A stretch of 64,000 bases of DNA from Zoogloea sp. 1C4 (lineage in GTDB: Bacteria > Pseudomonadota > Gammaproteobacteria > Burkholderiales > Rhodocyclaceae), in NCBI RefSeq assembly GCF_009469605.1, contig NZ_SSXU01000006.1, positions 124,001-188,000 of the forward strand. Direction: 5' to 3'. The notes below the pieces were generated by a model, which ran no database searches, was not told the DNA's origin, and saw only the letters and a list, made by a program, of their open reading frames with translations. The position numbers and the translations under genes are program-made. This document shows positions 1 to 64,000 of the stretch, piece by piece. Position 1 is the stretch's first letter. Each line of letters begins with the position of its first letter.

Positions 1-458
1 CGACATCTTATAATTTATTAAATATTGTGAACGACATGGCGCTGTCCGGTCGGGCCATGTGGCCGCGACTTTGACGGGCAGGGTTCCATGGGCAACCCAG
101 AACGTGCCGCCGCGCTGTTCAAGCGCTGTTCAAGCTTGGCCTGAGGCGGACGTTATCAAGGGCCAGGATACGGATTTTTCAGGGAGCAGGCCGCCAGGCC
201 GGGCTTCTTGGGGCAAGGGATTCCGCTGGCACAGCCGGAGAAATTCGGCTTGCAGTGGGGGCGAGGAAAACGGGGAGGCTTTTGCCTCCCCGTTTTCCTT
301 TCCACGTTGCCCGGACGCATGCGGCTGGCGTGTTTCACTCAAGAGAACGCGCCCGCCGTCGATAAGACGGGGAGGCCGCTACCGGCCGTCCCGCGCGCCC
401 GAGGACACCGGTGGGGGCTGCAAGACGCGCCACCGCCAATCTCCACTGGTCTGCCCCG
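1..458. other. Non-coding stretch before the first kinase, possible small RNA
   Basis: No convincing protein gene is visible. The first 35 bases are AT-rich and contain TATAAT at 9-14, which could be a -10 box. The following 230 bases contain short self-complementary pieces, for example CATGGC at 35-40 facing GCCATG at 54-59, and end in a perfect hairpin terminator (265-298). A promoter-like start and a terminator about 280 bases apart with no reading frame would fit a small RNA, but the same layout could be the untranslated tail of a gene outside the window. No known RNA family was recognised. Confidence 0.3.
265..298 (+). terminator. Strong hairpin terminator
   Basis: A perfect 15-base stem (265-279 with 284-298) surrounds a TTTT loop. 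The arms begin with GGAAAA and end with TTTTCC, so the descending arm supplies a partly T-rich end on either strand. It ends whatever transcript enters from the left and isolates the kinase that follows. Confidence 0.75.
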
Positions 459-3092
459 ATGCAATCTTCCCCCGTTCCGGCCGACGAAGCCGCCCGGCTG
501 CACGCGCTTCGCGCCATCGGCTTGCTCGACACCCCGGCCGATCCCGCCTTCGACAATCTGGTCGAACTGATCCGCTCGGTCTTTGACGCATCCATCGTGG
601 CCATTTCGCTGGTGGATGCCGAGCGGCAGTGGCTCAAGGCCGCCCTGGGCATCGACGTGCGCGAGACGCCCCGGTGCGACGCCTTCTGCGCCCACGCCAT
701 CTGCCAGGACGGCCCGCTGCTGGTGAGGGATGCGACAACCGACCCGCGCTTTGCAGGCAATCCGCTGGTCTGCGGCGCGCCGGGCATCCGCTTCTACGCC
801 GGCTTGCCCCTGCGGCCGGTGGATGGGCGGGCGGTGGGGGCGCTGTTCATCGCCGATGCCGCGCCGCGTGTGCTGACCGCGGCCGAGCATGACCGGCTGA
901 TCCGCTTCGCTCGCCAGGCGGAGGCGCTGATCCGCCATCATCAGGCGGCGCTGGAGGCCCGGCGCGAGCACGACGCCCTCGAACGCGCCATCGCCCGCAA
1001 GCAGGCGGTGCTCAACCGCGCAGCGGTGGGGATCATCCGCATCACCTCGCGGGGCATCATCGAGCAGGTCAATCCCTTCGCCCAGCAGATCCTCGGTTAC
1101 ACGGCCGAAGAGCTGCTGGGCCGCAACGTGCGCGTGATCATGCCCAGCCGCTGGGCCGACCACCACGACGAATATCTCGCCAGCTACCTCAAGGGCCGCC
1201 CGCCCAGCGTGATCGGCATCGGCCGGGAGGTGCAGGCCCTGCACAAGTCGGGGCGGACGATCCCGGTGCACCTGGCGGTGAGCGAGGTGACGATTCCCGG
1301 CCAGGAGGAGGTGGAGTTCATCGGCATCCTCTCCGACCTCTCCGAGCTCTACCGCGCCCGCGAGCGCGAGCAGGCCCAGCACCGCCTGCTGCACGTGCTG
1401 CACCGGGGCATGACCGACTTCGCCACGCTGATGTCCAGCGACCAGCTGTGGTCCTTCCTGAAGGACGCCCTGTGCGACCTGACCAGCAGCGACTACGCGC
1501 TGATCGGCGAGGTGGTGCCGGTGGAGGGCAAGCCCGGACTGAAGATCCACGCCATCACCGATCTTTCCTGGAACGAGGATTCCCGCCGGCTGATGGAGCG
1601 CCTCAGCTCCGGCGACATGATGCTCACCAACCCGGACTCCATGCTCGGCCGGGTGTTTGCCGGCGGCGAGGTGGTGATGACCAACGACCTCGGCGCCGAG
1701 ACCCGCCGCACGGGCTTTCCCCACGGCCATCCGCCGCTGCACAACTACCTGGGTGTGCCCATCGTCGATCAGGGGCAGGTGATCGGCATGTACGCCATCT
1801 CCAACTCCCGCAACAGGGTGGATGAAGAGCTGCTGGCCTGGCTGGAACCCTTTACCGCCACCTGCGCGCTGCTCATCAACCTTTACCGCCGGATCAACGA
1901 GCAGGCCCGTTTCACCCGCGAGCTGGAGATCGCCCACGCGAAACAGGCCCAGGCCAGCCGCGCCAAGACCGAATTCCTGTCGTCCATGAGCCACGAGCTG
2001 CGCACGCCGATGAACTCGATCATCGGCTTCTCGCAGCTGCTCCTCAACAACCGCCGCCAGCCCCTGCCCGAGCGCCAGGCCGGGCAGGTGGAGCAGATCC
2101 TGAAGAGCGGCCAGCATCTGCTCACGCTGATCAACGACATCCTCGACCTGGCCCGCATCGAGGCCGGCCGGCTGGTGTTTTCCATCGAGCCGGTGGAGAT
2201 CGCCGCGGCGATCGAGGAATCCGTGGCCTCGGTGAGCGCCCTGGCCGAGGCGCGCGGCATCGACATCCGCCTGCCCGCGGTGCCCGGGCGCCATCGGGTG
2301 CTCGCGGATTTCACCCGTACCAAGCAGGTGCTGATCAACTTCCTGTCCAACGCCATCAAGTACAACCGCGACGGCGGCCGCGTCGAGCTGGGCTGGGCGC
2401 CGGTGGAAGATGGGGGCCTGCGGGTCGAGGTGCGCGACACCGGCATCGGCATCCCGGCCGACCGGATCGGCGAACTGTTCCAGCCCTTCAATCGCATCGG
2501 TGCCGAACATTCCGGGGTCGAGGGCGCCGGGGTGGGCCTCGCCCTCACCAAGCAGCTGGTCGAGCAGATGTCCGGCCGGGTGGGGGTGGAGAGCGTACAG
2601 GGCGAAGGCAGCTGCTTCTGGTTCGAGCTGCCCCTGGCGGCTGGCGACGAGGCGGTGCCAACGGTGGCGCCGGCGGCAGCCCAGCCCCTGCCCGACGACG
2701 ACGAGGCCCTGCGCCCGCGGGTGCTCTATGTCGAGGACAACCCGGCCAACCAGCGCCTGATGACCGACATCTTCGAGGACTTCGGCCGGGCCCAGCTCAG
2801 CTGCGCCCACGAGGCCGCGCTGGGCATCGAGCTGGCCCGCGCCGAACAGCCGGCGCTGATCCTGATGGACATCAACCTGCCGGGCATGGACGGCTACGCC
2901 GCGCTGGCCGCCCTCAAGGCCGACGCCGCGACCCGCCACATCCCGGTGGTCGCCCTCTCGGCCAACGCCCTGCCCGCCGACGTGGAGCGGGGCCTCGCCG
3001 CCGGTTTTGCCGACTACCTCACCAAGCCGCTGGACTTCAGCCGTCTGTACGCGGTGCTCGAACACCACCTGGGAAACCCGCCCGATGCTTGA
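459..3092 (+). CDS. GAF-PAS-GAF hybrid histidine kinase with receiver domain
   Basis: Soluble multi-domain sensor kinase of about 877 residues with no membrane segment. Domains in order: GAF (about 20-165, starting RLHALRAIGLLDTPADPAFD), PAS (about 180-300), a second GAF (about 320-480), HisKA with phospho-acceptor His512 in FLSSMSHELRTPMN, HATPase (N box LINFLSNAIKYNRDGG, G box DTGIGIP), and a C-terminal receiver with Asp804 in LMDINLPGMDG. ATG 459 is preferred over the upstream in-frame start at 411 because the GAF homology begins right after it. The stop overlaps the start of the following REC-EAL gene by 8 bases, so the pair is translationally coupled and probably one signalling unit. The input signal cannot be read from sequence. 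Confidence 0.9.
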   Translation: MQSSPVPADEAARLHALRAIGLLDTPADPAFDNLVELIRSVFDASIVAISLVDAERQWLKAALGIDVRETPRCDAFCAHAICQDGPLLVRDATTDPRFAGNPLVCGAPGIRFYAGLPLRPVDGRAVGALFIADAAPRVLTAAEHDRLIRFARQAEALIRHHQAALEARREHDALERAIARKQAVLNRAAVGIIRITSRGIIEQVNPFAQQILGYTAEELLGRNVRVIMPSRWADHHDEYLASYLKGRPPSVIGIGREVQALHKSGRTIPVHLAVSEVTIPGQEEVEFIGILSDLSELYRAREREQAQHRLLHVLHRGMTDFATLMSSDQLWSFLKDALCDLTSSDYALIGEVVPVEGKPGLKIHAITDLSWNEDSRRLMERLSSGDMMLTNPDSMLGRVFAGGEVVMTNDLGAETRRTGFPHGHPPLHNYLGVPIVDQGQVIGMYAISNSRNRVDEELLAWLEPFTATCALLINLYRRINEQARFTRELEIAHAKQAQASRAKTEFLSSMSHELRTPMNSIIGFSQLLLNNRRQPLPERQAGQVEQILKSGQHLLTLINDILDLARIEAGRLVFSIEPVEIAAAIEESVASVSALAEARGIDIRLPAVPGRHRVLADFTRTKQVLINFLSNAIKYNRDGGRVELGWAPVEDGGLRVEVRDTGIGIPADRIGELFQPFNRIGAEHSGVEGAGVGLALTKQLVEQMSGRVGVESVQGEGSCFWFELPLAAGDEAVPTVAPAAAQPLPDDDEALRPRVLYVEDNPANQRLMTDIFEDFGRAQLSCAHEAALGIELARAEQPALILMDINLPGMDGYAALAALKADAATRHIPVVALSANALPADVERGLAAGFADYLTKPLDFSRLYAVLEHHLGNPPDA

Positions 3093-4812
3093 AGACTACC
3101 TCGCCGACGCCCGCATCCTGGTGGTGGACGACACCCCGGCCAACGTCGAGCTGCTGCTGGACATCCTCGACGACGCCGGCTATCGCAACACCCTGGGGCT
3201 CACCGACCCCCGCGAGGTGGCGCCGGAGATCAAACGTTGCCCGCCCGATCTGGTGCTGCTCGATATCCGCATGCCGCACCTGTCGGGCTTCGACGTGCTG
3301 CGCCAGATCCGCTGGCAGCTGGGGGTGATGGCGCCGCCGGTGGTGGTGCTCACCGCCCAGACCGACCGGGAGACCCGCTCAGAATCCCTCGAGCTGGGCG
3401 CCATCGACTTCCTCAACAAGCCCTTCGACCAGGGCGAGGTGCAGCAGCGCATCCACAACATCCTGGTGGCCCACTGCCAGTCCCGCGATCTGCGCGGCCA
3501 GACCGAACTCCTCCAGACCCTGGTGGATCGCCAGACCGCCGAGCTGCGCAGCATCGCCCTCACCGACAGCGCCACCGGCCTGCCCAACCGGCGGGCGGTG
3601 CTGGCCAAGGTGGATGGCCTGCTGGCCATCGCACGGCAGGTGGCGGTGTTCTTCATCGTGGCCGACGAGGTGGAGGACATCGCCCGTCTGCAAGGCTACC
3701 CGGCGGCAGAGCGGCTGCTCCAGTCGCTGGGCGAGCTGGCGGGCGGCAGCCCGGTGGCGCAGGGCGGCATCGTCGGCTGCTGGGGCAGCAGCGAGCTGGT
3801 GCTCGTCCAGCCGTCCGACGACCCGGCCGCGCTGGAGAAGACCGCCCAGCGCCTGCTGCGCCTGCTCGAAGGCGACCACCGGGTGGACGACCTGCTGCTC
3901 GCCACGCCGATCCGCATCGGGATCGCCCATTCCAGCGACGGCATCACCGGCTCCATGGATCTGCTGCGCAAGGCCGCGGCGGCGATTCCGGCGCGCTTTG
4001 CGGGCGTGGTGGGGCGTTACGGGCCAGGGCTGGACGAAGCGCTGGCGCGTCGCCGGCAGCTGCGTCAGGCGCTCAAGCAGGCGGTGTCCGGCAACGAGCT
4101 GGCGCTGGTCTTCCAGCCCAAGATCGACCTCGCCAGCCGCCGCCTGATCGGCGCCGAGGCGCTGCTGCGCTGGCACTCGGCCAGCGTCGGGGCGGTGCGG
4201 CCGGACCTGTTCATCCCGCTGGCCGAAGAGACCGGCGACATCCTCGCAATCGGCGACTGGGTGCTGGACGAGGGCATCCGCCATCTGAGCGGGTGGCACG
4301 AGGCCGGCCGGCTGGCCGACGATTTCGCGCTGGCCCTCAACGTGTCGAGCCGGCAACTGCAGCACGACGGCTTTGTGGACGGCGTGCTGCGCCGCGTGGC
4401 CGAGTCGGGCCTGCCGCCGGCGCGGATCAAGATCGAGGTGACCGAATCCGGCTTCATCCACGACCTGAAGGAAGCGCAGGCGCGCCTGGGTGCGCTGCGG
4501 GCGGCGGGCATCGGCGTGTCGATCGACGATTTCGGCACCGGCTATTCGTCGCTGTCGTATCTCAAGTCGCTGCCGGTGTCGGAGCTGAAGATCGACCGCA
4601 GCTTCGTGCGCGAGATCGGCCACGACGCCGACGACCAGAAGCTGGTGGAGACGATCATCGTGATCGCCCACCTGTTCGGCTGCTCGGTGGTGGCCGAGGG
4701 GATCGAGACCGAGGCGCAGCTGGAGGTGCTGCGCCGGCTGGGCTGCGACCAGGGGCAGGGCTACCTGTTCTCGCCGCCGGTGTCGGTGGAGGACTTCGGC
4801 CGCATGCTGTAG
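3085..4812 (+). CDS. Response regulator with degenerate GGDEF and intact EAL domain (c-di-GMP phosphodiesterase)
   Basis: 575 residues: receiver (1-125, Asp60 in LLDIRMPHLSGFD, Lys in FLNKPFD), a GGDEF-like domain (about 155-300) and an EAL domain (about 320-570). The cyclase signature is replaced by WGSSEL, so the GGDEF part is almost certainly not catalytic and may bind GTP or only transmit the signal. The EAL domain keeps GAEALLRWH (Glu358), ALNVSSRQLQ, EVTESG, DDFGTGYSSLSYLK, ELKIDRSFV and EGIETEAQ, so it should hydrolyse c-di-GMP. ATG 3085 lies inside the last codons of the kinase gene and the receiver begins a few residues later; the longer in-frame extension upstream is antisense-like noise. 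The likely phosphodonor is the preceding hybrid kinase. Confidence 0.9.
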   Translation: MLEDYLADARILVVDDTPANVELLLDILDDAGYRNTLGLTDPREVAPEIKRCPPDLVLLDIRMPHLSGFDVLRQIRWQLGVMAPPVVVLTAQTDRETRSESLELGAIDFLNKPFDQGEVQQRIHNILVAHCQSRDLRGQTELLQTLVDRQTAELRSIALTDSATGLPNRRAVLAKVDGLLAIARQVAVFFIVADEVEDIARLQGYPAAERLLQSLGELAGGSPVAQGGIVGCWGSSELVLVQPSDDPAALEKTAQRLLRLLEGDHRVDDLLLATPIRIGIAHSSDGITGSMDLLRKAAAAIPARFAGVVGRYGPGLDEALARRRQLRQALKQAVSGNELALVFQPKIDLASRRLIGAEALLRWHSASVGAVRPDLFIPLAEETGDILAIGDWVLDEGIRHLSGWHEAGRLADDFALALNVSSRQLQHDGFVDGVLRRVAESGLPPARIKIEVTESGFIHDLKEAQARLGALRAAGIGVSIDDFGTGYSSLSYLKSLPVSELKIDRSFVREIGHDADDQKLVETIIVIAHLFGCSVVAEGIETEAQLEVLRRLGCDQGQGYLFSPPVSVEDFGRML

Positions 4813-4833
4813 TCGCCGGGGCTGATTTGATGC

Positions 4834-4872
4834 AAAAACAGCAACAATGATCGGCTCATTGTTGCTGTTTTT
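4834..4872. terminator. Bidirectional terminator between convergent genes
   Basis: A perfect 17-base stem (4834-4850 with 4856-4872) encloses the loop TCGGC. The arms start with AAAAA and end with TTTTT, giving a U-tract in both directions, as expected between the EAL gene (+) and the EF-G-like gene (-). Confidence 0.9.
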
Positions 4873-4909
4873 GTTTGAACAGGGCGCCGGCTGGCGCCCC
4901 GGGTGAGGC

Positions 4910-6961
4910 TTACTGCTCGCCGCCGCGCTTGCCCTGATGCTCGCGGGCGAGGCGCTGCTGAACCTCGTTGGGGGCCGGCTCGTAGTGGCTGAAGGCGATG
5001 CTGCAGCTGCCGTCGCCACCGCTGATCGACTTGAGGCGTGACTCGAAGCCTTCCATCTCGGCCATCGGCACCTGGCTGGTGATTTCCGTCCAGCCCGGCT
5101 GCGGGCTGTCGGTGCCGGTGACGCGGCCGCGGCGGCCGGAGAGCTCGGCGCTGATGCCGCCGAAGTGCTCGTCCGCCACCCGCACCGTGAGGGTGATGAG
5201 CGGCTCCAGCACCACCGGGCGGGCGCCCTGGACGGCTTCCTGCACCGCGTGGCGGGCAGCGGTGACGAAGGAGATTTCGTTGGAGTCGACCGCGTGGTGC
5301 TTGCCGTCGAACACCGTCACCTTCAGATCCTGCAGCGGGAAGCCCGCCATCACGCCTTCGGCGATGGCCTGGCGGACGCCCTTCTCGACGGCCGGCATGA
5401 AGTTGTAGGGGATGGTGCCGCCCTTCACTTCGTCGGCAAGCTCAAGGCCCGCGCCCCGTTCGAGGGTCTCGACGCGCAGGGCGACCTCGCCAAACTGGCC
5501 GGCGCCGCCGCTCTGCTTTTTGTGGCGATAGCGGGCTTCGGCGCTGCCGGCGATGGTCTCGCGGTAGGGGATCGCCGGCGGGCGGGTGCCGAGGCTGAGG
5601 TTCCAGCGGGTCTTGAGGGCTTCGAGCACGGTCTTGAGGTGCACGTCGCCGAGGCCGCGGATGACGGTTTCCTTGGCCTGGATGTTGTGCTCGACGGTGA
5701 GGCAGGGGTCTTCGTCGAGCAGGCGGTGCAGGGCTTCGGAGAGTTTCTGCTCGTCGCCGTGCTTCTCGGGCTGCAGCGCGAGGCCGAACACGGCCTGCGG
5801 GTAGCGCGGCGGGGCGAGGTGGAAGTGGTCTTCGTCGTGGGAGTCGTGCAGCACGGCGTCCCGGTGGATGTCGTCCACCCGCGCCACGGCGCAGATGTCG
5901 CCGGGAATGCCCACGTCGATCTCGGTCTGGGTCTTGCCCTGGATGCGCAGCAGGTGGCCGACCTTGAAAGGCTTGCGGGCGTCGCCGATGAACAGCTGGG
6001 TGCTCGGGGTGACCGTGCCCTGGTGGATGCGGAACAGGCCGAGCTTGCCGCGGAAGGGGTCGTTGCTCACCTGGAAGACGTGGGCGATGACGTGCTTGTC
6101 GGCGTCGGTGGTGGCGGTGACCGCTTCGGCGGCCGGGCCTTCACCCTTCAGGAAGCGCGGCGGGTTGCCTTCGGTCGGGTCGGGCAGCAGACGGCCCATG
6201 ATGTCGAGGAGCTCGGTGACGCCGGCGCCGCTGCGGGCGGAGGTGAAGCACACGGGAATCAGGTGGCCTTCGCGCAGGGCGATCTCGAACGGGTCGTGGA
6301 GCTGCTCGGGCTGGAGGGATTCCCCCTGCTCTAGGTAGAGGGCCATCAGGTCTTCATCGACCTCGACCACCTGGTCGACGATGTTGTCGTGGGCGGCGCG
6401 GACGGTGGAGAAGGCCGGCTGGGCGTCGTAGTCGGGCTTGAAGAAGCAGTCGATGACGCGGCTGCCGTCGGCGGTGGGCAGGTTGATCGGCAGGCATTCA
6501 CGGCCGAAGGTGGCGGTGATGCGCTCCATCAGGGCGGCAAAGTCGACGCCCGGGGCGTCGATGCGATTGACGACGATCATCCGGCACTTGTCGGCGGCGG
6601 CGTCCATCACCTTGCGGGTGACGGTCTCGACACCGGCGGCGGCGTTGATGACCACCACCGCGGTCTCGACCGCCGGCAGGGTGGCCAGCGCGCGGCCGAG
6701 GAAATCGGGCAGGCCCGGGGTATCAAGCACGTTGACCCAGTGTTCGGCCCATTCCAGGTGGGCGAGGGCGCTGTTGAGGGAATGACCGAAGGCTTTTTCC
6801 TGCGGATCGTAGTCGCTGACGGTGTCGCCCTTTTCGACAGACCCGGCGGCACTGATGGCACCTGCGGCGGCCAGCAGTTTTTCCAGCAGCGTGGTCTTGC
6901 CGCTGCCGGACTGGCCGAGGAGGGTGAGGTTGCGGATGTCGCGGACCGAGGTGGGTGTCAT
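4910..6961 (-). CDS. Elongation factor G-like translational GTPase
   Basis: 683 residues with the full EF-G layout: GTPase domain (1-270), domain II (about 300-385), domains III-V to the end. G motifs are GQSGSGKTT (P-loop), DTPGLPDF (G3) and NRID (G4; canonical EF-G has NKxD). The domain IV region has GGAGQFGEVALRVE and the C-terminal part PQPGWTEITSQVP. The P-loop with GQSGSGKTT in place of GHVDHGKTT marks the second, EF-G-like clade present in many proteobacteria beside the ribosomal-operon EF-G. Its exact role is not established; the family is usually labelled elongation factor G or FusA2. ATG 6961 gives the normal N-terminus; the in-frame extension to 7000 is not needed. No ribosomal operon surrounds it. 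Confidence 0.88.
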   Translation of the reverse strand: MTPTSVRDIRNLTLLGQSGSGKTTLLEKLLAAAGAISAAGSVEKGDTVSDYDPQEKAFGHSLNSALAHLEWAEHWVNVLDTPGLPDFLGRALATLPAVETAVVVINAAAGVETVTRKVMDAAADKCRMIVVNRIDAPGVDFAALMERITATFGRECLPINLPTADGSRVIDCFFKPDYDAQPAFSTVRAAHDNIVDQVVEVDEDLMALYLEQGESLQPEQLHDPFEIALREGHLIPVCFTSARSGAGVTELLDIMGRLLPDPTEGNPPRFLKGEGPAAEAVTATTDADKHVIAHVFQVSNDPFRGKLGLFRIHQGTVTPSTQLFIGDARKPFKVGHLLRIQGKTQTEIDVGIPGDICAVARVDDIHRDAVLHDSHDEDHFHLAPPRYPQAVFGLALQPEKHGDEQKLSEALHRLLDEDPCLTVEHNIQAKETVIRGLGDVHLKTVLEALKTRWNLSLGTRPPAIPYRETIAGSAEARYRHKKQSGGAGQFGEVALRVETLERGAGLELADEVKGGTIPYNFMPAVEKGVRQAIAEGVMAGFPLQDLKVTVFDGKHHAVDSNEISFVTAARHAVQEAVQGARPVVLEPLITLTVRVADEHFGGISAELSGRRGRVTGTDSPQPGWTEITSQVPMAEMEGFESRLKSISGGDGSCSIAFSHYEPAPNEVQQRLAREHQGKRGGEQ

Positions 6962-7063
6962 GCTTGCTCCCTTTGCAGTTATTTTTGAAAGCCGAAACAC
7001 GAGATTCCGGAAGTATCTGCCTGCAAGGCCCGCAGAACAACGATCCAGGTCAACAAAGCGGCG

Positions 7064-8806
7064 CTACCACTCGAAGCCGCGGCGCTGGGGGGCGGGTGCT
7101 GCATCGCCGCTGCTCAGACCCGGGAGAAACTCGCGCAGGGCGTCGTCCTCGGTGCGGTAGGCGGCGTGGGGAGCGAGGTCGTTCCACAGGCCGGTGCGCT
7201 CCAGCACGTCGATGACCTGCTTCTTGAGGCCGCAGCAGGCAAGCTGGCGGCCATCGGCCAGCAGCTGGCGGCGGACGCGGCGCAGGGCCTCGACTCCGCT
7301 GGCGTCGATGGCGTTGATGCCGGCGCAGGAGAGCACCAGCACCGCCATCTGCGGCTGCCCGCGGCAGGCGGCGAGCACGGCGTCTTCAAAGGTGGCGGCG
7401 TTGACGAAGTGCAGCGGGCCGTCGAAGCGCAGGATCGCCACCTGCGGGTGGGGCGGCGGCAGGCCGAAACGCGCCGCGTCGCGCCAGGTGCCGTCCGGGT
7501 GGCGGCCGAGCAGGGCGACCCGTGGCGTCATGCTGCGGTAGATCAGCAGCGCCAGCGACAGGAAAAGCCCGGCGAGGATGCCGATCTCCACGTGGGGCGC
7601 GAAGGCCAGCGTCGCCACGAAGGCCACCGTGCCGGCCAGCCCGTCGTCGCGCCCGGCCTGCCAGGCTTCGCGCAGCTGGGCGACGGACAGCAGCTTGGCC
7701 AGGGTGACGAGGATCACCGCCGCCAGCACCGGCCGGGGCACGTGGGCGATGGGTTCGGGCACCAGCAGCAGCGCGCCCAGCACCACCAGCGCGCCCACCA
7801 CCGAGGCGAGCCCGGTGCGGGCGCCGGCTGCCAGCAGGAAGGCCGAACGGCCGAACGATCCGCTTACCGGATAGGCCTGGCACACCGAGGCGGTGAGCTT
7901 GGCCAGGCCCTGGCCGATGAGCTCCTGGTTGCCATCCCAGCGCTGGCCGGTGCGCGCCGAGGCCAGCTTGCAGCTCGACATGGCCTCGATGAAGCTCACC
8001 AGCGCCAGCACGAAGGCCGAGGGCAGGAGGTCGGTGATCTGCGCCCAGTCGGCCTTGGGCAGGGCGAAGGCGAGGGTCTGCTCCGGCAGCCGGCCGACCA
8101 CCCGTCCGCCGGTGGCTTCGAAATCCGTCAGCCAGCCCACCGCGGCCAGCCCGGCCACCACCGCCAGCACGCCGGGGCCGCCAACCTTGAAGCGCTGGAG
8201 CACCAGCAGCAGCACCACCGCCAGCCCGCCCAGGGCGGCGGAGGGCAGATGCACGTCGGGCATGGTGCACGCGATGTCGACGATCGCCTCGACGAAGGGC
8301 TTCTGCCCCGCCGAGGGCAGGCCCAGCAGGGTGGGCAGCTGGGCGGTGATGATGAGCAGCGAGCAGGCGTTGATGAAGCCGTGGAGCACCGGGTGCGACA
8401 GCAGGTCGGCGAAGTGGGCGAGGCGCAGCAGCCCGAAGGCCAGCTGCAGGATGCCCGCCAGCAAGGCCAGTTGGACGGCCAGCAGCAGCCAGGTTTCGGA
8501 GCCGGGCAGGGCCAGGGGCGAGAGGGCGGCGGCGGTGAGCAGGCTGGTGAGGGCCACCGGGCCGGTGTTGAGCTGGGCGGACGAGCCCCACAGGGCGCCG
8601 ACGATGGACGGCAGCAGGGAGGCGTACAGCCCCACGTAGGCGGGCAGACCGGCGAGCTGGGCGTAGGCCAGGGCCTGGGGGATCGCCACCAGGGCCACCG
8701 TGAAGCCGACCACCAGATCGTTGCGCACGGTGGCCGCGTCGAGCTGGCTGCGCCAGGCGAGAAAGGGCAGCAGACGGCGCAGCAGCGGGGGCAGGGCAGG
8801 GGGCAT
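7064..8806 (-). CDS. SulP-family inorganic anion transporter with STAS domain
   Basis: 580-residue inner-membrane protein of the SulP (SLC26-like) family, which moves sulfate, bicarbonate or other anions. The N-terminal two thirds are hydrophobic, with about 12 predicted helices starting at DLVVGFTVALVAIPQALAYA (SulP signature region) and including LNTGPVALTSLL. The C-terminal STAS domain (about 440-560) contains VLVLSCAGINAIDASGVEAL, whose serine is the usual STAS regulatory position. ATG 8806 is chosen over a TTG at 8845. The substrate cannot be assigned from sequence. It is divergent from the large hybrid kinase at 9048, with about 240 bases between them. Confidence 0.88.
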   Translation of the reverse strand: MPPALPPLLRRLLPFLAWRSQLDAATVRNDLVVGFTVALVAIPQALAYAQLAGLPAYVGLYASLLPSIVGALWGSSAQLNTGPVALTSLLTAAALSPLALPGSETWLLLAVQLALLAGILQLAFGLLRLAHFADLLSHPVLHGFINACSLLIITAQLPTLLGLPSAGQKPFVEAIVDIACTMPDVHLPSAALGGLAVVLLLVLQRFKVGGPGVLAVVAGLAAVGWLTDFEATGGRVVGRLPEQTLAFALPKADWAQITDLLPSAFVLALVSFIEAMSSCKLASARTGQRWDGNQELIGQGLAKLTASVCQAYPVSGSFGRSAFLLAAGARTGLASVVGALVVLGALLLVPEPIAHVPRPVLAAVILVTLAKLLSVAQLREAWQAGRDDGLAGTVAFVATLAFAPHVEIGILAGLFLSLALLIYRSMTPRVALLGRHPDGTWRDAARFGLPPPHPQVAILRFDGPLHFVNAATFEDAVLAACRGQPQMAVLVLSCAGINAIDASGVEALRRVRRQLLADGRQLACCGLKKQVIDVLERTGLWNDLAPHAAYRTEDDALREFLPGLSSGDAAPAPQRRGFEW

Positions 8807-9047
8807 GGCGGGCGTTCCGGTTCGGGCGGATCGGCGGGAATCCAAAAGTTTAGCGTGCTGGCATGGCGCCGGTCACGCGGGCGGATGCCTTGACCGTGTC
8901 GGCCTTCGGTGCCACGTTAAAGAAAGGCACCTGCCGGGACGATAACCCGACAGATCAACGTGACGCGTACGTCGGATTTCCGCTTCTCCATGACCCCCGC
9001 AACTGGAATGACTCTCCCGGTGATCCACCTGATGCCGAACCTGCCCC

Positions 9048-12000
9048 ATGTTGCCGCCGTCTGCCCGCAGGTCGCTGGCGCGATATCCGCTGCGAGGGTG
9101 CGCGCCCGTGGATAGCCGGATCATCCGGGTTGTCCTGATCTACGCGGTGTTCGCGTCGGGGTGGATCCTGTTCTCGGATCTGCTGGTGACGAGCGTGCTG
9201 TCCGATCCCCAGGCAATCCACCGGGCCAGTACGGTCAAGGGCTGGGTTTTCGTGGGGGTGACCTCGCTGCTCCTGTGGGGCCTGCTGCGGCGGCTCACGC
9301 AGTCGGGGGCCGCGGGCGTCGCGCCGGCCGAACCGCTGCCGGGGCTGGCACGCTGGCGATCACTGGTGCTGCCGCTGGTGCTTCTGTCCATCGGCGTGGT
9401 CGCGCTGGGTTACCTGAGCGTCCTCTTCATCGTGAAGCAGCATCGGGCCGAGGAATACCGTCGCATCGAGGCGATTGCCGACCTGAAGGTCGGGCAACTG
9501 GCGATGTGGGTTAACGAGCGGCAGAGCGACGCCCTGGTGATCGAGCGCAACGCAGGGCTGCGGGAGCTGCTTGCCCGGTGGCAGCGGGATAACGACGGGC
9601 GGGCCAAGGCGTCGCTGCTGTCTGCCATCGAAGCGATCCGCGACACGTACCGCTACGCCCAGGCGGCGCTGGTGGACGCCGACGGCAAGGTGGTGCTGAA
9701 GACGGGGGGCGAGCTCGTGCCCGCCCCGCAGTTGCTGGATGCGGCGCGGCGGGTGGCGACCCGCCCCGATGGGCCTGCGCCGATCCGTTTTTTGGGTGAT
9801 CCAGGCGACCAGGGCTCCGTGCCGGTGACCCTGGATTTCCTCGCCCGTCTGAGCATGCCTGAAGCCGGCCGCGCGGTGGCGGTGATCCTGCAGGCCGATC
9901 CGGCCGTTTTCCTCTACGAAAGCCTGAAGCGCTGGCCGGTGCCCAGCGACTCGGCCGAAACCCTGCTGCTTCAGCGGGAGAACGGCAAGCTGCGGCTGGT
10001 TTCGCCGCTGCGTCACCCGCCTTCGCCGCCTTTTGGCCAGCAGATGCCCCTCGATGACCGGGACACCCTGTCGGCGCGCATCGCCAGCGGGCCGGCGGCG
10101 CTGGGGGTGCCCATCGAGGCCGAGGATTACCGGGGCGTTCCGGTGGTCGGCATGGCCCGCGAAGTGCCAGGAACCGACTGGGTGCTGGTGGTGAAGATCG
10201 ACGTCAGCGAGATCAAGGCGCCGACCAGCGGCTACATCTGGTCCATCGCCCTGGCTGCCGGCTTTGCACTGCTCAGCATCGGCGTGGCGGCGGTGCTGCT
10301 GTCCCAGCGCCGGGCGCTGGTGATTGCCCGGGAGCGGGATGAACGCCAGACCCGTCAGCTGCGCGAGTTGCGCCTGCTCGACGCGATCGCCAACGGCTCC
10401 ACCGATGCGATCTTCGCCAAGGATGTGGAGGGCCGCTACCTGTTTGCCAACCGCGAGGTGGCCCGGATCATGGGCACCACGCCGGCCGGGCTGGTGGGGC
10501 AGATCGACGACACGTTCTTTCCGCCCGCCGAATCCGCCGCCATCCGTCGGCAGGACCGCGTGGTGATGGAGACCGATTCGGTTGCGACCTGGGAAGAGGC
10601 GCTGACCACCGCCCACGGCACGCTGATCTTCCAGACCACCAAGGGCCCGCTCCATGACGAGACCGGCAAGGTGCTGGGGGTGTTCGGCATCGCCCGCGAC
10701 ATCACCGAGCTGCGCCACGACGAGCAGGCCCTGCGGGAGCGGGAGGAGATCTTCAGCGCCATCGTCAGCCAGGCGGCCGACGGCATCGTGCTGCTGGATA
10801 CCGAGACCCTGCGCTTCGTCGAGTTCAACGACGCGGCCTGTCAGGGGCTGGGGTATTCGCGCGAGGCCTTCGCTGCGCTCACGGCGCTCGACATCCAGGC
10901 GACGCTGACCCCCGAGCAGGTGAAGAGCGTGATCCGTGACCTCGTCGAGCACAAGGGGGGGCTCAACGTCGATCACCAGCATCGCTGCGCCGACGGGAGC
11001 TGCCGCGAAGTGGAGCTGAGCTACCGGCCCATCGAGATCCGCGGTCGGCAGTATCTGGCCGGCGTGTGGCGCGACACCACCGAGAAGCGCCATGCCGCCG
11101 AGCAGCTGGTCAAGCTGTCGCTGGCGGTGGAGCAGAGCCCGGCCAGCGTGATCATCACCGACACCCGCGGCTGCATCGAGTACGTGAATCGCGCCTTCGA
11201 GCGGACCAGCGGCTACACCTGCGACGAGGCCATCGGGCGCCAGGTGGGCTTCGTGAAGTCCGGCCTCACGCCGCCCGAAACCTACACCGCGCTGTGGGCG
11301 GCGCTGAAGGCCGGCCAGCCGTGGGAGGGCGAGTTCATCAACCGCCGCAAGAATGGCGAGGAGAGGGTGGAGTTTGCACGCGTCTCGCCGATCTTCCGGG
11401 ACGGCGGCGAGGTGACCCACTATCTCAGCATCCAGCAGGACATCACCGAGCGCAAGCAGGTGGAGGCGGAGCTGGCCCGCTACCACGACCAGCTCGAACA
11501 GCGGGTCGCCGAGCGCACCCGCCAGCTCGAAGAGACGAATCTGATCCTCTCCCAGCGTTCCGCCGAACTCGAAGAGGCAAAGGAGCAGTCCGATGCGGCC
11601 AACCGGGCGAAGAGTGCCTTCCTCGCCAACATGAGCCACGAGATCCGTACCCCGATGAACGCCATCATCGGCCTGACCCATCTGCTGCGCCGCAGCGTGG
11701 CCGACCAGGAAGCCCAGGTTCGCCTGCAGAAGGTGAGCGACGCGGCCGGCCACCTGCTGACGATCATCAACGACATCCTCGATCTGTCGAAGATCGAGGC
11801 CGGCAAGCTGACCCTCGACGACGTGAACTTCCGCCTCGAGGACGTGGTGCGCAAGGCCTGTGCCCTGGTGGCCGACCGGGCCTACCAGAAGGGGCTCGAG
11901 CTGGTGGTGGACATGGGCGACGTGCCCGACCGGCTGCGCGGCGACGCCACCCGCCTGGGGCAGATGCTGCTCAACTACCTGGGTAACGCGGTCAAGTTCA

Positions 12001-13820
12001 CCGAGCAGGGGGTGATCCTGCTCAGCGCCCGGATCGAGGAAGAAAACGACGATTCGGTGCTGCTGCGCTTCGAGGTCATCGATACCGGCATCGGCATCGA
12101 GCCGGAAGTCCGGCAGCGCCTGTTCAAACCCTTCGAGCAGGCCGACGGCTCCACCACCCGGCGCTTCGGTGGCACCGGGCTGGGGCTGGCGATCACCAGT
12201 CACCTGGCCCGCCTGATGGGCGGTCAGGCCGGCGTGGATAGCGAACCCGGCCGGGGCAGCAACTTCTGGCTCACCGCCCGCCTCGTCAAGGGCGCCAGCA
12301 GCGTGTGGCGCACCCGTCCGCTGCCGGCGCTCCACGCGCTGGTGGTGGACGACCTGGCCGCATCCCGCCAGGTGCTGGGCTCGATGCTCACCACCCTGGG
12401 GATGCGCGTTGCCAGCACCGATTGCGGCGCCGACGCGCTGACGCAGGTCAAGAGCGCGGTGGCCGCTGGCGACCCCTACGATCTGGTGCTGGTAGACGAC
12501 GGCATGCCGGGCATGGACGGCAGCATGGTCGTGGCGCAGATCGGTCAGCTGGGGCTCAGCCCGGCGCCCCGCTGCATCCTGCTCACCGTTGGCGACAGCC
12601 CTGGCAAGCGCGAGGAAGCCCGGGCCTGCGGGGCGAGCGGGGTGATCGCCAAGCCGGTCAGCCTCTCCGATCTTCACGACGCGATCCAGTCGCGCTTCAA
12701 TCAGGTCTCGGCCCAGGAAGCGATGCCCCTCGATCAACTCCCCGGTGAGACTGCCATCGCCCGGGATCACGCGGGTGCCCACGTGCTGCTGGTGGAAGAC
12801 AGCCTGATCAACCAGGAGGTCGCCCTGTCGCTCCTCGAAGGCGTCGGCCTGAAGGTGGATGTGGCCTGCAACGGCGCCGAGGCCGTGGCCAAGGTCGGCC
12901 GGGACGCCTACGACCTGATCCTGATGGACATGCAGATGCCGGTGATGGACGGCGTCGAGGCCACCCGGACGATCCGCGGCGCGGGTTACCGGGATGTGCC
13001 CATCGTCGCGATGACCGCCAACGCCTTCGGCGAGGATCGCCAGCGCTGCCTGGATGCCGGCATGAATGACCACCTCTCCAAGCCGGTGGACCCCGCTGCC
13101 CTATACGCCACGCTGATCCAGTGGCTGCCCCGGCGTACTCCGGCGCCCAGCCCGGCCGCGCAGCCCGAGCCAGCGCCTGCGCCCGAACCCGCCTTCGCCC
13201 CGGCGCCGGCCGCCCCCGACGGCCCCGAACCCGACATCCGCACCCGTCTGGAGCGGGTGCCCGGCCTCGACGTGGCCTACGGTCTCAAGAACCTGCGCGG
13301 GCGGATTCCCAACTACCTGCGCCTCCTGCACAAGTTTGCCGACGGTCACGTCGACGACCCCGAGCGCATCCGCGCCGTGCTGGCTGCGGGCAACCAGCCG
13401 GAGCTCCGGCGCCTCGCCCACTCCCTCAAGGGCGTGGCCGGCATGATCGGCGCGGTGGGCGTCCAGCAGCTGGCCGCGGAGCTGGAAGCCGCGATCCGCG
13501 AAGAGCATGACCTCGCTGTGGTGACTGCCCGGCTTGACGACGTGGCCCTTGCCCAGTCCGCCCTCGTGGCAGCCATCCGGGCCCTGCCGGCCGACGTGCC
13601 GCCCGAGGCCGTCGCCCCCGACCCTGCTGCGGTCGAGCAGGCCGTGGTGCGGATCGACGCGCTCCTGGCCGACGGCAACGTGGCCGTACAGCGCATGGTG
13701 CGCGATTCCGCCGCGCTGCTGGCGGCCCGCCTGGGGGCCGACATGGGCCGCTTCGAGCAGGCGATTGAAGGCTATGACTTCGTTGCAGCCCGGGCGATCC
13801 TGGATGCTCACAAGCCCTGA
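9048..13820 (+). CDS. Membrane-bound PAS-rich hybrid histidine kinase with two receivers and Hpt
   Basis: 1590 residues. Hydrophobic helices near 25-45, 58-75 and 105-127 precede an extracytoplasmic Cache-like sensor region (about 130-395) and a further helix (398-420). Then come three PAS domains (about 440-560, 565-685, 690-810), a coiled linker, HisKA (His864 in FLANMSHEIRTPMNAIIGL), HATPase (N box LLNYLGNAVKFT), a first receiver (Asp1150 in LVDDGMPGMDG), a second receiver (Asp1294 in LMDMQMPVMDG), a Pro/Ala-rich linker and an Hpt domain (His1458 in RLAHSLKGVAGMIG). It holds a complete phosphorelay in one chain, so a separate output regulator is expected but none is adjacent. ATG 9048 is used; GTG 9108 just before DSRIIRVVLIY is an alternative start. 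Confidence 0.9.
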   Translation: MLPPSARRSLARYPLRGCAPVDSRIIRVVLIYAVFASGWILFSDLLVTSVLSDPQAIHRASTVKGWVFVGVTSLLLWGLLRRLTQSGAAGVAPAEPLPGLARWRSLVLPLVLLSIGVVALGYLSVLFIVKQHRAEEYRRIEAIADLKVGQLAMWVNERQSDALVIERNAGLRELLARWQRDNDGRAKASLLSAIEAIRDTYRYAQAALVDADGKVVLKTGGELVPAPQLLDAARRVATRPDGPAPIRFLGDPGDQGSVPVTLDFLARLSMPEAGRAVAVILQADPAVFLYESLKRWPVPSDSAETLLLQRENGKLRLVSPLRHPPSPPFGQQMPLDDRDTLSARIASGPAALGVPIEAEDYRGVPVVGMAREVPGTDWVLVVKIDVSEIKAPTSGYIWSIALAAGFALLSIGVAAVLLSQRRALVIARERDERQTRQLRELRLLDAIANGSTDAIFAKDVEGRYLFANREVARIMGTTPAGLVGQIDDTFFPPAESAAIRRQDRVVMETDSVATWEEALTTAHGTLIFQTTKGPLHDETGKVLGVFGIARDITELRHDEQALREREEIFSAIVSQAADGIVLLDTETLRFVEFNDAACQGLGYSREAFAALTALDIQATLTPEQVKSVIRDLVEHKGGLNVDHQHRCADGSCREVELSYRPIEIRGRQYLAGVWRDTTEKRHAAEQLVKLSLAVEQSPASVIITDTRGCIEYVNRAFERTSGYTCDEAIGRQVGFVKSGLTPPETYTALWAALKAGQPWEGEFINRRKNGEERVEFARVSPIFRDGGEVTHYLSIQQDITERKQVEAELARYHDQLEQRVAERTRQLEETNLILSQRSAELEEAKEQSDAANRAKSAFLANMSHEIRTPMNAIIGLTHLLRRSVADQEAQVRLQKVSDAAGHLLTIINDILDLSKIEAGKLTLDDVNFRLEDVVRKACALVADRAYQKGLELVVDMGDVPDRLRGDATRLGQMLLNYLGNAVKFTEQGVILLSARIEEENDDSVLLRFEVIDTGIGIEPEVRQRLFKPFEQADGSTTRRFGGTGLGLAITSHLARLMGGQAGVDSEPGRGSNFWLTARLVKGASSVWRTRPLPALHALVVDDLAASRQVLGSMLTTLGMRVASTDCGADALTQVKSAVAAGDPYDLVLVDDGMPGMDGSMVVAQIGQLGLSPAPRCILLTVGDSPGKREEARACGASGVIAKPVSLSDLHDAIQSRFNQVSAQEAMPLDQLPGETAIARDHAGAHVLLVEDSLINQEVALSLLEGVGLKVDVACNGAEAVAKVGRDAYDLILMDMQMPVMDGVEATRTIRGAGYRDVPIVAMTANAFGEDRQRCLDAGMNDHLSKPVDPAALYATLIQWLPRRTPAPSPAAQPEPAPAPEPAFAPAPAAPDGPEPDIRTRLERVPGLDVAYGLKNLRGRIPNYLRLLHKFADGHVDDPERIRAVLAAGNQPELRRLAHSLKGVAGMIGAVGVQQLAAELEAAIREEHDLAVVTARLDDVALAQSALVAAIRALPADVPPEAVAPDPAAVEQAVVRIDALLADGNVAVQRMVRDSAALLAARLGADMGRFEQAIEGYDFVAARAILDAHKP

Positions 13821-13884
13821 TTGACCGGGCCGGGCTTTCGGTGGATGCTGGCCGGCCGTTTTTCGTCAGCCCCCGCGTTTTCCG

Positions 13885-15114
13885 ATGACTTCGTCCCAAG
13901 CCAATCCGCCGACGCCAGCGTCGTACTGGACCCTCATCCTGGCCGCCTCTGCGGTTCTGATGGTGACCGTGGGCGTGCGTCTGTCCCTCGGGCTCTACGT
14001 GTCGCCGATCAACACCGCCACCGGCATCGGCATCACCGGCATCAGCTTCGCGATGGCGGTGTCGCAGTTCGTGTGGGGGGCGTCCCAGCCGGTATTCGGC
14101 GCCATCGCCGACCGCTACGGCCCGGCCGGATCGCTGTTTGGTGGCGCGGTGCTGATGGCCCTGGGGCTGGCGCTTACGCCCTTCGTCGAGAGCGAGTTCG
14201 CGCTCACCGTCACCGTCGGCCTGCTGGTGGCCGCTGGCGCCGGGGCGGGCAGCTTCTCGATCCTGCTGGGCGCGGTGTCCCAGCGCCTGCCGGCTGACAA
14301 GCGGGCGTTTGCGTCGGGCTTCATCAACGCCGGCGGGTCGTTCGGGCAGTTTGTCTTTGCGCCCCTGTCGCAGTTTTTGATCGGCGCCTACGGCTGGGTG
14401 ACGGCCCTGTTCAGTCTCGCCGCGGTCACCCTGCTGACGATTCCGCTGTCGTGGCCACTGCGTCACAAGGCCGAGCACCCGGCGGGCGGCGCGGCGGTGA
14501 GCATGAGCCTCACCGAACAGTTGCGCGTCGCCTTCCGCGACCGCAGCTACTGGTGCCTGCACGCGGGCTTCTTCACCTGCGGCTTCCACATCGCCTTCCT
14601 CGTCACCCACCTGCCCGGCGCGGTGGACCTGTGCGGCCTGCCGGCCAGCGTGTCGGCCCTGTCGCTGGCGCTGATCGGACTCGCCAACATCGTCGGCAGC
14701 CTGTCGGCGGGGGCGCTCGGGCAGCGTTACCGGATGAAGTGGCTGCTGGTGTGGATGTACGGCTCGCGGGCGGCAATGGTGGGCATCTACCTCGTCTCTC
14801 CCAAGACCGACCTGACCTTCTACGTCTTCGCCATTGGCCTGGGCCTCACCTGGCTCGCCACCGTGCCGCCCACCGCCGGGCTGGTGGGCAAGCTGTTCGG
14901 CCTGCGCTACCTGGGCACGCTGTTCGGGCTCACGCTGCTGTCCCACCAGATCGGCGCCTTCTTTGGCGCCTGGCTGGGCGGCATCGCGCTGGTGGAATCC
15001 GGCAACTACGACTGGATGTGGTACGCCGACATGGTACTGGCGGGCCTCGCCGCGCTGGTCAATCTGCCAATCCGCGAGGAAAAACTGCAGCCCGCCGCCT
15101 GCGGCGCCCGCTGA
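13885..15114 (+). CDS. MFS transporter
   Basis: 409-residue major facilitator with about 12 hydrophobic helices. The loop between helices 2 and 3 carries the MFS-type GAIADRYGPAG, and the second half repeats it as GALGQRYRMKW. It resembles the monocarboxylate/oxalate-formate branch (N-terminal RLSLGLYVSPINTATG), but the substrate is not assignable. It follows the large kinase by 64 bases. Its TGA at 15112-15114 abuts the stop of the convergent DUF482 gene with no terminator between them. Confidence 0.85.
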   Translation: MTSSQANPPTPASYWTLILAASAVLMVTVGVRLSLGLYVSPINTATGIGITGISFAMAVSQFVWGASQPVFGAIADRYGPAGSLFGGAVLMALGLALTPFVESEFALTVTVGLLVAAGAGAGSFSILLGAVSQRLPADKRAFASGFINAGGSFGQFVFAPLSQFLIGAYGWVTALFSLAAVTLLTIPLSWPLRHKAEHPAGGAAVSMSLTEQLRVAFRDRSYWCLHAGFFTCGFHIAFLVTHLPGAVDLCGLPASVSALSLALIGLANIVGSLSAGALGQRYRMKWLLVWMYGSRAAMVGIYLVSPKTDLTFYVFAIGLGLTWLATVPPTAGLVGKLFGLRYLGTLFGLTLLSHQIGAFFGAWLGGIALVESGNYDWMWYADMVLAGLAALVNLPIREEKLQPAACGAR

Positions 15115-16245
15115 TCACCCGTCCTGCCGCTTGAACGGCAGGTGCTCGGTGAGCTCGTCCAGATAGCCATCTACGCCGTCCCGTTCCTGGGCCAGAAAGC
15201 GCCGAACAGCATCCCGGAAGCGTGGATCGGCGATCCAGTGGGCGGAGGTCGTGCGCACCGGCTCCAGCCCGCGCGAGAGCTTGTGCTCGCCCTGGGCGCC
15301 GCCCTCGAAGCGGGCGAGGCCCTGACGGATCGCGTAGTCGATGGCCTGGTAGTAGCAGGCCTCGAAGTGCAGGCAGGGGATGAATTCGGTCGCGCCCCAG
15401 TAGCGGCCGTAGAGCGCCTCGGCATCCTGTAGAAAGAGGCTGGCTGCCACCGGCTGGCCAACGCGTTCGGCGATCATCAGCACGCAGGACTCGGGCCGGG
15501 CGTGGTGGAAATCCTCGAAGAAGCGCAGCGTGAGATAGGGCGACGAGCGGTGCTCGGCGTAGGTGCGGCAGTAGCAGGCGTGGAAGAACGCCCAGTCGTC
15601 CGCGCCGATGGCCGCGCCCCGCAGCACCCGGAAAGTCACCCCCGCATCCGCCACCTTGCGCCGCTCCTGGCGGATCTTCTTGCGCTTGGGCTGGGCGAGG
15701 CGGGCGAGGAAGTCGTCGAAATCCCGGTAGCCGGCGTTCTGCCAGTGAAACTGCACCCCGTGACGGATCTCCAGCCCGGCCTCGGCGAGCCAGCCGGTTT
15801 CCTCTTCGGTGGGGAACAGCACGTGCAGCGACGACGCGCCGGAATCGCGCACCTGGGCGATCACCCGGCTGATCAGCGTCCGCCGGCTCGCCTCATCCAC
15901 CCCCAGCACCCGCAGGCCCGGCACCGGCGTGAAGGGCAGGGCCGACAGCCACTTGGGGTAGTAATCCAGCCCGTGGCGTCGGTAGGCATCCGCCCACGCC
16001 CAGTCGAACACGTATTCGCCGTAGGAATGGTGCTTGAGGTACAACGGCATCGCCGCCAGCAGCCGCGGGCCGTCCCACAGCGCCGCGTGCTGCGGCACCC
16101 ATCCGGTGCCCGGCGCCACGCAGCCGCTGGTTTCCAGCGCCGCCAGAAAGGCGTGGGACAGGCAGGGCTGATCGCCAGCGAGGGCATCCCACTGATCGGC
16201 GGGGATCTCGGCGATGGCGGGGTGGAGGCGGAAATCGTGGAGCAC
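15115..16245 (-). CDS. DUF482/COG3146 GNAT-type N-acyltransferase
   Basis: 376 residues of the COG3146 family (putative peptidoglycan-biosynthesis or FemAB-like acyltransferase). Visible family features are IPADQWDAL near the N-terminus, QPCLSHAFLAALE, the aromatic stretch YGEYVFDWAWADAYRRHG, HWQNAGYRDFDDFLA, KRKKIRQERRKV, the acetyltransferase-like VAASLFLQDAEALYGRYWG and the C-terminal FEGGAQGEHKLSRGLEPV. The only in-frame start after an upstream TAA is GTG 16245. The biochemical substrate is unknown for most members. No partner gene is linked. Confidence 0.85.
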   Translation of the reverse strand: MLHDFRLHPAIAEIPADQWDALAGDQPCLSHAFLAALETSGCVAPGTGWVPQHAALWDGPRLLAAMPLYLKHHSYGEYVFDWAWADAYRRHGLDYYPKWLSALPFTPVPGLRVLGVDEASRRTLISRVIAQVRDSGASSLHVLFPTEEETGWLAEAGLEIRHGVQFHWQNAGYRDFDDFLARLAQPKRKKIRQERRKVADAGVTFRVLRGAAIGADDWAFFHACYCRTYAEHRSSPYLTLRFFEDFHHARPESCVLMIAERVGQPVAASLFLQDAEALYGRYWGATEFIPCLHFEACYYQAIDYAIRQGLARFEGGAQGEHKLSRGLEPVRTTSAHWIADPRFRDAVRRFLAQERDGVDGYLDELTEHLPFKRQDG

Positions 16246-16317
16246 CGTGGTGTCGCGGTCGGTAAAGACAGGCGCTTACTGTTGCCAATGGTGGCCCGTC
16301 GTCGGGTTGCAGACGTC

Positions 16318-17007
16318 TTAGTTGCCTGATTGCGTCCAGCGCTCCGTGCCGATGTCGTAGTGGTAGGTGGTGGGGCGGGCTCTGCCCGGCAGTCCATTGC
16401 GGTCGAGCCTGATCAGCGGGCGGCTGAAGCGCAGTTGAAAGCCGGCCGACGTGCCGAGGACGCTGACGTAGCGGCTCGGTGCGGCAGCGTCGTCGTCGTC
16501 GTCGAGCGCCACGCCGTCGATATTGCCGACCAGACGCGGCAGGCCGTGCTCGCGCAGGAAGAATACCTGTGTTCCGTAGTGAAACTCGGCAGCGAAATCC
16601 ACCAGGATGACCTGGCTGCCGGAGCGGGGTAGGGCGAAGACGGTGAGGTTCGCGGTGTACGCGTCGCCGCCGCCGAACGGGCTGCGGAAGCGAATGTGCT
16701 CGCCGTTCGGATCGTGATGCACGGCGATCAGGCGCAGCCCCGGGTTCTTGCCGCGATCCATCTCCGGATCCCGGCAGATGGCCAGGATCAGGCCTTGAAC
16801 TGCTTGGCGTGCGACCCGGCAGTCGGTTAGGCCTAGGCGGCTGCCATCAAAACCCACTGCGTCGGCCGGTGCTAGTCGGGCGGCCGGAGCGGTGATGGGA
16901 CGGGCGGGCGCAGGCGGAGCGTCGGGCCGTGCGTCTTCCGCGGAAAGGCTTGTGGCAATGATCACGCCTAACAGGGAGGCAAGGCGATTCATCGAGTGCG
17001 GGCTCAT
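16318..17007 (-). CDS. Exported protein of unknown function, partner of the M23 peptidase
   Basis: About 229 residues, not recognised as a named family. The N-terminus has a hydrophobic signal-like segment (MNRLASLLGVIIATSLSAED) and then a Pro/Ala-rich stretch, so the mature protein should be periplasmic or secreted. The rest looks like a beta-rich domain with HHDPNGEHIRFRSPFGGGDA, an acidic DDDDD run and a C-terminal TYHYDIGTERWTQ. ATG 17007 overlaps the stop of the upstream M23 peptidase gene (ATGA), so the two are translationally coupled; ATG 16992 is an alternative start closer to the signal segment. Tight coupling to a murein hydrolase suggests an inhibitor, immunity protein or co-factor, which is inference only. 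Confidence 0.7.
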   Translation of the reverse strand: MSPHSMNRLASLLGVIIATSLSAEDARPDAPPAPARPITAPAARLAPADAVGFDGSRLGLTDCRVARQAVQGLILAICRDPEMDRGKNPGLRLIAVHHDPNGEHIRFRSPFGGGDAYTANLTVFALPRSGSQVILVDFAAEFHYGTQVFFLREHGLPRLVGNIDGVALDDDDDAAAPSRYVSVLGTSAGFQLRFSRPLIRLDRNGLPGRARPTTYHYDIGTERWTQSGN

Positions 17008-17483
17008 CCGGCGATCTCTTTGTGGAGTGGGCATTCACCAAATACGCGGAGGGGGCTCAGCCGGTTTGCCAGGCCGAGCCCCGCCTGGGCTTTGGTGCGG
17101 ATTTCAAAGTGGAGGTGCTGGTCGTTCGCGGGCATCCCCTTGGCGTTTCCGCTTTCCCCCGATGCCGCGATTTGATCGTTACCTTTGACGGCATCGTCCT
17201 CACGCACGAATACCTTGAACAAATGGGCATAAAACGCGTACAGCGTGGCCTCCTCGAACTCGAACTCGAGGCATAACTGCAGGCCGTAGTCGCCTTTGTC
17301 CCGCACGAAAGCCACGCGTCCGTCGGCGATGGCGTAAACGGGGGTCTGGACTCTGGCCGCAAAATCCCAGCCTTGATGCGGTTTGGGCGTGCCGTCAGCG
17401 AACTTGCGCACCATGCCGAAGGTGTTGTTGGTCGAGCATCGACGGATGATGTTGCTTTGCAGCGGCCAGAAGATCGTCGTCAT
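17004..17483 (-). CDS. M23-family metallopeptidase (LytM-like murein hydrolase) without signal peptide
   Basis: 159 residues, essentially one M23 catalytic domain. Zinc ligands and active-site residues are present: His36 and Asp40 in PHQGWDFA, His87 in FYAHLFK, and His123/His125 in QHLHFEIR. The family cleaves peptide cross-links in peptidoglycan. ATG 17483 has a good ribosome site (AAGGAG) 6-10 bases upstream. The N-terminus MTTIFWPLQSNIIRRC is not a Sec signal and there is no membrane segment or SH3/LysM domain, so how it reaches the wall is unclear. Its stop overlaps the start of the exported protein at 17007. Confidence 0.85.
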   Translation of the reverse strand: MTTIFWPLQSNIIRRCSTNNTFGMVRKFADGTPKPHQGWDFAARVQTPVYAIADGRVAFVRDKGDYGLQLCLEFEFEEATLYAFYAHLFKVFVREDDAVKGNDQIAASGESGNAKGMPANDQHLHFEIRTKAQAGLGLANRLSPLRVFGECPLHKEIAG

Positions 17484-17671
17484 GTCCTGCTCCTTTTGGA
17501 GTGATGGCGGGGATGGCTTTCCCCGGGATGAGTGCATGCAATCAATTTATGTCATATCGCGTGCGAATTCCATGTCCGGATTGCGGGGATCCGCCCGTTG
17601 ATCGATGTGCGCGAGCGGGGCCTGGGCGCTGGCTGCTGCGTGCGGGGCGGATCGTGACTGGGCGCCTGCGG

Positions 17672-17677
17672 TATAGT
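17672..17677 (+). promoter_or_regulatory. Possible -10 box of nadE
   Basis: TATAGT lies only 8 bases before the nadE ATG (17686). Transcription starting about 7 bases downstream would give a leaderless or nearly leaderless mRNA. No clear -35 box is seen. Confidence 0.35.
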
Positions 17678-17685
17678 GTCGCCCC

Positions 17686-19735
<2,050 letters not shown>

Positions 19736-19757
19736 TCTGCACACAGATCAGCCCAAG

Positions 19758-19793
19758 GCAGAAGGCCCGGTCATGCACCGGGCCTTCTGCTTT
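19758..19793. terminator. Terminator after glnB
   Basis: A perfect 13-base GC-rich stem (19758-19770 with 19778-19790), 7-base loop, then TTT. It lies between glnB (+) and the convergent NlpC/P60-type gene (-) and may serve both. Confidence 0.85.
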
Positions 19794-19821
19794 CCGGCGC
19801 CCCGCGAGGGCGCGCCGGAGC

Positions 19822-20685
19822 CTAGAGCTTGAGCGCCTTCCAAGTCGTCGGACCGACTTCGCCGTCGGCGACGAGTCCTTGGTCGGCCTGGAAGCGTGCC
19901 ACCGCATGGGCCGTCTGGGGCCCGTAGATGCCGTCCGCCGGCCCCACGGCGTAGCCAAGTACGTTTAGGCGTTCCTGGACCTGCGTGACCCGAGGCGCGC
20001 GCGTCAGCGGCTGGGTTAGGCGGATCACCTTGGCGGGTGGTGTGGGCGAAATGTCCTCGTCGCCGCGGTAGTAGCGGATGCCCGGAATCATCACCCCCAC
20101 GTCCCAGCGCCGGCCGCTGGCCGTGCCACGGATCACGCCAGTCTTGCTGCTGTGGGCCTCGATCGTGCCGCCCGCGCCATCGGAAAAGGCGATGTGGCCG
20201 ATGGCGCCGGGCAGCGGGTAGCGCAGCAGGATCGCGCCAGCGGTGACCAGCGCGTCGGCGACCGGCACCGTGATGCCGGCTGCTCTGGCCTGTTGCGCCC
20301 AGTAGCCGGTGTAGGCGTCGGCGTGGAGGGGGTCGTGACGGGGCTCGGTGCCGAACAGGATGCCCGCCCGCTGGTAAACGCACCACGATACGAACTCGGC
20401 GCAATCCCACGGCCCCTTCCAGCCGGCGTCGCTCATTGGCGCGCGGGCGCCGAGGATGTATTGCTCGCCTTCGTGCTTGAAGGCGAGTTCGAGAATGTCA
20501 GTGCCGGTGATCTCCTGACCGTCTTTCTGCAGGGCGACGGGTATTTCGATCGGACTGAGGGTACTGTTGATGTTCTTGGGCCAGCTCGGCTGGCTTGGAA
20601 AACCGGGTTGTTGCGGCCATCCGGCCTGGCTAGGCCAGCCTGCGCTGCTTTCGGCGGTGGCCAGCGTGGTTTTCTGTTTTTTCAT
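19822..20685 (-). CDS. NlpC/P60-like cysteine hydrolase with C-terminal peptidoglycan-binding domain
   Basis: 287 residues. The N-terminus (about 15-37) is a Trp-Pro-rich repeat stretch (GWPSQAGWPQQPGFPSQPSW) rather than a signal peptide. A papain-fold hydrolase domain follows (about 60-205), with candidate catalytic Cys95 in GPWDCAEFVSW and His164 in GAIGHIAFSDG. The C-terminus (215-285) is a PG_binding_1 domain (VQERLNVLGYAVGPADGIYG ... GPTTWKALKL). The start has a strong GAGGAG site. Predicted role is cleavage of cell-wall peptides, but the absence of a Sec signal makes the export route unclear. It is the last gene of a three-gene minus-strand set behind two lipoproteins, 24 bases after the nearest. 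Confidence 0.8.
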   Translation of the reverse strand: MKKQKTTLATAESSAGWPSQAGWPQQPGFPSQPSWPKNINSTLSPIEIPVALQKDGQEITGTDILELAFKHEGEQYILGARAPMSDAGWKGPWDCAEFVSWCVYQRAGILFGTEPRHDPLHADAYTGYWAQQARAAGITVPVADALVTAGAILLRYPLPGAIGHIAFSDGAGGTIEAHSSKTGVIRGTASGRRWDVGVMIPGIRYYRGDEDISPTPPAKVIRLTQPLTRAPRVTQVQERLNVLGYAVGPADGIYGPQTAHAVARFQADQGLVADGEVGPTTWKALKL

Positions 20686-20709
20686 GGCTCGCTCCTCAAG
20701 GGTGGATTG

Positions 20710-21795
20710 CTACTTTTGGGTGTCGGCAGGCTTCTTGTCGTCCTTGGCTTTGGCGGTTGCGCTGTCGGTCTTCAATTGCCGCTCAATGAGCGCCTCAAAT
20801 CCGTCGGCTAGGTTGCGTGCGGCAAGGCCGGTCGAGAAGAAGCGGCTCAGGCCGTAGTCGATTGACTGCGTCTGGGTGGATGCGCTGAACTGACCAAAGA
20901 CCGAGTACGCGTCCACTTCCCGCGAATCCTCCGGGTTTTCCATCGGCTTGCCATCGACTCCGTTGCTTGTAGTCGACTGCCCGTCGACGCCGGTCTGGTC
21001 ACGCGCCGTGAGTCGCGCACTGCCACCGCTGGCGTTCCAGTCCATTGTCGGAATGATTGCGATGTCGCGACCCGAGTAGCCAATGGTGAAGTTCGGCCCC
21101 TGCTCGGATGTTGTCGTCTGAACGCTGATGCCGATCCCCACGGTCATGCTCTGGCCATAGACGAGGCGGCGGACATGGTGTTGTTCTGGAGGCTTTCCCA
21201 GGGCTGAGGGTGGCTGCGGTTTCTGGCCCTCGTTTGTGGCGTTGGTTTGCTTGTTGGCGGTGTGCTCGGTTGTTGAGGTGTTCTTGGGCTTTGCGGCCGG
21301 CGCAGGGGCTGAGTTGGCCGTTTCCTTCTTGTCACATTCGTCGTTGTCCGCCGGGACTGTGTTTGCCAAGCCCCTCCGATAGCCGTTGGCCAAGTGCGAC
21401 GCCGCGATGCCGGTCGCGAAGAAGCGATCGAGCTTGACATGGCCTTTCTGGCTCTTTGCTGCAGTCGCGTCGGTGCTGCTCCCGCCGAGGAGCGCCCAGT
21501 CGCCCTTGCTGGTGAACTGGCCGAAGACAGAAAGCGCATCGCGCTTGTCGCTGCAGGTCTTGGACCATGCGGTGATCTCCTGAACCGATCCATCCGTCGT
21601 TACGGCCACCGGGACGATGGCGAGATTCTTGTCCTTGTATCCGAGCGTGAAATCGAAGCCCTGGGTGTCGGGCGTGGCGTTGACTGACATGCCGAAGGTT
21701 GTGGCACTGCCGAAGATCAGTGGCGTTCCCGATGAAGCGCAGGCGCATAGACCGAGAACGGGCAAGAGTGCGATCAGACGTGGGGCTGTGTTCAT
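20710..21795 (-). CDS. Lipoprotein with internal duplication, unknown function
   Basis: 361 residues, family not recognised. The signal peptide ends in a lipobox-like LCAC (Cys19), so an outer- or inner-membrane lipoprotein is likely. The mature protein is two copies of one domain: copy A (about 28-141) and copy B (about 213-334). Matching blocks in order are FGSATTFGMSV / YGQSMTVGIGISV, GFDFTLGYKDKNLAIVP / GPNFTIGYSGRDIAIIP, DALSVFGQF / DAYSVFGQF and LDRFFATGIAASHLANGY / LSRFFSTGLAARNLADGF. A low-complexity Thr/Asn/Pro/Lys linker (150-205) joins them and a Lys/Asp tail ends the protein. The start has a consensus AGGAGG site. It lies between a small lipoprotein and the wall hydrolase and is probably co-transcribed with them. 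Confidence 0.8.
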   Translation of the reverse strand: MNTAPRLIALLPVLGLCACASSGTPLIFGSATTFGMSVNATPDTQGFDFTLGYKDKNLAIVPVAVTTDGSVQEITAWSKTCSDKRDALSVFGQFTSKGDWALLGGSSTDATAAKSQKGHVKLDRFFATGIAASHLANGYRRGLANTVPADNDECDKKETANSAPAPAAKPKNTSTTEHTANKQTNATNEGQKPQPPSALGKPPEQHHVRRLVYGQSMTVGIGISVQTTTSEQGPNFTIGYSGRDIAIIPTMDWNASGGSARLTARDQTGVDGQSTTSNGVDGKPMENPEDSREVDAYSVFGQFSASTQTQSIDYGLSRFFSTGLAARNLADGFEALIERQLKTDSATAKAKDDKKPADTQK

Positions 21796-21811
21796 GATGT
21801 GTTTCCTCCTG

Positions 21812-22156
21812 TCAGTGGGTGTTGGGGCTCACGACACAGACCCCGTTGGTGGACGCTTGCAGACGTCTGGCTGCTTCGAGATGTTCGGCCTCGCTAACCC
21901 AGATCACCAGCCTGCATTCCGGCCCGAGGGAAGCCCAGCTCTGCCGCGTGATACCAGCGCTCCAGCCCATCGGTGTCGAGGTGATGCCCAAGCCTTGTAT
22001 TTCGGCGACATGGCTCGTTGTAGGCCCGTCTACGACCACGCTCAAAACGCCCCACCGATGCTCAAGCCGGACTTCACCTGAAGGGGAGTCAATACGGACA
22101 CTCGCACAGCCAGCGGTGATAAATGCGACGAGTAGGGGTAACACAAGCCTGTACAT
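21812..22156 (-). CDS. Small lipoprotein of unknown function
   Basis: 114 residues. The N-terminus MYRLVLPLLVAFITAGC is a typical lipoprotein signal with the lipidated Cys17. The mature part (about 98 residues) contains EVRLEHRWGVLSVVVDGPT and a C-terminal region CRLVIWVSEAEHLEAARRLQ, with no recognised domain. It is the first gene of the set that continues with the duplicated-domain lipoprotein 16 bases downstream and the NlpC/P60-like hydrolase. It is divergent from gltX. Confidence 0.75.
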   Translation of the reverse strand: MYRLVLPLLVAFITAGCASVRIDSPSGEVRLEHRWGVLSVVVDGPTTSHVAEIQGLGITSTPMGWSAGITRQSWASLGPECRLVIWVSEAEHLEAARRLQASTNGVCVVSPNTH

Positions 22157-22298
22157 CCTGCGAGTCTCCCTCTAGCGGTTTGGAATTAGTGAGGTGTTTT
22201 GAATATAGATGTCGGATACGCTAATCGCATCCTAATTTTTTGAGGCACGTGGTTCCGGGTCTGCCGGGCTGGAGTCCTCTGCGAGTGAGGGCTTTTGA

Positions 22299-22304
22299 TA
22301 GAAT
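22299..22304 (+). promoter_or_regulatory. Possible -10 box of gltX
   Basis: TAGAAT lies 31 bases before the chosen gltX start at 22336, in a short AT-rich break (TTTTGATAGAATCG). The -35 region is not clear. It matches the hexamer before glnB and uvrD. Confidence 0.4.
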
Positions 22305-22335
22305 CGCGGCTTTCGTCTTCACCCGGATCTCCGCC

Positions 22336-23733
22336 ATGGCTTCTACCGTCCGCACCCGCTTCGCCCCCAGCCCCACCGGCTACCTGCACATCGGGGGGGC
22401 GCGCACGGCGCTGTTCTCGTGGGCCTACGCCCGTCGTCACGGCGGCACCTTCATCCTGCGCATCGAGGACACCGACGTAGCCCGCTCCACGCCCGAAGCC
22501 GTCCAGGCCATCCTCGACGGCATGAGCTGGCTCGACCTGAACTGGGACGAAGGCCCGTTCTACCAGATGCAGCGGATGGACCGGTACAAGGAAGTCATCC
22601 AGCAGATGCTGGCCGCCGGCACCGCCTACCCCTGCTACATGCCGCCCGAAGAGCTCGACGCCCTGCGGGAGGCCCAGCGCGCCCGCGGCGAGAAGCCCCG
22701 TTACGACGGCCGCTGGCGTCCCGAGGCGGGCAAGGAGCTGCCCGAGCCGCCCGCCGGCGTGTCGCCCGTGATCCGCTTCAAGAACCCGACTGACGGTGTG
22801 GTCGCCTGGGACGATCTGGTGAAAGGCCGCATCGAGATCGGCAACGCCGAGATGGACGACCTCATCATCGCCCGCGCCGACGGCACGCCCACCTACAATT
22901 TCTGCGTGGTGGTGGACGACTGGGACATGGGCATCACCCAGGTCATCCGCGGCGACGATCACGTGAACAACACCCCGCGCCAGATCAACATCCTCAAGGC
23001 CCTGGGCGCCACTGTGCCCCAGTACGCCCACCTGTCGATGATCCTCGGCGACGACGGCCAGAAGCTCTCCAAGCGCCACGGCGCGGTGAGCGTCACCCAG
23101 TACGACGACGACGGCTACCTGCCCGAAGCCGTCATCAACTACCTGGCCCGCCTGGGCTGGAGCCACGGCGACGACGAGATCTTCTCCCGCGAGCAGCTGG
23201 TGGAATGGTTCGGCCTGGACCACATCACCCCGTCCGCCGCCCAGTTCAACACCGAAAAGCTCAAGTGGCTCAACGCCCACTACATCAAGCAGACCGACAA
23301 CGCCCGGCTGGCCGCGGATGTGTCGCGCCGGCTCGCCCAGCGCGGTGTCGATCCGGAAACCGGCCCGGCGCTCGAGGCGCTGATCGCCCTGTACAAGGAT
23401 CGCGTGTCCACCCTCGTCGAACTCGCCGACGCCGCCGAGCCCTTCTACATCGACCTGCACCCGGCGCCCGAGCTCATCGCCCAGCATCTCACCGACGCCG
23501 CCCGCACCGCGCTCGCCACCCTGCGCGGCAAGCTGGCCGACGTGGCCTGGGAGAAGGCGCTGCTGAGCGGCGCGATCAAGGAAACCTGCACCGCCCACGG
23601 CATGAAGATGCCCCAGGTGGCGATTCCGCTGCGTGTCGCGCTGCTGGGTCAGCCCCAGACGCCGTCCATCGACGCGGTGCTCGAAACCATGGGCCGCGAG
23701 CTGGTGCTGGCGCGGCTGGATCGGGTGCTGTAA
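22336..23733 (+). CDS. gltX: Glutamyl-tRNA synthetase
   Basis: 465 residues, normal for the non-discriminating or Glu-specific bacterial enzyme. Class I signatures are present: the HIGH box as [11 protein letters not shown] near the N-terminus and KLSKRHG as the KMSKS box. It also has [13 protein letters not shown] and [20 protein letters not shown]. The ATG at 22336 begins [20 protein letters not shown], the typical N-terminus; the longer frame upstream is not coding-like. It charges tRNA-Glu. A terminator follows and the neighbours are unrelated. Confidence 0.96.
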
Positions 23734-23757
23734 GCCCGGCGTCGGCAGGCGTTCGAC

Positions 23758-23795
23758 AAGTAAAAAGCGCGGCCCTCGGGTCGCGCTTTTTACTT
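23758..23795. terminator. Terminator after gltX
   Basis: A 14-base stem (AAGTAAAAAGCGCG at 23758-23771 with CGCGCTTTTTACTT at 23782-23795) encloses a 10-base loop. The T-run in the descending arm serves gltX, and by symmetry the convergent gene ending at 23830. Confidence 0.85.
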
Positions 23796-23829
23796 CGGGC
23801 GGCCGCTTTGCGAGCTGGCCGGGGGAGGA

Positions 23830-24648
23830 TCAGAAGTCCGTGCTGCGGCGGGGTTGCTCTGCGCCGGCGACGATCTGGCCGTTGCGCACCCGCACCGGGT
23901 CGCCCACGCGCCACACCGGCGCGCTCTGCTGCTCGATCACCCGGCGGGTGCCGTCTTCGAGCTTCACGGTGATCTGGTAGTGGCTGATTGTGCGGTAGCG
24001 GCGCTCGGCCTCGTTGCCGGCCAGGCCGCCCAGCACCGCACCGCCGATGCGGGCGATCTGCTTGCCGGAGCCTTCACCCACCTGATGGCCCAGCACGCCG
24101 CCGAGGATCGCCCCGCCGATCGCGCCGATGCCGCTGCCTTCACCCTTCTGCTGGATCGCCTCGATGTGCTCGATCACGCCACAGTCGCGGCAGACGGGGG
24201 GCGGCGCAGGAGGCGCATCCGCCACCCGGCGGCCGGCGTGTTCACCCGGCGGCGGTGCGTCGCGAGGTGCAGGCACTGCGTCGGCCGGCGGCGGATCGCC
24301 GATGACGGCGGCCTGGGCTGGCTTGGGATGGGGCTTGGGTTTAGGGGGCGCCGTCTTGGCCGGGGCGGGCGCGACGTGCTCTGCCTTGGCCGCGGGCGGC
24401 TCGGGCTTGGTCTCGACCACGGGCGCCGGCGCCGGAGCGGGCTCGGCGGCGGCGATGGGCGGGGGCGCCTCGATCGGCTTGATGGGCTGCGCCGGGGCGG
24501 TCGCCACGCTTTCGGGCGCGGCGGGCTTGCTGAAATCAGGCAGGACGCCCGCCAGCTTGGCGACGCCGGCCAGGCTGACGGCGGTGACGGATGCGGCGGC
24601 CACCCACAGCATCGGGTGCAGGCCGGGTTTGTTCGGGGTCGTGCTCAT
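23830..24648 (-). CDS. Glycine-zipper membrane-anchored envelope protein
   Basis: 272 residues. One N-terminal membrane anchor (LWVAAASVTAVSLAGVAKL) is followed by a long Pro/Ala/Lys-rich linker (about 40-150), a CRDCG motif and a glycine-zipper 2TM segment of the 17-kDa-antigen type (SGIGAIGGAILGGVLGHQVG ... RIGGAVLGGLAGNEAERR). A small C-terminal beta domain follows (YQITVKLEDGTRRVIEQQ ... VGDPVRVRNGQIV). Such proteins are generally periplasmic or outer-membrane associated with unknown function. The linker length would let it span the periplasm. ATG 24648 has a GGAGAA site; the longer frame to 24672 is less likely. Confidence 0.82.
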   Translation of the reverse strand: MSTTPNKPGLHPMLWVAAASVTAVSLAGVAKLAGVLPDFSKPAAPESVATAPAQPIKPIEAPPPIAAAEPAPAPAPVVETKPEPPAAKAEHVAPAPAKTAPPKPKPHPKPAQAAVIGDPPPADAVPAPRDAPPPGEHAGRRVADAPPAPPPVCRDCGVIEHIEAIQQKGEGSGIGAIGGAILGGVLGHQVGEGSGKQIARIGGAVLGGLAGNEAERRYRTISHYQITVKLEDGTRRVIEQQSAPVWRVGDPVRVRNGQIVAGAEQPRRSTDF

Positions 24649-24747
24649 GGTGGGTTCTCCGTTCGAGTTCACAGCTTAACGCTGCAGCCCGGGGATGGCG
24701 CACCGCGGCAATGGCCGCTTACAAAATCATCCGGAATGACGCGGGGC

Positions 24748-26661
24748 CTATTCCTCGCTGCCGGCGCCAGGGCGCGGCGGCTTGAGCAGGTAGCGGGCCG
24801 GGTCCAGCGCATCGACGAGATCCCGCTCCAGGGGCAGCGGATCGCCATTGATCTGGCTGGCCAGCAGCTCGCCCACCAGACTTGCCCACACCAGCCCGCG
24901 GGCGCCAAAGCCGGTCGCGGCAAACAGCCCGGGCTGGCGGGGGATGTCGGCCAGTGGCGTGGTCCGTTCGGCGTTTGCCACCGCCGGCACCGCGCCGACC
25001 ATCGGCAGGCGATCCGGAGAGGCGGGGCGGAAGCCCACCCGGCCGTCGAGGCTGGCCGGATCGAAGGGGGCGGAGAAGCCGGGCAGGATGAAGTCCAGCT
25101 TGGTGAGGTTCTCCCGGTGCTCGGCCTCACGCAGTTCGGTGCCATCGTCGTCGGCGATGAAGGTGGCGCCGGCGCAGCGGATGCCGTCCACCTCGGGGCT
25201 CACGTAGCCCAGCCGGCACACCACGACCTCCGGCGCGCTGCCGGGCGTGGCGGGCAGATGCGATACCTGGCCGCGGGCCGGCCGAACGGGCAGGCTGGCG
25301 GCTTCGGGGATGGCACGGATACCGACGCCGTTGGCGAGCACCATCACCGGCGCCCGGGCGATCTCGGCGCCGGATTCGTCGAGGGCGAGCCAGTCGTCGC
25401 CGCGCCGTTCGAGCCGGGCCAGACGGCGCCCGAACAGGGGGGTGATGCGGTCGCCGCCCGCCGCCAGATTGGCCGCGCACAGGGTCGGCGGCTGGATCCA
25501 GCCGCCCTGCGGGAACCACCAGCCACCCTGCGCCACCGGCCAGTTGGCGAGGCGCGAGGCCTCGTCCCGATCGGCGAAGCGCAGGTAGTCGGTGGGGTAC
25601 TGGTGGGTGTCGACGACGGCCTGCATCTTGGCGGCCTGCTTGTCGTCGCGGGCCAGATGGAGCACGCCGGTGGGCGCCCAGCGCACCGGGTGGCCGGCCT
25701 CGGCGAGGCGGGCGAGGTGATGCCGGCCGTACAGGAATCCGGCCCGGGTGATGCGGGCGAGGCGGTTGTCGTCGAGGCTGGGCAGGGGGCGGAACACGCC
25801 GGCCCGGTTGCCCGAGGCGCCCTGTCCGGGGCCGTCGGCTTCGTCGATCACGGTGATCTGCCATCTGCGGGCGGCGAGGCGTTCGGCTACCGATGTTCCG
25901 GCGACTCCGGCACCGATCACCAGCGCCCGGCGGGGCTGAATCATGTCGGCGGCGGGGGCATCCGCGCGGTGGCCGGTGAGCATCTCGCGCTTGCCGCCAA
26001 AGCCCGGGCGCCGCTCCAGCGCGAAGCCGGCGGTCTCAAGACCACGGCGGACATTGCCGCTAACCGACCAGGTTGCCAGCGTGGCTCCCGATGCGGCCAG
26101 TCGGGCGAGCTGGGCAAACACGGTCGGCGACCACAGGTCTGGATTGCGCGCGGGTGAGAAGCCGTCGAGAAAGAAGGCGTCGGCTGCCGCGTGCAACTGG
26201 GGCAGCGCGTCGACGGCATCGCCAAAAATGAGCGTCAGCACGACCCGTCCGCCGTCCAGATGCAGCCGGTGTACGCCCGGCGTTAGCGCCGGCCAGTGGC
26301 GGTGCAGTTCGCCGGCCAGCGGGGCGAGTTCGGGCCAGGCAGCGTGCAGGCGTGCCAGGTCGTCGGCGCAGAAGGGGTGCTTCTCCACCGAAACGAAATG
26401 GAGCTGCGCGCAATGCGCCGGATCGCTGCGCCAGGCGTCCCAGGTGGCGAGGAAGTTCAGGCCGAGGCCAAAGCCCGTCTCGATGATGGTGAAGCGCTCG
26501 CGCCCGATCCAGCGCAAAGGAAGCCTGTTGCCATCCAGGAAGACCTGTCGCGCCTGCCCGAGTCCGCCCGAGGTGGTGTGATAGACGTCGTCATAGGTGG
26601 GCGAGTAAGGTGTGTTGTCGTCGGTCAGGACGATCCGGGCGGGGACGATGGGGTGAAACAT
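24748..26661 (-). CDS. mnmC: Bifunctional tRNA wobble-uridine modification protein MnmC
   Basis: 637 residues. The N-terminal SAM-dependent methyltransferase domain (1-235) has VLTDDNTPYSPTYDDVYH and ETGFGLGLNFLATWDAW; the C-terminal FAD oxidase (from about 248) has the dinucleotide fold VIGAGVAGTSVAERLA and DEADGPGQGASGNRAG. The oxidase converts cmnm5s2U34 to nm5s2U34 and the methyltransferase adds the last methyl to give mnm5s2U34 in tRNAs for Lys, Glu and Gln. It stands alone on the minus strand, divergent from the glycan locus, with a 211-base gap in between that shows no clear feature. Confidence 0.95.
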   Translation of the reverse strand: MFHPIVPARIVLTDDNTPYSPTYDDVYHTTSGGLGQARQVFLDGNRLPLRWIGRERFTIIETGFGLGLNFLATWDAWRSDPAHCAQLHFVSVEKHPFCADDLARLHAAWPELAPLAGELHRHWPALTPGVHRLHLDGGRVVLTLIFGDAVDALPQLHAAADAFFLDGFSPARNPDLWSPTVFAQLARLAASGATLATWSVSGNVRRGLETAGFALERRPGFGGKREMLTGHRADAPAADMIQPRRALVIGAGVAGTSVAERLAARRWQITVIDEADGPGQGASGNRAGVFRPLPSLDDNRLARITRAGFLYGRHHLARLAEAGHPVRWAPTGVLHLARDDKQAAKMQAVVDTHQYPTDYLRFADRDEASRLANWPVAQGGWWFPQGGWIQPPTLCAANLAAGGDRITPLFGRRLARLERRGDDWLALDESGAEIARAPVMVLANGVGIRAIPEAASLPVRPARGQVSHLPATPGSAPEVVVCRLGYVSPEVDGIRCAGATFIADDDGTELREAEHRENLTKLDFILPGFSAPFDPASLDGRVGFRPASPDRLPMVGAVPAVANAERTTPLADIPRQPGLFAATGFGARGLVWASLVGELLASQINGDPLPLERDLVDALDPARYLLKPPRPGAGSEE

Positions 26662-26872
26662 GAGCAGTCTTTGGGGAGGAGGGTCGGGCGGCGGGTACGC
26701 TTTTGGTGCGCCGCAGCAGGCTGGTTCGTGATAAATTTGACAGGTTTTTGCAAGGCTGCATGCGGCCGGCCATCAGTGCCGGAGGAATCTGGAACTCGGG
26801 GGCTCTGGCGTTGGTTGTTTGTGCTTGCTTCGGTGGGTTGAGCGTTCGGACGTTGCGCGAAAGGATGCCGGC

Positions 26873-27796
26873 ATGACCCGGCCCGACGTGGCCATCCTGA
26901 TGGGCACCTACGAGGGGCCGGAATTCTTCGGGCGCCAACTCGAATCCATTATTGCCCAGACCGTCACCGGCTGGAAACTCTGGATTTCCGACGATTCCTC
27001 CTCGACTGTCATGCGCGATGCGCTCTGTGATTACGCGGGAGCGCTTTCCGGGCGCGTGCAGTGCGATGCGGGGCCGAAGGGTGGGTTCGTGGCGAACTTC
27101 CTGCACTTGGCGTGCCGTGCCGATATCGACGCGCGTTACTTCGCCTTCGCCGATCAGGACGACATCTGGGATGCGGACAAGCTCGAGCGTGCCCTGGCTT
27201 GGCTCGAAACCGTGCCGGAGTCGGTGCCCGCGCTTTACTGCGGGCGGGTCCGGCTGGTGGATCGGGATGGCCGCGAGCTGGGTCTGTCGCCGCTGTTTGC
27301 AAGGCCGCCGGCCTTCCGCAATGCCCTTGTGCAGAGCATTGCGGGGGGCAACACGATGGTCTTCAATGCGGCCGCGCGGCGCCTTCTGATGAAGGCCGGC
27401 GCCGACGTGAATGTGGCAGTGCACGATTGGTGGATCTACCTCGTCGTCTCGGGGTGTGGCGGTGTGGTCAGGTATGATGCCTGCCCATCACTGTCTTACC
27501 GTCAGCATGAAGGCAATGTCATCGGTGGCAATTTCACCTGGGGTGCCATGGCGAGCCGGATGCTCCGGGCACTGGGCGGTGGGCAGCAGAAATGGCACGA
27601 CGGCAACCTGCGGGCGCTGGCGAGGCTGTCCGATAGCCTCACGCCCGACAGTCGGGCTTGCCTGGCGGCATTCGAGGGGGGGCGCGGCCGGTGGCTGGTG
27701 CCGCGTGTGGCTGGGTTTTTGCGCGCGGGCGTGTATCGCCAGACATGGCGCGGAAGCCTCAGCCTGTTTGCGCTGGCACTGCTGGGGCGGCTCTGA
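26873..27796 (+). CDS. Family 2 glycosyltransferase (rhamnosyltransferase-like)
   Basis: 307 residues with GT-A fold features: VAILMGTYEGPEFFGRQLES at the N-terminus, the DxD region in YFAFADQDDIWDADKL, and GGNTMVFNAAARRLL followed by HDWWIYLVVSG (ED/HDWW motif of many rhamnosyl- and related transferases). It is cytoplasmic or peripheral. ATG 26873 with AAGGA upstream is chosen over an in-frame start at 26819. It is the first gene of the surface-glycan locus and the only free-standing GT2 enzyme in it, so it may add an early or branching sugar to the lipid-linked glycan. Donor and acceptor are unknown. Confidence 0.85.
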   Translation: MTRPDVAILMGTYEGPEFFGRQLESIIAQTVTGWKLWISDDSSSTVMRDALCDYAGALSGRVQCDAGPKGGFVANFLHLACRADIDARYFAFADQDDIWDADKLERALAWLETVPESVPALYCGRVRLVDRDGRELGLSPLFARPPAFRNALVQSIAGGNTMVFNAAARRLLMKAGADVNVAVHDWWIYLVVSGCGGVVRYDACPSLSYRQHEGNVIGGNFTWGAMASRMLRALGGGQQKWHDGNLRALARLSDSLTPDSRACLAAFEGGRGRWLVPRVAGFLRAGVYRQTWRGSLSLFALALLGRL

Positions 27797-27929
27797 GCGC
27801 CGTACGAATTGAAGGGACGCGCGGCCTGATGCGGGCTGCTGCGATACAAGAAAGAAAACGGATTCTTGCTGTGGGTTTGATTTTGGTAAATAGCGCGTTG
27901 TCGGGAAGCGCTGCGGAGGCGTGCTGCTG

Positions 27930-28748
27930 ATGCGGGCTTTCTCGATCAGTCCGGGCGAGTTGATCGCCTCCGTGGTCCGAAACCGGGCCCTCATTGCCGC
28001 GCTGGTGAAGCGGGAAGTCATCGGCCGTTATCGGGGCTCGATGCTCGGCATCCTGTGGTCCTTCTTCAATCCGGTGTTCATGCTGGCGGTGTACACCTTC
28101 GTCTTCAGCGTGGTGTTCAAGGCGCGCTGGGGGGCGGGCAGCGACTCGAAGACCGAGTTCGCGCTGGTGCTGTTCACCGGGATGCTGGTGTTCGGCCTGT
28201 TCTCCGAGTGCGTGACGCGCGCGCCGGGTCTGATCCTCGCCAATGCCAATTACGTCAAGAAGGTGATCTTTCCGCTGGAGATCTTGCCGTGGGTGGCGTT
28301 GGGCTCATCGGTCTTTCACATGCTCATCAGCCTCGGCGTGTGGCTGCTGTTCTACGTGCCGCTGTTCGGGGTGCCTGGCATCACGGCGCTGCTGTTTCCC
28401 GTGGTGCTGCTGCCGTTGGTGCTGCTCACGCTGGGCCTGTCGTGGTTCCTCGCCTCGCTGGGGGTGTACCTGCGTGACGTGTCGCAGCTGATCGGCATCC
28501 TCACCACCGCGCTGATGTTCCTGTCGCCGATCTTCTTTCCGGTCACCGCCCTGCCCGAGGAGTTCCGTCCGCTGCTCAACCTCAATCCGCTCACGCCGGC
28601 CATCGAGAGTGCCCGGGATGTGCTGATCTGGGGGCGCGAGCCCGATTGGGCGCTGCTCGGCGCCAGCCTGACGGCGAGCACGCTGGTGGCGTGGCTGGGT
28701 TTTGCGTGGTTCCAGAAGACGCGGAAGGGGTTCGCCGATGTCATCTAG
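27930..28748 (+). CDS. wzm: Polysaccharide ABC transporter permease
   Basis: 272 residues with six hydrophobic helices and the ABC2 family pattern, including LVKREVIGRYRGSMLGILWS near the N-terminus and PLLNLNPLTPAIESARDVL near the C-terminus, both characteristic of Wzm/KpsM/RfbD-type permeases. It exports an undecaprenyl-linked glycan across the inner membrane together with the next gene product. ATG 27930 is favoured over GTG 27921 because CGGAGG lies a proper distance before it. The end overlaps the ATPase start by 11 bases. Confidence 0.9.
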   Translation: MRAFSISPGELIASVVRNRALIAALVKREVIGRYRGSMLGILWSFFNPVFMLAVYTFVFSVVFKARWGAGSDSKTEFALVLFTGMLVFGLFSECVTRAPGLILANANYVKKVIFPLEILPWVALGSSVFHMLISLGVWLLFYVPLFGVPGITALLFPVVLLPLVLLTLGLSWFLASLGVYLRDVSQLIGILTTALMFLSPIFFPVTALPEEFRPLLNLNPLTPAIESARDVLIWGREPDWALLGASLTASTLVAWLGFAWFQKTRKGFADVI

Positions 28749-30090
28749 ATCCGTCGTCCTGACCCTCGACGACGTGGGCAAGTGCTACCAGACCTACGCC
28801 AATCCGCGGGACCGCCTCAAGCAGTTCATCCTGCCCCAGGCCCATCGCCTGCTGGGCCTGCACCCGAAGCACTACGCCCACGACTTCTGGGCCCTGCGCC
28901 ACATCTCGCTGGAGCTTGAAAAGGGCGAGTCGGTGGGCATCGTCGGCAAGAACGGCAGCGGCAAGAGCACCTTGCTCCAGATCGTCACCGGCGTGCTGTC
29001 GCCCACGGAAGGGCGGGTCGAGACTCGCGGGCGGATCGCCGCGCTGCTTGAGCTCGGCTCCGGCTTCAACCACGAGTTCACCGGCCGCGAGAACGTCTTC
29101 CTCAACGGCGCCCTGCTGGGTTTCAGCCAGGCCGAGATCGAGGCCCGCTTCGACGACATCGCCGGCTTTGCCGACATCGGGGAGTTCATCGACCAGCCGG
29201 TCAAGACTTACTCCAGCGGGATGTTCGTGCGTCTCGCCTTTGCGGTGCAGGTGCAGCTGGAGCCGGACATCCTGATCGTCGACGAAGCCCTTGCGGTGGG
29301 CGACGCGCTGTTCCAGAAGCGCTGCTACCAGCGGCTCGAACGCTTCCTGTCGAGTGGTGGCACGCTGCTGTTCGTCTCCCACGACCAGGAAGTGGTGCGC
29401 ACCCTCACGTCCCGTTCGGTGCTGCTCGATGGCGGCCATTGCCGGGCCATCGGGCCGTCGTCCGAGATCGTCCTCGAATATCGCCGGCGCCTCCACGAAG
29501 AGGAAGTCCGCTACGCCAGCACCCACAAGCCGCCGCCCGAAGCGCCGGCCGAATCCGCCGATGCCGTGGCGCCGGTGCCCGAGGTGGTGGAGGACAAATC
29601 CTCCTTTGGCGATTTCGACGCCTACATCAAGCGTGTGGATGTCTTCGTGAACGGCAGCCCTTCGCTTGGCACCGTGCACCCCGACGACGAGATCCGGGTC
29701 AGCGTCACCTATCACTTCGTGAAGCCCCAGACCCGCCTGTCCTTCGGCATCCGCCTGCGCAACCGCGAGGGCGTCAAGGTGTATTCCGGTGGCACCTTCG
29801 CGGCTGATCTCAATGCCGCCCAGGGCAACCCGGGTTACGAGGGCGTGTGGCACAAGCAGTTCGAGGCGGGCGAGGTGTTCGTCGTGGACATGAGCTTCCG
29901 CTGCCTGCTGGGCGAAGGTTTTTACGAGGTGCAGGCCTACGTCTGCGAGGAAGAGATGTTCATGCCCGGCTACCAGCGCATGCTGCACTGGAAGGACGAA
30001 GCAGCCTTCTTCAACGTGGCGATGGACCGACTGAAGCGCTGGTATGGCGGTGTCTGCGACATCCAGCTCAACTACGCGTTTTCCAAGTAG
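28738..30090 (+). CDS. wzt: Polysaccharide ABC transporter ATPase with C-terminal glycan-binding domain
   Basis: 450 residues. The nucleotide-binding domain (1-240) has Walker A GKNGSGKST (about 70-78), the signature YSSGMFVRLAFA and Walker B ILIVDEALAVGD (about 178-189). After a linker of about 40 residues comes a beta-sandwich domain (about 290-445; KRVDVFVNGSPSLGTVHPDD ... FYEVQAYVCEEE), the Wzt C-terminal domain. In E. coli O8/O9a, the known case, this domain recognises the modified non-reducing end of the finished O-chain and licenses export. Its presence here implies that the exported glycan carries a terminal cap. The start overlaps wzm, and the following methyltransferase begins right after the stop. 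Confidence 0.92.
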   Translation: MSSRSVVLTLDDVGKCYQTYANPRDRLKQFILPQAHRLLGLHPKHYAHDFWALRHISLELEKGESVGIVGKNGSGKSTLLQIVTGVLSPTEGRVETRGRIAALLELGSGFNHEFTGRENVFLNGALLGFSQAEIEARFDDIAGFADIGEFIDQPVKTYSSGMFVRLAFAVQVQLEPDILIVDEALAVGDALFQKRCYQRLERFLSSGGTLLFVSHDQEVVRTLTSRSVLLDGGHCRAIGPSSEIVLEYRRRLHEEEVRYASTHKPPPEAPAESADAVAPVPEVVEDKSSFGDFDAYIKRVDVFVNGSPSLGTVHPDDEIRVSVTYHFVKPQTRLSFGIRLRNREGVKVYSGGTFAADLNAAQGNPGYEGVWHKQFEAGEVFVVDMSFRCLLGEGFYEVQAYVCEEEMFMPGYQRMLHWKDEAAFFNVAMDRLKRWYGGVCDIQLNYAFSK

Positions 30091-32793
30091 ATGATGACTG
30101 CCGATTACCTTGATTCGCTGGGCGAAGCGGTCTTCAACGCGCTGGGCGTGTGCCGCGTCGGGCTGGCGGGCGATGCTGCTGCGCTCGCCGGACGCCTCGC
30201 CGCCCGCGGCATGGCCTGCCCGAGCGACGGCCCGCGGGATGCGTGGGTGATCGTCACCACGCTCGATGAGCTGGTCCGTGGCGAGGTGATCCCCGCCGAT
30301 GCCGGCACCCATCCGGCCTTCGTGGTGTGTCGCGATGCCGCCACCGACGGCGCCGCGCCACTGCGGGCACGGGTCGAGGCGGCGATGATCGGCCATGGCT
30401 ACATCAAGCACCCGGCCACCACCGAACTCTTCGGCTACGCCCGGCTCGACGCCAGCAACACCGAATGTTGGGCACTGTTCGATTTCCGGCCGCCGGTGTT
30501 TGCCGACGGCGACACGCCCGACCGCGCGAAGCGCGAGCGTGACCTGCACAGCGACATGCTCCGCGAAGCCGGCGTGCGCTCTGACGCCCACGTGGTGCGC
30601 TACCAGCTGGCGGCAACACTGGTCCGTCCGGGCGACACCGTGCTCGACGCCGCCTGCGGCCTCGGCTACGGCAGCCACGTGCTGGCCAGCCTGTCGCCGG
30701 CGGCGCGGATCACCGGCATCGATCTCTCCGACTGGGCCGTGGATTTCGCCCGGCGCAACTACGCCAGTGATCGCGTCGACTTCCGCTGCGGCTCGCTGCC
30801 CGAAGCGCTGGACGAGGTGGCGGACGCCTCCGTCGATTTCGTGGTGTCCCTCGAAACGCTGGAGCACGTGACCGACCCGCAAGCCCTGCTGGCGGCCTTC
30901 GACCGCGTGCTCAAGCCCGGTGGGCGGATCTTCGTCAGCGTGCCCAACGACTGGGCCGACGAGACGGGTGAAGACCCGAACCCCCATCACCTGCACGTGT
31001 ACGACTGGGCGCGGGTGCGTGACGAGCTCGCCGCGCACTTCGTGGTCGAATCCGCCTGGAGCCTCACCGCCAGCGGCTGCAAGACCGGCGCTGACCGCGT
31101 CTGGCGCCCCCAGCCCCGCAAGCTCGACGCCGTCGGGCTGGATGCCGCTGCCGCCACCGAAGGCGAATGGTGGCTGGTGTGCGCCAGCAAGTCGCCCCTG
31201 GCCGACACTCCGCGGCCCTACGACGCAAGCATCCACGCCGGCTTCGAAGGCAAGACTCACCTCGTCGATTTTGCCGAGCACTACGACCGCCCGTGGCTGG
31301 TCCACGCGATGGTCGAGCTGCCCTGGCGCATCCGCGACAAATCCGCGCTGCTGGCCCTCGCGCAGGCCGTGGTGGCCGGCGCCCGCGCTGGCTCCGCCGA
31401 TCTGGGCGCCGGGCTCACTGTCACCGGCTGGCGGATTCTCGAAGACGCCGGCCCGGCAGGCGCGGCTGCCGACGCCTGGCTCGCCCGGGTCGGTGCCTAT
31501 CTCGACGCCGGCCACGCCGACGCCAACCCCCACGTGCGTCGCTGGTGCGTGTCGCTGGATTACCTGCGCGCGCGCTTCCTCGAAGCCCGAGGCGATGCGG
31601 CCGGCGCCGATGCCGCCTATCAGGCGGTAGTGGACGCCGACGTGCTGCACATCACGCCCACTCTTGGTACCAAGCAGGCCGACGCCGCCCTGCGCGCCGG
31701 TGTGCTGGCCTTCCGCGAAGGGCGCGCCGACCAGGCCGTGGCCCGCTGGCAGGCCGGGCTCGATGCCGCCTTCCGCTGCCTGCAGGCCGATGCGCTGGAG
31801 TTTGTCGGCAACCGCAGCAAGCCCTTCATTTTTGCGATGAACGATCTCGTCGAGATCGCCGACGGCGCCACCCGCCTGGGCAACGCCATCCGCGCGGTGA
31901 CCAGCCACCGGCCGGACGAGCGGATGACCGTTGCACGTCTGCTTGGCGGGGTCACCCAGCGCTCCCTGCGCAGCGCCCTGGGCGAGCTCCAGGCCCGCGT
32001 CAGTCAGCTCTCGGCCGATCTCGACCGTCACGGCGAGGCCCTCGCCACGGCCCAGTCGCTGGCAGAGGCGCGGGGCGCTCAGGTCGAACATCTGCAGGCC
32101 GCCCTCGACGACGCCCAGGCGCTGGCCCGTCAGCGCGGTGGCGACCAGCACGAACTGATCGCCCGGCTCGATCAGACCCAGGCGGCGCTCGAAGAGATCC
32201 AGAACCTCGCCCGGTTGCGGGCCGACGAGATCGCCGATCTGACGGGCCGCCTGGATCGCACCCAGGCGGCGCTGGAAGAAGCCCAGGCGCTGGCGGCCGC
32301 CCGCAACGCCGAAACCGCTGCCGTTGCGGCGCGGCTGGATCAGACCCAGGCAGCCCTCGAGGATGCCCAGCGGCTTGCCGCAACCCGCGTCGATGAGACC
32401 GCCGCGCTGTCGACCCGGCTCGATCAGACCCAGGCAGCGCTGGAGGAAACCCAGCGGCTCGCCGTGGAGCGTGCCGCCGAGGCCCAGAAACTGCAGGCGG
32501 CCGTCGAGTTCCTGCAAGGCCTCGTGGCCGAGCGGGACGCAACGATCCGCACCCTCGAGGCCGCAATCACCGAGCGGGACGCGAGCATCGGCCGCCTGGA
32601 TGTTGCAGCCGCAGAGCGGGACATGCGTCTTGCCGATCAGGCTGCGCACATCGACGCGCTCACGGCGGCTGTTGCCGCCGCCGACGAGGAAACCCGCGTC
32701 TGGCAGGGCCGACACGCCGAAGTGGTCAACTCCCGCGTCTGGCGCGCCGCTTCCGCGCTCGGCCTGACGCCCAAACCTTCCGGTGGGCGCTGA
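30091..32793 (+). CDS. SAM-dependent methyltransferase with long C-terminal coiled coil (putative glycan chain terminator/ruler)
   Basis: 900 residues. An N-terminal region (1-170) leads into a Rossmann methyltransferase with motif I VLDAACGLGYG (about 184-194) and SLETLEHVTDPQALLAAFDR, ending near 340. The middle (about 390-620) is helical and TPR-like. Residues about 625-880 are a coiled coil, including four consecutive 28-residue repeats (692-803) each starting RLDQTQAALE or RLDRTQAALE. The C-terminal end (NSRVWRAASALGLTPK) resembles ends of other glycan-locus coiled-coil proteins. It starts directly after the wzt stop. By analogy with WbdD of E. coli O9a, a methyltransferase on a coiled-coil ruler next to a Wzt with a binding domain would cap the glycan and set its length. 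No kinase domain is seen, so the cap would be methyl alone. Confidence 0.82.
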   Translation: MMTADYLDSLGEAVFNALGVCRVGLAGDAAALAGRLAARGMACPSDGPRDAWVIVTTLDELVRGEVIPADAGTHPAFVVCRDAATDGAAPLRARVEAAMIGHGYIKHPATTELFGYARLDASNTECWALFDFRPPVFADGDTPDRAKRERDLHSDMLREAGVRSDAHVVRYQLAATLVRPGDTVLDAACGLGYGSHVLASLSPAARITGIDLSDWAVDFARRNYASDRVDFRCGSLPEALDEVADASVDFVVSLETLEHVTDPQALLAAFDRVLKPGGRIFVSVPNDWADETGEDPNPHHLHVYDWARVRDELAAHFVVESAWSLTASGCKTGADRVWRPQPRKLDAVGLDAAAATEGEWWLVCASKSPLADTPRPYDASIHAGFEGKTHLVDFAEHYDRPWLVHAMVELPWRIRDKSALLALAQAVVAGARAGSADLGAGLTVTGWRILEDAGPAGAAADAWLARVGAYLDAGHADANPHVRRWCVSLDYLRARFLEARGDAAGADAAYQAVVDADVLHITPTLGTKQADAALRAGVLAFREGRADQAVARWQAGLDAAFRCLQADALEFVGNRSKPFIFAMNDLVEIADGATRLGNAIRAVTSHRPDERMTVARLLGGVTQRSLRSALGELQARVSQLSADLDRHGEALATAQSLAEARGAQVEHLQAALDDAQALARQRGGDQHELIARLDQTQAALEEIQNLARLRADEIADLTGRLDRTQAALEEAQALAAARNAETAAVAARLDQTQAALEDAQRLAATRVDETAALSTRLDQTQAALEETQRLAVERAAEAQKLQAAVEFLQGLVAERDATIRTLEAAITERDASIGRLDVAAAERDMRLADQAAHIDALTAAVAAADEETRVWQGRHAEVVNSRVWRAASALGLTPKPSGGR
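32164..32499 (+). repeat. Four tandem 84-base units encoding 28-residue coiled-coil repeats
   Basis: Units start at 32164, 32248, 32332 and 32416, each 84 bases (28 residues, exactly four heptads). They share RLD-Q/R-TQAALE at the beginning, then L-A/AAR/VER and an E-T/I-A position. A related degenerate unit lies upstream (DLDRHGEALATAQSLAEARG). The in-frame, heptad-matched length means units can be lost or gained without breaking the coil. Confidence 0.85.
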
Positions 32794-32839
32794 GCGCGGC
32801 CCGACCGATCACCCCATTCAATTCTTCAAGAGTCGCAAA

Positions 32840-35536
32840 ATGTCCCAAGTCTGGATGAACCTTCCGCTGACACCGACCAACGACCTCGTCAAGGACGAGG
32901 CGTCGGGCACCTGGACGTCGGTCGGTGACGATCCCCAGCTTTACGTGGATCTCGAAGCCAATGGCCAGGGCGGCCTGCAGGGCTGGGTGCACATCGAGCT
33001 TGAACTCGAGTTCATCGAGAACGCCCGCCGGCCCCAGCTGTTCTGGGACGACGGTTCGGGCTTCAGCGAGAGCAAGACCTGCCTGATGCCGCTGCCCGTG
33101 GGCGGGCGCAGCAGCCTGTTCCTGTTCTTCCACTACCCGCTACGCGCGCTGCGGGTCGATCCGACCAACTGCGAGGCGAAGTTCCGTCTTGGCGCCCTCA
33201 AGCTGCGGCGCACCTCGCGGGTGGCGGCCGCTGCCTCGGCGGCGCGGCCTTACGTGCGCCGGGCGATCAAGAACCCGGGCCTGTACTGGCGCTTCGGCCG
33301 CGACGTGGCCGAACTGTGGCGCCTGAAGGGCTCGCACTCGGTGCGCCTGGCGGTGCAGGAGCTCATCTCCACCCAGAGCGGCGCCCAGATGCGCCAGTAC
33401 GTGGGCACCCAGCTGGCCTTCGCCCGTCAGGGCATCGGCCGCAGCAAGTCCGAAGGGCGCAGCGGCGGCGGGGCGGTGAGCTTCGGCCACGGCCGGATGA
33501 AGAGCGCCGGCAAGAGCGAACGCATGCACATCGGCATCGGCCTCGTCGAGCACTTCGGCGACATCGTGGCCTGCGAGCCGGTGGTGCGTCACCTGCGCAA
33601 GCAGTACCCGGATGCCGAGATCTCGTGGGTCGTGCGCGACATCTTCCGCGAGCTGATCGACAACCATCCCGAGATCGACAACACCATCGCCGTCGACTGC
33701 CTGACCGACTGGATCAAGTGGCGCTCCCACGGGGCGTTCGACAAGATCGTCGACCTGCATGTGAACGGCCGCATCTGCCAGAGCTGCCGGATTCCCCTCA
33801 ACAAGACCGAGGGTGATCTCACCATCACCGGCGACACCCATTTTGTTCACGGCAACCTGCTGCAGGCCATGACCAAGGGCGCCGGCCTCGAGGTGCCCGA
33901 CGACGCGCCGCGCATCTACATCCCGGAGGTGGCCCGCACCACCGTCGACGGCCTGGGCCTGCCCGAGCGTTACGTGGTCTTCCACACCAAGTCGAACGCC
34001 GACGAGAAGGACTGGAACTTCGCCAACTGGAAGCGCCTCGCCCTCGAAGTCATCGAGATGGGCTACGACGTGGTCGAGATCGGCCTGTCGCCGAACATCC
34101 ACGACGTGCCCAAGGGCTACCACAATTTCTGCGGCCGCACGACGCTGCTGGAGGCCGCCGAGATCATCCGCCGCGCCGCGCTGTTCGTCGGCGTCGAGAG
34201 CGGCCCCGGCCACTTCGCCAACGCGGTGGGCACCCGCTCGGTGATCCTCATCGGCCAGCTCCAGCGCTTCAAGACCTACAACCCCTACAGCGGCGATTTC
34301 GGCAAGGAAAAGAACATCATCTTCGCCCGCAACTCCGATGGCCCAGCCGCTGCGCTGGGCTACGAGCCGGTGCGCGACGCGGTGGTGAAGGGGCTGGGCG
34401 AGGGCGCCGCTGCGCCCGTCGCGTCCGTCTCGGTGGTTGACCCTGTTAAGCCGACGGCGAGCCAGGATGTCGATCCGCGCCTGATCGCCTTCTACCTGCC
34501 CCAGTACCACCCGATCCCCGAGAACGACCACGCCTGGGGCAAGGGCTTCACCGAGTGGCGCAACGTGGGCAAGTCCGGTGCCTTCTACGAAGGCCAGTAC
34601 CAGCCGCGCCTGCCGGGCGAGCTCGGCTACTACGACCTGCGCCTGCCGGAAGTCATGGAGCACCAGGCCGAGCTGGCCAAGGCCCACGGCATCCATGGCT
34701 TCTGCTACTACTACTACTGGTTCAACGGCCGGCGCCTGCTCAACAAGCCCCTCGACCAGATGCTGCGCAGCCGCAAGCCGGACATGCCCTTCTGCTTCTG
34801 CTGGGCCAACGAAAACTGGACCCGCCGCTGGGACGGCATGTCGAAGGAGATCATCGTCCCGCAGAACCACTGCCCGGAAGACGACCTCGCCTTCATCCGC
34901 AACCTCTTCCCGGCCTTCGAAGACCCGCGCTACATCCGCGTCGACGGCAAGCCGCTGTTGATCGTCTATCGCACCGATCTGTTCCCCGATCCGGCGATGA
35001 CCGCCGAGCTGTGGCGCAACGAAGCCCGCAAGGCCGGCTTCGGCGATCTGTACCTGCTGCGCTGCGAGAGCAACGACCCCTTCACCACGCCGGACTCCAT
35101 CGGCTTCGACGCCTCCTACGAGGTGCCGACCTTCATCCTGCCGGACGAGCTCAAGCTCGACGACCTGGGCCCGCTCAAGGTGTCGCCGGATTTCGTCGGC
35201 CGCATCTTCGACTATCGCAAGATCGTCGATTACTACTGCAACCGCCCGCCGGTTCCGTACAAGCGCTACCGCGACCCGATGCTGGCCTGGGACAACACCC
35301 CGCGCCACGGCAACCGCGCCACGATCTACCACAACGTGACGCCGGAGCTCTACGAGCGCTGGATGCGCGACTGCTATGAAGATGCCCGCCGCAAGTTTGT
35401 CGGCGAGGAGCGGCTGGTGTTCGTGAACGCCTGGAACGAGTGGGCCGAAGGTTCGTATCTGGAACCCGACCTGAAGTTTGGCCGGGCCTATCTGGAGGCG
35501 ACTGCCCGAGCGGTGGGCCATCCTCTGGGCCGCTGA
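32840..35536 (+). CDS. Fusion of GT9-type glycosyltransferase and WbsX-like (GH99-related) domain
   Basis: 898 residues. The N-terminal 210 residues are a beta-rich region of unknown role. Residues about 230-530 resemble the GT9 (heptosyltransferase/ADP-heptose-LPS) family: GIGLVEHFGDIVACEPVVRH, then RYVVFHTKSN and the second-domain LFVGVESGPGHFANAVGT. Residues about 555-895 are a WbsX-like domain of the GH99-related family: LIAFYLPQYHPIPENDHAWG, GKGFTEWRNVGK, HGIHGFCYYYYWFNGRRLL, CWANENWTRRWDG and VNAWNEWAEGSYLEPD. GT9 and WbsX occur separately in many O-antigen loci; here they are one protein. ATG 32840 is chosen as the first good start after the preceding gene. A heptose donor is plausible given hldA, hldD and gmhA downstream. 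Confidence 0.85.
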   Translation: MSQVWMNLPLTPTNDLVKDEASGTWTSVGDDPQLYVDLEANGQGGLQGWVHIELELEFIENARRPQLFWDDGSGFSESKTCLMPLPVGGRSSLFLFFHYPLRALRVDPTNCEAKFRLGALKLRRTSRVAAAASAARPYVRRAIKNPGLYWRFGRDVAELWRLKGSHSVRLAVQELISTQSGAQMRQYVGTQLAFARQGIGRSKSEGRSGGGAVSFGHGRMKSAGKSERMHIGIGLVEHFGDIVACEPVVRHLRKQYPDAEISWVVRDIFRELIDNHPEIDNTIAVDCLTDWIKWRSHGAFDKIVDLHVNGRICQSCRIPLNKTEGDLTITGDTHFVHGNLLQAMTKGAGLEVPDDAPRIYIPEVARTTVDGLGLPERYVVFHTKSNADEKDWNFANWKRLALEVIEMGYDVVEIGLSPNIHDVPKGYHNFCGRTTLLEAAEIIRRAALFVGVESGPGHFANAVGTRSVILIGQLQRFKTYNPYSGDFGKEKNIIFARNSDGPAAALGYEPVRDAVVKGLGEGAAAPVASVSVVDPVKPTASQDVDPRLIAFYLPQYHPIPENDHAWGKGFTEWRNVGKSGAFYEGQYQPRLPGELGYYDLRLPEVMEHQAELAKAHGIHGFCYYYYWFNGRRLLNKPLDQMLRSRKPDMPFCFCWANENWTRRWDGMSKEIIVPQNHCPEDDLAFIRNLFPAFEDPRYIRVDGKPLLIVYRTDLFPDPAMTAELWRNEARKAGFGDLYLLRCESNDPFTTPDSIGFDASYEVPTFILPDELKLDDLGPLKVSPDFVGRIFDYRKIVDYYCNRPPVPYKRYRDPMLAWDNTPRHGNRATIYHNVTPELYERWMRDCYEDARRKFVGEERLVFVNAWNEWAEGSYLEPDLKFGRAYLEATARAVGHPLGR

Positions 35537-35570
35537 GCGGCGAGGACGCCATTTTCCCCGTTCGAGGTTT

Positions 35571-35601
35571 CCCGCCACGGCCCCCAGCCGGACGTGGCGG
35601 G
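35571..35601. other. Hairpin between the GT9-WbsX and acyltransferase genes
   Basis: CCCGCCACG (35571-35579) pairs with CGTGGCGGG (35593-35601) around a 13-base loop. There is no T-run, so it is not a clear terminator. In the middle of a long co-directional locus it could slow polymerase or stabilise an mRNA end. Confidence 0.35.
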
Positions 35602-35635
35602 GTCGCCTGAAGGCACTGCAGAGACAGGATCGGCC

Positions 35636-38344
35636 ATGTTCTATTCCATCAACTTCCTCCGGTTCATCGCCAGCGTGGGCGTGGTGATCCACCACGCCCT
35701 CGGCTTTACGGGCACCCAGATCAGCGTGGGTGCGGCCGGCGTGGATGTGTTCTTCATCATCAGCGGGATCGTCATCGGTTTCTCCACCGGAGAAAAGACG
35801 ACCCCCTATGCGTTCTTCGCCAAGCGTTTCATCCGGGTTCTGCCCTTGTACTGGCTGGCGACCTTTGCCTACCTGGGCTTCAAGTTCCTCGAGTGGAACG
35901 ACCTGCCCCAGTCCGAGACATTCTGGCGCTCAATGCTGCTGTGGCCGGATTTCGGGACCGGCTGGCACCCGATCTACTACCCGGGTTGGACGCTGGGCTA
36001 TGAGCTGTTCTTCTATCTGGTCTTTGGCACGATCTTCACCTTTGCCCGAAAGAACGCCGCCGCCCTCTGTGCGCTGGTGATGTGCTGCGTGTCGCTGGTG
36101 CTGATCCCGGTGCCGGGCAAGACGGGTGTCCATTTCGATAGCCGTCTGTGCTTCGAGTTCGTGTTTGGTCTGATCTTTGCCCACCTGTTCCTGAAGCGCC
36201 GGATGGTCATCGATCCGAAGCTCGGGACGGCCAGCGCCGTGGCGGCGCTCGTCATCTTCAGCCTCAACTACACCTCGAACGGGATCGACCGCGTGCTTGC
36301 CTGGGGCGTGCCGAGCCTGCTGCTCGTGATCGGTCTGTTCGCCCACGAGCGCTCGCCTTTCTTCCGTCGTCGTTTTGCCGTGATCCTGGGGGACGCCAGC
36401 TACTCCGTCTATCTCGTGCATATCACTGTCATCGAGTTCATCCTCGAGACGCTCAAGCGTAACGACGTCTCCGCTGAGGCGATCAAGGCACAGTGGCCGC
36501 TCACGCTGTTGGTGCTGGTGGGGGCGTCGGTGGCTGTCGGCGTGATGGTTCACCGATTCGTGGAACAGCCTCTTCTCGAATACCTGCGCCGCGTGCTGCT
36601 CGGCGGTGAGCGGTTGAAGACGCCGGTTGCCGATGTCGAGGCCGTCCTGCCGGTGGCGGAGGCGCCCGCGGACGTGCTCCCCGAGCCTGCTCCGTCGCCG
36701 GTCGTGCCGGCTGTTGCCGCGCCCAAGCCAGAGCCCGTTGCCGCACCGCCGCGCGTCCGCAAGCCGGTGGTTGTCGATGAGCGTCGTCTGCCGCTCCGGC
36801 TCGACTGGAAGCCGCTCGCGCTGCCCGTCCTGCTGGTCGGGGTCTTCCTGGCGTGGGTCATCTCCCGCGCCTTCGACTGGCCTCAGGCGGACGATTTCCT
36901 CCTCGTTGACTGGTTTCGTCGGCTCTTCATCACCGGCGAACTGGGCATTGGTGACGTGCTGACGCTCAAGAACGGACCGCACCCGGTCGGCTTCCAGGCC
37001 CTCGTCACGGTGCTGCTCTTCAAGGTCTTCGGGGTCAGCTTCAACCTGCTGGTGGGGCTCAACCTGCTCATCGCGGCCGCCTGCGGGCTGCTCCTCTCGG
37101 CCCTCGTGCTGTCCGACAGCAACAGCCGTCTCGTGAGATGGGTTGCGCCCGTCTTGCTGATGGTCGTCTTCCTGCATCCGATCCAGATGAACCACCTGGT
37201 GTGGCCTTTCGAGCTCGGGTTGTTCATGGTCAGCCTGGCCCTGGTGGCGAACGTGGCGCTGGTGGAATTCCGTGGTGTCCGGGCGGTTCCGTGGGTCGCC
37301 GCGGTGTGCCTGCTGGGCACGATGTCCACCGGACAAGGCGGTTTCCTGTGGGTGCTGGCCGGCCTGCACTTCCTGCTCTTCGGCGGCCCCGGGCGTTATG
37401 GCCGGGCCGGCGGCTTCCTGATGGCATTCGCGGTGGTTTCGGCCTACCTGACGTCCAGCACCGGTGAAGTGAGCGGGCTGATGAACGATGGGGTAGGCGG
37501 CTTGATCCTTTACTTCGCGCAGCTGTTCGGTGGCGTCTTCGGTGTGCGCGGCACGCGCAGCACCTGGGTGCTCGGCGCGCTGGTGCTGGCTGTCGCCCTT
37601 GGCCTGGCAGTGGCCGCCATCGTTCGTCGGCAGGCAGCCCGGCCGATCGAGCGGGCGGGCGTGGTGCTGGTGGCAGGCGCCTTGCTGATGGCGGTCGGTT
37701 TCACGCTGGCGCGCTACAAGTTCGGCATCGTGTGGGCGCTCGACCGTTTCCACGCAGCGCCGCTGCTGGTGCCGGTGCTGGCGGGCATCGTGCTGCTCGC
37801 GTCCCGCTATTTCGAGACGGGCGCATCCCTCGCGGCGCGCGGCCTTGCCTTGTTCGCCCAGACCGGTGTCGTGGCAAGCGTGGTGATGGCGGTTCCGTAC
37901 GCCACGGGGCGTTTCAACGAGCAGATCACCGCCCGGGGCTTCGGCATGGCCGTGGCGTGTGATCAGCAGGACGACCCTTACCTTGAAACCTCGGCCAGCG
38001 GCCTGGCCGACTGGAGCTTCTTCCTGCTGACCAAGAACCGTGACGTCCTGGCGCCCCTGTGTACCGACCGGCTGCCGGTCGACGCCCGTGCGTTGCTGAA
38101 GCTGCCGGACGACTTCGCTGGCTGGATCAGCCGCGAGCCGGCCACCGCCGACGGCCTGACCGCCCTGTGGCGGATCTACCAGACCCACGGCGACCTGCAG
38201 CGGGCTTTCCCGCCGAGCCAGCCGGACGTGGGCAAGAACCTGCTCATGTTTGCACGCAACAACGCGCTGACTGGCAGCCAGTACGAGAAGGACATCCTTG
38301 GGCCCCATGCAGACCTTTACGTCCGGCTGCACGACGCCAAGTGA
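35636..38344 (+). CDS. Acyltransferase-3 domain fused to a GT-C-like multi-helix membrane domain
   Basis: 902 residues. The first 325 are an acyltransferase-3 (OafA/YrhL) domain: NFLRFIASVGVVIHHALGF with the essential His20, GAAGVDVFFIISG, and GDASYSVYLVHITVIEFIL near its end. A Pro/Ala/Val-rich linker (about 335-390) leads to a second membrane domain (about 395-900). There an acidic pair Asp419-Asp420 (WPQADDFLLVDW) follows the first helix, the place of the catalytic acid in GT-C glycosyltransferases. The second half matches the layout of the next gene, including a C-terminal periplasmic tail (LWRIYQTHGDLQRAF). A protein that both O-acylates and glycosylates, or one bringing the two activities together at the outer face of the inner membrane, is inferred. 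Confidence 0.8.
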   Translation: MFYSINFLRFIASVGVVIHHALGFTGTQISVGAAGVDVFFIISGIVIGFSTGEKTTPYAFFAKRFIRVLPLYWLATFAYLGFKFLEWNDLPQSETFWRSMLLWPDFGTGWHPIYYPGWTLGYELFFYLVFGTIFTFARKNAAALCALVMCCVSLVLIPVPGKTGVHFDSRLCFEFVFGLIFAHLFLKRRMVIDPKLGTASAVAALVIFSLNYTSNGIDRVLAWGVPSLLLVIGLFAHERSPFFRRRFAVILGDASYSVYLVHITVIEFILETLKRNDVSAEAIKAQWPLTLLVLVGASVAVGVMVHRFVEQPLLEYLRRVLLGGERLKTPVADVEAVLPVAEAPADVLPEPAPSPVVPAVAAPKPEPVAAPPRVRKPVVVDERRLPLRLDWKPLALPVLLVGVFLAWVISRAFDWPQADDFLLVDWFRRLFITGELGIGDVLTLKNGPHPVGFQALVTVLLFKVFGVSFNLLVGLNLLIAAACGLLLSALVLSDSNSRLVRWVAPVLLMVVFLHPIQMNHLVWPFELGLFMVSLALVANVALVEFRGVRAVPWVAAVCLLGTMSTGQGGFLWVLAGLHFLLFGGPGRYGRAGGFLMAFAVVSAYLTSSTGEVSGLMNDGVGGLILYFAQLFGGVFGVRGTRSTWVLGALVLAVALGLAVAAIVRRQAARPIERAGVVLVAGALLMAVGFTLARYKFGIVWALDRFHAAPLLVPVLAGIVLLASRYFETGASLAARGLALFAQTGVVASVVMAVPYATGRFNEQITARGFGMAVACDQQDDPYLETSASGLADWSFFLLTKNRDVLAPLCTDRLPVDARALLKLPDDFAGWISREPATADGLTALWRIYQTHGDLQRAFPPSQPDVGKNLLMFARNNALTGSQYEKDILGPHADLYVRLHDAK

Positions 38345-38402
38345 TGGTGCTGATGAATGAACCGGCAGGCTTCCACCGGGCAAATCGTGGTGAGGTGAAT
38401 TG

Positions 38403-40067
38403 ATGACTGAAAACAACCTGGCTGTGACCGCTTATCCCGGTCGTGCACAATGGGTCGGCGCTGGCGCCGTTGTCGGGCTGGCCTTCCTGCTGTGCCTGTA
38501 CTTCGTGCTGGCCTTCGGGGTGAATGTTCCGTTCTGGGATGAATGGGAGCTGCTGGCTCGCTTCCGCGAGATCTACGCCGGACGGATGAACTGGTGGGAT
38601 CTCGCCCTCAGCAAGCACAACGAGCACCTCATCGGCTTCGCCTTCCTGGTGGGCAGCCTGCAACTGCTGCTGAGCGGTTTCGATTCAAAGCTGCAGCTGG
38701 TGTCGGGCGTGCTGATCCAGGCCCTGGCCTTCGGCATCATGGCCGCCGCGCTGTGGCGCAGCGTGCCGGAAGACCGCCGGCCGCTGTGGCTGGCCCTGTC
38801 GTCGCTGATCTGGTTCTCCCTGTCCCAGCACAAGAACCTGCTGTGGGGGTTTCAGACCGCGTGGTTCCTGGTCACCCTGCTGCTGGCGATCACCCTGGCG
38901 TGCCTGCATCGGGCCAAGAACCTTGAAGGCCGTGCCGGCGCCGGGCAGTGGGTGGCCCTGGCGGCGGCCAGTGCGCTGCTGGCGAGCTTCACGTCCACCC
39001 AGGGGGTGATCGTGTGGCTGGCGGCAGCGGTGTATCTGCTGGTGCGCGAGAGCTATCAGCTCGGCGCCTTCTTCCGCAGCCGCATCAGCCGTCTGTGGAT
39101 GGTGGCGGCGGTGCTGGCCGGTGGCGCCTTCGTGTCCGTCTGGCTGCTCAAGGGCGGCGGCGGTGCGGGCGGCGGCGGTGAATTCTCGATGCGTGCCTTC
39201 GGCTACATCTTCGTGGGCATCCACGGCGCCTTCCTGGGCGATGTGGGCGTGCTGGGCGTGGCTGGCTTCGGGGCGGTGATGCTGGTCTTCGTGGGCCTCG
39301 CCCTCATCAAGGCGCTGGCCGCCCAGGACAAGGCGGGCTACGCGCTGCCGGTGGCGCTGATCGTCTTCGGGCTGGTGTTCGTGCTGCTGGTGGCCATCGG
39401 CCGCGCCAAGTTCGGCACTGGCGCAGCCCGCGATCCCCACTACACCGCCTATTCGCTGATGACCTTCTTCGGCGCGCTGACGATCTTCCTGCGCCGGGAC
39501 GCCGCCGTGGCGGGCCGGGGCCTGATCGGGCTCGGTGCCGCGCTGTTCCCGGCGATGGTCGTGGTGGCCACCTTCGCATCCACCTACGACGCCGTGCTCA
39601 AGGGCATCGACTGGCGGCGCAGCCAGGGCCTGTCGGCCGCGACGCTGCTTAAGTTCCGTGATGCGCCGGACTTCGTCCTCGCCAGCCTGCTGTTCGGTGA
39701 CGCGGGGCTGGTCCGCAGGAATGCCGAGTTTCTCGAATCGAACCGCCTCGGCGTGTTTGGTGATCCTCACGCGGTGCCCGAGGCGGTCAAGCCTTACGTC
39801 GACATGCCGCCGACGCTCCTGGCGTGGCAGGAGCGCTATCCGGATCGAAAGGCGGCCATCGTCCGAGTCTGGTGGGTGTATCAGATCGGCAACGACCTGC
39901 GCCGGGCTTTTGACCCGATGGCGGGCGATTTCGCCGAGCGCCTGATGGGGTGGTCCTACGGCGCATCGCGGGATGGCGACCACTACCTGAGTGCCCACCT
40001 CAAGGATTTCGCGGCGGACTTCGAGGCCATGCACAAGGCCGAGGATGCGCGGAAGTCTGTAAAATAA
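38403..40067 (+). CDS. Multi-helix membrane protein, putative GT-C glycosyltransferase
   Basis: 554 residues with about 10-11 hydrophobic helices. After the first helix (about 19-40) comes FWDEWELL with Asp46-Glu47, the acidic motif position of GT-C enzymes that use lipid-linked sugars in the periplasm. This is followed by HNEHLIGFAFLVGSLQLLL, like GPHPVGFQALVTVLLFKVFG in the preceding fusion. The C-terminal 130 residues are soluble and end with WWVYQIGNDLRRAFDPMAGD, again parallel to the preceding gene. No specific family name is certain. Given the lipid-arabinofuranose genes downstream, an arabinofuranosyltransferase role is a reasonable guess. Confidence 0.7.
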   Translation: MTENNLAVTAYPGRAQWVGAGAVVGLAFLLCLYFVLAFGVNVPFWDEWELLARFREIYAGRMNWWDLALSKHNEHLIGFAFLVGSLQLLLSGFDSKLQLVSGVLIQALAFGIMAAALWRSVPEDRRPLWLALSSLIWFSLSQHKNLLWGFQTAWFLVTLLLAITLACLHRAKNLEGRAGAGQWVALAAASALLASFTSTQGVIVWLAAAVYLLVRESYQLGAFFRSRISRLWMVAAVLAGGAFVSVWLLKGGGGAGGGGEFSMRAFGYIFVGIHGAFLGDVGVLGVAGFGAVMLVFVGLALIKALAAQDKAGYALPVALIVFGLVFVLLVAIGRAKFGTGAARDPHYTAYSLMTFFGALTIFLRRDAAVAGRGLIGLGAALFPAMVVVATFASTYDAVLKGIDWRRSQGLSAATLLKFRDAPDFVLASLLFGDAGLVRRNAEFLESNRLGVFGDPHAVPEAVKPYVDMPPTLLAWQERYPDRKAAIVRVWWVYQIGNDLRRAFDPMAGDFAERLMGWSYGASRDGDHYLSAHLKDFAADFEAMHKAEDARKSVK

Positions 40068-40109
40068 TGACGCTATGGTCGGTTCCGCTGATGCGGAACT
40101 CCGGCATGT

Positions 40110-41069
40110 ATGCAATTCGAAAGGATAGGGGTGCAGACCTGTTCAAAATTTGAGCCGCGCAACTGCCGGGTGCTGGTGGTTGGCGACGTGATGCTGGACC
40201 GCTACTGGTTTGGCGAGGTGAACCGGATTTCCCCCGAGGCGCCGGTGCCCATCGTGAAGGTGGGGCGCACCGAGGAGCGTCTTGGCGGGGCGGCCAACGT
40301 GGCGCGCAATGCGGCGGCCCTGGGCGCGCAGACCACCCTGCTGTCGGTGATCGGCTGCGACGAGGCGGGGTCGATCCTCCGTCGGCTGCTCGTCGAAGGC
40401 GGCATCGAGGCGTCCCTCAAGGAAGACCAGGAGTTCGACACCATCGTCAAGCTGCGGGTCATTGGCCGGCAACAGCAGCTCTTGCGCATCGATTTCGAGA
40501 CCACGCCGTCCCACGAGATCCTCCAGGCCAAGCTCGCCGAGTTTGCCCAGCGGGTGGCCGAGAGCGATGTGGTGATTTTGTCCGACTACGGCAAGGGCGG
40601 CCTCGCCCACATCGGCGAGATGATCCGCATCGCCCGCGCCGCCGGCAAGCCGGTGCTGGTCGACCCGAAGGGCGGCGACTACAGCAAGTACGCCGGCGCG
40701 ACCGTCATCACCCCCAACCGCGCCGAACTGCGCGAGGTGGTTGGCGACTGGTCGTCCGAGGCGGAACTCGTCGCCAAGTCGCACAAGCTGCGTGCCGAGC
40801 TGGGCATTGATGCGCTGCTGCTCACCCGCAGCGAGGAGGGCATGACGCTCTTCACCGCCGATCAGGTGGTCAGCCACAAGGCTGAGGCGCGGGAGGTGTT
40901 CGACGTCTCCGGCGCCGGCGATACGGTGATCGCCACCCTCGGCGCCATGCTGGGGTCGGGCGCAGACTGGGCAGAAGCCATCCGGGTGGCAAACGTCGCG
41001 GCGGGCATCGTCGTCGGCAAACTGGGAACGGCCGTCGTCTCGCGGGAAGAACTCGCGGCGGCCCTGTAA
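40110..41069 (+). CDS. hldA: D-glycero-beta-D-manno-heptose-7-phosphate kinase
   Basis: 319 residues, PfkB-family sugar kinase corresponding to the first half of E. coli HldE (RfaE domain I). Motifs: VLVVGDVMLDRYWFGEVNRI, PEAPVPIVKV, GGAANVARNAAALGA, the ribokinase signature VLVDPKGGDYSKYAGA and the anion hole/catalytic region DVSGAGDTVIATLGAML. It makes heptose 1,7-bisphosphate for ADP-heptose. The nucleotidyltransferase half (HldC) is absent here. ATG 40110 is listed; GTG 40131 has a better-spaced AAGGA and may be the true start. A small hairpin (40082-40099) sits just upstream. Confidence 0.92.
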   Translation: MQFERIGVQTCSKFEPRNCRVLVVGDVMLDRYWFGEVNRISPEAPVPIVKVGRTEERLGGAANVARNAAALGAQTTLLSVIGCDEAGSILRRLLVEGGIEASLKEDQEFDTIVKLRVIGRQQQLLRIDFETTPSHEILQAKLAEFAQRVAESDVVILSDYGKGGLAHIGEMIRIARAAGKPVLVDPKGGDYSKYAGATVITPNRAELREVVGDWSSEAELVAKSHKLRAELGIDALLLTRSEEGMTLFTADQVVSHKAEAREVFDVSGAGDTVIATLGAMLGSGADWAEAIRVANVAAGIVVGKLGTAVVSREELAAAL

Positions 41070-41078
41070 GGGAACAAC

Positions 41079-42080
41079 ATGCATATCGTGGTTACCGGCG
41101 CAGCCGGCTTCATCGGCGCCAACATCGTCAAGGCCCTCAACGAGCGCGGGCTGACGAAGATCATCGCCGTGGACAACCTCTCCAAGGCCGACAAGTTCAA
41201 GAACCTCATCGACTGCGACATCGTCGACTACCTGGACAAGCAGGATTTCCTCGCCCGCCTCAAGGCCGGCGAGTTCGACGGCAAGGTCTCGGCGATCTTC
41301 CATGAGGGCGCGTGCTCCGACACCATGGAGACCGACGGGCGCTACATGATGGAGAACAACTACCGGTACTCCCTCGCGCTGCTCGACTGGTGCCAGGCCC
41401 AGGGCGCGCAGTTCCTGTATGCCTCCAGTGCCGCCACCTACGGCGCCAGCACGGTGTTCAAGGAGGAGCGCCAGTACGAAGGCCCGCTCAACGTCTATGG
41501 CTACTCGAAGTTCCTGTTCGACCAGATCGTGCGCCAGCGTCTGGCGGCCGGGGCCACCTCGCAGATCGTCGGCTTCCGCTACTTCAACGTCTATGGCCCG
41601 CGGGAATCCCACAAGGGCCGCATGGCGTCGGTGGCCTTCCACAACTTCAACCAGTTCCGCGCCGAAGGCAAGGTGAAGCTCTTCGAGGGTTCCCACGGCT
41701 ATCCGGACGGCGGCCAGATGCGCGACTTCGTGTTCGTCGGCGACGTGGCCAAGGTCAACCTGTTCTTCTTCGACAACCCGGGCAAGTCGGGCATCTTCAA
41801 CCTGGGCTCGGGCCGCGCCCAGAGCTTCAATGATGTGGCCGTGGCGGCCGCCAATGGCTGCCGCCGTGCCGCCGGCGAGGCACCTCTGTCGCTGGTCGAG
41901 CTGCGGGAGCAGGGCGTGCTCGAATACGTCGCCTTCCCCGAAGCCCTCAAGGGCAAATACCAGGCCTTCACCCAGGCCGACCTCACCCGTCTGCGGGCCG
42001 CCGGTTACGAGGCGCCGATGACCACCGTCGAAGACGGTGTGGCGCAGTACGTGGATTGGCTTGGCGCCCGAAATGCCTGA
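41079..42080 (+). CDS. hldD: ADP-L-glycero-D-manno-heptose 6-epimerase
   Basis: 333 residues, extended SDR. It has the NAD(P) motif [21 protein letters not shown], the family-typical [21 protein letters not shown] and the catalytic YGYSKFLFD (YxxxK), then [15 protein letters not shown] and [17 protein letters not shown]. It converts ADP-D-glycero-D-manno-heptose to the L-glycero form used in LPS inner core. It lies 9 bases after hldA and its end meets the gmhA start region, so the three heptose genes form one unit. Confidence 0.95.
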
Positions 42081-42093
42081 GGCCGCTAGCAAC

Positions 42094-42690
42094 ATGGGAG
42101 CCATGGAATCAGTGGTGATGGCCAGCCTGCGCGAGGCGCGGCAGGCCCTGGACGCAATGCTCGACAACCCGGCCGTGGTGGCCGCGGTGGCCCGGGCCGG
42201 CTCGGCGCTGGCCAAGGCGCTGGACGCTGGCGGGCGGGTGTATTCGTGCGGTAACGGCGGCTCGATGTGCGACGCGATGCACTTCGCCGAAGAGCTCTCC
42301 GGCCGCTACCGGCAGGATCGCCCGGCCCTCGGTGCCGCGGCGATCAGCGATGTGGGCCACCTGACCTGCGTCGGCAACGACTACGGCTACGACCGGGTCT
42401 TCGCCCGCTACGTCGAGGGCCACGGTCGCGCCGGCGATTTCCTGCTCGCCATCAGCACCAGCGGCTCGAGCCCTTCCGTGCTCAACGCCGTGGCGGCCGC
42501 GCGGGCCCGGGGCATGCAGGTGATCGGCCTGCACGGCCGGCCGGGTTCGCCCCTCGCCCAGATTTGCGACTTCGACATCTGCACGCCCGCTGGCGCGTTT
42601 GCCGACCGGGTCCAGGAGTGTCACATCAAGGTGATACACATCCTGATCGAGATCGTCGAGCGCCAGCTTTTTCCCCGGAACTACGCGTGA
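42094..42690 (+). CDS. gmhA: Sedoheptulose-7-phosphate isomerase
   Basis: About 198 residues, SIS-domain enzyme that makes D-glycero-D-manno-heptose 7-phosphate, the first step to ADP-heptose. Motifs: YSCGNGGSMCDAMHFAEELSG, AISDVGHLTCVGNDYGY, AISTSGSSPSVLNAV and the C-terminal ADRVQECHIKVIHILIE (E. coli has the same DRxQExHIKVIHILI). Starts at 42073, 42094, 42103 and 42118 are all in frame; 42094 is preferred for length and a GAGG about 10 bases upstream, but this is not certain. gmhB is not in the window. Confidence 0.92.
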   Translation: MGAMESVVMASLREARQALDAMLDNPAVVAAVARAGSALAKALDAGGRVYSCGNGGSMCDAMHFAEELSGRYRQDRPALGAAAISDVGHLTCVGNDYGYDRVFARYVEGHGRAGDFLLAISTSGSSPSVLNAVAAARARGMQVIGLHGRPGSPLAQICDFDICTPAGAFADRVQECHIKVIHILIEIVERQLFPRNYA

Positions 42691-42760
42691 CGGCGCCCGG
42701 CGCCGCACCGGTATGGAGAGCCGTACATTTGAATTGCCTGCTGGATTTCGAGGGGATGCG

Positions 42761-44194
42761 ATGAGCGACGACGCGAACATCCCCCTCTGCGTCGACCTCG
42801 ACGGCACGCTGCTCGACTCCGACCTGCTGGTCGAAGCCGGGCTGGCCTTCGTCCGCGCCAATCCGCTGCGGGCGCTGGCGCCGGTGGGCTGGCTGGCGTC
42901 GGGGGGCAAGATCGGGCTGAAGGCGCGCATCGCCAGTGAAGTGGACCTCGACGTCACCTGCCTGCCCTACAACAAGGCGGTGCTGGCGGTCATCGAGGCG
43001 GAGAAGGCCAAGGGGCGGCAGGTTGTCCTCGCCACCGCCAGCCACATCAGCTACGCCCGGCGCATCGCCGAGCACCTGCAGATCTTCGACCGGGTGCTGG
43101 GCACCGAAGATGTAAACCTCTCGTCCCGCCGCAAGGCCGAGCGCCTGATCGCCGACTATGGCGACAAGGGCTTCGACTACATGGGCAACTCGTCGGTCGA
43201 TCTGCCGGTCTGGAAGCATTCGCGCAAGGCCTGGGTGGTCAATGCCTCGAAGGCGGTGGTGCGGCTGGCCGAAGGGCAGGGCAATGTCGAGCGGGTGATC
43301 GACACCCGCGGCAATGTGCTCCTCACCTGGGCCAAGGCGCTGCGCTTCCACCAGTGGATGAAGAACCTGCTGGTCTTCGCGCCGCTGCTGGCCGCCCATC
43401 AGGTCGGCCACCTCGATCTGGTGCTGCGGGGCATCCTCACCTTTTTCGTGTTTGGCCTGTGCGCGTCCAGCGTGTATGTGCTGAACGATCTGCTCGACCT
43501 GCCCGACGACCGTCATCACCCCACCAAGCGCAACCGGCCCTTCGCCGCCGGGAAGCTGTCGGTGTTTGCCGGGCTGGCGGTGGCGCCGCTGTTGCTGATT
43601 GCCGCCTTTGGCGGTGCGCTGTGGCTGCTGCCCTGGAAATTCACCGCCACCCTGGCCTGCTACTACGTGCTCACCCTGGCGTATTCGCTGGTGCTCAAGC
43701 GCGTGATGATGGTCGATGTGATCGCCCTCGGCATGCTCTACACCATCCGCATCGTCGGCGGCGCCTTTGCCTTCGGGCTCGATCTGACCTTCTGGATTTT
43801 GGCCTTCTCGATGTTCATCTTCCTGAGCCTGGCGCTGGTCAAGCGCTACGCCGAGCTGGTGGATGCCCGCAAGAAGGGCAAGGAGGCCAAGGCCCGCGGG
43901 CGCGGCTACTACCCGTCCGATCTCGAGATGCTGTCGTCCCTCGGCGCCGCATCCGGCTACCTGTCGGTGATGGTGCTGGCCCTGTACATCCAGGATGCGC
44001 ACACCATTTCCTTGTACCGCCACCCTGAGCTCATCTGGCTCTCCTGCCCGCTGCTGCTGTTCTGGGTGTCGCGTACCTGGATGCTCACCCACCGGGGCGA
44101 GATGCACGACGACCCGGTGGTCTTCGCGATCAAGGACAAGGTGAGCCTGGTGGTTGGCGTGCTGTTCGGCGTGATCTTCTGGATGGCCCGATGA
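42761..44194 (+). CDS. HAD hydrolase fused to UbiA-family prenyltransferase (decaprenyl-phosphate phosphoribosyltransferase-like)
   Basis: 477 residues. The N-terminal HAD domain (1-190) has LCVDLDGTLLDSDLL and FDYMGNSSVDLPVW; the C-terminal UbiA membrane domain (about 195-477) has about nine helices and the polyprenyl-diphosphate/PRPP motif NDLLDLPDDRHHPTKRNRP. This NDxxDxxxDxxHPxKxxRP pattern is that of the phosphoribosyl-decaprenol branch (mycobacterial Rv3806c; NoeC-like proteins in Nod-factor arabinosylation) rather than of ubiquinone UbiA. It would attach ribose-5-phosphate from PRPP to a polyprenyl phosphate, and the fused HAD domain could remove the 5-phosphate. The next gene starts within its stop codon, and the following two enzymes are the expected epimerisation pair. 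Confidence 0.85.
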   Translation: MSDDANIPLCVDLDGTLLDSDLLVEAGLAFVRANPLRALAPVGWLASGGKIGLKARIASEVDLDVTCLPYNKAVLAVIEAEKAKGRQVVLATASHISYARRIAEHLQIFDRVLGTEDVNLSSRRKAERLIADYGDKGFDYMGNSSVDLPVWKHSRKAWVVNASKAVVRLAEGQGNVERVIDTRGNVLLTWAKALRFHQWMKNLLVFAPLLAAHQVGHLDLVLRGILTFFVFGLCASSVYVLNDLLDLPDDRHHPTKRNRPFAAGKLSVFAGLAVAPLLLIAAFGGALWLLPWKFTATLACYYVLTLAYSLVLKRVMMVDVIALGMLYTIRIVGGAFAFGLDLTFWILAFSMFIFLSLALVKRYAELVDARKKGKEAKARGRGYYPSDLEMLSSLGAASGYLSVMVLALYIQDAHTISLYRHPELIWLSCPLLLFWVSRTWMLTHRGEMHDDPVVFAIKDKVSLVVGVLFGVIFWMAR

Positions 44195-45513
44195 GCATCG
44201 GCAAGCTGAGCTCCTGGGGCCGCTACCCGCGCTTCCCGCAGACCGGCCACGGCATCGGCTGGCGGTCCGAGCTGCCGGGCGAGCTTGCCCGCGTCTCGGC
44301 CGAGCACGGCACGCTGCTACCCTTCGGCAACGGCCGCAGCTACGGCGACAGCTGCCTCGCGACGAGCGATCAGGTGCTCCATCTGCGCCCCCTCGACCGC
44401 TTCATCAGCACCGACTGGCAGACCGGCATCATCCGCGCCGAAGCCGGGGTGACGCTCGACGAAGTGCTGCGGCTGGCGATTCCCCGCGGCTGGTTTTTGT
44501 CGGTCACGCCTGGCACCAAGTTCGCCACCCTCGGCGGCGCCGTCGCCAACGACGTGCACGGCAAGAACCACCACGTGCGCGGCAGCTTCGGCTGCCACGT
44601 ACGGCGCTTCGGGCTGGTGCGCTCGGATCGCGGCCGGCTTGAGGTCGCGCCCGGCGATGCCGACGGCCTCTTCGCCGCCACCATCGGCGGGCTCGGGCTC
44701 ACCGGCATCATCGACTGGGTCGAGCTGCAGCTCATGCCCATCAAGAGCAGCCTCGTCGATGTGGTGAACATCCGCTTCGACTCGCTGGACGAGTTCTTCG
44801 CCCTCTCGCGGGAGCTCGACGGCCAGCACGAATACGCCGTGGCCTGGATCGACTGCGCCGCCCGTGGCGCGTCGGCAGGGCGGGGCATCTACATGGTCGG
44901 CGACCACGCGCCGGAAGGCGGGCTCGCCTACGACGACAAGCCCAAACTGAGCGTGCCGCTGGTGCCGCCCATCTCGGCGATCAACTCGGTGTCGCTGCGG
45001 GTCTTCAACCACTTTTACTACAACGCCGCCAAGCCCGGCCGGCACCCGGGGCGGGTGGGCTACGAGCCGTATTTCTACCCCCTCGACCGCATCCTCCACT
45101 GGAACCGCATCTACGGCCCCAAGGGCTTTCAGCAGTACCAGTGCGTGATCCCGGAATCCGCCGGCGGCGCAGCCATCGGCGACATGCTGGACGCCATCGC
45201 CGCGGCCCACAGCGGCTCCTTTCTGGCGGTGCTCAAGCGCTTCGGCGACGTGGCCTCGCCGGGTCTGTTGTCCTTCCCCGAGGCCGGCGCCACGCTGGCC
45301 CTGGATTTCCCCGAGCACGGCGACGCCACCGCGAAGCTCTTCGCCAACCTCGACGCCATCGTGCGCGCCGCCGGCGGACGCATCTACCCGGCCAAGGACG
45401 CCCACATGGGCGGCGAGTTCTTCCGCGCCTGCTACCCCCAATGGACACAGCTCGAAGCCCTGCGCGATCCGGCCCTGTGCTCCCGTTTCTGGAAACGAGT
45501 CACCCAAGCATGA
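44191..45513 (+). CDS. dprE1: FAD-dependent decaprenylphosphoryl-ribose oxidase homologue
   Basis: 440 residues, VAO-type flavoenzyme. The FAD domain shows LLPFGNGRSYGDSCLA, GTKFATLGGAVANDVHGKNH and GSFGCHV; the C-terminal ALO-like domain ends GGRIYPAKDAHMGGEFFRAC. From memory of mycobacterial DprE1, Lys402 in YPAKD corresponds to catalytic Lys418, while the position of the benzothiazinone-reactive Cys387 is Ala370 here (ATLALDF). Known role of the family: oxidises the 2-OH of polyprenyl-phospho-ribofuranose to the keto form. It overlaps the UbiA gene before it and the reductase gene after it by ATGA junctions, so the three are one translational unit. The sugar handled here is inferred, not shown. 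Confidence 0.85.
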   Translation: MSIGKLSSWGRYPRFPQTGHGIGWRSELPGELARVSAEHGTLLPFGNGRSYGDSCLATSDQVLHLRPLDRFISTDWQTGIIRAEAGVTLDEVLRLAIPRGWFLSVTPGTKFATLGGAVANDVHGKNHHVRGSFGCHVRRFGLVRSDRGRLEVAPGDADGLFAATIGGLGLTGIIDWVELQLMPIKSSLVDVVNIRFDSLDEFFALSRELDGQHEYAVAWIDCAARGASAGRGIYMVGDHAPEGGLAYDDKPKLSVPLVPPISAINSVSLRVFNHFYYNAAKPGRHPGRVGYEPYFYPLDRILHWNRIYGPKGFQQYQCVIPESAGGAAIGDMLDAIAAAHSGSFLAVLKRFGDVASPGLLSFPEAGATLALDFPEHGDATAKLFANLDAIVRAAGGRIYPAKDAHMGGEFFRACYPQWTQLEALRDPALCSRFWKRVTQA

Positions 45514-46247
45514 AAAACATCCTGATCGTCGGCGCCACGTCCGCCATTGCCGCTGCCTGCGCCCGGCGCTGGTGCGAGGGCGGGGCGCGCTTCTACCTCG
45601 TCGGCCGCAGCGCCGACAAGCTCCGCCAGGTGGCGGATGATCTTTCCGCCCGCGGCGCCGAAGTGCACACCTGCGAGCTCGACCTGAACTTCCTCGAAAG
45701 CCACGCCAGCCTCGTGCGCGAAGCCTTCGCCTGGCTCGGCCGGGTCGATGTGGTGCTCGTCGCCCACGGCACCCTGCCGGACCAGAAAGCCTGCGAGCAG
45801 GACGCCGAGCTGGCGATCCGCGAATTCACCAGCAACGGCCTGTCGGTCATCAGCCTGCTCACCCATCTGGCCAACCCGATGGAAGCCCAGGGCTCAGGCA
45901 GCATCGGCGTGATCTCGTCGGTGGCGGGCGACCGCGGCCGGCCGTCCAACTATCTGTATGGCTCCGCCAAGAGCGCCGTCACCGCGTTTTGTGGTGGCCT
46001 GCGAGCGAGGCTGTTCAAGGCCGGCGTCAATCTCACCACCATCAAGCCGGGCTTCGTGGATACGCCGATGACCCGTGGCCTGCCGCTCCCGGCGCCCCTG
46101 GTGGCGACGCCCGAGCAGGTGGCCGCCGACATCGCCAAGGCCATGGACGCCGGCAAGGGCGTGCTCTACACCCGCTGGTTCTGGCGCTACATCATGCTCA
46201 TCATCATCCACATCCCGGATCGCATCTTCCGCAAGATGAGCATGTGA
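45510..46247 (+). CDS. dprE2: SDR reductase, DprE2 homologue
   Basis: 245 residues, classical SDR with the Rossmann motif ILIVGATSAIAAACARRW, VLVAHGTLPDQ, the catalytic Ser in VISSVAGDRG and YGSAK (YxxxK). The C-terminal hydrophobic WRYIMLIIIHIPDRIF suggests membrane association, as in mycobacterial DprE2. Together with the preceding oxidase it would complete 2'-epimerisation of polyprenyl-phospho-ribose to polyprenyl-phospho-arabinose. ATG 45510 overlaps the stop of the oxidase gene. Assignment rests on family match plus gene order. Confidence 0.85.
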   Translation: MKNILIVGATSAIAAACARRWCEGGARFYLVGRSADKLRQVADDLSARGAEVHTCELDLNFLESHASLVREAFAWLGRVDVVLVAHGTLPDQKACEQDAELAIREFTSNGLSVISLLTHLANPMEAQGSGSIGVISSVAGDRGRPSNYLYGSAKSAVTAFCGGLRARLFKAGVNLTTIKPGFVDTPMTRGLPLPAPLVATPEQVAADIAKAMDAGKGVLYTRWFWRYIMLIIIHIPDRIFRKMSM

Positions 46248-46302
46248 CGCGCGCCGGCCCGTCATCCCGAATTCCGAACTGCAGAAATCCGAGCCGACAC
46301 CC

Positions 46303-47241
46303 ATGAACAAGAACATGAAGATCGTCCTGCCCGGCGGCGCTGGCCTGGTGGGCCAGAACCTCGTCGCGCAGCTGAAGCGCCAGGGTTATACCAACCTGGT
46401 GGTGCTCGACAAGCACGTCACCAACCTGGGCATCCTGCGCAAGATGCACCCGGACATCGTCGCCGAACTCGTCGACCTCGCCGACCGTGGCGACTGGGAG
46501 AAGCACCTCGCCGGCGCTGAAGTTGTGGTGATGCTCCAGGCCCAGATCGGCGGCACCGACTACACCGAGTTCGAGCGCAACAACATCACCTCGACCAAGA
46601 ACGTCATCGAGGCCATGCGCGCCCATCAGGTGCCGTACTACGTGCAGATCAGCTCGTCGGTGGTCGAATCGGTGGCGGACGACTGGTACACCAACACCAA
46701 GAAGGCCCAGGAAGAGATCGCGCTGGCCAGCGGCTTCCCGCTGGTGGTGCTGCGCCCCACGCTGATGTTCGGCTGGTTCGACCGCAAGCACCTGGGCTGG
46801 CTGTCGCGCTTCATGCAGAAGGTGCCGGTGTTCCCCATTCCCGGCCACGGCCGCTACCTGCGCCAACCGCTGTACGTGGGCGATTTCTGCCGCGTCATCA
46901 TCAGCAGCATCGAGCACCGCACCCAGGGCGTGTACAACATCTCCGGGCTCGAAGAGGTCGATTACATCGACATCATCCGCGAGATCAAGAAGGCCACCAA
47001 GGCCGGCTGCTGGATCGTCAAGATCCCCTACGGGCTGTTCCATGGGCTGCTGGCCACCTGGGCCCTGTTCGACAAGAAGCCGCCCTTCACCACCCAGCAG
47101 CTCGCCGCGCTGGTGGCCCGGGATGTGTTCGAAGTCATCGACTGGCCGGGCATCTTCCAGGTCAAGGCCACGCCGTTTGCGAAGGCCATCGACGAAACCT
47201 ACAACGACCCCGAGTACGGCTCGGTCGTGCTGGAGTTCTGA
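46303..47241 (+). CDS. NAD-dependent epimerase/dehydratase
   Basis: 312 residues, extended SDR fold: KIVLPGGAGLVGQNLVAQLK at the N-terminus, QISSSVVESV, and YTNTKKAQEE (YxxxK). It is related to nucleotide-sugar epimerases but has an unusual N-terminal glycine motif (PGGAGLVG) and a hydrophobic C-terminal part. The substrate is unknown. It sits 55 bases after the DprE2-like gene and 3 bases before a flavin oxidoreductase; the same pairing suggests a sugar-modifying step in the same lipid-linked pathway. Confidence 0.78.
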   Translation: MNKNMKIVLPGGAGLVGQNLVAQLKRQGYTNLVVLDKHVTNLGILRKMHPDIVAELVDLADRGDWEKHLAGAEVVVMLQAQIGGTDYTEFERNNITSTKNVIEAMRAHQVPYYVQISSSVVESVADDWYTNTKKAQEEIALASGFPLVVLRPTLMFGWFDRKHLGWLSRFMQKVPVFPIPGHGRYLRQPLYVGDFCRVIISSIEHRTQGVYNISGLEEVDYIDIIREIKKATKAGCWIVKIPYGLFHGLLATWALFDKKPPFTTQQLAALVARDVFEVIDWPGIFQVKATPFAKAIDETYNDPEYGSVVLEF

Positions 47242-47244
47242 GCT

Positions 47245-48534
47245 ATGGCCAAACAACGCATCGCCGTGCTCGGCGCCGGCCCGATGGGGCTGGCGGTGGC
47301 CTACCAGCTGGCCCGCGACGGCCATCAGCCCATCATTTTTGAAGCCGACGATCGGGTGGGCGGCATGACCGCCACCTTCGATTTCGGTGGCCTCGACATC
47401 GAGCGCTACTACCACTTCCACTGCATCTCCGACACCGCGTTCTTCCAGGTGCTCGACGAGCTGAAGCTCGCCGACAAGATGCGCTGGGTGTCCACCAAGA
47501 TGGGCTACTACTACCAGGACAAGGTGGTGCCCTGGGGCAACCCGGTGGCGCTGCTCAAGTTCCCGGGCCTCAGCCTCGTGGCCAAGTTCCGCTACGCGCT
47601 GCACGCCTTCCTGTCGGTCAAGCGCGACGACTGGAAGCCGCTGGACCATCTTGAGGCTTCCGCGTGGATCCGCCGCTGGGTGGGCGCTGAAGCCTACGAG
47701 GTGCTGTGGCGCCGGCTGTTCGACTACAAGTTCTACGACCACGTGGGCAACCTGTCCGCCGCGTGGATCTGGAGCCGCATTCGCCGCATCGGCCGCTCCC
47801 GCTACAATATCTTCAAGGAAAAGCTCGGTTATCTCGAGGGCGGCTCCAACACCTTCCTGTCGGCCATGAAGGCCGACATCGAAGCCCGCGGTGGCGAGTT
47901 TCGCTTCAAGCAGGCCGTCACCCGCGTGCGCATGGAAGGCGGGGCGGTGAAGGGCGTCGAGACGGCCCAGGGCTTCGAGGCCTTCGACCGGGTGGTGAGC
48001 ACCATCCCGCTGCCCTACGTGCCCGGCGTGATGCCCGACCTGCCGGCCGACGTGCTCGCCAAGTTCAAGGCCCAGAAGAACATCGCCGTGGTGTGCGTGA
48101 TCTGCAAGCTCAAGAAGCCGCTCACCGACAACTTCTGGCTCAACGTGAATGATCCCGCGATGGACATCCCCGGGCTGGTGGAATACACCAACCTGCGCCC
48201 GCTGGATCACCACATCGTGTATGTGCCGTACTACGTGCCGGGCGAGCATCCCAAGTTCCAGGAGCCCGACGAAGTCTTCCTGGCCAAGGTGAAGCGCTAC
48301 CTGCAGGAGATCAACCCGGGCCTTGCGGACGACGACTTCATCGACATCCGCGCGAGCCGCTACCGCTACGCGCAGCCCATCTGCCAGCCGTCCTTCCTCG
48401 ACAGCCTGCCGCCGGTGGCGCTGCCAGTGAAGGGCCTGTGGGTGGCGGATACGTCGTACTACTACCCCGAAGACCGGGGCATCTCCGAGAGCATCGGCTT
48501 CGGCCGTAACCTGGCGAAGCAGGCGGCGGCGTGA
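47245..48534 (+). CDS. FAD/NAD(P)-dependent oxidoreductase (protoporphyrinogen oxidase/UDP-Gal-mutase-like fold)
   Basis: 429 residues. The N-terminal ADP-binding motif [20 protein letters not shown] is followed by [18 protein letters not shown], typical of amine-oxidase-superfamily flavoproteins. The middle has [18 protein letters not shown] and the C-terminus [19 protein letters not shown], the FAD-contacting end. Glycan loci often carry such proteins near lipid-linked sugar enzymes; the reaction is not established. It is 3 bases after the epimerase gene and its stop overlaps the GTG start of the GtrA gene. Confidence 0.8.
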
Positions 48535-48932
48535 TCCGTCACTTCGCGTCGCGCCAGTTTCTGGTCTTCCTGCTGACCGGCGGCTTTGCCGCTGCGGTCA
48601 ACTTCGGCAGCCGCATCGTCTACAACCAGTGGACGGATTTTTCGGTGGCGGTGGTGCTGGCCTACCTCACGGGCATGGTCACCGCCTTCGTGCTGGCCAA
48701 GCTCTTCGTGTTCAAGGAGAGCACCCAGTCCGTCCATCACTCGGCCCTGTGGTTCTGCCTGGTCAATGGGGTGGCGGTGGTGCAGACCTGGCTCATCAGC
48801 ATGGGTCTCGCCTACTACCTGCTGCCCTGGCTGGGCGTCACCCGCTTCGTGCCCGAGATCGCCCACGCCGCCGGGGTGATCTTTCCGGTGTTCACCAGCT
48901 ACATCGGCCACAAGCGCTTCTCCTTCCGGTAA
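48531..48932 (+). CDS. GtrA-family membrane protein
   Basis: 133 residues, four hydrophobic helices, starting [16 protein letters not shown] and containing [20 protein letters not shown] and YIGHKRFSF, the GtrA family pattern. GtrA proteins are linked to moving or presenting polyprenyl-phosphate sugars across the inner membrane. In mycobacteria a GtrA protein (Rv3789) neighbours dprE1/dprE2 and is tied to arabinan assembly, so a role with the lipid-arabinose module here is likely. The start is GTG, overlapping the preceding stop (GTGA). Confidence 0.88.
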
Positions 48933-48938
48933 GCGCCC

Positions 48939-49871
48939 ATGAAGATCAGGCGCGCCATCGGCGGCTGGAGCATCGTCGCCGGGCTGTATTTCGTGGCGCT
49001 ACTGTGGGCCGATTCCAAGACCGGCGTGCTCCGCCGCCTGCCCGAACTGGCGCCCATGCTGCCGGTGGTGGTGTCCGCCACGCTGGCCTCCATCGCCCTG
49101 CGCTTCGCGCGCTGGCAGTGGCTGCTGCGCCGGGCCGGTTACGCGGTGCCGGCGGGGCAGAGCCTGCTGGCCTACGTGGCCGGCTTTGCATTCACCGCCA
49201 CGCCGGGCAAGGTGGGCGAGCTGCTGCGGGTGCGCTACCTCGTCACGGCGGGCGTGCCGGCGTCGCGGGTGGTGAGCGCCTTCGTCTATGAACGCCTGTT
49301 CGACCTGGCCGCGGTGCTCCTCATCGCGCTGCCGGCGGCGGCGGAGTTTCACGTCTTCGGCGTCGCGGCTACCTTCGTCGGGCTGGTGTTTGGCGCGGTC
49401 GGCCTGATGGCCGCCAATCCGCGCCTGGGGCAACGGGTCGTCGTGGCATTCCGCCGCGCCGACATGCTGCGCATCGCCCGGGTCGTCCGCTCGATCGTCG
49501 CCGGGCTCGCCAACATCCGTCTGTGGGCCACGCTACCAGACATGCTGCTGTCCCTCGTCGCGGGCATGGGCGCGTGGCTGGTCACGTCCTGGTCCTTCGT
49601 CTATCTGCTCGCCGCCCTCGGCATTCATCTTGAGGGCTTCAAGGCGCTGGCGCTGTTCCCGGTGGCCATGCTCGCCGGCGCCGCGTCGATGCTGCCCGGT
49701 GGGCTCGGATCGACCGAAGCCACGCTGGTGACACTGCTAACCCTCGGCGGCGCCCTGCTGGTCCCCGCCACCCTCGCCGCCGTCGGCATCCGCCTTGCCA
49801 CCCTGTGGCTGGCGACGGTGATGGGGATGGGGGCTTTTGGGTGGTTGGAGGCTCGGCGGGGGGCTGGGTAG
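48939..49871 (+). CDS. Lysylphosphatidylglycerol-synthase-TM/flippase-like membrane protein
   Basis: 310 residues with about eight hydrophobic helices, UPF0104/LPG_synthase_TM family: LRFARWQWLLRRAG, GFAFTATPGKVGELLRVRYL, VVSAFVYERLFDLAAVLL and LPGGLGSTEATLVTLL are characteristic. The soluble aminoacyl-transfer domain of MprF is absent. Members occur in many glycan loci and are thought to act in lipid or lipid-linked substrate translocation, which is not proven. It is the last gene of the locus, 6 bases after gtrA. No terminator is seen after it. Confidence 0.82.
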   Translation: MKIRRAIGGWSIVAGLYFVALLWADSKTGVLRRLPELAPMLPVVVSATLASIALRFARWQWLLRRAGYAVPAGQSLLAYVAGFAFTATPGKVGELLRVRYLVTAGVPASRVVSAFVYERLFDLAAVLLIALPAAAEFHVFGVAATFVGLVFGAVGLMAANPRLGQRVVVAFRRADMLRIARVVRSIVAGLANIRLWATLPDMLLSLVAGMGAWLVTSWSFVYLLAALGIHLEGFKALALFPVAMLAGAASMLPGGLGSTEATLVTLLTLGGALLVPATLAAVGIRLATLWLATVMGMGAFGWLEARRGAG

Positions 49872-50165
49872 GTGGCTGGTTTTCGGCCGGAGCTGTCACT
49901 GGTAGCAACGGCCTCGACGGACAGCTTCCGACCCATCAGCGACATCCTCGCCCTTGAACTCGTCGCCCCGAAGCTGCCGGTCGGCCTTGTCTGGGCCAGT
50001 TGAAACTCCTATGCCCCGGGGTGCAGCGAAACAGCTGGGGCCTGTATACCGTTCCTGCCCCTTCCGACCTCCCGTTTCAAGGGTGTGGAGCCCTGCTGAC
50101 AGGGGCATCCACGAAACCGCTTCGCACTGGCCAGCTTTCCCGGCGTACCAACTTGCCGAGGCGGC
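49872..50165. other. Non-coding stretch with short dispersed repeats (left flank of cargo gene)
   Basis: No gene is seen. It contains TCGGCCGGAGCTG (49883-49895), whose exact reverse complement occurs at 51568-51580 beyond the PD-(D/E)xK-like gene, and a related 33-base unit at 49915-49947. Base composition is less GC-rich than the neighbouring coding DNA. It looks like the edge of an inserted segment. Confidence 0.45.
49915..49947 (+). repeat. Copy of a roughly 33-base dispersed repeat
   Basis: Reads CGACGGACAGCTTCCGACCC and continues to 49947. It matches the two copies at 51515-51547 and 51561-51593 at roughly 20 of 33 positions, with the core GACGGnCAGCTnC. Confidence 0.45.
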
Positions 50166-51428
50166 CTATTCCGTCATCCATGCCGCTCTCAGAGGGCCGC
50201 GGAAGCTTGAATGCCAGAGGGGGCTTTCCTCCTTCAAGAAGAAATTCGTTACTCCACCCGAGTCTGTGCTGCCATGGATAGCGGGAAGAAGGCCGCTTCT
50301 ACTGCTGAACACAACACCGACGATATGGCCCGGCGCACGATTGAGGAAGTTACTAACTCCGAGTTTCAATCCCGTTGGTTGCTTGTCTGGGGCACTGTCT
50401 TGTTCGTGTAGCGACAGCAACTGATCTGCATCAAGGCCTTGCAATGCAACCCAGAACAAAGCGCCACGCTTGCGTGTGAACTGTCGTGCGGCGGAGTCGT
50501 CGAGGGTGGCAAACACCTGATCCAGCACGTCGTCCTCGACTGCACTTTGCATCACGAACGCCAGCATTCCGCCCGTAGAAGTCCCGTACACGACTGCTTC
50601 GCGATTGCGAGTACCTGTCGCTGCGTCGATGGCCTTCCTCAACTCCTCGTGGCCCTTATCCTTCGCCGCTTCAATCGTGGCGGGATCGAAGGGTGCTATG
50701 CGCACTTCCGCGCCACCACCCAAGGTTGCGCTGCTCCCAGCCAGGATACGCGCAACGACTTCTCTCGCGAGTGAGGATCTTTCCCCTGTGTCTGCTGGTA
50801 AGCGATAAGGAACGGTCAACACAACCGCAAGCCCCGAGCGCAGGCTCTGTGCAATGCCACCCACGTCTCTCCATAGCTCGCCCCAGAACTCCAGCGCAGC
50901 GCGGCGATGGATACGGCGTCCCTTGTTTTCCGAGATGGACTTGCACTCGACCTCAAGCCCACTGGGGCCGAGATCTTCGATCAGGAGATCAAAAGAGCCC
51001 CCGTTGTTCACTCTGTGCCAAGCCACCCGTTGCCCACGACGGACGAAGTGGGTCGCTGCCTGCATCTCCAAACTCAGACCGTGCATGTTCTCGGAACTGC
51101 TGAAGGCGGTTCGGACTCGTTTGACGAATGCTCTGGCCTGCTTGACCGTGCTCATCTCCAGGACGCCGAGCACCTGTGCAGCGAAGGCCAAAGACGGAAA
51201 AATGCTCGGATCGTTGCAGGCCTCGTGCGGCACGGTGCCAAACCTTGCCACCAGTCTTCGCAAGCTCTCCAACTGATATGCGATGGCGTACTCTGAACGA
51301 AGGTAGTCACCGAGAAAGTGATTCGACCGAATCGCCTCTTCCTGCCGGGCCACCGCACCTTGCCAATGTCCCGCACCAATTGCGCTAGCCAAGCGCCGGT
51401 ACACCCCGGGCACCTCCGCCGTCGTCAT
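50166..51428 (-). CDS. Putative PD-(D/E)xK nuclease-fold protein, unknown function
   Basis: 420 residues from ATG 51428 (a TTG at 51470 is possible). Not recognised as a named family. The N-terminal half is helical and soluble. Around residues 121-163 a nuclease-like core is visible: Glu121 in SLEMQAATHF, Asp147 in GGSFDLLIED, and Glu161-x-Lys163 in LEVECKSIS, in the spacing of PD-(D/E)xK enzymes. The C-terminal half (about 190-420) has mixed alpha/beta content with LAVVLTVPYRLPADTGE. It stands alone between short repeats and is on the opposite strand to both neighbours, which suggests a transferred cargo gene, possibly in defence or DNA processing. No methylase or other partner is adjacent. 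Confidence 0.65.
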   Translation of the reverse strand: MTTAEVPGVYRRLASAIGAGHWQGAVARQEEAIRSNHFLGDYLRSEYAIAYQLESLRRLVARFGTVPHEACNDPSIFPSLAFAAQVLGVLEMSTVKQARAFVKRVRTAFSSSENMHGLSLEMQAATHFVRRGQRVAWHRVNNGGSFDLLIEDLGPSGLEVECKSISENKGRRIHRRAALEFWGELWRDVGGIAQSLRSGLAVVLTVPYRLPADTGERSSLAREVVARILAGSSATLGGGAEVRIAPFDPATIEAAKDKGHEELRKAIDAATGTRNREAVVYGTSTGGMLAFVMQSAVEDDVLDQVFATLDDSAARQFTRKRGALFWVALQGLDADQLLSLHEQDSAPDKQPTGLKLGVSNFLNRAPGHIVGVVFSSRSGLLPAIHGSTDSGGVTNFFLKEESPLWHSSFRGPLRAAWMTE

Positions 51429-51514
51429 CTCAATAGCTGGCACGTCGCCTCTTTCTTGCTGTTCGATCAAGAGCCAAGACTACCAAACTTGCGAGTCTCG
51501 AAAGCAGACCGTCG

Positions 51515-51547
51515 TGACGGTCAGCTCCTGGCCTAATGCCGTCATTC
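51515..51547 (+). repeat. Copy of the roughly 33-base dispersed repeat
   Basis: TGACGGTCAGCTCCTGGCCT, continuing to 51547. It agrees with the copy at 51561-51593 at about 23 of 33 positions. Confidence 0.5.
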
Positions 51548-51560
51548 TAGCGCATAGGCA

Positions 51561-51593
51561 TGAACGTCAGCTCCGGCCGATAACCCGTCACTC
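51561..51593 (+). repeat. Copy of the roughly 33-base dispersed repeat
   Basis: TGAACGTCAGCTCCGGCCGA, continuing to 51593. Its core CAGCTCCGGCCGA is the exact reverse complement of 49883-49895 on the other side of the cargo gene. Confidence 0.5.
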
Positions 51594-51866
51594 ACCCCAG
51601 TCTTAAATGGGCTTGATGGTATCGCCTGATCGAGGCGTTGATGGCACAGCCCGGAGCGGGGGCGCCTGCCGTGCCCTTGATCCGCTCGCCGGACTGGCGC
51701 ACCCGCCGTGCGACATCCCAAATCCCTTGTCTGGCACGGGTTTCGCGACGTTTGCTGGGGGCGTGGGGCGGTTCACGCCGGGCACTTTGTCGGTTCTCTC
51801 CGTGCCCAGGTGGCGTCTCCCGGCGATTGCGGCGCGCCTCTGGATGATTGAGTCACGCCTCCCGGC

Positions 51867-51900
51867 GGTTTTGTCACGTGACGGAATGGTTTTGTCACGT
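51867..51900. repeat. Short direct repeat with embedded palindrome
   Basis: GGTTTTGTCACGT occurs at 51867-51879 and 51888-51900, 21 bases apart (two helical turns). The first copy runs into GTCACGTGAC. This spacing is compatible with protein binding sites, but nothing nearby identifies a binder. Confidence 0.3.
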
Positions 51901-51949
51901 CACTCCGGCGTCGGGAGACGGGGCCGGGGGCGTGCTTGCGCCCGCGCCA

Positions 51950-51979
51950 AAAAGAAAGGGCTGCCCTGGGGCAGCCCTT
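51950..51979 (-). terminator. Terminator after secF
   Basis: Stem AAGGGCTGCC (51956-51965) with GGCAGCCCTT (51970-51979) and a 4-base loop. On the minus strand it is followed by TTTCTTTTT, and it lies just beyond the secF stop at 52001. Confidence 0.85.
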
Positions 51980-52000
51980 GATGCTGTGCAGTGCCGGGGA

Positions 52001-52933
52001 TCAGACCACGGCTTCCTGCTTTTCCTTCTTCACCTGCATGAACTGTTCGCGGCTCACGCCGAGCCACATGACCAGCGGGCTGGCGACGAGGACGGAGGAG
52101 TAGATGCCGAAGCAGATGCCGATGGTGAGGGCCAGCGAGAAGTAGTAGAGGGTCTCGCCGCCGAACAGCAGCATCGAGAGGACCATCATCTGGGTGCTGC
52201 CGTGGGTGATGATGGTGCGGCTGATGGTGCTGGTGATGGCATGGTCGAGGACCTGCGGGGTGGTGAGGCCGCGCTTCTTCTTGAAGGTTTCGCGCACCCG
52301 GTCGAACACGACCACCGATTCGTTCACCGAGTAGCCGAGCACCGCGAGGGTGGCGGCGAGCACCGGCAGCGAGAACTCCCACTGGAACAGCGCGAAGAAG
52401 CCCAGGATGATGATGACGTCGTGAAGGTTGGCGATGATGGCCGAGACGGCAAAGCGCCATTCGAAGCGCATCGCCAGGTACAGCACGATGCCGCCGATCA
52501 CCAGCAGCAGGGCCATGGCGCCGTCGGAGGCGAGTTCCTTGCCCACCTGCGGGCCGACGAATTCGACGCGGCGCAGCTCGGCCTTGGGGCCGTCGATGGC
52601 GGCGAGGCTGGCCATCACCTTCTCGCTGACCTTGGCGGTCTCGTCGCCGGAGCGGTTGGGCAGGCGGATCAGCACGTCGCGGGAACTGCCGAAGTTCTGC
52701 ACCTGGGCGTCCTGGTAGCCTTCCTTGCCGAGGGCGTCGCGGAGCTTTTCGAGGGCCGGGGGCTCGGCGTAGCTGACTTCCATCAGGGTGCCGCCGGTGA
52801 ACTCGACGCTGAAATGCAGGCCCTTGGTGGCCAGGAAGAACACCGCGAGCAGGAAGGTGATCAACGAGATGACGTTGAACACCAGCGCGTGCTTCATGAA
52901 GGGGATGTCTTTGCGGATCTTGAAGAATTCCAT
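52001..52933 (-). CDS. secF: Protein translocase subunit SecF
   Basis: 310 residues, six membrane helices with a periplasmic loop after the first. Motifs: FSVEFTGGTLMEVSY, FEWRFAVSAIIANLHDVIII and YSVNESVVVFDRVRETF, then THGSTQMMVLSMLLFGGETL. With SecD it forms the proton-driven complex that helps complete protein export through SecYEG. It follows secD on the minus strand, but the gap of about 130 bases holds a REP-like palindrome pair, unlike the usual tight secD-secF junction. Confidence 0.95.
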   Translation of the reverse strand: MEFFKIRKDIPFMKHALVFNVISLITFLLAVFFLATKGLHFSVEFTGGTLMEVSYAEPPALEKLRDALGKEGYQDAQVQNFGSSRDVLIRLPNRSGDETAKVSEKVMASLAAIDGPKAELRRVEFVGPQVGKELASDGAMALLLVIGGIVLYLAMRFEWRFAVSAIIANLHDVIIILGFFALFQWEFSLPVLAATLAVLGYSVNESVVVFDRVRETFKKKRGLTTPQVLDHAITSTISRTIITHGSTQMMVLSMLLFGGETLYYFSLALTIGICFGIYSSVLVASPLVMWLGVSREQFMQVKKEKQEAVV

Positions 52934-52981
52934 GGCGGTGATGCGCTCCGTGCTGGAGTTGATGTTGCTTGGGTTGCCGTC

Positions 52982-53049
52982 GTCGGACTGAAGTCCGACC
53001 TACAGGGTGCTGCGGGGGCGGGGATTTGTAGGTCGGGCGTCAGCCCGAC
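52982..53049. repeat. REP-like palindromic pair between secD and secF
   Basis: GTCGGACTGAAGTCCGACCTACAG (24 bases, 52982-53005) faces the inverted variant TGTAGGTCGGGCGTCAGCCCGAC (53027-53049). Each unit is itself a hairpin (GTCGGACT/AGTCCGAC). The same element appears at 55567-55638. Confidence 0.75.
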
Positions 53050-53065
53050 GCCCCGCCCGGGGGCA

Positions 53066-54925
53066 TCAGATACCCGGTTTCCACACCTGGCCGATGGCGA
53101 GCTTTTCGAGCTTGCGCTTCTTGCCGTAGATCATGTTGACCAGCCCGCGCGAGACGAGGATGGCGCTGAACATGGAGGTGAGGATGCCCAGGCAGTGCAC
53201 CACCGCGAAGCCGCGCACCGGGCCGGAGCCGAAGACGAGCAGGGCGATGCCGGCGATCAGGGTGGTGACGTTGGAGTCGAGGATGGTGTCGAACGCCCGG
53301 TCGTAACCGGCGTGGATGGCGGCCTGGGGCGTGGAGCCGTTGCGCAGCTCTTCGCGGATACGTTCGTTGATCAGCACGTTGGCGTCGATCGCCATGCCCA
53401 GGGTGAGCGCGATGGCCGCGATGCCCGGCAGGGTGAGCGTGGCCTGGAGCAGCGACAGCAGGGCCACCAGCAGCAGCAGGTTGGACGCCAGCGCGAGCAC
53501 CGACACGAGGCCGAACAGCATGTAGTAGGCGCACATGAAGATGGCGATCGCCACGAAGCCCCACAGGGTGGAGTGGAAGCCCTTGGAGATGTTCTCGGCG
53601 CCGAGGCTTGGGCCGATGGTGCGTTCCTCGATGATCTCCATCGGGGCGGCCAGCGAGCCGGCGCGCAGCAGCAGCGCGGTGTCGGTGGCTTCTTCGGAGG
53701 TCATGCGGCCGGAGATCTGCACGCGGCCGCCACCGATCTCGGCGCGGATCACCGGGGCGGTGACGACTTCGCCCTTGCCCTTTTCGATGAGCAGGATGGC
53801 CATCCGCTTGTTGATGTTCTCGCGGGTGATGTCCTTGAAGATGCGGGCACCGGCGGAATCCAGGGTGAGATGCACGGCGGCTTCGTGGGTCTGGCCGTCG
53901 AAGCCGGGCTGGGCGTCGGTGAGGCGCTCGCCGGTGAGGACGACCTGCTTCTTGACCAGCAGCGGGTTGCCGCCACGCTCGGTGTAGAGCTCGGTGCCCG
54001 GCGGGACGTTGCCCTGCAGCGCGGCTTCGAGGCCGCCCGGGGTGTCGTCCACCAGGCGGATCTCGAGGGTGGCGGTGCGGCCCAGGATGTCCTTGGCCTT
54101 GGCCACGTCCTGCACGCCGGGCAGCTGGACCACGATGCGGTCGAGGCCCTGCTGCTGGATCACCGGCTCGGCCACGCCGAGTTCGTTGATCCGGTTGTGC
54201 AGGGTGGAGATGTTCTGGCGGATGGCGAATTCCTGGATGGTCTTCTGGGCCAGGGGGGTGAGGCTGGCGGTGAGCTTGTAGTCGGCGCCGTCCTGGCCTT
54301 CGACCAGTTGCAGGTCGTTGTTGGCGGCGGAGATCACGCTCCGGGCGCGGGCCTGGGTTTCGGTGTCGCGGAACTTGATGACGACGGCGGCGCCTTCACG
54401 GCCGATGCCGGCGTGGCGGACGTTCTTGTCGCGCAGCAGGGTGCGCAGGTCGCCAGCGGTGGCGTCGAGGCGCTTGGTGACGGCGCCCTTCATGTCCACC
54501 TGAAGCAGGAAGTGCACGCCGCCGCGCAGGTCGAGACCCAGGTACATGGGCAGCGCGTGGATCGAGGTGAGCCACTGGGGGCTGGCCGACAGCAGGTTGA
54601 GCGCGACCACGTAAGAAGGGTCGGCGGCATCCGGGTTGAAGGTCTTCTCGATGGCGTCCTTGGCCTTGAGCTGGGTGTCGGTGTCGCGGAAGCGCGCGCG
54701 CACGCTGGTGAGATCGGCGAACAGGCCGTCATGGGCGATGCCCGCGGCCTTGAGGCTCTCTTCGACGCGGGCCATGGTGGCGGTGGCGTCGAGCTTGAGG
54801 GTGGCCTTGCCGCTGGAGACCTGGACGGCGGGCACCTCTCCGTAGAAATTCGGCAGGGTGTAGATCAGTCCCCACAGCAGGACGATGCCGATGAGGAGAT
54901 TTTTCCAGAGAGGGTAGCGGTTCAT
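53066..54925 (-). CDS. secD: Protein translocase subunit SecD
   Basis: 619 residues, six membrane helices with a large first periplasmic domain (about 30-440). Motifs: YPLWKNLLIGIVLLWGLIYT at the N-terminus, LGLDLRGGVHFLLQVDM, INELGVAEPVIQQQGLDRIV, AIALTLGMAIDANVLINERI and RAFDTILDSNVTTLIAGIAL. It partners SecF in the accessory translocase. It lies 87 bases after yajC. Confidence 0.96.
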   Translation of the reverse strand: MNRYPLWKNLLIGIVLLWGLIYTLPNFYGEVPAVQVSSGKATLKLDATATMARVEESLKAAGIAHDGLFADLTSVRARFRDTDTQLKAKDAIEKTFNPDAADPSYVVALNLLSASPQWLTSIHALPMYLGLDLRGGVHFLLQVDMKGAVTKRLDATAGDLRTLLRDKNVRHAGIGREGAAVVIKFRDTETQARARSVISAANNDLQLVEGQDGADYKLTASLTPLAQKTIQEFAIRQNISTLHNRINELGVAEPVIQQQGLDRIVVQLPGVQDVAKAKDILGRTATLEIRLVDDTPGGLEAALQGNVPPGTELYTERGGNPLLVKKQVVLTGERLTDAQPGFDGQTHEAAVHLTLDSAGARIFKDITRENINKRMAILLIEKGKGEVVTAPVIRAEIGGGRVQISGRMTSEEATDTALLLRAGSLAAPMEIIEERTIGPSLGAENISKGFHSTLWGFVAIAIFMCAYYMLFGLVSVLALASNLLLLVALLSLLQATLTLPGIAAIALTLGMAIDANVLINERIREELRNGSTPQAAIHAGYDRAFDTILDSNVTTLIAGIALLVFGSGPVRGFAVVHCLGILTSMFSAILVSRGLVNMIYGKKRKLEKLAIGQVWKPGI

Positions 54926-55012
54926 GGTCTGGCGAAAAGGAGAGGAAACGGGTGTTGCAGAGACGGTGCTGCGATGCGAAACGGCCGGAGCAGAGCCCCG
55001 GCCGGATGGCGA

Positions 55013-55345
55013 TCAGATCGACTTGAGGGTGCCCTTGGGGAGCACGGCGCCGATGGATTGCTTCTGGACGACGATCTGGGTGTTGGGGGCCACTTCGACG
55101 TGCACGTAGCCGTCGCTGATCTGGGTGACCTTGCCGACGATGCCGCCTTGGGTGAGCACTTCGTCGTTCTTCTGCAGACCTTCGAGGAGGGCCTTGTGTT
55201 CCTTGGCGCGCTTCATCTGCGGGCGAATCATGAGGAACCACAGCACGATGAACATGAGGATCATCGGCAGCAGGCCGGTGAACGTGGACATCGGGTCTTG
55301 CGCGGCGGCCGGGGCGGCTTGGGCAAAGGCGTTGGAAATCAGCAC
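55013..55345 (-). CDS. yajC: Preprotein translocase accessory subunit YajC
   Basis: 110 residues: a short N-terminal tail (ISNAFAQAAPAAAQDP), one membrane helix (LLPMILMFIVLWFLMIRPQ) and a cytoplasmic beta domain (NDEVLTQGGIVGKVTQISDG). The GTG at 55345 has GGAG 6 bases upstream and gives the usual YajC N-terminus; the TTG at 55369 is unlikely. First gene of the yajC-secD-secF set. The tgt/queA genes that often precede it are not here. Confidence 0.93.
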   Translation of the reverse strand: MLISNAFAQAAPAAAQDPMSTFTGLLPMILMFIVLWFLMIRPQMKRAKEHKALLEGLQKNDEVLTQGGIVGKVTQISDGYVHVEVAPNTQIVVQKQSIGAVLPKGTLKSI

Positions 55346-55483
55346 ATTGAACTCCGGTGAGGGATGCAAAGTTGCAGATTATATCAGGGGGGGGAGGGCC
55401 GGCGACCGGTTTGCGCCGACAGCCGGCGGGCAAAACAAGAGTGCTTCCGGGCTAGCATGAAATCCTGGTTCGGAGGCAGGGCG

Positions 55484-55509
55484 GTGTAGAGGCGACTTCC
55501 GTCGCCCCT
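55484..55509. repeat. Single REP-like unit, divergent variant
   Basis: GTGTAGAGGCGACTTCCGTC runs to 55509 with the small hairpin GGCGAC/GTCGCC. It has the TGTAGnnnCGACTTCnGTCG layout of the other copies. Confidence 0.5.
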
Positions 55510-55566
55510 GCAAAGAGGGAGCATCCTCTCCCGCTTAGCGCCGCTGCAGGAGGGGCGGGTGTTTAC

Positions 55567-55638
55567 TGTAGGTCGGACTTCAGTCCGACAACCCCGGCCC
55601 GCTCAACCCGTGCTGTCGGACTGAAGTCCGACCTACAG
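55567..55638. repeat. REP-like palindromic pair upstream of yajC
   Basis: TGTAGGTCGGACTTCAGTCCGAC (55567-55589) and its near-perfect inverse GTCGGACTGAAGTCCGACCTACAG (55615-55638), separated by 25 bases. It is nearly identical to the unit at 52982-53005, so two pairs of one repeat family flank secD and yajC. Confidence 0.8.
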
Positions 55639-55691
55639 GGGAGCCGCAGACCGGGATGGGGGCGGCCTTTGCGTCTCTCCGGGCGATGGAC

Positions 55692-55726
55692 GAAAAAAAG
55701 CGGCGTCTGCCTTGCGACAGACGCCG
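55692..55726 (-). terminator. Terminator of the small conserved gene
   Basis: CGGCGTCTG (55701-55709) pairs with CAGACGCCG (55718-55726) around an 8-base loop. On the minus strand the hairpin is followed by CTTTTTTTCG. It lies about 75 bases beyond the stop at 55801. Confidence 0.85.
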
Positions 55727-55800
55727 TCAAATCTCCACGAGGGAGAGGAGGGAGAAAAACTCGGTTTGCTGGCCCCTTTTTGGGGCCTTGCAGGCAGCGG

Positions 55801-56127
55801 TCAGGCTGCCTTGCGCAGTTGGGTGCAGAAGCGCTGCCAGTTGGCAGACATCGCGGCGATCATCTCTTCGGCGGCCAGCAGGGGCAGCAGGCCCATGCGG
55901 TGCTGGCTGCGCACGAAGGCTTCGACGTGCGGCGTACAGAGGGTGTTCTGTTCCTGCTTGAGCAGGTCGAGGAAGCGGGCCTCGGCCGCGCCCCAGAATT
56001 CGGAAGTGCCAACCCAGCCGGTGTCGGCGGTGGCTTCACGGACGGCCTTGCGCCACAGGGCTTCGGCGCGCTCGATGGACACGCCGGCCTTGCGGGCGTG
56101 CCACGGCAGATTTTTCGGTGCTTTCAT
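55801..56127 (-). CDS. Small helical protein of unknown function
   Basis: 108 residues, no signal peptide or membrane segment, mostly helical (ERAEALWRKAVREATADTG, EARFLDLLKQEQNTL, AAEEMIAAMSANWQRFCTQL). ATG 56127 has a clear AGGAG site and the gene has its own terminator, so it is very likely real. The helical, amphipathic, phasin-sized character and a TGCACTGCA-centred inverted repeat in the upstream region would fit a granule-associated protein, but no family motif confirms that. Confidence 0.75.
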   Translation of the reverse strand: MKAPKNLPWHARKAGVSIERAEALWRKAVREATADTGWVGTSEFWGAAEARFLDLLKQEQNTLCTPHVEAFVRSQHRMGLLPLLAAEEMIAAMSANWQRFCTQLRKAA

Positions 56128-56459
56128 TTGCTGTTACTCCTATTGGCCACGTCATGGTGGTGACCTGACGCGGACGCTTGGCTCTCTGTTGCGTTGCAGT
56201 ATTTTACGGTTAGGGTTTAACCCTTATGAAACAGCGGTTTTTGACCGCGGATTCGATTTCTTTGTTGCACTGCACAACTTCATTCTAGGCAAGCCACCCA
56301 CTCACCGCAAGTGCCGCTCGTCGGCGATGAATGAATTGCGTCACGGTGATTCGCGTTTTTGCAACACCACCGTTGCCCGTTTTGCGGAGGCGTCCGGCAA
56401 GGGCCGGGGCGGTAGAATGGCGGGCTTCGCAGTCGAACTCACGAGCCCTTTTACCTGCC
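56128..56459. promoter_or_regulatory. Divergent intergenic region with two inverted repeats
   Basis: 332 bases between the small minus-strand gene and uvrD, AT-richer than its surroundings at 56195-56285. It contains AGGGTT-T-AACCCT (56212-56224) and TTGTTGCACTGCACAA (56262-56277), a near-palindrome of the TGC/GCA kind bound by PhaR-type regulators of polyhydroxyalkanoate granule genes. The regulator assignment is speculative. Confidence 0.35.
56413..56418 (+). promoter_or_regulatory. Possible -10 box of uvrD
   Basis: TAGAAT, 41 bases before the uvrD ATG, the same hexamer as before glnB and gltX. No obvious -35 box. Confidence 0.4.
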
Positions 56460-58685
56460 ATGTCCCAGCTTCTCGACAACCTGAACCCCGAACAACTGGC
56501 CGCCGTCACCTTGCCGCCCCAGCATGCGCTGATCCTGGCCGGCGCCGGCTCGGGCAAGACCCGGGTGCTGACGACGCGCATCGCCTGGCTGATCCAGAAC
56601 GGCTTCTGCAGCGCCCAGGGCATCCTGGCCGTGACCTTCACCAACAAGGCCGCGAAGGAGATGCTTACCCGCCTGTCGGCGATGTTCCCGATCAACACCC
56701 GCGGGATGTGGATCGGGACCTTTCATGGCCTGTGCAACCGCTTCCTGCGCGCCCATCACCGGGAGGCCGGCCTGCCGCAGCTGTTCCAGATCCTGGATTC
56801 GGGCGACCAGCTTGCTTCGATCAAGCGCCTGCTGAAAACCCTCAACATCGACGACGAGAAGTTTCCGCCGCGGGAGCTCCAGCACTTCATCAATGGCCAG
56901 AAAGAAGCCGGCATCAGGCCGGCTGCAGTAGAGGCGTGGGACGACTACACCCGCCGCCGGGTCGAGCTTTACATGGAGTATGAGACCCAATGCCAGCGCG
57001 AGGCAGTTGTGGATTTCCCTGAATTGCTGCTGCGCAGCTACGAGCTGCTGGAGCGCAACGAGCCGATCCGCAGGCATTACCAGGCCCGCTTCCGCCACAT
57101 CCTGGTGGATGAGTTCCAGGACACCAACGTGCTGCAGTACCGCTGGCTCAAGCTGCTGGCGGGCAACGGCGAGGAGGGCGGGGCCTACCTCTTCTGCGTG
57201 GGCGACGACGATCAGTCGATCTATCGCTTCCGGGGCGCCGAGATCGGCAACATGCGCGACTTCGAGCGGGACTTCAAGGTGCCGGCGGTGATCCGCCTGG
57301 AGCAGAACTACCGCTCCCACGGCAACATCCTGGATGCCGCCAACGCGCTGATCTCCAACAACAGCAAGCGCCTCGGCAAGAGCCTGTGGACCGACCGGGG
57401 GGCCGGCGAGCCGATCCGCGTGTATGAGGCCTTCACCGACAGCGACGAGGCGCGCTTCATCGTCGAGGAGGTGCAGTCGCTGGTGCGCGAGGGCATCAGC
57501 CGCTCCGACATCGCGCTGCTGTACCGCTCCAACGCCCAGTCGCGGGTGCTTGAGCACCAGCTGTTCTCCAGCGGTGTGGCCTACCGGGTGTATGGCGGGC
57601 TGCGCTTCTTCGAGCGTCAGGAGGTGAAGCACGCGCTCGCTTACCTGCGCCTGATCGCCAACCCGGACGACGACACCGCCTTCACCCGGGTGGTGAACTT
57701 CCCCACCCGCGGCATCGGCGCCCGCTCGCTGGAGGCCCTGCAGGATGCCGCGCGAACCTGGAACACGCCGCTCTACCAGACGGTGCCGCATCTTTCTGGA
57801 AAGCCGGGCACGTCGCTGGCGCAGTTCGTCGGGCTGATCGAGCGCCTGCGCCAGGAGACCGCCGCGCTGCCGCTCCACGAGATGGTGGATCACGTCATCG
57901 AGATGTCGGGGCTGCGCACCCACTACAAGAACGAGAAGGAAGGCCAGGAGCGCCTCGAGAACCTGGACGAACTCATCAACGCCGCGGCCAACTTCAATGC
58001 CGAGGTGGGCTCTGGCGAACGCCCGGCCGACATGGGCACCGATACCGGCACGGTGCTGGCGGAGTTTCTCGCCCACGCCTCCCTGGAAGCCGGCGACCAC
58101 CAGGCCGACGCGGGCACCGAAGCCGTGCAGCTGATGACGGTGCACGCCGCCAAGGGGCTGGAGTTCGACGTGGTGTTCCTGTCGGGGCTCGAGGAGGGAT
58201 TGTTTCCCCACGAGAACAGCATCCTCGAATCCGACGGGCTGGAGGAGGAGCGCCGGCTGATGTACGTGGCGGTGACCCGCGCTCGCCAGCGCCTGTACCT
58301 GAGCTTCACCCAGAGCCGGATGCTCCACGGCCAGGTGCGCTACAACCTGCGCTCGCGCTTCCTGGAGGAGATCCCGGAAGAACTGACCAAGTGGCTGACG
58401 CCGCCCAACCCGCGCCGCAGCTTCGTGTCGGAGCCGTCGCCGCGCTATTACAACCCGGGCGCCAGCAAGCCGGCCGCCCCGTCGATGCCGCCGCCCCCGC
58501 CGCAGAAATCCCGCGATCTGGGCGGGCTGTCGATCGGCCAGGCGGTGAGCCACATCCGTTTTGGCGAAGGCGTGATCGTCGCCGCCGAAGGCAGTGGCAG
58601 CGATGCGCGGGTGCAGGTGAAGTTTGCCGAATCCGGCGCCAAGTGGCTGATGCTGGCGGTGGCCAAGCTCACGCCGATCGGCTGA
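56460..58685 (+). CDS. uvrD: ATP-dependent DNA helicase UvrD (helicase II)
   Basis: 741 residues, superfamily 1A helicase. Motif I GAGSGKTRVL, Ia AVTFTNKAAKEM, II LVDEFQDTN, III VGDDDQSIYRFRGAE, IV RLEQNYRSHGNIL, V LMTVHAAKGLEFD and VI YVAVTRARQRLYLSF are all intact. The C-terminal 50 residues form the Tudor-like tail typical of UvrD/PcrA (HIRFGEGVIVAAEGSG). It unwinds DNA 3' to 5' in nucleotide-excision and mismatch repair. ATG 56460 begins MSQLLDNLNPEQLAAV; the upstream in-frame extension is not coding-like. Confidence 0.95.
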   Translation: MSQLLDNLNPEQLAAVTLPPQHALILAGAGSGKTRVLTTRIAWLIQNGFCSAQGILAVTFTNKAAKEMLTRLSAMFPINTRGMWIGTFHGLCNRFLRAHHREAGLPQLFQILDSGDQLASIKRLLKTLNIDDEKFPPRELQHFINGQKEAGIRPAAVEAWDDYTRRRVELYMEYETQCQREAVVDFPELLLRSYELLERNEPIRRHYQARFRHILVDEFQDTNVLQYRWLKLLAGNGEEGGAYLFCVGDDDQSIYRFRGAEIGNMRDFERDFKVPAVIRLEQNYRSHGNILDAANALISNNSKRLGKSLWTDRGAGEPIRVYEAFTDSDEARFIVEEVQSLVREGISRSDIALLYRSNAQSRVLEHQLFSSGVAYRVYGGLRFFERQEVKHALAYLRLIANPDDDTAFTRVVNFPTRGIGARSLEALQDAARTWNTPLYQTVPHLSGKPGTSLAQFVGLIERLRQETAALPLHEMVDHVIEMSGLRTHYKNEKEGQERLENLDELINAAANFNAEVGSGERPADMGTDTGTVLAEFLAHASLEAGDHQADAGTEAVQLMTVHAAKGLEFDVVFLSGLEEGLFPHENSILESDGLEEERRLMYVAVTRARQRLYLSFTQSRMLHGQVRYNLRSRFLEEIPEELTKWLTPPNPRRSFVSEPSPRYYNPGASKPAAPSMPPPPPQKSRDLGGLSIGQAVSHIRFGEGVIVAAEGSGSDARVQVKFAESGAKWLMLAVAKLTPIG

Positions 58686-58706
58686 GCAAGCGGTTCAGCG
58701 AAGGCT

Positions 58707-58734
58707 GCCCGGCGCCCGCTCTGGCGGGCCGGGC
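58707..58734. terminator. Possible hairpin between uvrD and the DUF192 gene
   Basis: GCCCGG...CCCGC at 58707-58719 pairs with GCGGG...CCGGGC at 58724-58734 with a 2-base bulge and a 4-base loop. There is no T-run, so termination would be weak or protein-dependent. Confidence 0.4.
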
Positions 58735-58740
58735 GATTCC

Positions 58741-59193
58741 TCAGCGGCCGTAGCCGGCCAGGGGCGTGACGCCGTTGATCTTCACGCCGGCGCCCAGGCC
58801 CTTCTGGCGGAACCAGCCCTGGTTCATCTCGAGCGCGAAGCGCGCCGGCCTGGCTGCGCAGTGGTTGTCCTCGGTCTGGGGCTTCATGTCTTCGACGTTC
58901 ACGATGCGCCCTTCGTCGTCGAGAAAGGCCACCGACAGGGGCAGCAGGGTGTTCTTCATCCACATGCAGTGGCGCTGGGGTTCGGTGAACACGAAGAGCA
59001 TCCCGCGGTTGGCGGGCATGGCCTTGCGCTGCATCAGGCCGCGCTGGCGGTGCTCGTCGTTGGCGGCCACCTCGGCCTCGATGCGGAACATGCCGATGGT
59101 GAGCTCGGTCACCGGCATCTGGGTTTCGGCCGCAGCCGGAAGGGCGACCAGGGCGGCCAGCAGGGCCGCGCAGCGAAGTGAAAGCGCAGTCAT
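58741..59193 (-). CDS. DUF192 periplasmic protein
   Basis: 150 residues with a signal peptide (LRCAALLAALVALPAAAE). The DUF192 core is clear: EVAANDEHRQRGLMQRKAMP, GMLFVFTEPQRHCMWMKNTL, LPLSVAFLDDEGRIV and a C-terminal ALEMNQGWFRQKGLGAG. The biochemical role of the family is unknown. It starts 11 bases after the rluE stop and is probably co-transcribed with it. Confidence 0.88.
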   Translation of the reverse strand: MTALSLRCAALLAALVALPAAAETQMPVTELTIGMFRIEAEVAANDEHRQRGLMQRKAMPANRGMLFVFTEPQRHCMWMKNTLLPLSVAFLDDEGRIVNVEDMKPQTEDNHCAARPARFALEMNQGWFRQKGLGAGVKINGVTPLAGYGR

Positions 59194-59204
59194 CGGAAGT
59201 TCAT

Positions 59205-59843
59205 TCAGACAGGTTTGCGGGGACGGGCAACCTTAGCACGTCCGGTTGTGGGCTGTCGTCGCCCGGAGGGCGGCGCGGGCGGGCGGCGGGGCGTCTGCAG
59301 GACCGGCGGCGGCGTGGTGGCTCGCCAGATGCCGGGTTCGAGGCCGTCAAGGGTCCACTCGCCGATGCGCACGCGGATCAGGCGCAGGGTGGGGAAACCG
59401 ACCTTGGCGGTCATCCGCCGGACCTGCCGGTTCTTGCCCTCGCGCAGGACGATCTCGATCCAGCTTGTCGGGATGGCTTTGCGTTCGCGGATCGGTGGGT
59501 TGCGTGGCCACAGCCAGGCAGGCTCGTCGACGAGGCGCGCCTCGCAGGGTTTTGTGACGAAATCGCCCAGATCGACACCGGCGCGCAGCCGCGCCAGGGC
59601 GGCCTCGTCGGGGATGCCTTCCACCTGCACGAGGTAGGTCTTGGGCAGCTTGTGGCGGGGATCGGCGATGCGCTGCTGGAGCGCGCCGTCGTCGGTCAGC
59701 ACCAGCAAGCCCTCACTGTCGGCATCCAGCCGGCCGGCGGCATACACGCCGGGCAGGTCGATGTGATCCGCCAGGGTGGCTTTGCCCGGTTCGCCGGTGA
59801 ACTGGCACAGCACCCCGTAGGGCTTGTTGAAGAGGATGAGCAT
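59205..59843 (-). CDS. rluE: 23S rRNA pseudouridine(2457) synthase
   Basis: 212 residues. Signature [17 protein letters not shown] contains the catalytic Asp (GRLDxDSEGLL), followed by [31 protein letters not shown] and [20 protein letters not shown]. The latter two blocks match E. coli RluE closely. ATG 59843 begins [16 protein letters not shown] without an S4 domain, as in RluE. The C-terminal tail is Pro/Arg-rich. It is in the order desaturase - rluE - DUF192 on the minus strand. Confidence 0.9.
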
Positions 59844-59855
59844 GGGAAAAGCTTT

Positions 59856-59877
59856 GCCCGGAGCGGACGCTCCGGGC
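59856..59877 (-). terminator. Hairpin between the desaturase and rluE
   Basis: GCCCGGAGC (59856-59864) pairs with GCTCCGGGC (59869-59877) around GGAC. On the minus strand it is followed by AAAGCTTTT rather than a clean T-run, so it may be a weak terminator or an mRNA-processing hairpin. Confidence 0.4.
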
Positions 59878-59893
59878 GGGGAGGGTTGATGCG

Positions 59894-61063
59894 TCAGGCG
59901 TAGCGGCGCAGGCGCAGCGAGAAATCCTCGAGTTGGCGGATGCCGCTTTGCTCGGCGCGGGCGATCCAGTCCTGCAGTTGCTGCAGGAGCTGCTCGCTGC
60001 TGGCAGAGGAGCGTGCCCACAGGGCGGTGAGCTCGTCGCGCATCGTCACCACGGTTTCGAGGCGTTTGTTGTCCTTCAGCACGGTGGCGAGGCGCTGGCG
60101 CTCCTCGGCGCACAGCTGGCCTTCTTCGGCCGCGAGCCAGCGCCGCAGTTCGCGAACGGTGAACTTGCCCTCGGACTGGGCCTTGAGGGCGGTGAATTCT
60201 TCCTGGGCGATGGCCTTCAGGCTCTGCACGTAGCGGGTCATCACGTCGTAGCGGTGGGTGATGATGGCCTGGAGGGTGTCGAAGTCGGCGCGGGCCTTGG
60301 CGGCGCCGAAGCGCGGCGTCGGGATGGTCTTCTTGACGTGGGCGAGGCCGAGCATCTCAAGGATGCGGATGTACATCCAGCCGATGTCGAACTCGTACCA
60401 GCGGGCCGACAGCTTGGCCGAGGTGGCAAAGCTGTGGTGGTTGTTGTGGAGCTCTTCGCCGCCGATCAGGATGCCCCAGGGGAGCAGGTTGGTGGAGGCG
60501 TCGGAGCAGTTGTAGTTGCGGTAGCCCCAGAAGTGGCCGAGGCCGTTGATGACGCCGGCAGCCCAGAACGGGATCCACACCATCTGCACGCCCCAGATCA
60601 GCACGCCCGGCCAGATGCCGAAGAGCAGCAGATCGGCCGCCAGCATCACGAGGATGCCGGACTTGGGAAAGCGCGAGAACAGCTTGCGCTCGAAGGCGTC
60701 ATCCGGCGTGCCGTGGCCGTAGCGCTGGATGGTTTCCTTGTTGCGGGCTTCCTTCACGTAGAGGAAGACACCGGTCCACAGCACCTTGTTGATGCCGTGG
60801 ATCTGCGGGCTGTGGGGGTCTTCGGCGGTTTCGCACTTGGCGTGGTGCTTGCGGTGGATGGCCGCCCACTCCTTGGTGACCATGCCGGTGGTGAGCCACA
60901 GCCAGAAGCGGAAGAACAGGGCCGGCAGCGGGTGCAGGTCGAGTGCCCGGTGCGCCTGGTGACGGTGCAGGAAAATGGTGACCGAGGCGATGGTGACATG
61001 GGTCATCGCCAGCGTGACGACAACGTAGCCCCACCAGGGCAGATCGAGCAGTCCGGAGAACAT
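59894..61063 (-). CDS. Membrane fatty acid (acyl-CoA) desaturase
   Basis: 389 residues with four or more hydrophobic helices and the three histidine boxes of the delta-9 type di-iron desaturases: [30 protein letters not shown] and [15 protein letters not shown]. The C-terminal third (about 255-389) is a soluble helical extension ([20 protein letters not shown] ...), longer than in the simplest family members. It introduces a cis double bond into acyl chains and so tunes membrane fluidity. Electron donor genes are not adjacent. Confidence 0.9.
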
Positions 61064-61158
61064 CGGCAGTGCGTTCCTTGAAATATTGGGTTGAACCGCC
61101 CGATTCTAGTCGAGCCCCGTGGGCAAACCAAGACAGATCAGCGGTTTACCCCATATCG

Positions 61159-62466
61159 TCAGGAAACCGGGTTGTCTTTAGTCGACACCGCCACGTCGCC
61201 GAGGATGCGCACTTCGCGCTGGGGGAAGGGAATCTCGATGCCTTCGGCCTTGAAGCGCCGCCAGACTTCCAGGTTGATCGCCGAGCGGATGCCAAGGGTG
61301 CCTTCGGCCGGATCGCGGATCCAGAAGCCCAGCTGCAGGTTGATGCCGCTGTCGGCAAAGGCCTCGACGAAGGCGCCGGGGGCCGGGTCCTTCATCACCC
61401 GCGGCTGATTGTGGGCCGCTTCGACGAGGATCTCCATGGCCTTCTCGAGGTCAGTGGCGTAGCTCACCTGGATCGGCAGCGAAATGCGCACCTTGGGATC
61501 GGTGAAGGTTTCGTTCTGCACCACCGAGCCGACCAGGGTCTCGTTGGGCACGATGGATTCGATGCCGGTCATCCCTTTGAGCACGGTGTAGCGGGTGGTG
61601 ATCTGACTCACCACGCCGCGCTCGGTGCCCACCGAGATCAGGTTGCCCATGCGGATCGAGCGGTCGAGCAGCAGGATGAAGCCAGCCACGTAGTTGGCGG
61701 CGATCTTCTGCAGGCCGAGGCCGAGGCCCACGCCCAGCGCGCCGCCGAACACCGACAGGGCGGTGAGGTCGATGCCCACCAGCGGCAGGCTGACGGTGAC
61801 GGCGAGCACCAGCAGCAGCGCCTTGGAGAGCCGCGCGAACACCAGCTGCAGGTTGGAGTCCAGCCCCTCGGTGCGCATCAGCCGGCTTTCGAGCACGCCG
61901 GCGGCCCACATCGCCACCAGCATCGTGACCATCACCGTGAGCGCGCCCTGCAGCAGCATCCACAGGTTGATCTTGGCCTTGCCGACGGTAAAGCCGATCT
62001 GCTCCAGCCCATCGATCACCGTGGGCAGCACGCCGATGATCTGCAGGGCCACGACGATCCATGCCGCGGTGGCGAAGAAGCGCTCGAAACTGGCCAGCCA
62101 GCCGGCCCTGGGAAAGCTGCGCTTGAGGGCATGGACGGTGAGCCGGATGGCTGCCATCGCGCCAAGCAGCGGCACCGCCAGCTTGAAGAGATTCACGTGG
62201 TGCCAGTGGCCGAGGATGATGCGTGCCACCACCACCAGCGCCAGGGCGGTGAGGGGGAAGATCACCCGGCGCAGGCCTTCCTCGCCGGCGCCCGCCAGGC
62301 TGGGGTTGGCTTCGCGCCGGCGGCGCAGGATGCCCTTGATCTGGCGGGTGATGAGCCCGGCCAGCACCAGGCACAGGGCCAGCGCGCCCACCTGCCAGAC
62401 GATGGCGGGCTGCTGCACGTCCTTCCACAAGTCGATCAGCAGTTCAGCGATCTGATTCTCTTCCAT
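61159..62466 (-). CDS. MscS-family mechanosensitive channel
   Basis: 435 residues. Several N-terminal helices (about 20-210) precede the MscS pore region and beta domain: LTALSVFGGALGVGLGLGLQ with the pore-lining Gly/Ala pattern, KIAANYVAGFILLLDRSIRM, GNLISVGTERGVVSQITTRY and GIESIVPNETLVGSVVQNET. The C-terminal alpha/beta domain ends INLEVWRRFKAEGIEIPFPQ, family-typical. It is an inner-membrane channel that opens under osmotic downshock. Its start overlaps the end of the PLD-family gene by 23 bases. Confidence 0.92.
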   Translation of the reverse strand: MEENQIAELLIDLWKDVQQPAIVWQVGALALCLVLAGLITRQIKGILRRRREANPSLAGAGEEGLRRVIFPLTALALVVVARIILGHWHHVNLFKLAVPLLGAMAAIRLTVHALKRSFPRAGWLASFERFFATAAWIVVALQIIGVLPTVIDGLEQIGFTVGKAKINLWMLLQGALTVMVTMLVAMWAAGVLESRLMRTEGLDSNLQLVFARLSKALLLVLAVTVSLPLVGIDLTALSVFGGALGVGLGLGLQKIAANYVAGFILLLDRSIRMGNLISVGTERGVVSQITTRYTVLKGMTGIESIVPNETLVGSVVQNETFTDPKVRISLPIQVSYATDLEKAMEILVEAAHNQPRVMKDPAPGAFVEAFADSGINLQLGFWIRDPAEGTLGIRSAINLEVWRRFKAEGIEIPFPQREVRILGDVAVSTKDNPVS

Positions 62467-63058
62467 CCTGTTTCCCTCTTTTTGCCGGCAGATCGTCCAG
62501 GCTGTCCAGGCGCAGGGCTTCGGCCCGGTGGCGCTGCCAGTTGCGGGCGTAGGCCTGGGCCAGCGCGGGGTTGTCGCGCAGGATCAGCATGTTTTCGGCG
62601 TTGGCCACCCGCGCGGAGCGGGTGAAGTTGTATGAGCCGGTGGCCACCGCCCCGTGGCGCGAGGCCGGGTCGATGATCATCAGCTTGTTGTGGGCGATGT
62701 TGTAACGTGTTTCGACCGCCACGGGAATACCCGCGTTGAGTAACTCGGGCATCACGCTGAGCGAGTTCGGCCGGTTGGATTCGGCATCCAGCAGCACCTC
62801 GACGCGCACGCCGCGGCGATGGGCGGCGATCAGCCCGCGGGCCAGCGGCTTGCTGGTGAAGAGATAGGCCTGCACGAGGATTTGTTCCCGCGCGCCGTCG
62901 ATCGCCTCGAGCAGGGCCTGCTCGGGGTCGTTCCACGGGGAGAAGGCCAGCTCGACCCGCCCCTGGGCGGGGAGGTTGAGGGTGGGTTCGCGCTCGGGGG
63001 CCGCCACGGCCTGGGCGGCCAGCCCGAGGGCCAGCCAGCCCAGCAGGCGGAGGCGCAT
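62444..63058 (-). CDS. Exported phospholipase D-family protein (Nuc-like)
   Basis: 204 residues with a signal peptide (LLGWLALGLAAQAVAAPE) and a single HKD motif, HNKLMIID followed by ATGSYNFTRSA. This is the compact one-motif layout of the Nuc-type endonucleases and related phosphodiesterases, which work as dimers. Substrate (DNA or lipid) is not decided by sequence. Its ATG overlaps the stop of the upstream RNA methyltransferase gene by one base (TGATG), and its end overlaps the channel gene, so the three are coupled. Confidence 0.85.
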   Translation of the reverse strand: MRLRLLGWLALGLAAQAVAAPEREPTLNLPAQGRVELAFSPWNDPEQALLEAIDGAREQILVQAYLFTSKPLARGLIAAHRRGVRVEVLLDAESNRPNSLSVMPELLNAGIPVAVETRYNIAHNKLMIIDPASRHGAVATGSYNFTRSARVANAENMLILRDNPALAQAYARNWQRHRAEALRLDSLDDLPAKRGKQDGRESDR

Positions 63059-64000
63059 CAGGCCTGGCGCTCCAGCACCGCGGCAAAGAAGCCGTCGGTA
63101 TCGTGGTCGGCCGGGGTGAGGCGGAGCTGTTCGCCACAGGCGATCTCGATGCCCTGCTTGCCCAGCACCTCTTCGGCGCTCTTCGCGACGAAGCCCGGGT
63201 TGGCTTCGAGGAAGGCGGCGACGATGGCTTCGTTCTCTTCAGGCAGGATGCTGCAGGTGGCGTACACCAGCCGGCCGCCCGGCTTTACCAGGCGGGCGGC
63301 GCTGGCCAGGATCGCAGCCTGCTTGACGGTGAGCTCGGCCAGCGCTTCGGGGCTCTGGCGCCATTTGAGATCCGGGTTGCGGCGCAGGGTGCCGAGGCCG
63401 CTGCACGGGGCATCCACCAGCACCCGGTCGATCTTGCCGGCGAGGCGCTTGACCCGCGGATCGTTCTCGCTGGCGATCACCACCGGGTGGATGTTGGACA
63501 GGCCGGAGCGGGCCATGCGCGGCTTGAGCTTCGAGAGCCGCTTGTCGGACACGTCAAACGCGTACAGACGGCCGGAGTTGCGCATCATCGCGCCCAGCAG
63601 CAAGGTTTTGCCGCCGGCTCCGGCGCAGAAGTCCACGACCATCTCGCCGCGCTTGGGCTGGAGCAGGAAGCCCAGCAGCTGGCTGCCTTCGTCCTGCACC
63701 TCGAAGCTGCCGTCGAGGAACTGGGGGTGCTTCTGCAGCGCCGGCTTGCCTTCGAGGCGCACGGCCAGCGGCGAGTAGCGGCCCGGGGCGCAGGCGATGC
63801 CGTCGGCGCGGAGCTTCTCGACCAGCGCGTCGCGGTCGAGCTTGAGGCTGTTGGCGCGCAGGTCGAGGGGCGCCGGGCGGTTGAGGCTCTGGGCCAGGGC
63901 CAGCACTTCGGCCTCGCTGCGGCTCGCCAGCAGGCGCTCGGCCAGCCAGTCGGGCAGGTCGGCGCTCTCGGCGAAGCTCAGCTCGCCGATCTCGCGGCCC
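63058..64000 (-). CDS. RsmB/NOP-family rRNA cytosine-C5 methyltransferase, 5' end outside the window
   Basis: The last roughly 313 codons are present; the frame runs open to the window edge with family-like sequence (LPDWLAERLLASRSEAEVL), so the start lies beyond 64000. The class I methyltransferase motif VVDFCAGAGGKTLLLGAMM, the release/general Cys in VDAPCSGLGTLRRNPDLKW and the catalytic Cys in YATCSILPEENE are all present. The family methylates cytosine C5 in rRNA (RsmB/RsmF type); the exact target site is not decided. First visible gene of the coupled group with the PLD-family and mscS-type genes. Confidence 0.9.
   Translation of the reverse strand, partial: GREIGELSFAESADLPDWLAERLLASRSEAEVLALAQSLNRPAPLDLRANSLKLDRDALVEKLRADGIACAPGRYSPLAVRLEGKPALQKHPQFLDGSFEVQDEGSQLLGFLLQPKRGEMVVDFCAGAGGKTLLLGAMMRNSGRLYAFDVSDKRLSKLKPRMARSGLSNIHPVVIASENDPRVKRLAGKIDRVLVDAPCSGLGTLRRNPDLKWRQSPEALAELTVKQAAILASAARLVKPGGRLVYATCSILPEENEAIVAAFLEANPGFVAKSAEEVLGKQGIEIACGEQLRLTPADHDTDGFFAAVLERQA

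Follow-up and report, generated by a model that had tools for sequence, protein, structure and literature searches.

A candidate orphan T6SS effector-immunity pair and a separate locus of an endolysin-like hydrolase and two lipoproteins in Zoogloea sp. 1C4

Several effectors of type VI secretion systems (T6SS) carry M23 peptidase domains. In Klebsiella pneumoniae, PMC9550808 describes Tke, a candidate T6SS effector with the domain order LysM-SLT-M23. In Acinetobacter, LysM-M23 effectors lie behind VgrG, and VgrG neighbourhood 1 is labelled Tse4 in PMC6838775; PMC11796386 and PMC10433429 describe Tse4 as a lytic transglycosylase plus endopeptidase. WHIX-type T6SS effectors may carry M23 or NlpC_P60 domains, according to PMC12135965, and further M23-containing T6SS effectors appear in PMC12992299 and PMC11014884. 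Here we compare with these systems two loci in a 64,000-nucleotide stretch of Zoogloea sp. 1C4 DNA (the window), which a first-pass annotation had read as effector-immunity pairs. All five genes that it had placed in the two loci are present on the minus strand (Table 1). Between the loci, on the plus strand, lie NAD-synthetase-like and P-II-like genes (named by eye).

Table 1. Features of the two loci, with positions counted from the first nucleotide of the window
Feature	Coordinates	Strand	Description
Locus 1, M23 gene and exported partner	16318-17483	-	ATGA-coupled pair
Exported partner, candidate immunity protein	16318..17007	-	229 aa, no known family
Signal-less M23 (LytM-type) metallopeptidase, candidate orphan T6SS effector	17004..17483	-	159 aa, Pfam
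Locus 2, hydrolase and two lipoproteins	19822-22156	-	three genes
Signal-less NlpC/P60-fold hydrolase, C-terminal PG_binding_1	19822..20685	-	287 aa
Large lipoprotein, two internal repeats	20710..21795	-	361 aa, LCAC-type lipobox (by eye)
Small lipoprotein	21812..22156	-	114 aa, TAGC lipobox

Locus 1 had been described as a signal-less M23 peptidase coupled by ATGA to a signal-peptide protein, and Pfam, hydropathy and the gene overlap all bear this out. The likeliest start of the M23 gene is the ATG at 17483, behind AAGGAG (a longer ORF begins at 17537), and its stop is at 17004; the start of the partner gene, the ATG at 17007, sits inside the ATGA overlap, and its stop is at 16318. The M23 protein matches Peptidase_M23 at E 6e-20 and no other Pfam domain, with 34 residues preceding the match, and a crude hydropathy check finds no hydrophobic stretch at its N-terminus, i.e., no signal peptide. 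Its HxxxD and HxH motifs are invariant when it is aligned with the M23 domains of two T6SS effectors, and the protein appears to combine an intact wall-hydrolase domain with the lack of a signal peptide. The adjacent gene encodes a partner with a signal-peptide-like N-terminus (throughout, signal-peptide calls rest on hydropathy and lipoprotein calls on the lipobox).

Relatives of either protein are very rare: among 200 genomes of the order, matches at E 1e-12 are confined to the genome itself, and a class-wide search with three M23 domains at the over-strict cut-off of 1e-25 again returned the own genome alone (1 of 274). Viral contigs scanned with the M23 protein contain no relative. The partner has no Pfam match above the cut-off and no match in NCBIfam, PADLOC or PHROG, and tblastn against plasmids found nothing. 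It matches in 3 of the 200 genomes including its own, the other two (genomes G175 and G177) only at E about 7e-4; the G175 match of the partner (P0002) lies inside a rhodanese-like gene, as judged by eye, with no M23 gene seen adjoining it, and was dropped as chance. The partner also shows no similarity to the candidate immunity proteins compared with it, three from Klebsiella and Citrobacter (hhalign, blastp) and one from Acinetobacter (blastp), and by sequence it has no convincing relative in these searches. PADLOC matched the five window proteins just once, at E 0.03 and with a protein of another kind, which we take as chance. The GC3 of the five genes is 0.66-0.82, compared with a median of 0.89 for the 42 other window calls (2 to 7 of the 42 are lower), where the calls include some false frames; composition is only suggestive of a foreign origin.

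Among the M23 domains compared, that of the window is by sequence nearest to those of T6SS effectors. It scores 91 and 66 bits against the Klebsiella and Acinetobacter effector domains, whereas the genome's four other M23 domains reach 42, 40, 35 and 25 bits; note that the Acinetobacter match ranks about equal with one cyanobacterial M23 (67 and 68 bits). The plasmid collection gives as top relative the C-terminal domain of P0019, a LysM-SLT-M23 protein of K. pneumoniae encoded near a PAAR gene; we infer this protein to be Tke from its identical domain order rather than from its accession. The Acinetobacter relative lies directly behind VgrG, and that record's protein is a candidate Tse4. A 13-row tree groups the window domain with those of Klebsiella and Acinetobacter at support 87/89; this falls short of the 95/80 that the tool sets as its mark, and on so few rows 47 of 500 label shuffles do equally well. 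Set against three of the genome's own M23 domains, the same three group together in 200 of 200 bootstrap trees.

The window holds no VgrG, PAAR, Hcp or adaptor gene beside the M23 pair. The earlier statement that secretion genes are absent from the window holds for T6SS and CDI, all 47 gene calls having been read, but not for SecD/SecF/YajC-like genes, which can be recognized by eye at 52001-55369. The VgrG, Hcp and PAAR genes that the first-pass annotation had proposed to look for elsewhere in the genome are indeed there, as VgrG, two Hcp, PAAR-like and Rhs-like genes, and the genome carries a full T6SS on another contig (C59) than locus 1. TssC and TssK were found by family search; VgrG, DUF2169, PAAR-like, HNH, TssE and Hcp in the cluster were assigned by Pfam, and ClpV, TssG, TssF, TssB, TssA, the second Hcp and Rhs by eye. 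The cluster contains two further pairs of a signal-less wall hydrolase and an exported partner. In one, a muramidase gene is joined by ATGA to the gene of an exported protein; in the other, an M15 peptidase gene has an exported neighbour 14 bases upstream. A third pair lies elsewhere in the genome. Of the five M23 proteins of the genome, two are signal-less, both with an ATGA-coupled exported partner; the other three have a signal for export or an anchor in the membrane (two are MepM-/NlpD-like by eye). The exported partners of the sister pairs are mutually dissimilar. The toxin of a CDI system would form the C-terminus of a large two-partner exoprotein, but the window genes are free-standing, and none of the genome's five M23 domains lies at C59, where a transporter-like gene and a haemagglutination-type exoprotein are seen by eye.

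Because the genome has a T6SS, because the nearest domains are those of effectors, and because similar pairs occur inside and outside the T6SS cluster, the effector-immunity reading of the M23 pair gains real support. Locus 1 is best read as an orphan antibacterial pair of T6SS effector and immunity protein, and on this evidence that is reasonably probable. The sequence shows an M23 domain without a signal peptide, an exported partner coupled to it, the likeness to the M23 domains of T6SS effectors, the T6SS itself and the sister pairs; loading, injection, enzyme activity and neutralisation are what we infer from them. Lacking a signal peptide, the 159-aa metallopeptidase would remain in the cytoplasm after its synthesis until it is loaded on the T6SS of the other contig and injected into the periplasm of neighbours, where it would cut peptidoglycan cross-bridges. 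The exported partner, translationally coupled to the enzyme, would sit in the producer's periplasm and block the enzyme when sister cells fire. Cell-division M23 proteins that work with adaptor partners are known, and the partner is unrelated to every immunity protein compared, so that one could instead picture a housekeeping or stress wall enzyme with non-classical export whose partner serves it as activator, chaperone or adaptor and not as antidote. We think this unlikely, since the genome's three other M23 proteins do carry an export signal or anchor, the window domain is nearer to the T6SS effector domains, its distribution is very patchy and its GC3 lies below that of most neighbours.

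Locus 2 was first described as an NlpC/P60-like hydrolase without signal peptide grouped with two lipoproteins, in agreement with the fold match and lipobox reported here. In the hydrolase Pfam finds PG_binding_1 (E 5e-20), and CHAP only below the cut-off. The AlphaFold model is moderate (mean pLDDT 63.8), with a poorly predicted Pro/Trp-rich N-terminus (residues 1-48); in this model residues 59-200 match the NlpC/P60 fold of 6b8c (Z 13.3, rmsd 3.3 over 116), so that the NlpC/P60 call is right, and residues 225-287 match the fold of a PG-binding domain. C95, H164 and E176 are invariant in all seven alignment rows. The large lipoprotein has no Pfam family above the cut-off; its lipobox cysteine is invariant in six of six rows, and its repeat (by eye) reads ...FGQ..T.GI...LGY...DA.SVFGQF...FF.TG.AA..LA.G... 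An AlphaFold model of this protein, from an alignment of six, had a mean pLDDT of 34.6 and was discarded. The lipobox motif was flagged computationally for the small lipoprotein only, both lipobox-like N-termini being seen by eye.

Relatives of the large lipoprotein occur in 5 of 330 genomes of the order, including the own genome. The lipoprotein profile run against 369 genomes of the class returned the own genome only, and neither plasmids (tblastn) nor viral contigs (scanned with the alignment) yielded a relative. Cognatazoarcus halotolerans, the closest named relative for locus 2, has the same three-gene set, and also a T6SS. In three other genomes the large-lipoprotein relative adjoins a signal-less hydrolase that is not homologous to the one in the window and joins a PG-binding domain to GH19. 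Of all Pfam domains, only the PG-binding one is shared by all five hydrolases. Small-lipoprotein relatives lie beside the large one in Cognatazoarcus, G023 and G175 (E 3e-34 to 2e-9); the small lipoproteins of genome G122 and of contig C86 of the own genome gave no such similarity by tblastn or profile and are therefore counted by place only. The hydrolase scan (P0003) returned 26 loci, of which the 20 that match the PG-binding end alone are left out of the family discussion. Another hydrolase search matched 75 of 300 genomes, and among the matches listed those outside the own genome fall in or next to the PG-binding domain. In a Flavobacterium neighbour a YLATT match below the cut-off was seen. 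TssC was found in 2 of 5 carriers of locus 2 and TssK in 2 of 6, some of the negatives being incomplete genomes, and both T6SS-positive carriers hold the NlpC/P60 type.

The same lipoprotein family thus stands beside both NlpC/P60- and GH19-type hydrolases, which is not the pattern that enzyme-specific immunity would predict. Because the hydrolases are non-homologous, because carriers without detected TssC or TssK exist, and because the halves occur apart (C86 has lipoproteins without a hydrolase, and relatives of the hydrolase exist without those of the lipoproteins), the effector-immunity reading finds no support at locus 2, and enzyme-specific T6SS immunity in particular is poorly supported by the sequences. 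The earlier proposal, which takes the two loci for T6SS or CDI effector-immunity pairs of a single kind, could appeal to the T6SS shared by the own genome and Cognatazoarcus, but given the distribution of locus 2 and its swapping of partners we hold it to be quite improbable; the two loci differ in kind and should not be treated as one theme. A looser version, in which the hydrolase is an effector and both lipoproteins are immunities that recognise the PG-binding domain or shield the wall, with a non-T6SS route in T6SS-less genomes, is possible but doubtful. The shared PG-binding domain, the T6SS of both NlpC/P60-type genomes and the lone lipoproteins of C86, which would fit orphan immunity, speak for it, as does G023, where the hydrolase gene overlaps the small-lipoprotein gene by GTGA, the usual effector-then-immunity order, if a GTG start is used. 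The exchange of non-homologous enzymes, the many carriers in which TssK (4 of 6) or TssC (3 of 5) was not found, the lone hydrolase relatives and the gene order in the window and Cognatazoarcus, where the lipoproteins come first, all count against it.

A module for wall opening or protection, built on an endolysin-like enzyme, is no less likely than enzyme-specific T6SS immunity. We read locus 2 as a separate module in which a signal-less endolysin-like hydrolase would work with two lipoproteins that are not specific to one catalytic fold. Holin-endolysin-spanin sets and the type X secretion idea provide models: in a non-phage lysis or wall-opening module the hydrolase would be released at a trigger, perhaps via a membrane protein, while the two outer-membrane lipoproteins help to breach or guard the envelope. 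We put this forward tentatively. PHROG lysis families match the PG-binding domain and, in the GH19 type, both the catalytic and the binding parts, and one enzyme type can replace the other beside lipoproteins of the same family; in G122, moreover, the gene of a membrane protein overlaps that of the hydrolase, with the large-lipoprotein gene next, and this membrane protein is weakly similar (22%, E 2e-7) to one beside the Cognatazoarcus set. On the other side, the window set has no membrane protein beside it, the membrane proteins of G023 and G175 show no likeness, PHROG has no family for the window lipoproteins, and there are hydrolase relatives that lack lipoprotein relatives. More speculatively still, the two lipoproteins may form an outer-membrane module that serves any adjoining cytoplasmic endolysin-like enzyme in non-phage wall opening or self-protection, in some genomes possibly with a membrane-protein gate. 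Literature searches, among them ones on pYEATS/SLATT-type systems, and PMC7159879 yielded no description of such a module. If it is new, locus 2 matters more than locus 1: constant lipoproteins with a swapped hydrolase would, if true, give signal-less endolysin-like enzymes a route outside phages. At locus 1, an M23 effector that stands alone and pairs with a protein of no known family would give the T6SS arsenal one more compact set of enzyme and inhibitor, and the three sister pairs with dissimilar partners offer an internal comparison within one genome.

With phage endolysins and lysis sets, locus 2 shares an enzyme of PG-binding plus NlpC/P60 or GH19 type without signal peptide and lipoproteins nearby; unlike them it lies outside a prophage, judging from its window neighbours, and no holin is seen in the window. 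For locus 1 the closest described system is the Klebsiella Tke-type protein, whose C-terminal M23 domain shares 38% identity over 148 aa with that of the window and the common signature GNAxGM...HLHFExR...GxANRLxP. Exported genes follow the Tke-type gene, just as locus 1 has its exported partner, but no PAAR gene adjoins the window M23 gene and the partners are dissimilar. The Tke-type protein has LysM and SLT before M23, whereas the window protein is M23 alone: Tke/Tse4-type effectors carry an N-terminal LysM and SLT (or lysozyme-like) region, and since only 34 residues and no other Pfam domain precede its M23 domain, the window protein is a relative of their M23 domain and not a full-length family member. 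The Acinetobacter LysM-M23 effector domain is 34% identical over 144 aa, with an exported-looking gene downstream that is comparable to the locus 1 partner, but that effector is multidomain and VgrG-linked while the window protein stands alone. The window M23 protein likewise has no room for a WHIX domain, unlike the WHIX-type effectors, which use the enzyme classes found at both loci as T6SS toxins.

All five genes that the first-pass annotation had assigned to two sets of hydrolase and exported partner are present, on the minus strand. Locus 1 pairs an M23 peptidase with an exported protein, and 2.3 kb away locus 2 combines two lipoproteins with a hydrolase; an NAD-synthetase-like and a P-II-like gene (named by eye) lie between them on the plus strand. 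The genes of locus 2 are separated by 16 and 24 bases, with AGGAGG or GAGGAG preceding the downstream starts. Pfam detects PG_binding_1 in the locus 2 hydrolase (5e-20) and gives no family above cut-off for the exported partner or either lipoprotein. The earlier NlpC/P60 call for this hydrolase is borne out by a predicted structure (mean pLDDT 63.8, residues 1-48 below 50), in which residues 59-200 match 6b8c (Z 13.3, rmsd 3.3, 116 aligned) and residues 225-287 form a PG-binding domain (against 5nm7: Z 11.0, rmsd 1.6, 62 aligned). C95, H164 and E176 are invariant in 7/7 alignment rows, which fits a Cys-His hydrolase.

The earlier statement that the window has no secretion genes holds for T6SS and CDI genes, on a reading of 47 gene calls. 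The annotation had also proposed a search for VgrG, Hcp and PAAR elsewhere, and in the genome of the same strain (5.0 Mb, 140 contigs, completeness 100) all three, the last as a PAAR-like domain, were found by Pfam on contig C59, which also carries the single copies of TssC and TssK. By eye, C59 further encodes ClpV-, TssG-, TssF-, TssB-, TssA- and TssM-like proteins, a kinase, a phosphatase, an FHA protein and an Rhs protein. Eight of the ten C59 proteins submitted to Pfam were matched: VgrG (Phage_GPD), DUF2169, the PAAR-like domain, an HNH nuclease, TssE (gp25), Hcp, an N-acetylmuramidase and an M15 peptidase; the remaining two, the exported neighbours of the muramidase and the M15 peptidase, had no Pfam match. 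Of the five M23 proteins of this genome, three have an export signal or a membrane anchor, judged by eye and by hydropathy; both of the others are ATGA-coupled to exported partners. The M23 gene on contig C96 and its partner are a second orphan pair. Compared with each other by blastp, the four exported partners show no similarity, no match being better than E 0.9.

Features of the two window loci, of sister pairs in the same genome and of related loci (L-numbers denote extracted stretches with local coordinates)
Feature	Position	Strand	Remarks
Locus 1 M23 peptidase	window 17004-17483 (longer ORF to 17537)	-	Pfam Peptidase_M23 6e-20
Locus 1 exported partner	window 16318-17007	-	ATGA overlap with M23 gene
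Locus 2 set		-	transcribed small lipoprotein, large lipoprotein, hydrolase
Locus 2 large lipoprotein	window 20710-21795	-	internal duplication by appearance (by eye)
N-acetylmuramidase without signal peptide, with exported 169-aa protein	L071 (C59:7001-27000) 7083-8134		PF11860 6e-61; ATGA overlap; inside T6SS cluster
M15 peptidase without signal peptide, with exported 128-aa protein	L071 18009-18880		M15 2e-21; partner 14 bases upstream; adjoins T6SS genes
PG-binding-like and M23 protein without signal peptide, with exported 173-aa protein	L081 (C96:26000-42000) 7028-8355		ATGA-coupled
Klebsiella exported paralogues	L073 8492-10293
Large-lipoprotein relative on C86	L058 5427-6439
Weakly similar membrane proteins without Pfam family	L090 2613-3740; L003 8871-10034		beside lipoprotein-hydrolase sets
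Flavobacterium membrane protein	L006 5789-7153		fused to Endonuclease I; sub-cut-off YLATT match
Signal-less PG-binding protein and its neighbour	L059 (G030 C453) 2594-7636

When 72,556 records of a plasmid collection were searched with the locus 1 M23 domain, 40 matched at E 1e-8, the best by E-value being the C-terminus of a 675-aa K. pneumoniae protein (94 bits, E 2e-20). After the gene for this LysM-SLT-M23 protein come two exported paralogues, which blastp shows to be 46% alike, and a PAAR gene. Its record (CP125156.1, 5.4 Mb) is filed as a plasmid and is a chromosome by size. The exported gene behind the Citrobacter match is homologous to these paralogues, and the matching protein of A. 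baumannii is of LysM-M23 type, its gene immediately following VgrG, an arrangement described for Acinetobacter (PMC6838775); an exported-looking gene comes next. The window domain scores 91 bits against Klebsiella and 66 against Acinetobacter, versus 42, 40, 35 and 25 against the other four M23 domains of its own genome. A tree of 13 domains places the window, Klebsiella and Acinetobacter domains in one group, whose support of 87/89 falls short of the 95/80 that the tool sets as its mark; their separation from three of the genome's own M23 proteins recurs in 200/200 bootstrap trees, with 47/500 label shuffles equally good given the few rows. Because a cyanobacterial M23 domain also reaches 68 bits, the link to T6SS depends chiefly on the Klebsiella type.

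The simplest reading of locus 1, and one we consider somewhat favoured, is an orphan T6SS effector-immunity pair, since its wall hydrolase lacks a signal peptide, is akin to T6SS effector domains and is coupled to a partner that is exported, and the same genome also encodes a T6SS and sister pairs. Against it, there is no VgrG or PAAR near the locus, the M23 protein has no delivery domain, and the exported partner has no convincing relatives. The pair is rare, being confined to its own genome among 200 of the order (E 1e-12). The effector-immunity idea of the first-pass annotation thus gains from the genome-wide evidence at locus 1; it loses ground at locus 2, which differs in kind.

Relatives of the large lipoprotein occur in 5/330 genomes of the order, the own genome included, and in Cognatazoarcus halotolerans. 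The surroundings are readable at six loci (window, C86 of the own genome, Cognatazoarcus, G023, G175 and G122; the G030 locus is cut by a contig end), and in 6/6 a small lipoprotein adjoins the large one, with similarity to that of the window shown for Cognatazoarcus, G023 and G175, and shared position only for C86 and G122. The lipoproteins are accompanied by an NlpC/P60 and PG-binding hydrolase in the window and in Cognatazoarcus, these two being 63% alike, and by a PG-binding and GH19-type hydrolase in G023, G175 and G122. The hydrolases of G175 and G122 are 65 and 58% alike to that of G023, and only in G122 does GH19 exceed the Pfam cut-off. Lipoproteins come first in the NlpC/P60 type and the hydrolase first in the GH19 type, and all five hydrolases contain a PG-binding domain and have no signal peptide. 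The C86 lipoprotein pair has no hydrolase beside it; its large member, preceded by the small one and by eye holding a single repeat, adjoins an M50-like membrane protease (by eye). In G030 a signal-less PG-binding protein lies beside a 1341-aa patatin-like protein with a PG-binding N-terminus (by eye). Hydrolase relatives in a Lysobacterales locus, at a gammaproteobacterial contig end and in three Flavobacteriia loci have no relative of either lipoprotein within the DNA fetched; a Flavobacterium membrane protein adjoins one relative of the window hydrolase. The five genomes with these hydrolase relatives gave no TssC match, although the Pfam model could overlook T6SS of Bacteroidota type.

Because the lipoproteins accompany unrelated enzymes, enzyme-specific immunity does not fit as their role. 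They could instead belong to an endolysin-like module for wall opening or release, to which a membrane protein gene that overlaps the hydrolase gene in G122, and has weak similarity to one next to the Cognatazoarcus set, lends some support; about level with this stands a module that protects by recognising either the PG-binding domain or the wall. Neither window lipoprotein has Asp after the cysteine, and by the usual rule such lipoproteins go to the outer membrane, where these two would be sorted. Both TssC and TssK were detected in the genome of the window and in Cognatazoarcus. The TssC search was negative for G023, G175 and G030, and the TssK search for these three and G122; absence is less sure for G122 and G175, whose completeness is 86% and 89%. 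The window set may nevertheless have a T6SS role, since the NlpC/P60 type coincides with a T6SS in 2/2 cases versus 0/3, a perfect match in a tiny sample. Locus 2 is the more interesting part, a small recurrent lipoprotein module whose hydrolases are exchangeable.

Locus 1, the best-supported part, would belong to a kind already known, since earlier work has proposed T6SS effector candidates that contain M23 and lie away from the main clusters, such as one adjoining an orphan VgrG in Enterobacter (PMC10763514), and M23 domains occur in 162 WHIX proteins (PMC12135965). The Klebsiella LysM-SLT-M23 protein has the domain architecture of Tke, a candidate T6SS effector of K. pneumoniae (PMC9550808). 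According to that paper the immunity protein of Tke was not identified, and the exported paralogues directly 3' of the Klebsiella gene are good candidates for it.
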